Below, in pieces: positions 1-29,883 of a DNA stretch of 29,883 nt. Both the position numbers and the translations under genes were made by a program. A model generated the notes under the pieces. It was given only the letters and a program-made list of their open reading frames with translations. It was not told the DNA's origin and ran no database searches. The stretch's first letter is position 1. Every line of letters begins with the position of its first letter. The DNA is from a virus: positions 1-29,883 of IMG/VR virus record IMGVR_UViG_3300045996_000080; one strand, written 5' to 3'.

Positions 1-159
1 CGCTCGCCTGCGCAGTTAGAGAAGCACATCGGGAAGAAGCGCTTCAAGGAAGTGGCTCAGGATTTGTGCCCGAGCATTTCTAGTGGTGTTACGCTCGCAA
101 GGCTTGACGACAAGAGAAATGCAGTGCAAATTGAATCCGGGTTTGACGCACTTCCATAA
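1..159 (+). CDS. DUF2800-family protein, C-terminal end (partial)
   Basis: Frame 1 is open from the left edge to a TAA at 157-159, giving the last 52 residues of a protein whose start lies outside the window. The fragment begins with a SPAQLEKHIGKK-like stretch and ends with a region rich in charged residues before the stop. This matches the usual C-terminus of DUF2800 phage proteins, a Cas4/RecB-like PD-(D/E)XK nuclease-related family. In Enc34-like replication modules that gene sits directly upstream of the DUF2815 ssDNA-binding protein and the family A polymerase, exactly as here. The catalytic part is not in view, so activity cannot be judged. The next gene starts 21 bases downstream. Confidence 0.75.
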   Translation, partial: RSPAQLEKHIGKKRFKEVAQDLCPSISSGVTLARLDDKRNAVQIESGFDALP

Positions 160-179
160 CTACACAGAGAAAGAGAACG

Positions 180-815
180 ATGAGCACGGAACAGACCCAG
201 CAGAACGACGGCAAGACCGTCATCACTCCCGAGGGGATTCTCTCGTATCCCTTCCTTGCCACGCCACAGCAGGAACGTGACGACGACGGCAAGATCAAGC
301 CCGGCGGCAAGCTGACCTACTCTACCGCCATCATCTTCCCGGCCAGCGTGGACCTGTCTGCGCTCAAGGCTGCGGCGCTCAAGGCTGCTACCGAGCGCTG
401 GGGCGATAAGGCTGTCCAGATGATCAAGGACGGCGCCCTGAAGTGGCCCTTCCGCAAGGACGGCGCCTCGAAGGGGTACGACAAGTTCGCCGGTGAGGGC
501 TGCATCTTCTTCAATGCGCGCAGTCAGCGCAAGCCTCAGTGCGTCTACCGTCACGCTGCGGCAGGCAGCACGAAGCCCGAGCGCATCCCTGACGACAAGA
601 TCAGTGAGGTGCTGTACCCGGGCGTGAAGGCGCGGCTCATGATTCGCGCTTACACCTTCGAGAACAAGTCGAAGGGTGTTACGTGGTCGCTCATGAACGT
701 TCAGAAGATGGGCGACGGCGAGCGTCTCGATAACCACGTTGACGCGCAGGATGCCTTCACCGCTGATCTCTCGGCGGCCCCCGCTTCGGCGGCTGAACTC
801 GATTCCGTTCTGTAA
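180..815 (+). CDS. Enc34-type single-stranded DNA-binding protein (DUF2815)
   Basis: A 211-residue protein starting at ATG 180, preceded by a purine-rich AGAGAAAGAGAA stretch that can act as ribosome binding site. The N-terminal pattern (TPEGILSYPFL at about 15-25, then a GKLTYSTAIIFP strand) and the later YPGVKARLMIRAYTF segment are typical of the DUF2815/Enc34_ssDNA-bd family. That family includes the ssDNA-binding protein of phage Enc34 and has an OB-fold like that of T7 gp2.5. It probably coats single-stranded DNA at the phage fork and supports the adjacent polymerase and helicase. The C-terminal ~25 residues are Ala- and acid-rich, like the flexible acidic tails of other phage SSBs. The assignment is by pattern recognition and is strengthened by gene order. 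Confidence 0.8.
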   Translation: MSTEQTQQNDGKTVITPEGILSYPFLATPQQERDDDGKIKPGGKLTYSTAIIFPASVDLSALKAAALKAATERWGDKAVQMIKDGALKWPFRKDGASKGYDKFAGEGCIFFNARSQRKPQCVYRHAAAGSTKPERIPDDKISEVLYPGVKARLMIRAYTFENKSKGVTWSLMNVQKMGDGERLDNHVDAQDAFTADLSAAPASAAELDSVL

Positions 816-884
816 GAGAAACAAGCGGCGTCCTCCCTCGATCTAAGCGGGGGCGGGCGCCGCCTTCCCTGCACAGAAAAGGTA
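816..884 (+). other. Short intergenic spacer with GC-rich inverted repeat
   Basis: This 69-base gap lies between the ssDNA-binding protein and the polymerase gene. GCGGCG near its start pairs with CGCCGC near its end around a C-rich/G-rich interior, so the transcript could fold into a GC-rich hairpin. No T-run follows it, which argues against a strong terminator. The purine-rich AGAAAAGG just before 884 is the likely ribosome binding site of the polymerase. Confidence 0.3.
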
Positions 885-2906
885 ATGCGCGTGACTGTTG
901 CAACGGTAGACTTCGAGACGTTCTCCTGCACTGATCTGAAAAAGTGCGGGGTCTATAAGTATGCCGATGATCCCACCACAGATGCGCACTGCCTTGCCTA
1001 TGCTTTCGATGACGAAGAGCCCTCGATCTGGATTGCTGGCGAGCCGTTCCCTGAGCGGCTTCGCCAGCACATTCAGGGCGGCGGCGAGATGCGCGCGTGG
1101 AATGCGCAATTCGAGCGCATCATCTGGAAGAAGGTGATGGTTCCGAAGCACGGCTGGCCCGTGGTGGCTGACGAGCAGTGGCACTGCACTGCGGCCGAAG
1201 CTGCGGCTATGTCGCTGCCCCGCCAGCTTGAGAAAGCTGCGATCGTGTGCAAGGTGCCCACGCAGAAGGACAAGAGCGGCTACCGGATCATGCTGAAGGC
1301 GTGCAAGCCGAAGAAGATCGAGCTTGACGGCACGATCGTGTACGCCACCGTGACGCCGGAAGAGTGGGAGAAGCTGTACTCCTACTGCAAAGACGACGTG
1401 CGCGCAGAGCGCGGGATGTACAAGGCAACGCGACGCCTGATCCCTGCCGAGCGCGAGATGTTCCTGCTTGATCAGCGCATGAACGATCGCGGCGTCTTCC
1501 TCGATCTGCCGCTGATCCACGCGGCGCAGCGCATCGTGGATACCGTGCAGGCTGACGCTGAGGCGCAGTTGATCTCGCTGACCAAGGGCGTTGTGCAGGG
1601 CCCCACCAAGGTGCGCGCCATGAAAGAGTGGCTCGCTCTTACCGAGGGCATCGAAGCCAATTCTCTTGCTAAGAAAGCGATCGCTGAGATTCTCGCTAAC
1701 GAGATCACGCCGGAAGCTCGGGAGTTGCTCAGGCTGCGCGCTGAGGCAGGCAAGGAGAGCGTGAAGAAGCTGAAGGCTATGCGGTTCGTGGCGCAGTCGG
1801 ACGATCGCGCTCGCGGGCTTCTGCTGTATCACGGCGCCGGTACGGGCCGGTGGACGGCGAAGCATCTTCAGCCCCACAACATGCCCCGGGGCGAGCTTGC
1901 GAGCTACGACAACGCTGAGAACTACATCGAAGACGTGCTGGCCGGGGCGTACGAGCGGCTCAATCTGTTCGCCCCGCCCCTCGTGATCATCTCCGCCATG
2001 CTGCGCTCGATGATCCGGGCGGCGCCGGGCAACGATCTCATGGCTGCGGACTACTCAGGCATTGAGTGCCGGGGCGTGAATTGGCTCGCCGGTCAAGAAA
2101 ATATTCTTGAGCTTTTCCGCAAGGGCGACGCGGCGCCCAAGGCTGACAAGCCGCTGTACGATCCCTACCGCCATATGGCCGTCGCAATGGGCAAGGCTGA
2201 CCATGTGCTCAAGGTGGACGCGAAAGGGCGTCAGGCGGGCAAAGCGGCTGAACTCGGGTGTGGATTCCAGATGGGGCCGGACAAGTTCGTTACCGCTGCA
2301 TGGGACGTGTACCAACTCCGGGTGAACCTCGAAGAGTCGCGTCTCGCGGTTGGCACATATCGCAAGACTCATGACAGAGTTGTTCAGTTGTGGGATGACG
2401 CAAATGAGGCAGCGATCGCCGCCGTGCGGGCCCCGGGCTCAGTCCACCGGATCGGCCCCGAGGGCTGCACCAAGTTCGTTAAGATGGGCAATTACTTGTA
2501 CATCGTGCTTCCGAGCGGGCGCCCGCTGGCCTACGCTGCCCCCTCGATCGTGGACCGGGAAGCCCCGTGGAGTACGCCCGAGCGGCGTGTGTTCCTCCCG
2601 GCGGTACAATTCTACGGGGTCCATCCGATGACTAAGAAGTGGGGCCCCATGCACTTGTATGGCGGCCTGATTATCGAAAACATTGTTCAGGCGCTCTCCC
2701 GGGACATCATGGCCGCCGGTAAACTGGCGCTGGACAAATTGGGCTACTCACCTATCTTGAGTGTCCACGACGAAGTTGTGTCGGAAGTGGGGAAACAATT
2801 CGGCACGCTGGAAGAGTTTGAGCGCGTGCTGCGGACTCCGCCTGCATGGGCAAAAGGATTCCCGATCATGACTGAAGGCTGGCGTGGGGAGCGGTATCGC
2901 AAGTGA
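885..2906 (+). CDS. Family A DNA polymerase with 3'-5' exonuclease
   Basis: A 673-residue replicative polymerase starting at ATG 885, 1-2 bases after an AGAAAAGG ribosome binding site. Exonuclease residues are visible: D9 and E11 in VDFET (Exo I), the WNAQFER segment around 72-78 (Exo II-like) and Y167-CKD-D171 (Exo III). Polymerase motif A is DYSGIE with D389, the O-helix (motif B) runs from R449 through K453 to G464, and motif C is HDE at 628-630. There is no 5'-3' nuclease domain. Aligning the O-helix to E. coli Pol I (R754, K758, F762, Y766) puts Leu457 at the Phe762 position and Phe461 at the Tyr766 position. The stop overlaps the GTG start of the helicase-primase gene, so the two are probably translationally coupled. 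Confidence 0.93.
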   Translation: MRVTVATVDFETFSCTDLKKCGVYKYADDPTTDAHCLAYAFDDEEPSIWIAGEPFPERLRQHIQGGGEMRAWNAQFERIIWKKVMVPKHGWPVVADEQWHCTAAEAAAMSLPRQLEKAAIVCKVPTQKDKSGYRIMLKACKPKKIELDGTIVYATVTPEEWEKLYSYCKDDVRAERGMYKATRRLIPAEREMFLLDQRMNDRGVFLDLPLIHAAQRIVDTVQADAEAQLISLTKGVVQGPTKVRAMKEWLALTEGIEANSLAKKAIAEILANEITPEARELLRLRAEAGKESVKKLKAMRFVAQSDDRARGLLLYHGAGTGRWTAKHLQPHNMPRGELASYDNAENYIEDVLAGAYERLNLFAPPLVIISAMLRSMIRAAPGNDLMAADYSGIECRGVNWLAGQENILELFRKGDAAPKADKPLYDPYRHMAVAMGKADHVLKVDAKGRQAGKAAELGCGFQMGPDKFVTAAWDVYQLRVNLEESRLAVGTYRKTHDRVVQLWDDANEAAIAAVRAPGSVHRIGPEGCTKFVKMGNYLYIVLPSGRPLAYAAPSIVDREAPWSTPERRVFLPAVQFYGVHPMTKKWGPMHLYGGLIIENIVQALSRDIMAAGKLALDKLGYSPILSVHDEVVSEVGKQFGTLEEFERVLRTPPAWAKGFPIMTEGWRGERYRK

Positions 2907-5329
2907 GCGATCAACGCTATCTCCCTGAAGTGCTGTTTGAGAATGGCTTCACCGATCTGATCAGTGTCGTGCCGCCCGGCGCGACGATCTCTCCCGGCTC
3001 GAAGCTCGTCCCGTCGCAGTTGGGCAAGGTGCCCGGCCGCCGGAATAAAAATGGGACGTGGGCAGGCTACCCGTGGCAGCAGTCGCAGCATTCGGTTGAC
3101 GACGTGCGCCAGTGGATGATTGACGGCGCCAATGTTGGGATGCGCGCTGACAATTTCCCCGGTGTAGACATTGACTCGGAAGATCAGGTCATCTCCGACT
3201 ACATCCAAATGCTTGCGGAGAAGTATCTCGGGCCCGCGCCGGTGCGCTACGGCAGGCGTCCGAAGCGGCTCATGATGTACGCCACAGACGTGCCGTTCGG
3301 CCGTCTGCGCGCGTGGATCACCAAGGGCGAAGACCCGGAAGAGGACGGCTACGAGAAGCATCTCGTTGAGGTGCTCGGCACTGGACAACAGTACCTCGTG
3401 TACGGCACGCATCCTAGCGGCGCCAATTACGAGTGGACTGAGGACATGCGCGAGTACATCCCTGACCGGCTGACCTTCATTACCCGTGAGCTTGCGCTCG
3501 CGTTCCGCGAAGCGGTGAAGGTCGCCTTCGAGGGCAAGGGCTACAACGTCGAGTACGAGGGCGAAGGCGTACCAAGCTCGAAGCTCTCGCTCGATCAGCA
3601 GTCGCTCAGGGCCCCGAGCCTCGATGCGGTGTATGAGGCAATGGAACACCTTCCCAACGATCACCAGTTTGACGCGCGGGAAGATTGGCTCAAGGTGGCG
3701 TATGCTCTCCGTGCCGCGTGCGGCGTTGAGGGCGAGCACGACGCTCGTGAGATGTTCCTTGCTTGGTCGCTGAAGTGGCCCAAGGGGAATGACGCCGGAC
3801 GTGTCATCTCGGAGTTTAACCGCTGCGTGGGCCCGTACAAGATTGGGTGGCCTTGGCTGCTCGATAAGGCGTCCGAGCACGGGTACTTCACCGCTGACCA
3901 AGCCTTTGATGCTCTCCCGGCGCTCGATGCGCCAGCGGACGTTGATCTGTCCACGCTGGACGCGCCTGACGACGCGCCCGCCACGTCGCCCCGCTACTCG
4001 GACGTGTGGCTCGCTGAAGAAGTGGTCAAGGAGCACGGCGACGTGATTCGCTACGCCAGCGAAGACGGCAAGTGGTACGTCTGGACCGGGAAGACGTGGG
4101 AGAAAGACTTGCGTGGAAAAGCGCTTGAATTGATTAAGGGCACGCTCTGCCGGATCGCTATGGACCGGCGCGCAGTCGGTGACCGCAAGGCAGTTGAGGA
4201 ATCGAAAGCGATCGCCAGCAACGGCAAGAAGAACGCAGTCGAGTCGCTGCTGAAGCACGCGCCCGGTGTGGCGATCGCGCTGAAGAGCTTTGATGCGGAC
4301 CCGTGGCTGCTCAATACGCCTGACGGGATCGTGGACCTTCGTTCGGGTCAGCGCATGGCGCCGGACCCGGCGCTGCTGTGCTCGAAGCTCGCTGGGGTGG
4401 CGCCGGACTTCGGCGGCCCGTGCCCGGAGTGGCGCCGCTTCCTGTCGGAAGCTACCAAGGGCGACGAGACGCTTCAGGCGTACTTGCAGCGCTACGCTGG
4501 ATACTGCCTGACCGGCGCGACGTACGAGCAGCAGTTTAGCGTGCTGTACGGTCAGGGCGGCAACGGTAAGGGAACCTTCCGCGCCACGCTCGAAGCCGTG
4601 CTCGGGGAGTACGCTGTCAGCGCGAAGATGGACACGTTTGTAGAGAAGGGCAATAACACCGCTCACTCTACCGACATTGCGAGCTTCGCGGGCGCCCGGC
4701 TGGTGTCCGCTACCGAGGTGAACCCTAAGCAGCGTCTCGATCCGGCGAAGCTCAAGGAGTTGAGCGGGCAGGACCGCATTCAAGCGCGCTTTCTGTATCA
4801 GGACAATTTCAACTTCGAGCCGCAGTTTAAGCTCTTGCTTCAGATGAACAATCCGCCTGCGCTGGGCGACAACTCGATGGGTATGCAGCGCCGCTTGCAC
4901 CTCGTGCCCTTCACCAATCCGCCCGCTGTGGTGGATAACAAGCTGCGCGACAAGCTCGCGGCGGAGTACCCGGCGATTCTCGCGTGGATGATCGAAGGCT
5001 GCTTGTCGTGGCAGAAGGAAGGGCTCACCGCTCCGCCGATCGTGCGGAACTTCACGGAAGAGCACTTCGAGCGGGAAGACATTATCGCTCGCTTCCTGTC
5101 TGAGAAGACGGTGGACGCGCCCGGCGCTGAAGTGCGTGTGCTCGATCTCTGGCACGCTTACAACGAATGGGCGAGCGCTGAGGGCGTTCCTACGTCCCGC
5201 GCATCGAACACCTTCGCCCGCGATCTGCGGGGCTATCATCTGGACTTCTCGAAGAACTTCGAGCGTCAAGCAGTGATCCTTAACAAGAGCTTTGCCTCGA
5301 TTACACCTAACATGGGAGCGTTGCCTTGA
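2903..5329 (+). CDS. Primase/polymerase-helicase (AEP prim-pol, D5, SF3 helicase)
   Basis: An 808-residue multidomain replication protein. It starts at GTG 2903 and overlaps the polymerase stop as GTGA. Residues 1-200 resemble a bifunctional primase-polymerase domain: the metal-binding pair D89/D91 lies in GVDIDSED and the GTHPSG segment at 168-173 fits the AEP nucleotide-binding region. A PriCT-2-like helical region follows at about 237-325. A D5 N-terminal region spans about 370-500, including NTPDGIVDLRSG. The SF3 helicase core begins with Walker A GQGGNGKGT at 550-558, and a sensor-like QMNNPP lies near 647-652. The protein probably primes and unwinds DNA for the adjacent polymerase, as in P4-type and D5-type systems. 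A long antisense open frame over this gene is treated as an artefact. Confidence 0.9.
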   Translation: MSDQRYLPEVLFENGFTDLISVVPPGATISPGSKLVPSQLGKVPGRRNKNGTWAGYPWQQSQHSVDDVRQWMIDGANVGMRADNFPGVDIDSEDQVISDYIQMLAEKYLGPAPVRYGRRPKRLMMYATDVPFGRLRAWITKGEDPEEDGYEKHLVEVLGTGQQYLVYGTHPSGANYEWTEDMREYIPDRLTFITRELALAFREAVKVAFEGKGYNVEYEGEGVPSSKLSLDQQSLRAPSLDAVYEAMEHLPNDHQFDAREDWLKVAYALRAACGVEGEHDAREMFLAWSLKWPKGNDAGRVISEFNRCVGPYKIGWPWLLDKASEHGYFTADQAFDALPALDAPADVDLSTLDAPDDAPATSPRYSDVWLAEEVVKEHGDVIRYASEDGKWYVWTGKTWEKDLRGKALELIKGTLCRIAMDRRAVGDRKAVEESKAIASNGKKNAVESLLKHAPGVAIALKSFDADPWLLNTPDGIVDLRSGQRMAPDPALLCSKLAGVAPDFGGPCPEWRRFLSEATKGDETLQAYLQRYAGYCLTGATYEQQFSVLYGQGGNGKGTFRATLEAVLGEYAVSAKMDTFVEKGNNTAHSTDIASFAGARLVSATEVNPKQRLDPAKLKELSGQDRIQARFLYQDNFNFEPQFKLLLQMNNPPALGDNSMGMQRRLHLVPFTNPPAVVDNKLRDKLAAEYPAILAWMIEGCLSWQKEGLTAPPIVRNFTEEHFEREDIIARFLSEKTVDAPGAEVRVLDLWHAYNEWASAEGVPTSRASNTFARDLRGYHLDFSKNFERQAVILNKSFASITPNMGALP

Positions 5330-5865
5330 AGTGTACTTGCTTGGGAGCCTACATCTGCGATCGCTGCCGGGGCCCGAAGCCCCGGCCTGAGCCCTCTTGG
5401 GTCCGTGAGGGCAACGGCGAGAACGGCCCTGATACGAAGCCGAGCAATCCGAAAGACCTGATCGGCTCGGACAAGATTCCCCTGCACCTCTGGCCGATGT
5501 CTGCCACGATCGGCGGTTCACTCGCGCTGCTCGAAGGGGCGCTGAAGTACGGGCGCTCGAATTGGCGCGCGGCTGGTGTGCGCCCCTCGATCTACTTCGA
5601 TGCGCTCAATCGGCACATGGGCCGGTGGATGGCTGGCGAAGAGCGGGCGCCTGACTCTGAGCTTGGTCACCTCGATCATGCGCTCGCCTGCTTGGCGATC
5701 CTGAAGGACGCGCAGGTTACCGGGATGCTGCTTGATGATCGGGAGTACAAGGGCGCCGCCACGGTGGCGTACCTGAACTCGGTTGACTCCGAGGTGAAGC
5801 GCCTGAAGGAGAAGTACGCTGACCGCAGTCCACACCACTACACGATCAAGGACGGTGCCGCTTGA
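5326..5865 (+). CDS. MazZ-like dATP/dGTP diphosphohydrolase domain protein (DUF5664)
   Basis: A 179-residue protein starting at TTG 5326, where TTGA overlaps the stop of the helicase gene. The core at about 38-125 has the family pattern: KPSNPKDLIGSDKIPL, then LALLEGALKYGRSNWRAAG, then a DALNRHMGRWMAGEE helix and GHLDHALACLAIL. This matches the dATP/dGTP diphosphohydrolase N-terminal family (DUF5664), named for MazZ of the 2-aminoadenine phage phiVC8, which degrades purine dNTPs. The likely role is adjusting the purine nucleotide pool during phage DNA synthesis. The N-terminus is unusual: C3, C5, C11 and C14 form a CxC-x5-CxxC arrangement that could bind zinc. Related proteins are common in phages without modified DNA, so the domain alone does not prove base modification. 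Confidence 0.75.
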   Translation: MKCTCLGAYICDRCRGPKPRPEPSWVREGNGENGPDTKPSNPKDLIGSDKIPLHLWPMSATIGGSLALLEGALKYGRSNWRAAGVRPSIYFDALNRHMGRWMAGEERAPDSELGHLDHALACLAILKDAQVTGMLLDDREYKGAATVAYLNSVDSEVKRLKEKYADRSPHHYTIKDGAA

Positions 5866-6011
5866 AAGTCGAGCTAAAGAAAGTCTCGCAGGCTGGCAAC
5901 AACGCTGTCGCTGAGATGTTCTTCGATGGCATCCGGGTTGCCACGATCCACTGCACCCCGCGCGAGTTGATCGAGCTTGAGAAGCTGACCAACGCGACGA
6001 TTCGCCAGTAG
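5862..6011 (+). CDS. Small hypothetical protein, 49 aa
   Basis: TTG at 5862 overlaps the TGA of the preceding gene (TTGA), the same coupling device used one gene upstream. The frame stays open to TAG at 6009-6011. The 49-residue product starts MKVELKKVSQAG, has a central EMFFDGIRVATIHC strand-like segment and ends in a helical ELIELEKLTNATIRQ. Codon choice (GAG, AAG, CTG) is like that of its neighbours. The family is not recognised; the layout suggests a small strand-strand-helix fold. The stop/start overlap is the main evidence that it is real. Confidence 0.65.
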   Translation: MKVELKKVSQAGNNAVAEMFFDGIRVATIHCTPRELIELEKLTNATIRQ

Positions 6012-6152
6012 CAAGAATCGTGCCGCACAAATGTTGTTGTTTTGCAACAGCAGTGTACAATTCCGGTCGCCATTCTAAAAGACTTACGAGTGGCACCGGA
6101 ATTGCACTATATAGGGCCGGTAGCAAGTCCACCTCTTCAGAAAGGAGAAACG
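6012..6152 (+). promoter_or_regulatory. AT-richer control region with perfect inverted repeat
   Basis: This 141-base gap is more AT-rich than its surroundings. CAATTCCGGT (6058-6067) and its exact reverse complement ACCGGAATTG (6095-6104) flank a 27-base spacer. The similarity extends outward imperfectly (GTG and GCCA on the left, TGGC and CAC on the right). A TATATA box lies at 6108-6113, with a weak TTACGA at 6084-6089 spaced 18 bases upstream, so the right arm would sit between a -35 and a -10 element. A second small inverted repeat, TGTTG...CAACA, lies near 6035-6050. The repeat could be a two-site operator over a promoter, or an RNA stem. The promoter reading is weak; the repeat itself is certain. 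Confidence 0.4.
6141..6147 (+). promoter_or_regulatory. Strong ribosome binding site for the 46-aa ORF
   Basis: AAAGGAG is followed after 5 bases by GTG 6153, the best match in this region to an anti-Shine-Dalgarno target. It chooses the 46-residue frame starting at 6153 over the overlapping frame starting at GTG 6158, for which the spacing would be about 10 bases. Confidence 0.6.
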
Positions 6153-6293
6153 GTGCAGTGCTCGAAATCGTCGCAGGGCCCGTGGCTGGCGGGGCCCAAG
6201 CCCAATCCACCCAAGCTCGGGAAGGGACCGTGGTTCGCCAAGCGGGCGAAGCCTTCGTCAACTGGTGGAAAGAGAACCGGCTCGAAGAACTAG
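6153..6293 (+). CDS. Small basic hypothetical protein, 46 aa
   Basis: The start is GTG 6153, five bases after AAAGGAG, and the stop is TAG at 6291-6293. The product is rich in Lys, Pro and Gly and has two GPW motifs (GPWLAGPKP and GPWFAKRAKP), which looks like a small internal duplication. It ends in a basic tail rich in Lys, Arg, Ser and Gly. AAG and CAG dominate, as in the neighbouring genes. An overlapping frame (GTG 6158 to TAA 6325) encodes a more ordinary-looking helical sequence with NWWKENRLEELVIRQRR, but it uses CAA and GAA heavily, unlike this genome. One of the two is probably translated, and this one has the better signal. The family is unknown; nucleic-acid binding is only a guess from its charge. 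Confidence 0.5.
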   Translation: MQCSKSSQGPWLAGPKPNPPKLGKGPWFAKRAKPSSTGGKRTGSKN

Positions 6294-6317
6294 TGATCAG
6301 ACAAAGGAGAATGCAGA

Positions 6318-6947
6318 ATGCGTAAGCGGGATTCCCAGCGTCAGCGCGTCTACGACGCAGAAGCTATGTGGCGGCCTACGGCACTTGAGCGCGGCTGGAT
6401 CACCCGGTTCCCCTCGAAGTGGGAACTCATGGAGTACGTTGGCAAGGTCCACAAGTGGACCGCAGAGAAGCGGGGGCGCGTGCCCTATCAGCGCGTGGAA
6501 GCGCCGCGCGTCGTGGTGCGCAAGAACGCAAAGTACGTTTGGTCACGGAGCTTCGCTTACCCGGGGCTGAACAAGATCAAGATCGGGCGGCTCGATACGC
6601 ACTCCACCCTGCACGAGCTTGGACACATCTACGCCCCGCCGGGTGAGGGGCACAACCCGCTCTTCCTCGTGAGCTATCTCGCACTGGTGCGGGAGTTCAT
6701 GGGAGTCGAAGCGGCGCAGCATCTCGAAGAGTGCCTGCTCGCCAAGCGCGTGCGGATCACTCCGAAGCGGACCCGGGCGAAGCGCGCCCCGATGTCTGCC
6801 GAGCGCAAGGCGCAGCTTGCAGAGCAGTTGAAGAAGGCGCGGGCGGCTCGGGCGGCAAAGCGCCCGGCCCCGCCGAAGTTCTATCCGGCGAAGGCGGCTG
6901 ACAACGCCGGACCTGTCGCACTCTCTAACCTGCTGAGGTGGAGATGA
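6318..6947 (+). CDS. Putative zinc metallopeptidase-like protein (HExxH)
   Basis: A 209-residue protein starting at ATG 6318 after AAAGGAG (6302-6308). The N-terminus MRKRDSQRQRVYDAE resembles a family of actinophage-type putative metalloproteases that begin with a similar RDSQR...VY.AE pattern. HELGH at 99-103 is a zincin motif (H99, E100, H103), and H112 in GEGHNPLF could be the third ligand. The C-terminal third (about 145-195) is highly basic and Lys/Arg/Ala-rich, suggesting nucleic-acid or envelope contact. No signal peptide is seen, so it probably acts in the cytoplasm. The substrate is unknown. It overlaps the following 52-residue gene by ATGA. Confidence 0.6.
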   Translation: MRKRDSQRQRVYDAEAMWRPTALERGWITRFPSKWELMEYVGKVHKWTAEKRGRVPYQRVEAPRVVVRKNAKYVWSRSFAYPGLNKIKIGRLDTHSTLHELGHIYAPPGEGHNPLFLVSYLALVREFMGVEAAQHLEECLLAKRVRITPKRTRAKRAPMSAERKAQLAEQLKKARAARAAKRPAPPKFYPAKAADNAGPVALSNLLRWR

Positions 6948-7102
6948 GAGACGTGATGCAGGACATTCGGGAGTCGTGGGCGATCGAGTTGGTGCCCGGC
7001 TGCTACCACTTCCGTGATCCCGAGCTTGACAACCCCAGCCCCAAGAAGGCGCCGGTAACCCCGGCGCCCGTGGCTGAGGAAAACCCGGAAGACTTGGTAT
7101 GA
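6944..7102 (+). CDS. Small hypothetical protein, 52 aa
   Basis: ATG 6944 overlaps the previous stop as ATGA, and its own TGA (7100-7102) overlaps the next ATG in the same way. GGTGGAG just upstream is a good ribosome binding site. The product has an N-terminal helix (MRDVMQDIRESWAIEL), a PGCYHFRDPEL segment and a Pro-rich acidic C-terminus. No family is recognised. The double ATGA coupling and normal codon choice support expression. Confidence 0.6.
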   Translation: MRDVMQDIRESWAIELVPGCYHFRDPELDNPSPKKAPVTPAPVAEENPEDLV

Positions 7103-7290
7103 GCGCCCCGAGCAAGATCGTCCCGGTGGGCCCGTTCCCCACCATGCTCCTGCGCACTGCGCTGGCGATCGAATATGAGGCCACGCAAAAGGCTGGCCTT
7201 GAGCGGAACCGTTTGCTATCCTTAGCAAGTGCGATTCGTGCGGAGGTACGAATCCAGAGCCATAACAATTCTGTCGAAGGGACGAAGTAG
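7099..7290 (+). CDS. Small hypothetical protein, 63 aa
   Basis: ATG 7099 lies inside the ATGA overlap with the preceding stop, and the frame ends at TAG 7288-7290. The product starts MSAPSKIVPVGPFPTML, then has a helical region (TALAIEYEATQKAGLERNR and LLSLASAIRAEVR) and a polar tail. It resembles a small helical phage protein of unknown role. Translational coupling to the upstream gene is the best evidence for it. The secreted protein gene starts 4 bases after its stop. Confidence 0.6.
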   Translation: MSAPSKIVPVGPFPTMLLRTALAIEYEATQKAGLERNRLLSLASAIRAEVRIQSHNNSVEGTK

Positions 7291-7294
7291 CGAC

Positions 7295-7792
7295 ATGCGC
7301 AAGTTGGTCGTGGCGGCGGCATTTGTGGTGGGGTTGCTGGTGGGCGGATGCTGGATGACGGCTGACGCTCAGGTGCCGGACTCGATTCAGGCCGCGCTCG
7401 ATCGGCAGGCGCCGGGCGCAATGGCTAAGGGCGGGCTGCTCATGAGCCGGGACTCGATCTTCGATGTGGACACGATCTTCGTTCGTCAGTACGATCCACC
7501 GGCAGTGTATGATCTCTGGTGGAAGGAAGTCCAGCACTGCGCCGGGATCAAGGGCACGCTGTACGCTTGGTCATGGATCGCTGTGCCGGGTGATGGGTTC
7601 ATGGTCAGGGGCGCCGGGCCCTTCCCCGGCTACACGGCAGTTGAGCAGAGCAACTTCCTCGTGCTTGAGAAGTACATCTACAACAAGCTGCTGATTCAGC
7701 ACGAGATGCTGCACGCGCTGCTCTGGATGAAAGGATTCGGCGCCGGACATGACACCGGGCACTTCGAGATGTGCGAGCTTCAGGCGCAGTAA
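7295..7792 (+). CDS. Secreted or lipid-anchored HExxH protein, metallopeptidase-like
   Basis: A 165-residue protein. ATG 7295 is preferred over an in-frame GTG 66 bases upstream because it begins directly with a signal sequence (MRKLVVAAAFVVGLLVGG) and follows a GAAGGGA purine run. VGGC at 16-19 is a possible lipobox with C19 as lipidation site; alternatively, signal peptidase I could cut after ADA at 23-25. HEMLH at 136-140 is a zinc-binding motif, followed by GHDTGHFEMC at 151-160. C82 and C160 could form a disulfide. The pattern of a VPGDGF strand, a VVxHEMLHALL-like helix, GH and a terminal Cys resembles secreted proteins I associate with Gemmatimonadota. It is probably an exported cargo protein acting on the infected cell's envelope. 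The catalytic role is inferred. Confidence 0.6.
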   Translation: MRKLVVAAAFVVGLLVGGCWMTADAQVPDSIQAALDRQAPGAMAKGGLLMSRDSIFDVDTIFVRQYDPPAVYDLWWKEVQHCAGIKGTLYAWSWIAVPGDGFMVRGAGPFPGYTAVEQSNFLVLEKYIYNKLLIQHEMLHALLWMKGFGAGHDTGHFEMCELQAQ

Positions 7793-7795
7793 GGA

Positions 7796-7822
7796 AAAGG
7801 GCCCCAGCGATCGGGGCCCTTT
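7796..7822. terminator. Bidirectional rho-independent terminator
   Basis: AAAGGGCCCC (7796-7805) and GGGGCCCTTT (7813-7822) form a perfect 10-bp stem with a 7-base loop. On the plus strand TTTCTCTT follows; on the minus strand TTTTCC follows. The hairpin sits 3 bases after the last plus-strand gene and 7 bases beyond the last minus-strand ORF, so it can end transcription from both converging modules. Confidence 0.9.
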
Positions 7823-7829
7823 CTCTTGC

Positions 7830-7895
7830 TTACTTCACCGTGCCAGCCGAGCCCATCGGGGGGCCGAAGACTAGCGCCAGAAACCACTCGATCAT
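7830..7895 (-). CDS. Hydrophobic 21-aa peptide at the end of the late operon
   Basis: ATG at 7895 overlaps the stop of the 1239-residue virion protein as ATGA, and the frame ends in TAA at 7830. GGGAGGTGAG (7901-7910) lies 5-9 bases upstream and is an excellent ribosome binding site. The peptide starts MIEWFLALVFGPPMG and ends in a short polar tail, so it could form one short membrane segment. It ends just before the terminator. The overlap and binding site argue for translation. Function is unknown; a small membrane or lysis-timing peptide is possible. Confidence 0.55.
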   Translation of the reverse strand: MIEWFLALVFGPPMGSAGTVK

Positions 7896-10800
7896 TCGTC
7901 CTCACCTCCCGTCGCCTGCCCAATCGCCACTGCTCCGAGCCCGAGCGCCGAGACACCGTGCTTCTTGATCAACTCCCTCATGCGGGGCGACACACGGACC
8001 CGGATGAATTGCTGATCGCCCGGCTGGTAGCCTTCGGGGTTCGCATAGCCGCCCGCGTCCACCGTGTTCTCCGGGGTCCAATACTGCACCTCGATCTCTT
8101 CCCCGAAGTGGTCGTACACCTTCCGCACCCACTCAGGAATCTCCCGGCCATAGCCCCGGGTGGCAGGATCGGCGTGAAGATGAGCGCGCCGGTTCCGGTT
8201 GAGCGGAGAGGACCACGAGAACCACTCCATGCCCTTCAGCGCGCCCCGGTACATTGCCGCTGCCACGTTCGCCCGGTTGTACACCCCGCCGGACTCCCAC
8301 GGGGTCTTCTTCTCATACGTGTCCGGCCTGCCTGCCTTGGCATTGCGCCGCCGCATCTCAGTCATCTTCTTAGCGTAGTCGCTCTGCGACTCCAAGAGAA
8401 GCTGCGTCTTGTCCGCGCCCTCATAGCCCATGTGGAACTCAGTCCGAGCGTGCGACGCAAGGTCTTGTGCCCGATCGAAGTGCCCACCCTGAATGTCCGC
8501 GCCGGGTGTGTAGACCTTGAGTTCCTCGTACGCCATGTTCTTGTTGACGCGCTGATACACCTGAAATTGCGTCTCGTCAGTCGCAGGCAAGGGCTGCGCA
8601 TTGCGCTGCCGCAGATCACGATCCTGCGCCTCACGCGCCAGCCGCATGATCTCATCCTCACTCGGGGGCGGGATGTACTCAGCGGTATTGTTGTAGATGT
8701 CGTTGTACAACATGTCATTCAGGTAATAGTCATCGTACTCGCCCTCTGCGATCTGCTTCTCGTACTCTGCCGCCTTAAAAGACTGCCTGCGCGAGTAGTC
8801 GTAATTCGACTTGGCGTAGTACCGATCGTTGAACTCCATTTCGGGCCGGATCGTGCCGGGGAACTCATACCGGCCGGTGCGCGAGTTGTACACTTCTTGC
8901 GCATCGAAGTCCCGCAACGAAAGCTGCTCGCCGTCCCGGTTGTAAGGGTTCTGCTCCGGGCCGAAGAACTCGTCAAAGCGCTCACGGAAGGCGTACTCAA
9001 GCTCGTCGGAGTGATCCAAGAAGGCTTGCCGCACGCTCTCGTCCTTGAAGTCTTCCAGCCGGGGAACGAAGTCGAGCGACTGCAAGACTTCCCCCGCATC
9101 GTCCTTGATCTCATAGGGACGCTCTTTCAGAAACTTCAAGAAGCGCCTGCCCACACCCTTGCCCATAGCGTCGTCAACCTGCTTGACAAGCCCGTTGAGA
9201 TATTCCTGCCGCTCTTCCAGTGCGCCTTGCGCCCGCTTGCGCGTCAGGCTCGCCCGCATGTCGTCATCCATGCGATCCTTGAACCCGAGGAAAATCTCTT
9301 CAAGCTGCCCCCGAATCGCGGGCTGCTGATAGTAGTTCTCTTTCACTTCAGGAATGAACTCCTGAATGTTCTTCGGCTGAAGCGGCTCGGCCCGGTAGTT
9401 CAGGGGCAGCGTGCCGCTGGCGTCGCCGCGCTGGTAGCGCCCGTGTACTTGCAGATCGAGCTTGCCCACCGGGCCGTTGCGCTCGATCAGGGTCACCATC
9501 TCTTCCGGCAGGATGAGCCCTTCCTTCAGCGCCGGATCACGCATCATCTCTTCGAGGAAATCCACTTCCTGCGGCGAGAAGCGATTGTCCTTCTGAAGAA
9601 GCTCAAGCCACTCGTCAGGGCGCAGGGCCCCGGCGTTTGCGTAGTCACGCGCCACGACGTTGCGGGCCCGGCTCATGAAGGGTCTGTTCGCGCCCTTGAT
9701 GTCCGGTGCCACCTGATCATGCGGGAAGCGGTCAGGGTCAACGCCTTTCTTCTGCGCTTCAGCGAACGCATGAAACTGCCCGGTGTGCGCCTCAGCCGCC
9801 CGGTTCTTCGCCTCAAGCTCTTGCCGATCTCTGAGCTTCGTAGAGAAGCGGTCAATCTCGTCAATGATACGGTTGCGCTGCGAGTAGCTCGCCTCTTCCC
9901 GCTGCCGCCGGAAAATCTCAGCGTGCTCGGGGGCAAGCTCCGTACCGTGCTGCTCGTAGATGCCCTGCCGGTTCAGGTCTTCAGCCTGCTTCAAGATCGC
10001 TTCCATCTCGCGCCGCTTCTTGATCAGCTTGCCGTACTCCGTGATGTCATCGAGCGTCGCAGTCGGATTGTCCTTGAGGAACCGAGCGTCGCGCTCGATC
10101 GCTTCCCGGCGCTGCTGAATGTTGCTGTACCGATCGGAAAGCTGATTAAGGCGCCGCTGGCGTTCCTGCTGAGGAATGCCGTAGTCGTTCGCCGTCCGCG
10201 TGTACTCGTTGTTCACCTCATCGAGTTCCCGCTGCCCGTGGTTCTTCGCCCACTCCAACTCAGCCGGATCAAGCCCGAGCGCTTCCGCCTTCTGCTCTTC
10301 GAGCGACTTCTTGGGCGCGACCGGCTCTTTCACCTTCTCCACGCCAATGTCCGAGCGCGGGCCCTTGGCCCCAGCGCCCTTTTGCCACACCTCCCACTCG
10401 CCGGTTTCCTTGTTCTGCATCGGCTGCGTGGCCTTGCCCTCTTTCGCCATCTGCTTGTTGAGCGCGATCGCGTCTTCCTTCGTCATCCCGCCCTTAATCA
10501 GAGTACGTCCACCAGTGGGGGCGGGCGGGGGCGTCCCAGCGCCACCCGGCAGCAGGCCAGCGTTGCCGTGTGGGTCCATCCCAATGCCCATCATGCCCGG
10601 GTCTTCCTGCACGTTCATGCCGCCGGGCCGGTGCCCACGGGGCGGCATAGCGTCTGCCGGGATCGGAGACGAGGGCCGCCCGATGAACGTCTCAAGGCCA
10701 GCGATCACCGCTTCGTCTTCGGGCTTGATCTGCATCGGCTCACCCGTGCGCCGGGACTGCATAAGCCGCGTCATGTAGTCGTGGTACTCCCGGTAGCGCT

Positions 10801-11611
10801 GCTGCTCTTCCGGGCTCTTCAGGTTCCACGCAGCCTCGTCGCTCGCAGCCGCCCGGCTGCGGCTACCACGGGGGCCCGGGACAAGCGCGGGCTCTTGAGC
10901 CTGACGGCGCCGGGCGTACTCGTCAGTGAGCGCACGCATGTACGTCTCGTCGTGCGCGATCGCCACCTGACTCTGCGCGGCGCTTACGGGCGTATCACCG
11001 AAGGACGCGAGCCGCTGATTGGTCGCACCGATCTGCTGCTTTAGCTCATCCATCGAGAAGTGCGACACATCCGGGCGATTGGCCCGAATCTGCGAGATCA
11101 GGTCCGCGTCACCCGGGCGATCGAACATCCCGCCGTAGGGCCGCCCCGCCTGCTCCGCCGCCTCACGAATCATCCGCTCAGTGGCTTCGCGCCCCACGCT
11201 GCGCACAGCAGGCGCCGCCCCCATCGGGTAGAAGTTCAGCGCGAGCGGCAGTGCAGCGTTGGTGATCGCTTCGCGTCCACCGGCGCCCGGAACGTTCCGG
11301 TCAGCGATCGCAGTGCCCAGCTTGCCCACATCGTGCGCCAAGCCCTCAACCATCTGAAGCCCGGGGCCGATGCCCATCGGGGCGTTCTGCTTGGCGAAGC
11401 CCCATGCCTGCTTGAGCGCCTGCATGAAAGGATTCTCGGGATACTCCGACTCGTCTTCCGGCCGGAAGGGCACAGTGCGCGGCCCGATCGTTGGATAGGG
11501 CGCGGGCTGCTGCACGGGCATTCCCATCTTGCCAGCGGCGTAACCGGGAAAGGGCCCGTTGATGGGCCCGTAGCTCGGGTAGTAGCGCTCGGTATCGGTG
11601 CGGTGGCTCAC
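7892..11611 (-). CDS. Very large internal virion/ejection protein with polyvalent-associated-like domain
   Basis: A 1239-residue protein starting at GTG 11611, which overlaps the previous stop as GTGA. The N-terminus is Pro- and Tyr-rich; a hydrophobic Ala/Leu-rich segment follows at about 113-135. The middle (about 380-1000) is highly charged and probably helical and coiled. Near 1030-1170 the HFDRAQDLASHART and LLLESQSDYAKK segments resemble the 'large polyvalent protein-associated' domain, which usually shows an H-W/F-D...AH.R block followed by an E-x-Q-S-D block. Such domains occur in giant phage virion proteins injected with DNA. Its position last among the structural genes, behind three other ejection-protein candidates, fits a T7 gp16-like role. 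No lytic transglycosylase motif was recognised. Confidence 0.6.
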   Translation of the reverse strand: MSHRTDTERYYPSYGPINGPFPGYAAGKMGMPVQQPAPYPTIGPRTVPFRPEDESEYPENPFMQALKQAWGFAKQNAPMGIGPGLQMVEGLAHDVGKLGTAIADRNVPGAGGREAITNAALPLALNFYPMGAAPAVRSVGREATERMIREAAEQAGRPYGGMFDRPGDADLISQIRANRPDVSHFSMDELKQQIGATNQRLASFGDTPVSAAQSQVAIAHDETYMRALTDEYARRRQAQEPALVPGPRGSRSRAAASDEAAWNLKSPEEQQRYREYHDYMTRLMQSRRTGEPMQIKPEDEAVIAGLETFIGRPSSPIPADAMPPRGHRPGGMNVQEDPGMMGIGMDPHGNAGLLPGGAGTPPPAPTGGRTLIKGGMTKEDAIALNKQMAKEGKATQPMQNKETGEWEVWQKGAGAKGPRSDIGVEKVKEPVAPKKSLEEQKAEALGLDPAELEWAKNHGQRELDEVNNEYTRTANDYGIPQQERQRRLNQLSDRYSNIQQRREAIERDARFLKDNPTATLDDITEYGKLIKKRREMEAILKQAEDLNRQGIYEQHGTELAPEHAEIFRRQREEASYSQRNRIIDEIDRFSTKLRDRQELEAKNRAAEAHTGQFHAFAEAQKKGVDPDRFPHDQVAPDIKGANRPFMSRARNVVARDYANAGALRPDEWLELLQKDNRFSPQEVDFLEEMMRDPALKEGLILPEEMVTLIERNGPVGKLDLQVHGRYQRGDASGTLPLNYRAEPLQPKNIQEFIPEVKENYYQQPAIRGQLEEIFLGFKDRMDDDMRASLTRKRAQGALEERQEYLNGLVKQVDDAMGKGVGRRFLKFLKERPYEIKDDAGEVLQSLDFVPRLEDFKDESVRQAFLDHSDELEYAFRERFDEFFGPEQNPYNRDGEQLSLRDFDAQEVYNSRTGRYEFPGTIRPEMEFNDRYYAKSNYDYSRRQSFKAAEYEKQIAEGEYDDYYLNDMLYNDIYNNTAEYIPPPSEDEIMRLAREAQDRDLRQRNAQPLPATDETQFQVYQRVNKNMAYEELKVYTPGADIQGGHFDRAQDLASHARTEFHMGYEGADKTQLLLESQSDYAKKMTEMRRRNAKAGRPDTYEKKTPWESGGVYNRANVAAAMYRGALKGMEWFSWSSPLNRNRRAHLHADPATRGYGREIPEWVRKVYDHFGEEIEVQYWTPENTVDAGGYANPEGYQPGDQQFIRVRVSPRMRELIKKHGVSALGLGAVAIGQATGGEDE

Positions 11612-13122
11612 TGTTGCTGTCCCGTCAGTGAAGGATCAAGAGACTTAGCGATCATGTTCAGCATCTCGATAATCGAGTTGGTGCCCGCCGCCGGAAGCGC
11701 CGTATCAGTGTACGGAGTCGGAGGGGGCGGCTGCATGGCCGCCTTGCGGGCGCCTTCGAGCTTGCCCACCATGCTTGCATCGGCGGGCGTCATGAGCAGC
11801 CGCTCAACAGCTTCAGCCTGCGCCGAACGGCCGGGCGCCATCCGCCCGAGCGCATTGACGGCGGAGATCGCAAGCCCGCGAGTGCTGGCGGGCAGATGCC
11901 CACCGATCGTGCCGCTCTCCATGCCGAAGAAAGCGTTCGTGCCGTGCGAGATATTCGAGCGCTCCGCCACTTCGAGCAGCTTCTCGTAGTTGTCCCGCGT
12001 CGCCGCAAGGAACCGATAGCGCGAGTCAAGCTCGTGAAGCTCAGGCGCCCGGGTCCGCAGCCACTTATCAATGCCCTTCTTGAAGGCGCCGTACGTCTCC
12101 TTCACGTTGGCTTTGTTCGCTGTGTTCAGCCGCTCACGCGCGTCCGTACGGATGCGCTGAAGCGTCTTGAAGCCGATGTGGTTGCCCATGTAGTCCTCAC
12201 CGATCATGTGCAGCAGATCACGAAGCTCCGTGTCCACAGCCATCGGTCCCTGCCTGCGCGCCACATCGTCGTACTCCTTGCCTGCCTCTTCGAGCGCATT
12301 CTCCACTTCGGCCAGCGCCCGGCGCGTCTTATCAATCCCGCTCAGGGCAGCGTGCGGGGCAGAGCCTACGCCCCGAGCTACCTGCGTGGTCGCCTCGTGG
12401 GCCCCAGCCGGGAGGAAGGTGCCCGGGGCTACCATCTCCTGCCGGGCGTGCTGCTGCGCGAGCCCTTCGGGCATGAGCCGCCCGGCCCGCTCGATCGCCA
12501 CGTCATCCTGATTCCGTAACAGATCACGCATCCAGTTGGCGCCACCCCGCGCGAGCTTCGCCCCGGCCCCGATGATAGGTCCGGCGGCCAGCCCAAAAGC
12601 GCCGCCCTTGGCCGCGTCCCAAGCGATCTCCCCCGGGTCCGTGTCCTCAGACGCCCCCATGCCTGCAAGCGCCCCAGCGCCGCCCCCAGCGAGCGCAGCA
12701 CGGGTTGCCGCCATGCCTGCGCCGCCCGCCCCCAGCGCCGCCGGGGCCGCGCCAGCCGCCGCCAGCGGAAGGGTCAGGGCCCCAGCCGCCCGGGACAGGC
12801 CCGAGCGCCACGGGTGGGCATCGGAGTATGCCTGATCTTGCAGTCGCATCCCGGCCTGAGCCGCGTCGCCGCCCACGACGCCAGCCGCCTCGTCAGCGTG
12901 CTCGAAGGTGAGCCCCTGAGCGTAGCCGGTCGCCATGCCCGCTGCGTTGTTGTCGCGCAGCGATTGGACGAACATCTGTGCGTCAGCGAGCCCATACTTC
13001 CCGCCGGTGCGGGCGTGCATGAACTCGTCAATCTGCTCGGGCGTCGCCTGCTTACCCTTCGCCCGGCCAGCGAGAATCTTGGCGTAGAGTTCGTTGACTG
13101 CCTGCTCAAGAAGCGGGTCCAT
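11608..13122 (-). CDS. Putative ejection (internal virion) protein with Gly/Ala-rich hydrophobic segments
   Basis: A 504-residue protein starting at ATG 13122; TAATG joins it to the previous gene. Residues 1-100 are helical and polar. Two Gly/Ala-rich hydrophobic blocks follow, at about 112-155 and 170-192, of the kind seen in podophage pilot proteins that enter the host envelope. Residues 270-420 are charged and helical with an ERLNTANKANVKETYG segment, and the C-terminus is Pro-rich then polar. The probable role is forming part of the DNA-ejection channel. The homologous family is not identified with certainty; evidence is composition plus position between other virion genes. Confidence 0.6.
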   Translation of the reverse strand: MDPLLEQAVNELYAKILAGRAKGKQATPEQIDEFMHARTGGKYGLADAQMFVQSLRDNNAAGMATGYAQGLTFEHADEAAGVVGGDAAQAGMRLQDQAYSDAHPWRSGLSRAAGALTLPLAAAGAAPAALGAGGAGMAATRAALAGGGAGALAGMGASEDTDPGEIAWDAAKGGAFGLAAGPIIGAGAKLARGGANWMRDLLRNQDDVAIERAGRLMPEGLAQQHARQEMVAPGTFLPAGAHEATTQVARGVGSAPHAALSGIDKTRRALAEVENALEEAGKEYDDVARRQGPMAVDTELRDLLHMIGEDYMGNHIGFKTLQRIRTDARERLNTANKANVKETYGAFKKGIDKWLRTRAPELHELDSRYRFLAATRDNYEKLLEVAERSNISHGTNAFFGMESGTIGGHLPASTRGLAISAVNALGRMAPGRSAQAEAVERLLMTPADASMVGKLEGARKAAMQPPPPTPYTDTALPAAGTNSIIEMLNMIAKSLDPSLTGQQQ

Positions 13123-14261
13123 TAGAAGTCACTCCCCTCGTCGTCATTGAGCAGCCAATTATCCGCGCCGGTGCCAGCGCTGTTCTGCTGCGCCTTCGCG
13201 GTAGTCAGATCAATGCTGGCGGGGTTCAGAATCTCTTCCTTCGTCGCGCGCCCGCCCTTGATCATGAGCAACTGAATCAGCTTGTTCCGAAGCTGCTTCT
13301 TGTACTCAAGGTTCGGCTGCAAGTCGCCCGGCTGCGGGATGTAGATACGGAACGCCCGCTTGATCTCATCCTTGTTGAGCGCCGCGCCTGAAGTCTCGCG
13401 TACGTAAGCGTCCATGAACTGATTGGCCGCCACGTTGAACTTCTGTTCGTTGGCATCGAGCCCTTCGTTGACGCCTGCCACCGTCGCCAGCCACGCGAGA
13501 CGATCCGGGGCCGGGGCGTTGTCGAGCACGGGGCCCACTTCCTTCGCCAGCCGTGCCATGAGCCCGGTGTCAGCCTCACTCACGCTCGGACGAACCGCCG
13601 CATCCCGGGCGAGCCCAAGCCGCTCGCGCGCAATGTCGAGGTTGGCGCCGCGCAGGTTCAGGCCCGCTTCCTGAAGCTCAAGACGCGCCTCAGCGAGCCG
13701 CTGTGCGTTCTCGTAGCTGCCGTCGTCCTTGATCTCCTGCACCTTGCCGGTGAGCTTCTCGATCTGGTAGATGCGCCCATTCTTCTGCATGTACGTGTAC
13801 GGATTCGAGAAGGGACTGTTCCGGCTCAGGCGCAGAGCGTTGGCGATCGAGACAAGCTCGCTCGCCGTCTCCGTGTCGCCGTAGCTCGCGTACTCGTACG
13901 CAGCGTTGGTGAGCCGGTTGACCTTCTGCTCAGGCGTCTCGCCTTCCTGCGGGGCGTACTTGCCCTGAAGCCCCGAGCGCGCAATGCGGATGCGCTCGGC
14001 TTCCTTTGCCTTGTCGCCCAAGAGCTTCTGCCGCTCCGCCTGATCAATGTTCTCTTGATAAGTCTTGCGCCCCACATCGAGTCCGGTCGCCAGCGAAGTG
14101 CCGAACGTCGCGCCGGGCTGGGACGAATGACCCAGCATTGCAATACCGGCGTTGAATAGCGAGTTCCGCCCGAGAGACTTGAGCATCTCAGGCGGAATGA
14201 GGCTGGGATCAACGTTCTGATCCTGCGGCCCGAACAGTTGAGACAGGAACGGGACGGTCAC
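13122..14261 (-). CDS. Putative internal virion protein, coiled-coil rich
   Basis: A 379-residue protein. The start chosen is GTG 14261: GGAGGT (14266-14271) lies 4 bases upstream, and the longer frame would run into the upstream gene's coding end. It begins MTVPFLSQLFGPQDQNV, then has a helical Glu/Lys/Arg region (about 70-130), a YMQKNGRIYQIEKLTGKVQ segment, a long helical stretch (about 190-230) and a polar C-terminus ending in an acidic LNDDEGSDF. There is no transmembrane block, so it is probably a soluble core or channel component comparable to T7 gp15 by position. Specific homology is not recognised. Confidence 0.55.
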   Translation of the reverse strand: MTVPFLSQLFGPQDQNVDPSLIPPEMLKSLGRNSLFNAGIAMLGHSSQPGATFGTSLATGLDVGRKTYQENIDQAERQKLLGDKAKEAERIRIARSGLQGKYAPQEGETPEQKVNRLTNAAYEYASYGDTETASELVSIANALRLSRNSPFSNPYTYMQKNGRIYQIEKLTGKVQEIKDDGSYENAQRLAEARLELQEAGLNLRGANLDIARERLGLARDAAVRPSVSEADTGLMARLAKEVGPVLDNAPAPDRLAWLATVAGVNEGLDANEQKFNVAANQFMDAYVRETSGAALNKDEIKRAFRIYIPQPGDLQPNLEYKKQLRNKLIQLLMIKGGRATKEEILNPASIDLTTAKAQQNSAGTGADNWLLNDDEGSDF

Positions 14262-14263
14262 GG

Positions 14264-15049
14264 TTACCTCCGGTACACCGGGGGAGCCCACCCAGCGCTC
14301 GCCCAATTAAAAGGCTGCTGCGCCGGTGCCTGATAGCTGCCATCGGGCAGGCCAGCGAAATACTCAGGGGGCACAGAGCCACCGGCGCCCGGGACAGACG
14401 GCGCAGCGGGCATCCCGCCGAAGCCGAGCCCCTTGCTGATCGCGCCCCCGAGAGGGCCGCCGAAGATCGTCGCGCCAGCGCCCACCAGCCCGCCGAGCAC
14501 AGAGCCGCCCGGCTGCTTGGTCGTGGTCGTCTGCCCGCCGTACTGGAAGACGGGGTTCATCATCTGCCCGGGAAGCTGCTGAAGCCCGGTCCACCCTTCG
14601 AGCCCCATAGCCGCCGCACGAGCCGCGCGAGCCTGAGCGTCGTTGAATCCCTGATACGCGAAGTTCGCCTCAGCGTCAGCTTGACGGCTCGCCACATCCG
14701 CGAGTGCCTGCCCGGAGACAAGCCCGGCGCGAGAGCCACCGAAGGCGCCCGCCTGCGTCGCCCGCTGATCCGCGAAGTTGAGTGCCGAACTCGCCGCGTG
14801 GCCGAAGCCCTCACGCATCCGAGCAAGCACCTGATCGTTGTAGGGATTCATGAATTGCGCGAAGGCGTCCATGTCGCCCGTCAGCGCATTGAAGCCAAGC
14901 TGGCCCGCATTGGCGGCGCCGCTGGTAAGCCCGGTGTACTCAGGGCCCCCGAGCACTCCCCGCGTGCGCTGATCGAGGTAGTTGCGCCCGCTCTGCGTGA
15001 GTTGATCGGGAGTGACTGTCTGCTTGGTAGTTCCGCCGCCCTTAGACAT
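14264..15049 (-). CDS. Internal virion protein, 'AFGGSR' type
   Basis: A 261-residue protein starting at ATG 15049; an 8-base overlap joins it to the upstream gene's stop. A longer TTG start two codons upstream is less likely. The start MSKGGGTTKQTV resembles podophage core proteins beginning with Gly/Ser/Thr-rich tails. The block FMNPYNDQVLARMREG...RATQAGAFGGSRAGLVSG at about 65-115 is characteristic of a family in marine and soil podophages whose members have an NPY...QxGAFGGSR signature and are usually annotated as internal or tail structural proteins. A Gly-rich hydrophobic block (about 185-215) follows. It is probably equivalent in position to T7 gp14. Confidence 0.6.
   Translation of the reverse strand: MSKGGGTTKQTVTPDQLTQSGRNYLDQRTRGVLGGPEYTGLTSGAANAGQLGFNALTGDMDAFAQFMNPYNDQVLARMREGFGHAASSALNFADQRATQAGAFGGSRAGLVSGQALADVASRQADAEANFAYQGFNDAQARAARAAAMGLEGWTGLQQLPGQMMNPVFQYGGQTTTTKQPGGSVLGGLVGAGATIFGGPLGGAISKGLGFGGMPAAPSVPGAGGSVPPEYFAGLPDGSYQAPAQQPFNWASAGWAPPVYRR
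14266..14271 (-). promoter_or_regulatory. Ribosome binding site fixing the GTG start at 14261
   Basis: On the minus strand GGAGGT is followed after 4 bases by GTG ACC GTC. It overlaps the TAA of the upstream gene (14264-14266), so ribosomes finishing that gene could restart here. Confidence 0.7.
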
Positions 15050-15416
15050 GAGCAAGCTCTTTCGAGTAAACTGTTGCGACCGATTCGTAACCGCGCTTCC
15101 GCGTCATGAACGATCGAGCCCATCCGTGGCGGCCGGTAGCGGTGACCGCTGCACATCCCATCGAAGCTGCCCACGCTTCAATCTCGGGGAACATATCTTC
15201 GATCTCTTCCATCTCTCCGCCACCAAGGAACATGTTCAGTACCTTGCGCTGCGGAAAGACGACGATCTCTGTGATGATGATTGACCGTGGCCGGGCGAAG
15301 ACCTGCATTGCCCCTGCTTGTACGGATTCCTGCACGTCCTCGAATGTATGCGTTCCACCTGAATATCGCAATGCGCCTTCGATCTGCGCCCGGTACAATT
15401 CCAGAGGTGTGAACAT
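15042..15416 (-). CDS. GNAT-like small phage protein
   Basis: A 124-residue protein. ATG 15416 starts one base after the TGA of the upstream 57-residue gene; ATG 15425 would add three residues and overlap it. The sequence has RSIIITEIVVFPQRKVLNMFLGG, then an acidic helix (EEIEDMFPEIEAWAASMGC), then ATGRHGWARSF and a terminal GYE...YSKEL strand. This strand-helix-strand order, with GRxGW and a final KEL strand, is that of small GNAT-fold proteins common near podophage virion genes; T7 gp13 is a comparable case. No clear acetyl-CoA loop is visible, so it may be a non-catalytic assembly factor. Confidence 0.5.
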   Translation of the reverse strand: MFTPLELYRAQIEGALRYSGGTHTFEDVQESVQAGAMQVFARPRSIIITEIVVFPQRKVLNMFLGGGEMEEIEDMFPEIEAWAASMGCAAVTATGRHGWARSFMTRKRGYESVATVYSKELAHV

Positions 15417-15417
15417 A

Positions 15418-15591
15418 TCACGCATTACCCCGGGTGTTTCCGCGCGGCCACAACTGCCCGAACTCGGGCCGGGTGGCGCCCTCGCCCCCGGCGACTTCGC
15501 CCGGGTAAATCCGGGCGATTTCCTCAAGGTCAATCGAGGGCAGCGTGGGGCTTGCCGCCATAGGCACGGGGCTCAGAGTCTCGCCAGCCAT
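15418..15591 (-). CDS. Small hypothetical protein, 57 aa
   Basis: ATG 15591 lies 3 bases after the stop of the 292-residue gene, and TGA (15418-15420) lies one base before the next start. The frame fills the only gap in this part of the operon. The product starts MAGETLSPVPMAASPTLPS, has an IDLEEIARIYPGEVAGG segment, and ends Arg/Asn/Gly-rich. No family is recognised. Its tight packing between neighbours and normal GC-rich third positions make it likely to be real. Confidence 0.6.
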   Translation of the reverse strand: MAGETLSPVPMAASPTLPSIDLEEIARIYPGEVAGGEGATRPEFGQLWPRGNTRGNA

Positions 15592-15594
15592 AGA

Positions 15595-16473
15595 TCACTC
15601 GTAGAGGAACGCAGGCGAGATGTGGGTGGCGCCCGCGAGAGCGGTCACCACGCCAGCCGCGATCTGCGTTGGCATGTAGGTTCGGGTTGTGCCGAGCACG
15701 GTACAGGTAAAGGTTGTGCCCACCGGGTAGCTGACTCGGATGATTCCAACAATCTGAAGCCCCATCTCGGACGGCCCGAGCGGATAGAGTTGGGGATAGA
15801 CGCCCACCTTGCTATCGAGCGTAGCATCCGAAGCGTTGGTGATGACGGCCGGGAAGTAGAAGGCGTTCCCGTTCATGGGCGCGGCCGAATTGGCAAGATA
15901 GCCGTTCGTCGCAACGGTTGTGGCGCCCCACCGCAGGCTCAGGAATCCGGTCGTCTGTGCGACGCCCGAGCTATTCCGGCGGCGCTCGATCGAGATGCCG
16001 AGCGTGTTTGTCTGCGCCCACGACGTGCCCGAAGCCGCCAGATGAATCCAGATGCGGCCAGAGTCGCCCGAAGCGTAGTGCGTCATGGCGTTCGCGTTCG
16101 TGACGGTCTGCCCGAAGAACGCCACACCGGAATCGTGCATGATGTTCGTCAGGTTGCCCGCACCGTCGTGGCCGGTGCCGATCTGCAAGCGGATTCCGAA
16201 GCAGTTGGCAGTCGAGGTGGCCCCGTACTGGATTTTCACGTACAGCGGACTCGTAGACTGCGCCGTGTCAGCCATTGCCCAAATCTCCGTGACGCGGGCA
16301 CTGTTGGCTACGCCGGTCCACGTCACGGTGTTCCAATCGGACCCAGCCGCGAACGTCTGAGAAGTCAGCGTCCACCCGAAGGTGGAGAAACACTCGCTGA
16401 ACCACTTCCCCGTTGCGCGGAAGGTGGCGTCGCTGGTGTGCGACATGACCGTTGTCGTAGTCCGGGTAGCCAT
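15595..16473 (-). CDS. Putative virion appendage or decoration protein, beta-rich
   Basis: A 292-residue protein with ATG 16473 directly abutting the upstream TAA. GGAG lies 7 bases before the start. It is rich in Thr, Ser, Ala and Gly with few charged residues, typical of exposed beta-structured phage proteins. Recognisable segments are PLYVKIQYGATS and GIRLQIGTGHDGAGNLTN near 75-105 and SLRWGATTVATNGY near 180. It follows the GYGITDA-containing fibre gene, so a role in the tail spike, fibre tip or surface decoration is likely. No enzymatic motif was seen. Confidence 0.45.
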   Translation of the reverse strand: MATRTTTTVMSHTSDATFRATGKWFSECFSTFGWTLTSQTFAAGSDWNTVTWTGVANSARVTEIWAMADTAQSTSPLYVKIQYGATSTANCFGIRLQIGTGHDGAGNLTNIMHDSGVAFFGQTVTNANAMTHYASGDSGRIWIHLAASGTSWAQTNTLGISIERRRNSSGVAQTTGFLSLRWGATTVATNGYLANSAAPMNGNAFYFPAVITNASDATLDSKVGVYPQLYPLGPSEMGLQIVGIIRVSYPVGTTFTCTVLGTTRTYMPTQIAAGVVTALAGATHISPAFLYE

Positions 16474-17064
16474 TTAGTTCTCCAAGTTCATGCGAGTGAA
16501 AGTCACCGTCACCGTGCTCGTGCCTGCCGATTTGTTCGTAATCGCATAGTAGATCGTGGTCACCGGCGAGCCGTCCCGATTCGTGTAGCCGATCAGCGGC
16601 GCAGTCGGAATCGTCAGGTGGCTCGCGTCAAACAAGAACTCCGCCAATACCGGCGCGTCGTTCGTGGGATCGTCCGCAATGTCGCGCGCTGCGTCAGCCG
16701 TCCGCTCCGCCGCCGTGCCGTACAGCCTCACCCACGCAGCGCGATCGGCCACAGCATTCAGAATGAACCCGCTCTTGCCCAGCGCAATCGTCCCGTTCTC
16801 GGTCGCGTCCACGGCAAGGCTCGCCGTGGTTACCTGCACGGTGTCACGTTCGATCTTCGCCTGCGCGTCCGTGATGCCGTAGCCCGCGAGCGTGGTGGGC
16901 GTGCCGGTGATGTCCTCCCACGCTGCCGTAGCTACCGAGCCCGCTTCGCCCGCGAGCCCCTGAACGCCAGCGAGCCACGTAGCCACCTCCCGGCGGAAGG
17001 CGGCTTCGTTGTCGTAGCTGTACCTGTCCCGGGGCGGCTGCGGGAACCGGGGAAGGCGGCTCAT
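16474..17064 (-). CDS. Tail fibre protein with GYGITDA repeat unit
   Basis: A 196-residue protein. ATG 17064 overlaps the nozzle stop as ATGA and has GAGGG 7 bases upstream; a longer upstream frame is rejected because it would lie inside the nozzle gene. After a polar N-terminus (MSRLPRFPQPPRDRYSYDN) and a short helix, the segment AWEDITGTPTTLAGYGITDA is the hallmark repeat of phage tail fibres, here present once. The rest is beta-rich and Thr-rich. It probably forms a short fibre or fibre adaptor joined to the tail nozzle. Confidence 0.7.
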   Translation of the reverse strand: MSRLPRFPQPPRDRYSYDNEAAFRREVATWLAGVQGLAGEAGSVATAAWEDITGTPTTLAGYGITDAQAKIERDTVQVTTASLAVDATENGTIALGKSGFILNAVADRAAWVRLYGTAAERTADAARDIADDPTNDAPVLAEFLFDASHLTIPTAPLIGYTNRDGSPVTTIYYAITNKSAGTSTVTVTFTRMNLEN

Positions 17065-20000
17065 CGGCGGCCCTCTTGGATGATCCCCAGCCGGGTTACC
17101 CCGATCCGCCAATTCTCCCCAGCGCTCGCCTCTTCGAGCCGCAAGCGTACCTGCCGAGCGGCGAAGCGCACCGAAGTCGGATTCGTCAGCGTGTACGGGC
17201 CCCGCTCAACCTCTGTCTCCGTGGGGAAGAAGCCCGTGTAGAAGCGGGCCCGCACGTCGCCAAGGTTCTTCTCATCGGGCACGATCCGCTGCACCCGGTA
17301 AACGTGGTCGCCGTCACCGATCTCGATCGGGCCGGACTCGATGAACGGAACCAAGACAAGGTTGCCGTCCGCGCTGATCGTCACGTCATCGGGGTCAAGT
17401 CCGGCGCTGCCGCTCAACTCGGCCGAGACGCCCGTCACCTCGAAGTTCGCCGTGAGCCCGATCAGGGGCGGGGAGGTGTCGGTCCCGCACTTGAAATACT
17501 CGATCGCAAAATCCTGCGTCGAGTCGGTACGGCACTCGATCGAGGGGCGGGGAACCGAAGAGTAGGTATTGTCGTGATCGGCAATGAGGTAGTTGCCGAA
17601 CGACGCCCGCACAATGTTGTTGTCGAGCAACTCGATCGTGAGTTCGTGCGTGCCTGCGGCCGGGCGCGGAATCGTCAAGTTACTGAGCGAAGTCTGCGCG
17701 CCAGCGGCGAAGCGAAGCAGCGTCAGGATGCAGGTAGACGTTGTGGCGAATTGCAGAGTCGCGTGATAGCCGTTCTGCGCCACAAGATCAGTCATGAGCC
17801 CCACTCCCGCGCTGCCGCCCGTGAACATGCTGCCAAGGGCGTTCAGGTTGATACCGATCGTCGCCCTGAACTCCGTTCCCGCTGCCGTGTCCGCATTCGA
17901 GGAACCGTGACGGCTCACCGGCGCCGTCAGGCCCCGGGCATCCGCCTTGTTGTTCTCGATCGTCATAGCCACGGGCGAGCCTACCGGGATCGCCGTCCAC
18001 GCGAACGCCGAAGACCCGTCCGGCGTGTGCGCCGTCAGTGCCGTGCCACTGGTATCCACGAAGTTGTCTTCGTAGCCGGTGGGCGCCGTAGCGTGCGGCC
18101 AGCCGCCCAACGTGCCCGCCTTGCCGCTGGTGTAGGTCGAGTCGGTCGTCTCGCACATGAGCACACCGTTGGCGTAGCCCCTCAGCGTGCTACCTACCAC
18201 GGTCAGGCTCAGGATGATGTCGCCCGGGAACATCGAGGACGGCACATCCACTTCCACCGGCGTGAAGATGTTCGCCCCGGCCGAATCGAGCCCCTTGAGC
18301 ACGAAGGTGGGGGCGGCGCCCTCAGTGCGAACGCCGAAGTAGTAGCCCGCCTTCGAGCTTGCGCCCGCCATGCGTGCGCCCACCCCGCCGAAGATGTCAC
18401 CAGAGTACGGGCCCGCCAGCAAGGCAAGGTCACCGGCCACGGTGTAGTCATTCGAGTCAAGCGCAATGTCAGCCACGTAGCAGGACTCGTTAGTGCCGTC
18501 CCGGCGCAAGAGCCCGTCGAGGAACACGAGATCGTCGCCCGCCGTCTTGAGCCAATCGAAGTCTTCCGGCGAGCCGCCCGGCGTGTGATCCTGCAAGGCC
18601 ACTTCAGGACTCACGTACGAAAGAGTGAAGTCCTCGTACGTGGGGCGCTGATCGCTTGAGCTACCGCCCGAAGAGTAGATACCGATCTTGCCCGCCGCCG
18701 AGAAAGTGGAGTCCTCAGCCCGCGAGATGACCACACCGTTCAGCAGCATTTCGATGAGCGTGCCGGTCACTCGGATCGAGAGCGTCTTCTGCGTCGTCAG
18801 CAGATTCCAGTTGGTATCCACGTACGGCGCGCCCAGCGTAGTAGTGACGCCCGCCGCGTCTACCACGAAAATCTGCATAGTGGGGTTGGTGCCATACGCC
18901 ACCCGAGCCCCATAGCCCGAGCGATCCGCCAGCGAGCCGCGCGCCATGATGCGCACGTCTTGGTTGCTGAGAGCGACTGCGCTCACGTTGCCGAGCGTGC
19001 AACTCACCATGTAGTCAGCGCTGACCGGCGACGTGTCCACCATGTGCTGAACTTCCTGCACCGGGCCGCCGCCCCAGCCGTCTTCCAGCCGGTTGCTCTG
19101 GATCGTGGTCAGGGCCCCCGGGCCCACAACCCGCGTCCAGCCCCCAAGCTCGCCTGAATAGGCATCGAGATCGGTGCCGTTGGTGGCGGTAAACGTGTCC
19201 ACCGTGGAATCAAGCGCGCCGCTCGTGGCCTCTTCGAGCGTGTCCGAGATCAGGGTGGGCGCCGGAATCGTGCGATCGCCACCGGCGGAAAGCTCGTGCG
19301 AGTAGATCGTGCCGAGCGAGTCGAACATCACCGGGTTGGGAACCGCGCCCCGGTCAATGGCCGCCGTGCGCGAGAGCGTGCCGGTCGTCCAGTGCTTCTC
19401 CCGGTAGTTGTAGATGACGTAGCGATCGTTCTCTTCCGAGCCGCTCGAAGGGTAGAAGAACCACACTTCCCCGAACTCCGAGATCGGGCAGGCGAAGACC
19501 TTCGCGCTCTGCGACGTATTGAAGTCATCGAACACGTAGTCGTGAACCGAGCAGGGCAGAGGGGTCACGAACCCGTCGAAGCCATAGAAGTTGTCGCGCC
19601 CCATCCAGAACGCAGTGGAGTCCACGATCGCCACAGCCTGCGGGCCCACGATGCCGCAGTTGTCACCTTCCTGCTTGAAGGAGTAGATGAACTCGCCGCC
19701 GATGTAGGTAGCGCTGTGAAGGTCCGCGTCAGTCCAGATCAGGGTGACAGCCTTCGTGCGCCGCCCGGTCATGATCCGGCCCTGCGTGATCAGCGAGTAG
19801 TCGCCCGCCGTATTGTCCACGGTGGCAGTCCAATCGGTCACTGAGTTCTGCGAAGCCCACATGACCTTGCGCACGTCGCCGTCCGCGCCCAGCGCCATGA
19901 TAAAGCGCTCGGGCGTGATCACGACGCCACGGTTCGGCTCAGGGGAGTTCTCCGCCACCTCAGCGATCGCGCCGGTGTCGCCCTCCCACACGTAGATGCG

Positions 20001-20852
20001 CCCGCCGTTGGTGCAGCAGGCCACGAGCGTGTCTCCGAAGGCGTCAAGCTGCCACGTATCCGCGTCGTTCAGTTGGGCCGCCAGCGGCGCCCGGCCGATC
20101 CCGTACAGCCCCGAGCCGAAGGTGCCAGTGCCGTAGTCGCCCGTGCCCGCCGCGCCGCCGGTCAGGGTGGCAGCGCCGAAGGACAGGGTAGCCGCCACCT
20201 CAGTAGTGGCGATCGAGTTGCCAGCCGAGCCCGGGACGCGAGCCCGCAGCGTCAGCGTGGTTGCGGTGGCCGCCGTCACGGACACGTCAGGGTGGACGGT
20301 AGTAAGAGAACCGTACTGAGTGCCCGGCGTGCCGATGCGGTTGATCGCAGCGCGCAGGTTGGCGAGCGAATCCTCAGCGTCAGTCCCGATCTTCACTTCG
20401 TTAGCTACCGTGGTGGGCGCCGTCTTGAAGGTGTACGTCCGCGAGCCTACGGTCACGGTGTCGTCTACCGAGACGTTCACGCCGGTGCTCGTCAGCGTGC
20501 CGGTGGCGTAGCTGCCAGAGTCAGCCGTCCCGCCGCCGCCCACGAAGTCACTCGGGGTCACGTCGTACGCAGTGCCGTCCTTGATCACGTACAGCTTCTC
20601 AGTGGTCCCTACGCCGATCTGCACCTCACCCACGATCGAGCGCCAGCCGAAGGCGGCCCGGGGCACTCCTTCGAGCGCGGGCATGGGATCGTTGTTCTCA
20701 TCGAAGGCGACGCGCCAGCCTTGGACGGGCCGAATGGCGCCCTCATAGAAACGCACGAGGTTGCCGTCATACCAACGGCCCTTGGCCTCGTACTTAGTTC
20801 CGTTCCGGTAGAACCCCGGGGGGAACTTCAGGGGGAAGAGTTTCTCGATCAT
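17061..20852 (-). CDS. Tail nozzle/tubular protein B-like, with inserted lectin-like modules
   Basis: A 1263-residue protein starting at ATG 20852. The N-terminus (MIEKLFPLKFPPGFYRNGT, then GRWYDGNLVRFYEGAIRPVQGW) and the C-terminus (IESGPIEIGDGDHVYRVQ, VPDEKN, TNPTSVRFAARQVRLRLE) are those of podophage nozzle proteins. Two insertions interrupt this scaffold. Residues ~113-235 form a small domain with TVTVGSRTYTFKTAP...NEVKIG...LTGG, seen in various phage structural proteins. Residues ~538-1127 hold three tandem ~190-residue beta-rich units resembling LamG/concanavalin-like lectins, marked by segments such as LSIRVTGTLIEMLLNG, LSLTVVGSTLRGYANG and LTIELLDNNIVRASFG. The nozzle closes the virion and contacts the host; the inserts may bind surface glycans. 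Confidence 0.75.
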   Translation of the reverse strand: MIEKLFPLKFPPGFYRNGTKYEAKGRWYDGNLVRFYEGAIRPVQGWRVAFDENNDPMPALEGVPRAAFGWRSIVGEVQIGVGTTEKLYVIKDGTAYDVTPSDFVGGGGTADSGSYATGTLTSTGVNVSVDDTVTVGSRTYTFKTAPTTVANEVKIGTDAEDSLANLRAAINRIGTPGTQYGSLTTVHPDVSVTAATATTLTLRARVPGSAGNSIATTEVAATLSFGAATLTGGAAGTGDYGTGTFGSGLYGIGRAPLAAQLNDADTWQLDAFGDTLVACCTNGGRIYVWEGDTGAIAEVAENSPEPNRGVVITPERFIMALGADGDVRKVMWASQNSVTDWTATVDNTAGDYSLITQGRIMTGRRTKAVTLIWTDADLHSATYIGGEFIYSFKQEGDNCGIVGPQAVAIVDSTAFWMGRDNFYGFDGFVTPLPCSVHDYVFDDFNTSQSAKVFACPISEFGEVWFFYPSSGSEENDRYVIYNYREKHWTTGTLSRTAAIDRGAVPNPVMFDSLGTIYSHELSAGGDRTIPAPTLISDTLEEATSGALDSTVDTFTATNGTDLDAYSGELGGWTRVVGPGALTTIQSNRLEDGWGGGPVQEVQHMVDTSPVSADYMVSCTLGNVSAVALSNQDVRIMARGSLADRSGYGARVAYGTNPTMQIFVVDAAGVTTTLGAPYVDTNWNLLTTQKTLSIRVTGTLIEMLLNGVVISRAEDSTFSAAGKIGIYSSGGSSSDQRPTYEDFTLSYVSPEVALQDHTPGGSPEDFDWLKTAGDDLVFLDGLLRRDGTNESCYVADIALDSNDYTVAGDLALLAGPYSGDIFGGVGARMAGASSKAGYYFGVRTEGAAPTFVLKGLDSAGANIFTPVEVDVPSSMFPGDIILSLTVVGSTLRGYANGVLMCETTDSTYTSGKAGTLGGWPHATAPTGYEDNFVDTSGTALTAHTPDGSSAFAWTAIPVGSPVAMTIENNKADARGLTAPVSRHGSSNADTAAGTEFRATIGINLNALGSMFTGGSAGVGLMTDLVAQNGYHATLQFATTSTCILTLLRFAAGAQTSLSNLTIPRPAAGTHELTIELLDNNIVRASFGNYLIADHDNTYSSVPRPSIECRTDSTQDFAIEYFKCGTDTSPPLIGLTANFEVTGVSAELSGSAGLDPDDVTISADGNLVLVPFIESGPIEIGDGDHVYRVQRIVPDEKNLGDVRARFYTGFFPTETEVERGPYTLTNPTSVRFAARQVRLRLEEASAGENWRIGVTRLGIIQEGRR

Positions 20853-20877
20853 CGTGAGCTTTCTGCGTGAAGGGCTC

Positions 20878-20902
20878 GGGTTGCTCTGCTCAGGAGCAGC
20901 CC
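20878..20902 (-). other. Intergenic hairpin between lysozyme and nozzle genes
   Basis: GGGTTGCTC (20878-20886) and GAGCAGCCC (20894-20902) form a 9-bp stem with one wobble pair and a 7-base loop in the 58-base gap 20853-20910. No T-run follows in the direction of transcription, so it is more likely an RNA processing or stability element than a terminator. Confidence 0.4.
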
Positions 20903-20910
20903 GCCACCTG

Positions 20911-21366
20911 TCAACCTCCCATGAGTAGCCACGCCGAACCGACTTCGCGGCGCCGTACCTGCCATGCGTTCTTCTTCTTTTCGCCCGTCTTCGGGTCAGT
21001 CACGTACACCCACTTCTCCATCTCCGCCGCCGCAGCCTTCCAATCCTGCGCGTCTACCTTCTTCCGCAGGGTACTTCCGGCGTAGGCAGCGAGCCCGCAG
21101 TTGAAGCAGAAGTCAATGATCGCATTCAGCCGCCGCCCGCCCACATCCTTCAGCACTGGCGAGTGGCGAACCGCGCCCAGCGTGTAGTGCGCAATGTCTT
21201 CCATGAGCAACAGCGTCGCCTCTTGCTTCGTGATCGTGCGCCGCTCTTTCTCGGTGATCCGGTGCCCGTAACCCAGCGTCAGCTTGCCCGCCGCGCAGTA
21301 GTACGGGTGATCTACAAAGCCCTCAAACTCCTTGAGGTGATCGAGTAACTCACGCGCCGTGTCCAT
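20911..21366 (-). CDS. GH24 lysozyme (endolysin)
   Basis: A 151-residue T4-type lysozyme starting at ATG 21366 with AGGA about 4 bases upstream and a 17-base overlap with the holin-like gene. The catalytic Glu is E15 in EFEGF, and T30 lies in KLTLGYGH, with spacing equal to T4 E11/T26. The position of T4 D20 is occupied by C24 (PYYCAAG), a variation common in phage GH24 enzymes. RLNAIIDFCFNCG at about 79-91 matches the conserved second-lobe helix, and a basic GEKKKNAWQVRRREV ends the domain. No signal or SAR sequence is present, so it depends on a holin. It degrades peptidoglycan at the end of infection. Confidence 0.92.
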   Translation of the reverse strand: MDTARELLDHLKEFEGFVDHPYYCAAGKLTLGYGHRITEKERRTITKQEATLLLMEDIAHYTLGAVRHSPVLKDVGGRRLNAIIDFCFNCGLAAYAGSTLRKKVDAQDWKAAAAEMEKWVYVTDPKTGEKKKNAWQVRRREVGSAWLLMGG

Positions 21367-21526
21367 CGTTTCCTGCCTTCTTGTTGAAGGCGTTCGCCCC
21401 CATGTAGGACGCCACGGTGATTGATACGATCGTGGCGAACTCCGGGGTCAGCTTGCTTGCCAGCCCGAGAACGAACCCGTAGGTCATGGCGAACAAGACG
21501 ACAATCAGCTTGCGGTATCCGAGCAT
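21350..21526 (-). CDS. Holin-like small membrane protein
   Basis: ATG 21526 gives a 58-residue protein; an in-frame ATG at 21541 would add five residues (MGQLT) and overlap the upstream gene by 13 bases. The sequence has two hydrophobic segments, KLIVVLFAMTYGFVLGLA (about 6-23) and FATIVSITVASYMGANAF (about 29-46), separated by a short SKLTPE turn, and a basic polar C-terminus. Two transmembrane helices just upstream of a lysozyme lacking its own export signal is the classic layout of a class II holin. The assignment rests on topology and position. Confidence 0.65.
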   Translation of the reverse strand: MLGYRKLIVVLFAMTYGFVLGLASKLTPEFATIVSITVASYMGANAFNKKAGNDGHGA

Positions 21527-21528
21527 GG

Positions 21529-21747
21529 TCAGTTGTCCCATAGCTTGAAGATGATGGACATCACCAGCGAACCGATACCGCCCATTGCCGTTGCGAAGAA
21601 AGCGATCATTCGCTTCTCCCCGCGCTTCTCTGCTGCCGCCATTACGAGCGTGTCGAGCTTGCCGTTGATGTCGGTTACCGTGCTCTCTAACCTCTCAGAG
21701 CGCGCGTCAAGGTCGCCTAACCGGCGGCCAATGTCGAAGGCGTCCAT
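21529..21747 (-). CDS. XhlA-like lysis accessory protein
   Basis: A 72-residue protein starting at ATG 21747, one base after the upstream TGA and downstream of GGAGGTGA. Residues 1-45 form a predicted coiled coil (GRRLGDLDARSERLESTVTD and following). Residues ~47-67 form one membrane helix (MIAFFATAMGGIGSLVMSII), and the C-terminus is short. This is the plan of XhlA-type hemolysin/holin-associated proteins, which sit beside holin and endolysin genes. It probably assists membrane permeabilisation during lysis. Confidence 0.6.
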   Translation of the reverse strand: MDAFDIGRRLGDLDARSERLESTVTDINGKLDTLVMAAAEKRGEKRMIAFFATAMGGIGSLVMSIIFKLWDN

Positions 21748-21748
21748 C

Positions 21749-22363
21749 TCACATCACCTCCGAAAGATCATGTGAGGTGTAGGTAACCTTCACCCCGTAC
21801 ACCTTGATACCCGTGACTCCGAGCCCGCTGAACTCCACTTCCACGGTGTAGAAGTTGGGGCCCACAACTTCGGACAGCCCGGCGATCGAAGCGGACTGAA
21901 GCCCGCTGGCGCTCGTGCTGCCGGTGCCCACCTCAGCCTTGACGCCGGTCGCAAAGGGAACCTTGTTCAGCCGCGCCGTGACGCTGGTATTGCCGTTCTT
22001 GTCCACCAGCACGTCTACCTGCGTGATCGTCGCGCCCGGGGGCAGCACGATCGGGCAGAAGATGTCAGGGTTGCCGCTGTTGTCCGTGGTCAGGTACGCG
22101 CCGCTGACCCCGTACGTAGTGTCATCCTCATCGGCCGCAGGCTGGAACCCGGCGTACGAGATGTACAGCGTCTTCGAGATCGGGTCCAGAACGCCCGCGT
22201 CATCGAGTGCATCGGCCGCCGTGAGAGCCTCATCGGCCACGTCGAGCACTTCCTGAAGGTCCGCGTCAATGGCATTGAAGAGCGTATTGAGGATCGTGCC
22301 CCAAGCGTTGTTGTCGCCGCCCACGCTCGCCAGTGTCCAGCCGAAGTTAGGTGTCGTAGCCAT
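21749..22363 (-). CDS. Fibre-like virion protein
   Basis: A 204-residue protein starting at ATG 22363, 3 bases after the adaptor stop. The first 50 residues (TPNFGWTLASVGGDNNAWG, then LNTLFNAIDADLQEV) match the head-binding N-terminus seen in many phage fibre and appendage proteins, with a NxWGxxLN.xxxAID pattern. The remaining 150 residues are beta-rich and Val/Thr/Gly-rich, including LPPGATITQVDVLVDKNG and a terminal VTGIKVYGVKVTYT strand. It is likely a virion surface fibre or decoration anchored near the head-tail joint. The precise role is unknown. Confidence 0.55.
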   Translation of the reverse strand: MATTPNFGWTLASVGGDNNAWGTILNTLFNAIDADLQEVLDVADEALTAADALDDAGVLDPISKTLYISYAGFQPAADEDDTTYGVSGAYLTTDNSGNPDIFCPIVLPPGATITQVDVLVDKNGNTSVTARLNKVPFATGVKAEVGTGSTSASGLQSASIAGLSEVVGPNFYTVEVEFSGLGVTGIKVYGVKVTYTSHDLSEVM

Positions 22364-22366
22364 AGA

Positions 22367-23002
22367 TCATCCGAATACGATTGGAAGGCGGATCGGCCGA
22401 AGGCTGGCCGCAAACTCTTCTTGGTCGCGCTTGTTAGCCAACCCGGCCACAGCGTCGTTGTAGTAGTTGAGCCAAGTAGGAATGCGCTCGTCGTGCTCAA
22501 GGAACGGGGCGGCCATGAGCAAGGTCGCCCACACGTACAGGTCCGGCGCCTCAGTCAGCAGCGAGTTGGTCGTCTGAGAGGCAGAGAGGGGCACAAGCGC
22601 CTCGTAGTAGGTCACCTGAGCGTCATAGGAGTCGTCAGGCGTAGGGCCCACGAGAAGCTCTTGGTCAACCACAGCCGCGAACTTCGGACGGCCCGGCGTG
22701 ATCATCCGGGCGCGCTGCTCCGCAAGCTGTTCCATCGAGCCGATGTGAATCGGTGTGTCGAGCGACTCGTCAGAGGTGACGAGGTTGATCGAGCGAAGCT
22801 CCCCGAAGTTGGTCAGGGCGCTCAGATCGGTTGCAAAGTCCGAAATGGTCAAGGTGGCCCGGAGCGTCTTGCGACGCACGTCCCGAGCCATCTTGGCTTC
22901 GGCCAGTTGAATCAGCGCAGGGATCGTATTGGTGAGATCATCTCTCAACAACCACGATGCCACTGCCGCTTGCAGCGTCGCGTACGACGTGATCGGGTCC
23001 AC
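22367..23002 (-). CDS. Head-tail adaptor protein
   Basis: A 211-residue protein starting at GTG 23002, with GAGGT (23008-23012) 5 bases upstream. The N-terminal half is helical with the adaptor pattern YATLQAAVASWLLRDDLTNTI followed by IQLAEAKMARDVRR. The middle has the PIHIGSMEQLAEQRARM and LLVGPTPDDSYDAQVTYYE segments typical of podovirus/SU10-type adaptor proteins, which form the ring joining the portal to the tail nozzle. The 5' end overlaps the glycosyltransferase 3' end by 65 bases. Confidence 0.8.
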   Translation of the reverse strand: MDPITSYATLQAAVASWLLRDDLTNTIPALIQLAEAKMARDVRRKTLRATLTISDFATDLSALTNFGELRSINLVTSDESLDTPIHIGSMEQLAEQRARMITPGRPKFAAVVDQELLVGPTPDDSYDAQVTYYEALVPLSASQTTNSLLTEAPDLYVWATLLMAAPFLEHDERIPTWLNYYNDAVAGLANKRDQEEFAASLRPIRLPIVFG

Positions 23003-23714
23003 TCGCTACCTCAGCGCTTTGCACTTCCTCGCGCTGAACGAGCGCGTGATCATGGGAATACTCCCACGAACCTCCGTGACGAATATGCTTGGACAAGTCC
23101 TGATGCACAAGTACGTCAATCCCTGCTGTGCGCAATTTGTTAAAGAAGTTGATGTCCTCCCCAACAAAGAAGTGCCCTTCCCGGCCGTCCGGCAGAGCCT
23201 TGGTGTAATGCTCGATCGGGAACCACGGTTGCGGGACGAACCTGAACACGTCCATGTCAATCAGGGTGGCCCCGAGCCCCATGCTCGCCACCTTCACGAG
23301 CCCGGTGCTCTCATCGGTCGTGTACAGCCGCTTCTCGCCTAGCTCATCGAGGAAGGCAGTGGGCCGGATCGGGAAGCGCCGGGTGGCGTAGTTCACGCCC
23401 ACCACGGGCGACTTGGCCTCAAGCATCTCGTGCAGCAGATTCGGCGGGAAGCGCATATCCGAATCGAGGAAGAGAATGTGCGTCGCGTTGAGCGCCAGCG
23501 CCGCGTACACAAGTCCGGTGCGCTGGGACGGCAGCAGCGTGCCCTTGTTCATTTCGATGTGCAAGTCCACGTCGCGCCGGTTGAACGCCATCGAGCCGGT
23601 CAGCGTCGCCAGATCGTACGCGAAGCCCGCGTCCACCTGATCCCCGCATGGAATAGCGATCACCACGTAGTAAGGCGCCCGTACCCGGTGCGCGCTCTCG
23701 ATCACTTCGCTCAT
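22938..23714 (-). CDS. GT-A family glycosyltransferase
   Basis: A 258-residue protein starting at ATG 23714, overlapping the upstream stop as ATGA. A Rossmann-like N-terminal half (APYYVVIAIPCGDQVDAGF) leads to LFLDSDMRF, where D84-S-D86 is the DxD metal/nucleotide-sugar motif. GEDINFFNKL at 185-194 fits the acceptor-binding acidic helix, and VHQDLSKHIRH near 203-212 holds candidate metal-binding His residues. No membrane anchor is present. It would transfer a sugar from a nucleotide donor, perhaps to a virion protein, phage DNA or a host component. Its place between capsid and adaptor genes favours a virion-linked target, but that is inference. The last ~21 codons are shared with the adaptor in another frame. 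Confidence 0.8.
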   Translation of the reverse strand: MSEVIESAHRVRAPYYVVIAIPCGDQVDAGFAYDLATLTGSMAFNRRDVDLHIEMNKGTLLPSQRTGLVYAALALNATHILFLDSDMRFPPNLLHEMLEAKSPVVGVNYATRRFPIRPTAFLDELGEKRLYTTDESTGLVKVASMGLGATLIDMDVFRFVPQPWFPIEHYTKALPDGREGHFFVGEDINFFNKLRTAGIDVLVHQDLSKHIRHGGSWEYSHDHALVQREEVQSAEVASGPDHVVRDAASGSGIVVVER

Positions 23715-24064
23715 AGTCTTCCCTCGTTGGTGCGGAGTTTGAGGTTGTCCCGATCGTTGAGGTACTTCACGAAGCGCTCGTCATCGAGGATCGTCTCGCC
23801 GTTCGGGCCGCCGATGATCCCTTCCCGCTTGAGGCGGAAGTATTCGCTGACAGGGATCGAAGCGACGTGGGTTGCAAACGCCTTCGGATCGAACATCCGG
23901 CCGGTGTGCCGGTCAGCCTTGTGCGACATGATCGCCGCGTTGTTCTCAAGGATCGGGCTGACGTTCTGCTGCGTCTCGATCGTGAAGTTCTCGCCGTCCG
24001 CGTCTGAGTGCCAGATACGGCGGATGCCAGCGAGAGGGTTCTCAGAGAAGATGCGGGAATGCAC
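23711..24064 (-). CDS. Conserved phage hypothetical protein, 117 aa
   Basis: The start chosen is GTG 24064, 2 bases after the upstream TAA, with GGAG 9 bases before it. A TTG at 24079 would add 5 residues but has no binding site. The sequence has IRRIWHSDADGENFTIETQQNVSP (split into IRRIWHSDADGENF and TIETQQNVSPILENN) and later IPVSEYFRLKREGII and a C-terminal KYLNDRDNLKLRTNEG. This W-H-x-D...F.I.T.Q.V..I...N plan, ending in an LR-T-x-G motif, recurs in small podophage proteins near adaptor genes. Function is unknown; head-tail joining or assembly is possible. Confidence 0.5.
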   Translation of the reverse strand: MHSRIFSENPLAGIRRIWHSDADGENFTIETQQNVSPILENNAAIMSHKADRHTGRMFDPKAFATHVASIPVSEYFRLKREGIIGGPNGETILDDERFVKYLNDRDNLKLRTNEGRL

Positions 24065-24066
24065 GG

Positions 24067-24666
24067 TTAGAAACTCCAAGAGAAGGTTACGCCCGCGACT
24101 GCATCGAACTCCCCCTTGGGGTTGATCCCCGCCGCGCCGCCCACCCCGAGCTTGGGCAGAAGGTGCGAGAAGAAGCTCGGCTTCGATGCGTCCACCAGAT
24201 TGTCAGTCGCCTCAACCACGGTTCCGAGCCCGTCGCTCAGGGCCGCCGTGGCGCGCTTCTGATCCTCGAAGGCGACGCTCAGGGAGTCGTTGGCGAGCTT
24301 CAGGGAGTCCACCACAGCCTCAGTGGCCGCGAGAGCCACCTCTGCCGCCTCGATCACCGGCGCGCAGGTATCCGGGGCGCTGGCGGCGACTGTGACGAAC
24401 TCTACCTTGCGGGCTCTGGCGCGCTCTTCGGCCCGCGCCGCTGCCGCGAGCGCGTCCCGGGCCGCAGCCCGCGCGATCGCCGCATTGGCCGCCTCAGACT
24501 CAGCCACCCGCTTCTGCTCGGCAGCGTACTCGATCGCCGCCTTGGCAGTGCTTCGGGCCGTCGCCAGCCGGGTATCCCAATGGTCTGAGAGCTTGTTACC
24601 TACGAGCGCGATCGCCACGGCGCCCACAACGAGCAGGACATGTGTGCGGATTGACAGCCGGTTCAC
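24067..24666 (-). CDS. Membrane-anchored coiled-coil protein, possible spanin
   Basis: A 199-residue protein starting at GTG 24666 after GAAAGGG (4-base spacer). One N-terminal membrane helix (about 8-23, THVLLVVGAVAIALVG) is followed by a long Ala/Arg/Glu coiled coil (about 30-90). Then come C101, a second helical region (about 105-150) and a C-terminal LLPKLGVGGAAGINPKG, ending in a VAGVTFSWSF strand with terminal Phe. An inner-membrane anchor with a periplasmic coiled coil is the layout of i-spanins, and the final amphipathic strand with terminal Phe resembles an outer-membrane-type C-terminus. It might therefore bridge both membranes. It lies about 2.3 kb upstream of the XhlA-like gene, so the spanin role is a hypothesis. 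Confidence 0.45.
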   Translation of the reverse strand: MNRLSIRTHVLLVVGAVAIALVGNKLSDHWDTRLATARSTAKAAIEYAAEQKRVAESEAANAAIARAAARDALAAAARAEERARARKVEFVTVAASAPDTCAPVIEAAEVALAATEAVVDSLKLANDSLSVAFEDQKRATAALSDGLGTVVEATDNLVDASKPSFFSHLLPKLGVGGAAGINPKGEFDAVAGVTFSWSF

Positions 24667-24703
24667 AGCGCCCTTTCGGGGAAAATGTTGCGGGAAACAA
24701 CAA

Positions 24704-24736
24704 TCGCCAGATGACTCAATTTACGTCATCTGGCGA
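24704..24736 (-). terminator. Terminator-like hairpin downstream of the cargo gene
   Basis: TCGCCAGATGAC (24704-24715) and GTCATCTGGCGA (24725-24736) form a perfect 12-bp stem with a 9-base AT-rich loop, 23 bases after the stop of the secreted cargo gene. In the transcribed direction it is followed by TTGTTGTTT, a moderate T-rich tract. It probably reduces readthrough to the spanin-like gene or protects the 3' end. Confidence 0.6.
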
Positions 24737-24759
24737 AAATTGTCCACAGCCTGCGTTAA

Positions 24760-25953
24760 CTATCGGACAGGCACGGGCTTATACGGCAGGGTCTTCACGA
24801 ACGCGAGCGCGTCCCGAATCGCGGTCTGGTACGCCGCGTTGGTCGCCCAATCCGGGCCGTCATACTTCCACGTCATGAGCCCACCGTGGGAATGGGGCGC
24901 CAGCGCCTTGACCACAGTGAGAAGCTGCGCCGGTGTCATCCGGCAGTTGGGGGCCCGCGAGCCGCGCCGCCCGCCCTCCGAAGCGCAGTCCCACGTCCCG
25001 TCCCGGTCCTGCGTCCCGCCGTTGATCACGTTCAGGCTGAACCGGACCTTGTAGCCACTCTGAGCCGCCTGCGCGAGCACAGCGTCACGCCACGTCGTCA
25101 GGTTCCCGAAGCGGTGTGAATACTGGTAGGTCAGGAAGTCGCAGACCTTCAGCGGCTTCGTAGGCTCCCACACAGTGAGGTGCCCTGACATCCCCATCGG
25201 TACGCCCGGGAAGAGCGTCTTAGCGAACCCGCAGAGCGAATCCGCCCGAGCCTTGCTGATCGTGCCGGGCGGGCCCCAAGTGTTCCCTACGACATTCCCG
25301 GCGCCATCGTCGCCCCCGCTGACCCATGCCTCATCCATGATGTTGAAGCCGGTGATCAGGCCCTCAGCGTGCGCCTTCTGCACCGCAGCCACGACAGCCG
25401 GGGCGGCGATCGCTTTCATGGCGGAGTCGAACCGAGCCCGGGAGAACACAGCTACGCCCGCCGAATCTCGCAGGCAGTTGCCCATGTTCTCCTTCGAGTG
25501 CCCGCCGCAGGGAAGGTTGGGCTGGAACGGGACGCCGCGAGCGCGAGCCTCAGCAATGTTATCCAAGAGGTACGCAGCCTTGTTGCTGGCCGATCCCCCG
25601 TCGTGCGTGAAGGGCCCGCTCGAAGTCTCGTTGAAGTAGCCGGTGGGGCCCCAAATCTGATTGGGGAGGTTCGCCGGTGCCTTCACTCGGACCTGCACGG
25701 AGTCGTTGAACCGCGCCACGTACTGATGCCAGAAGGTGATTCGCGTCGTGTCGCCAGACACCGCAGTGTCCGCACCACTGGCGAGCGGACGCTCGATCGT
25801 GTCCGTGACAAAGATCGTGTCCGGTTTCGCCGGGACTTCAACCACACGAGTGTAGAACTCCTTCGCAGGCGTACCGGGATGGGTGGAATCGGGTGCTTGC
25901 GCCGCCAGTGGCGTAGCAAAGATTCCCGCGATAAGAAGAAACGCATGTCGCAT
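24760..25953 (-). CDS. Secreted hydrolase-like cargo protein
   Basis: A 397-residue exported protein. ATG 25953 is chosen because a signal peptide (MRHAFLLIAGIFATPLAAQ) begins there; the frame extends 14 codons upstream without a good start. Cleavage is expected near residue 18-19. Residues 20-65 are a Pro/Thr/Asp-rich linker with a DTIFVTDTIERP phrase. The remainder looks like an alpha/beta barrel: ARGVPFQPNLPCGGHS, LITGFNIMDEAWVSGG (E208 a candidate acid), GVPMGMSGHLTVWEP, LTYQYSHRFG, YKVRFSLNVINGG and GGLMTWKYDGPDW. Six cysteines (C149, C160, C241, C271, C323, C337) suit disulfides in an exported protein. It resembles glycosidase-like barrels but no GH family is identified. It sits between capsid and spanin-like genes, bracketed by hairpins, like a moron. 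Confidence 0.55.
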   Translation of the reverse strand: MRHAFLLIAGIFATPLAAQAPDSTHPGTPAKEFYTRVVEVPAKPDTIFVTDTIERPLASGADTAVSGDTTRITFWHQYVARFNDSVQVRVKAPANLPNQIWGPTGYFNETSSGPFTHDGGSASNKAAYLLDNIAEARARGVPFQPNLPCGGHSKENMGNCLRDSAGVAVFSRARFDSAMKAIAAPAVVAAVQKAHAEGLITGFNIMDEAWVSGGDDGAGNVVGNTWGPPGTISKARADSLCGFAKTLFPGVPMGMSGHLTVWEPTKPLKVCDFLTYQYSHRFGNLTTWRDAVLAQAAQSGYKVRFSLNVINGGTQDRDGTWDCASEGGRRGSRAPNCRMTPAQLLTVVKALAPHSHGGLMTWKYDGPDWATNAAYQTAIRDALAFVKTLPYKPVPVR

Positions 25954-25984
25954 GGCACACTTTCTTGTGCAGATGGAAACGGAA

Positions 25985-26012
25985 ATGCCCGCCACAAATA
26001 TGTGACGGGCAT
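25985..26012 (-). terminator. Terminator-like hairpin after the capsid gene
   Basis: ATGCCCG (25985-25991) plus CACA (25993-25996) pair with TGTG (26001-26004) plus CGGGCAT (26006-26012) around an AATA loop; there is one mismatch. In the transcribed direction the stem is followed by TTTCCGTTTCC. Lying between the capsid stop (26041) and the cargo start (25953), it could partly terminate transcription and keep downstream genes lower than capsid. Confidence 0.6.
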
Positions 26013-26040
26013 CCCGGGGTCACAATCCCCCTGCCTTGGC

Positions 26041-27003
26041 TTAGGCAGTGGTCAGGTCAGCAACGAGGGCGTGCTGCGCCTCGTGGTTCACCTTGAGCAG
26101 ATACTCAACGATCAGCATCCGCTTCTCAGCGTCGCCGGTCTTGGCGAGCTTGACCACAGCGTAAGGACGCAGGTAGTCAACGCTGATCCCGCTCGGAGTC
26201 AGCAGCCACGCATCACGGGCACGCTGATTCAGATTGGTGTGGATGGCGAGCTTGCCGAAATCGGAAACGTAAACGTCTACGGCGCCGATCACCGCAACCG
26301 CGCTCTCCTTGGTGTTCACATGCACCTGCGCGATACCGTCGAACGTGGTCGAGATGAGCGCCTTGTTGAAGCTACCCACCGACAGAACAGTGGGACGCCC
26401 ACCCGCATCGTACGCCAGCTTGACAGCGTTGCGCAGCATCGTCTCGGTAAAGGCGGCCTGAGTGCCGTCAGTACGAGCGGCGCTCGGGAGAGTGGTGTAC
26501 ACCGGGCTCGCCCCGCCAGTGCCGAACACGTCATTGCTCTTCACCCACGCGCCCATACCAGCGGTCACGCGAGCAGTCGTGGTGTTACCAGCATTGGCGC
26601 CCTTGTTCTCCAACATGGAAACTTCCATGTCGCGCTTCAGCGCCGCAGCCTTGAGCGAAGTCTGATACGCAAGCTCGCTCTTCCGGCCAGCCTTGTCCAC
26701 AACCTCAAGGGTATCGGCAAGGATGATCAGCTTCCGCGCGATCTCAGCGTAGGTGCCCACGCGGACAGTCGGAGTGATCGCCGGGAACGACGCAATGTCG
26801 TCACCCTCAAGCTGCTGGTTGGTCGAGCTACGAGCATCCAGCGTGTCCTGCTGCCACTCCTTAAAAGTGGTCTTCGTGGAGCCCCGGCCCACGGACGACA
26901 TAAAGGGCGTCTCTTCTGGCTCGATATTATAGATCGTATCGGTCAGATTCTCCCTGATACCCTTGGCCGTATAGCCGGTATAGGTGTTAGTAACGATAGA
27001 CAT
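26041..27003 (-). CDS. Major capsid protein, SU10 type (DUF5309)
   Basis: A 320-residue protein starting at ATG 27003 with GAAGGG 8-9 bases upstream. The N-terminus MSIVTNTYTGYTAKGIREN followed by LTDTIYNIEPEETPFMSS and FKEWQQDTLDARSS is the signature of the SU10 major capsid protein/DUF5309 family, an HK97-fold shell protein. The GDDIASFPAI segment (about 65-75), the long helix around residues 90-130 and the C-terminal WLLTPSGISVDYLRPYAVV also fit. It follows the scaffold gene, as expected. It builds the icosahedral head. It lacks an N-terminal delta domain, in keeping with a separate scaffold protein. Confidence 0.9.
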   Translation of the reverse strand: MSIVTNTYTGYTAKGIRENLTDTIYNIEPEETPFMSSVGRGSTKTTFKEWQQDTLDARSSTNQQLEGDDIASFPAITPTVRVGTYAEIARKLIILADTLEVVDKAGRKSELAYQTSLKAAALKRDMEVSMLENKGANAGNTTTARVTAGMGAWVKSNDVFGTGGASPVYTTLPSAARTDGTQAAFTETMLRNAVKLAYDAGGRPTVLSVGSFNKALISTTFDGIAQVHVNTKESAVAVIGAVDVYVSDFGKLAIHTNLNQRARDAWLLTPSGISVDYLRPYAVVKLAKTGDAEKRMLIVEYLLKVNHEAQHALVADLTTA

Positions 27004-27024
27004 CTTGGAACCCTTCGGACTTTA

Positions 27025-28017
27025 TCAGTCCAGTAGTGCTTCGAGTGCGCGAGCGCCACTACGGACGCTGCGTTCGGTCGCGTGAGCACGAAGTGCGCGA
27101 TCTCCCTTGCTTACAGGCTTACGCTCAACGCTGGTGCCCGGAGCCGAGACTTCCTTCTCCGCCCGCTCCGCCTGCTTCTTCGGATCGGGAGTGGCCTTGG
27201 ACACAGCATGTTGACGCTGCGCCGCTGCGAGCAGCCGAATCACACGGGCATCGGTGACTGACTGAAGCTCTTGCTGGGTGAACCCAGCGACGTTGATCGC
27301 ATACTGCGCGATCTTGGTCAGGGCGGTTTTCTTCTTGCTCTCATCCTTCCACTCGGGGAAGTAGTTGAGCAGCTTCTCGTTCTCGCCCTTTACGTACTCA
27401 GAGAACTTCGCGTCGTTGTCCCGCTTCACTGCCGCCTCAGCCTCAGCGCGAGCCTGAGAGACAGTTTCCATGCGCTTCTTGTGCTCCTGCCACTGGATAT
27501 AGCGAGAAGCCAACTGATCGGCCGGAATCTCCCGGCGTAGCTTCTCCCAATCGGGCTCTTTCGGCGTGTTCGCCTTCAGAGTCTCGTCCAGCGTCTTCAA
27601 CCTTTCGGCAAGTGCTTCGCGTTCCTTGGAAATGGCTTCCTTCTCGGCTTGAGCCTGCTTCCGTTCCTCCGCCACACTCTGCGTCTTGCGAGTGTAGTCA
27701 GAGCGGCGCATGTACCCCGCCTTGAGTTCGTCCTCGTCAACCTCCACCTCTTCCTCGCCCAGCTTCAGCTTGTGCTTCGGCTTGGCCGGTGGGGTTTCCT
27801 CTTCCAAGTCGCCCTCGGATTCGTCCGGCTCAGGAGTGGACTCTTCCTCTTCGGGCACTTCACCCTCGGGCTGCTTCCCCTCGGGCTGCTCGTCGGACGC
27901 GCCGGGTTCCTCGATGTAGTCAAGGAGGGCTTCGTTACCGAACAAGCTCGATGCGGCTGCGGCGACAGTCATCGGGTTGATGTTATTGTCAGCGCCACGA
28001 TCGGGTGTATCGGCCAT
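27025..28017 (-). CDS. Capsid scaffolding protein
   Basis: A 330-residue highly charged protein. ATG 28017 (MADTPDRG) is chosen over an in-frame start 30 bases upstream because GGGAG lies about 11 bases before it. Residues ~35-85 are very acidic and Pro/Glu-rich. The segment HKLKLGEEEVEVDEDELKAG followed by YMRRSDYTRKTQSVAEERKQ (about 85-120) is the common signature of phage scaffold proteins. A long Lys/Glu/Ala coiled coil follows (about 105-200), and the C-terminus is basic (KGDRALRAHATERS). It organises capsid assembly and is then released. It lies between the small head gene and the major capsid protein. Confidence 0.85.
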   Translation of the reverse strand: MADTPDRGADNNINPMTVAAAASSLFGNEALLDYIEEPGASDEQPEGKQPEGEVPEEEESTPEPDESEGDLEEETPPAKPKHKLKLGEEEVEVDEDELKAGYMRRSDYTRKTQSVAEERKQAQAEKEAISKEREALAERLKTLDETLKANTPKEPDWEKLRREIPADQLASRYIQWQEHKKRMETVSQARAEAEAAVKRDNDAKFSEYVKGENEKLLNYFPEWKDESKKKTALTKIAQYAINVAGFTQQELQSVTDARVIRLLAAAQRQHAVSKATPDPKKQAERAEKEVSAPGTSVERKPVSKGDRALRAHATERSVRSGARALEALLD

Positions 28018-28052
28018 AACAGTATGTCTCCCGTGCAATTCTGTCAAGTGGG

Positions 28053-28319
28053 TCAGATTTCCTTCAGCCTACGCTCTTCGCGCCCGGCCTCAGAAATTGC
28101 CTGAACCCCTCGATCCACGAACGCCCTGAACTTGTCCTTCAGGCGCTCGAATGCACGGTAGTCGGAATGGGCGGCTTCCCGCTCATCCTGCGTGGCACCG
28201 GATTTCCACGCATCGAACAAATCCTGCTCGATCTCAGCAAACACCTCTTGGACAGCGGGGCGCGAGAGCAAATCCTCGATTAGCTGGCCCCGCTCGATCA
28301 CTGCGTCTCGGACGATCAC
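28053..28319 (-). CDS. Small head-assembly-associated protein, 88 aa
   Basis: GTG 28319 overlaps the portal stop as GTGA. The 88-residue product is helical and acidic, with LSRPAVQEVFAEIEQDL, FDAWKSGATQDEREAAHSDY and RAFERLKDKFRAFVDRG. The W-K/R-x-[ST]-x-x-x-x-x-R-E pattern recurs in small phage proteins placed between portal and capsid genes. The role is unknown, perhaps portal-associated assembly. Gene order and coupling to portal translation are the main support. Confidence 0.6.
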   Translation of the reverse strand: MIVRDAVIERGQLIEDLLSRPAVQEVFAEIEQDLFDAWKSGATQDEREAAHSDYRAFERLKDKFRAFVDRGVQAISEAGREERRLKEI

Positions 28320-29883
28320 TCAGCCGGGCTATCCTTGGCCTTGGCCGCCGCCGTCTCCCGGGCAACCTGCGCCTGAAGGTGAATCTTCTCGCGCTCAACG
28401 GCGATCTCCGCCGAGAGCTTCTCCCGAAACATCTGCACCTCAAGCTGCATCTCTCTGATCTTCAACTCAAACTCTTGGCGCATCTCAGCCATGTCAGCCG
28501 CCGCCTTGTTCTGAGTCTCCGCAATGTCGCTCTGCCTCTGCGCCTCGATCCTCTGCTGCTCGATCATGGGCTCTTGCTGCAAGCGCATCTGCTCGATCGC
28601 GTACTTCTGCGAAATCTCCTGCTTCTTGACGTTGAGTTCCTCTTGCTTCATGGCAAGCTCGCCCATCGTCTTGATCTTCTCCGCCTCAAGCGTCGCCTGC
28701 GCGAGCGCCTGCTCGGGGCTCGGCTGCGGCGGGGGCGGTTGCCACCCGGCCGGATCGGTGTAGTAGCGCTCCGGGTTCTCGATGCCCTGCAAGCGCAGGA
28801 TGTCAAGCCGGACGTTGTACGCCTGCGCGAGCCCGGTCAGCGGGGCGTTGAGCCCAAGCTGCGTCAGAATCGTGTCCTGATCCTGCTTGACCCCGAGCAG
28901 AATGGCGAGCTTGCGCTCTTCGATCCGGCCCAGCGCCACGTTAACGCGAACGTCCATGTCCGCGTTCCACGAGCGGGGATCAATCTCGGTCCACTTGCCG
29001 CGAAGCCGGACGGCGCGCTCGCGGGGTTGGTTCTCCACGACGAGCTTCAGCAGCCCCTTGAAGAGCGGCTTGAGAAGCTGCTCTGCGTAGATGCGGCCGA
29101 TAAGCTCAACCTGCTCCTTGTTCGATGCCACAGCCTCAGCCGCCGCATCCGGCGTGGTGGACTGAAGCGCGTCCATGTCGAGCCCGGCGGCGCCGTTCCC
29201 GATCCCCGTCCGCTGCTCCTTCTCGCCGCGCATGTATTCGAGGAAGGAGAAAATCTCCTTGCCCGCGAAGCTGTGCGTGAAGCTGTGCAGCACGTCACCG
29301 GGGCGGCCCTTGGTGCGGATGCCCGCGCCGATCTCCGTGTTCTGCACGTCCGCAATGCTGACCATGTTCTCTTGGAACGCAGTCCGTGGGAAGATGGACG
29401 CAGAGAGCGAGTCGAGCCCGCCACGTACCAGCGCCGAATTGACACGCTGCAAGTCCATCGTCCGATCGCTGACCGAACGAGCAACGATCTGGTGGGGCGT
29501 AGGGTACGGGCCCCACATAGCGAACGGGCGGCAACCGATCACCTTATTCGAGGTGACGAAGCAGTTGGGGCCCAGCGTGCAAATCTTCCGAAGTTCCTGC
29601 ACCCCGTCGCCGTTGAAGTCCACGAAGACGTAGTGCTCAACGTAGTCGTGCTCGTCGCCAGCTTCGCCGGTGGACGGGACAACGGGCTCTGCCATCACCC
29701 CATCGGGGATGCGCTCGATCGCTTCCTCTTGGGTCCGGTGCGACCAACCCGAAGTGCCGCCGTGCTCTTCGATGTCCTCTTCCGAGACGCCCATAGCGAC
29801 GAGATCGCCCCGGGTCTTGATCATCCGGTGCGCCATGTACTGAGCGGTTTCCACGTCCCGGGTGGGGCGCAGGAACAGAAGTT
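28316..29883 (-). CDS. P22-type portal protein (N-terminus outside window)
   Basis: The frame is open from the right edge to TGA at 28316-28318, giving more than 520 C-terminal residues. An internal GTG (29854) is not the true start: the frame continues upstream as LLFLRPTRD. Portal features are visible in CRPFAMWGPYPTPHQIVARS, VNSALVRGGLDSLSAS, the EKEQRTGIGNGAAGLDMD segment and EERKLAILLGVKQDQDTILTQ. This is the P22-like portal pattern, in which ARSVSDRTMDLQRV helices precede the clip. The last ~140 residues form a long Gln/Glu-rich coiled coil (EKIKTMGELAMKQEELNVKK and beyond). Twelve copies are expected to form the DNA channel at one vertex. Confidence 0.85.
   Translation of the reverse strand, partial: LLFLRPTRDVETAQYMAHRMIKTRGDLVAMGVSEEDIEEHGGTSGWSHRTQEEAIERIPDGVMAEPVVPSTGEAGDEHDYVEHYVFVDFNGDGVQELRKICTLGPNCFVTSNKVIGCRPFAMWGPYPTPHQIVARSVSDRTMDLQRVNSALVRGGLDSLSASIFPRTAFQENMVSIADVQNTEIGAGIRTKGRPGDVLHSFTHSFAGKEIFSFLEYMRGEKEQRTGIGNGAAGLDMDALQSTTPDAAAEAVASNKEQVELIGRIYAEQLLKPLFKGLLKLVVENQPRERAVRLRGKWTEIDPRSWNADMDVRVNVALGRIEERKLAILLGVKQDQDTILTQLGLNAPLTGLAQAYNVRLDILRLQGIENPERYYTDPAGWQPPPPQPSPEQALAQATLEAEKIKTMGELAMKQEELNVKKQEISQKYAIEQMRLQQEPMIEQQRIEAQRQSDIAETQNKAAADMAEMRQEFELKIREMQLEVQMFREKLSAEIAVEREKIHLQAQVARETAAAKAKDSPAE

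Follow-up and report, generated by a model that had tools for sequence, protein, structure and literature searches.

Glycoside hydrolases are common in exopolysaccharide (EPS) operons, and one of them, PslG, degrades its own polymer (PMC6813494). Like PslG, the exported hydrolases PgaB, BcsZ, WssD, AlgL and PssZ are encoded inside an EPS operon, as are the chromosomal orthologues of the phage protein described here, for which hydrolysis is predicted. While PslG is chromosomal and has two separate catalytic Glu residues (E165 and E276), the copy studied here is phage-borne, and its family has one Asp-Glu pair, no strand-7 Glu and no match to a GH family profile.

A phage connection is also described for WceF of Pantoea stewartii, an EPS-cluster glycosidase (PMC7949094). 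WceF is encoded in a bacterial EPS cluster and has the beta-helix fold of a phage tailspike; our case is the opposite, a barrel of an EPS operon that has moved into a phage. The GH5 endomannanase (PMC6786970) and the GH75 chitosanase (PMC9485262) of soil viruses are likewise host-style polysaccharide hydrolases in soil phages, but they are members of established GH families and have been interpreted as carbon-cycling enzymes, whereas the family reported here is unnamed and has its relatives in EPS export. Closest in fold is clan GH-A (GH5, GH10, GH42), in which the strand-4 'NEP' of GH5 aligns weakly with a 'DEP' of our family. The clan has a strand-7 nucleophile Glu; our family has neither this residue nor a profile match.

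A cargo gene inserted in the head block of an SU10-like phage

The window, that is, the whole 29.9-kb virus record (29,883 nucleotides) that was analysed, holds a head block of SU10-like type, encoded on the minus strand. Profile searches identify the portal (28316-29854), the scaffold (27025-28047), the SU10-type major capsid protein (26041-27003; Pfam SU10_MCP, E 5e-79) and the SU10 adaptor (22367-23002), all on that strand, as well as a lysozyme-type endolysin (20911-21366). The capsid gene ends 87 nt upstream of the cargo gene (24760-25953, minus strand). Downstream, on the same strand, follow genes for a protein with an N-terminal membrane helix and a coiled coil (24067-24666), a phrog_3982 protein (23711-24079) and a glycosyltransferase-like protein (22938-23714; phrog_1574, phrog_34859). 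No signs of a temperate life were found within the window.

Several other genes of the window deserve mention. The 24067-24666 protein, with its long coiled coil and aromatic C-terminus (GVTFSWSF), may be a spanin-like or envelope protein and is otherwise found only in the related contig L003. The glycosyltransferase-like gene lies within the head-adaptor block and is common to L003, L009, L010 and L012. A row of large ORFs at 57-16473 (minus strand; e.g. 7892-11611 with 1239 aa, 2744-5521 with 925 aa, and 11608-13122) gave weak PHROG matches at best and none of significance in Pfam; the phage group is little known, and these ORFs probably encode its tail or receptor-binding proteins. The product of 16474-17112 (minus strand) matches phrog_9627/phrog_15343 in its C-terminal part (E ~1e-18) and a head decoration family in its middle, and is likely a decoration or fibre protein.

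The cargo frame opens at ATG 25953 and encodes 397 aa. An alternative start, GTG 25995, falls within the hairpin on the capsid side. We favour the ATG because the N-terminus from there and the preceding AGAAAGTGT-CC are both kept in L002, the sole phage relative of the cargo protein. The protein begins with a signal-peptide-like stretch, MRHAFLLIAGIFATPLAAQA (residues ~1-20; 25894-25953, minus strand), conserved in L002, and continues with a Pro/Thr/Asp-rich linker (residues ~21-97; 25663-25893, minus strand) and a barrel domain (residues ~98-393; 24775-25662, minus strand). Its six cysteines are at positions 149, 160, 241, 271, 323 and 337. A signal-peptide protein with six cysteines directly after the capsid gene is what a sequence-only reading of this DNA had described, and this description holds. 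The GC3 of the gene (0.80) is similar to that of the remaining genes.

The cargo N-terminus is present in only 1 of 80 loci carrying the capsid protein, namely L002, a 4.3-kb contig with 85% capsid identity that has the cargo at the same place and ends after 71 cargo residues. The capsid proteins of the window and L002 differ at 15% of positions, and across this distance the cargo keeps an intact frame, the same site and the same start, with a moderate N-terminal dN/dS of ~0.41 (dN 0.21, dS 0.51, 62 codons). L003 (54% capsid identity) is without the cargo and has the order capsid, 24067-24666 homologue, phrog_3982, glycosyltransferase and adaptor. Since the 24067-24666 homologue directly follows the capsid gene there, the insertion site is marked, and the cargo is an insert between two genes that are adjacent in this relative, as expected of a moron or accessory late gene. 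A search of 44 whole records gave no additional carrier, and viral contigs searched with a 14-member profile gave no further phage member; a single APNCRMTP pattern match in viral contigs was set aside as chance. Based on the 80 capsid loci, L003 and the 44 records, the cargo is therefore an insert in one small clade, seen on two phage contigs only (the window and L002).

Stable hairpins lie 3' of the capsid gene (25982-26015, minus strand) and 3' of the cargo gene (24704-24736, minus strand). The two fold at -36.1 and -30.9 kcal/mol (z -5.0 and -5.3), and none of 200 shuffles was equally stable. The capsid-side hairpin recurs in cargo-less relatives (L003, L010, L014, L018, L020, L023, L027, L031 and others); the stem in L003 is nearly identical to that of the window (GATGCCCGCCGCC...GGCGGGCATTTTC), and other cargo-less relatives have hairpins of their own. 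Because relatives without the cargo carry one, this hairpin is an element of the capsid gene and no bracket of the cargo. Only the hairpin at 24704-24736 belongs with the insert, with which it may have arrived as a terminator. Neither hairpin is followed by a clean T-run or listed by the terminator scan, so that termination at both is a tentative assignment and terminator strength is doubtful. No sigma-70-like site was found upstream of the cargo gene, a consensus that may not be that of the presumed host group. Thereby, the moron architecture with a terminator-like hairpin on each side that was first proposed stands as to the insertion and the two hairpins themselves, and falls short as to a cargo-specific bracket and a promoter of its own.

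The barrel family belongs to one bacterial lineage

Searches of the cargo protein against Pfam, PHROGs, NCBIfam and PDB sequences gave nothing above chance, an NqrA_2nd match (E 0.14) being noise. The first searches of genomes and of phages and plasmids, with exact peptides or tblastn, found no match; the early genome scan took exact peptides, while the chromosomal relatives share only 29-44% identity with the phage protein. For its C-terminal ~300 residues against the barrel domain of the lipoproteins, the identity is 29-41%. A degenerate pattern, WGPxGTxxKARxD, chosen partly with proteins of Gemmatimonadota in mind, has six matches in 84,980 species genomes: five in Gemmatimonadales MAGs and one chance site. 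All five were afterwards confirmed by phmmer (E 2e-66 to 3e-10).

We counted members per genome with a profile of 14 sequences (A3); DNA polymerase rows in the search with it (E 0.3) were noise. Among the 102 genomes sampled from one Gemmatimonadales GTDB family, 11 have barrel members; the counts are 9 of 395 for the phylum and 0 of 199 for Acidobacteriota, a group that supplied no positive control. Well-sampled member genomes have 4-9 barrel copies each, and tandem double barrels occur in several genes (e.g. G048:C250, G046:C42 and G058:C33). The genomes with these copies (G045-G049, G058, G115, G255, G359 and G360) form a small part of one family, most sister genomes of which seem to be without the barrel.

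The phage barrel domain is of the same family as that of the Gemmatimonadales lipoproteins. The chromosomal proteins closest to the phage protein are mostly lipoproteins in which Ig-like repeats precede the barrel; in one related protein, PKD repeats follow it. The tree places the phage protein, with a long branch (1.23), inside this Ig-barrel orthologue group, which is separated from the paralogues by a branch with 100/100 support. Its identity to the members of this group is 29-41%. The phage protein has lost the Ig-like repeats, whose place is occupied by the linker, and it has no lipobox Cys, in contrast to most chromosomal relatives. The proposed host style of the protein is borne out: the homologues are chromosomal, from one bacterial lineage only, with one other phage contig, and the gene comes from that lineage, presumably the host or its kin. 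Judging only from the cargo, the phage would infect a Gemmatimonadales-type lineage.

Chromosomal orthologues sit in an exopolysaccharide export operon

The main point beyond the sequence-only reading is the place of the chromosomal orthologues in an EPS export operon. Pfam searches show that the neighbours in L084, L086, L087 and L088 include a Poly_export/SLBB protein (Wza/OPX). In L084 and L087 there are also a Wzz/AAA_31 protein (Wzc) and a GTP_EFTU protein, the latter with an APS kinase in L087 (CysN/C). In nine loci the relevant side of the orthologue is present on the contig, and with local profiles OPX/Wza and Wzc adjoin it in eight of these (L200-L203, L205-L207 and L209); in L209 a GT4 gene intervenes between the orthologue and OPX/Wzc. 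Only L204 departs from this, and its genome contains another copy of the orthologue that does have the operon beside it. Paralogue loci have the OPX/Wzc context in 1-2 of 18 cases (L226; weakly L223). Unlike the chromosomal orthologues, the phage copy itself is not in an EPS operon.

In most loci a GT4 gene lies on the opposite side of the orthologue. The same eight loci display a conserved Gemmatimonadales operon of the order GT4, barrel lipoprotein, OPX/Wza, Wzc and CysN/C. Farther along in one genome (L230) are a PAPS-reductase-domain protein, an ABC transporter, an HTTM protein, three sulfotransferases and a Wzx-like flippase. Based on this one genome and on CysN/C in several, the polymer of the operon is probably a sulfated EPS.

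A TIM barrel with a candidate active site

A single-sequence model was unusable (pLDDT 35). The model built from six sequences is a TIM barrel of middling confidence (pLDDT 55, pTM 0.55), for which the top PDB rows by Foldseek and VIA-align are all TIM-barrel glycosidases of GH5, GH10 and GH42; GH18 and GH20 are not among these top rows, though either may still be related. The best E-value rows are GH10 xylanases, and the best Z belongs to the GH5 mannanase 4awe (VIA Z 12.5; 4.4 A over 257 residues). Barrels are common as a fold.

Near-invariant residues over 35 sequences include F170, G198, D207, E208, W226, K245, P249, Q277, Y278, N308, G312, G313 and W362, and the phage protein keeps every one of them; H152 is invariant within the orthologue group. 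The D207-E208 pair at the end of strand 4 (codons 25330-25335, minus strand) is DE in 33 of 34 relatives, in a motif that reads MDEP in the relatives compared to MDEA in the phage protein. A weak profile alignment places 'TIIGH-LMDEP' on 'VVGYDLRNEP' of GH5, and the pair stands where clan GH-A has the strand-4 N-E acid/base, with Asp instead of Asn. D207-E208 is the proposed acid/base. At strand 7 no Glu is conserved in the 35 sequences, Asn308 and GG being invariant there, and because of this the family does not pass as a member of clan GH-A. Neighbouring Asp and Glu residues combined with Tyr and Trp recall enzymes with substrate-assisted catalysis, e.g. GH18/GH20. D207-E208, Y278 and W362 match such a pattern (a strand-4 carboxylate pair and a -1-site Tyr/Trp), with a spacing unlike the GH18 DxE.

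No GH family profile was found among the Pfam matches of the cargo protein or the A3 members, or among the NCBIfam matches of the cargo protein. By hhalign, GH5 reached a weak 32% probability in a pairwise test, and GH18 3.7%. As the profile comparisons with GH18, GH10 and GH5 were all weak, we claim no GH family, in agreement with the earlier failure to assign one. The barrel-type hydrolase read from the sequence is thus upheld as a barrel by a model nearest to glycosidases, and as a hydrolase it is still a prediction.

The cysteines vary pairwise, which is how disulfides of an exported protein should behave: 241/271 and 323/337 are common to the orthologues, 357/394 are both lost and 149/160 both gained. 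The phage copy has also lost the invariant Pro after Asp-Glu (P209) and Trp175. Because of these losses and the long branch, its activity may have changed.

Discussion

What is new here is the protein family, together with its link to an operon for EPS export and its likely target. We judge the chances to be about even that the cargo is an exported enzyme of EPS assembly, derived from the host and turned late in infection on the coat of that host. According to this model, the phage lineage took an accessory late gene from its host or the host's kin, where the product would be a lipoprotein with Ig-like repeats and a TIM barrel, belonging to a Wza/Wzc-type EPS operon. The phage version has dropped the lipid anchor and the Ig repeats; what it retains is the barrel, preceded by a signal peptide and a short linker. 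Its transcripts would start with the capsid gene, read through the capsid hairpin and be closed off by the hairpin of the cargo, and the product would be exported and then disulfide-bonded. The Asp207-Glu208/Tyr278/Asn308/Trp362 site would cleave the EPS of the host, probably a sulfated one, and the loosened coat would let progeny leave and spread through the matrix. Easier release or spread is the presumed benefit.

The position within the head gene block might point to a virion-associated depolymerase or structural protein, since depolymerases acting on capsules are frequent among phages. We reject this as very improbable. The protein has a signal peptide and no PHROG match, and thus none of the homology to tail proteins that marks a tailspike depolymerase; its homologues are chromosomal, rather than virion structural proteins only, and nearly all relatives with the same head genes lack it. 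The claim that it is not an obvious virion part therefore survives. An endolysin reading was likewise dropped, the lysozyme-type endolysin being located elsewhere. There is also only a slight chance that the gene is a recent functionless passenger fixed by drift. Its patchy presence, with one other contig, and a merely moderate dN/dS would suit a passenger, but the frame is intact despite 15% capsid divergence, site and start are the same in both phages, and the site residues and paired cysteines are retained.

Other explanations grant the protein a function of another kind. The barrel could be a non-enzyme, or no longer an enzyme, and serve the EPS machinery by binding sugar or modulating export; the phage copy would then jam or redirect EPS export, or coat the cell against superinfection. 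The lack of the strand-7 Glu across the whole family, the tandem double barrels (e.g. in G048:C250) and the loss of P209 and W175 in the phage copy would fit. Nonetheless we hold this to be unlikely, as the polar and aromatic set at the strand ends (DE, Y, N, W) is kept across very divergent paralogues and the phage, as for a catalytic site. Alternatively, a carbon-acquisition auxiliary metabolic gene would export an enzyme that breaks down plant or microbial polysaccharide outside the cell and feeds the infected host. Active glycosidases do occur in soil viruses (GH5 endomannanase, PMC6786970; GH75 chitosanase, PMC9485262), and the nearest folds are GH5 mannanases and GH10 xylanases. This account is quite unlikely in our estimate, because the chromosomal orthologues are found in an EPS export operon and not near polymer-degrading genes.

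Overall, the idea of an exported host-style barrel hydrolase as cargo of the late operon gains support from our analysis, with the working hydrolase as its predicted part. A bolder reading, which we hold to be somewhat less likely than not, is that the barrel represents an uncatalogued glycosidase family confined to one soil lineage and tied to its (sulfated) EPS operon. Its catalysis would depend on an Asp-Glu pair, where clan GH-A uses two Glu residues apart from each other. A lytic SU10-like phage would have taken one member as a secreted late 'coat opener', which the cell produces against its own slime.

The protein family was missed by the libraries searched, and its job is suggested via the operon context; the cargo also points to a possible host lineage of this soil phage, which is otherwise unassigned. 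If our reading is true, the phage uses the host's own EPS-trimming enzyme on the coat of that host in place of a virion tailspike, and some of the 'carbon-cycling' glycosidase genes of soil phages might share this coat-opening purpose.
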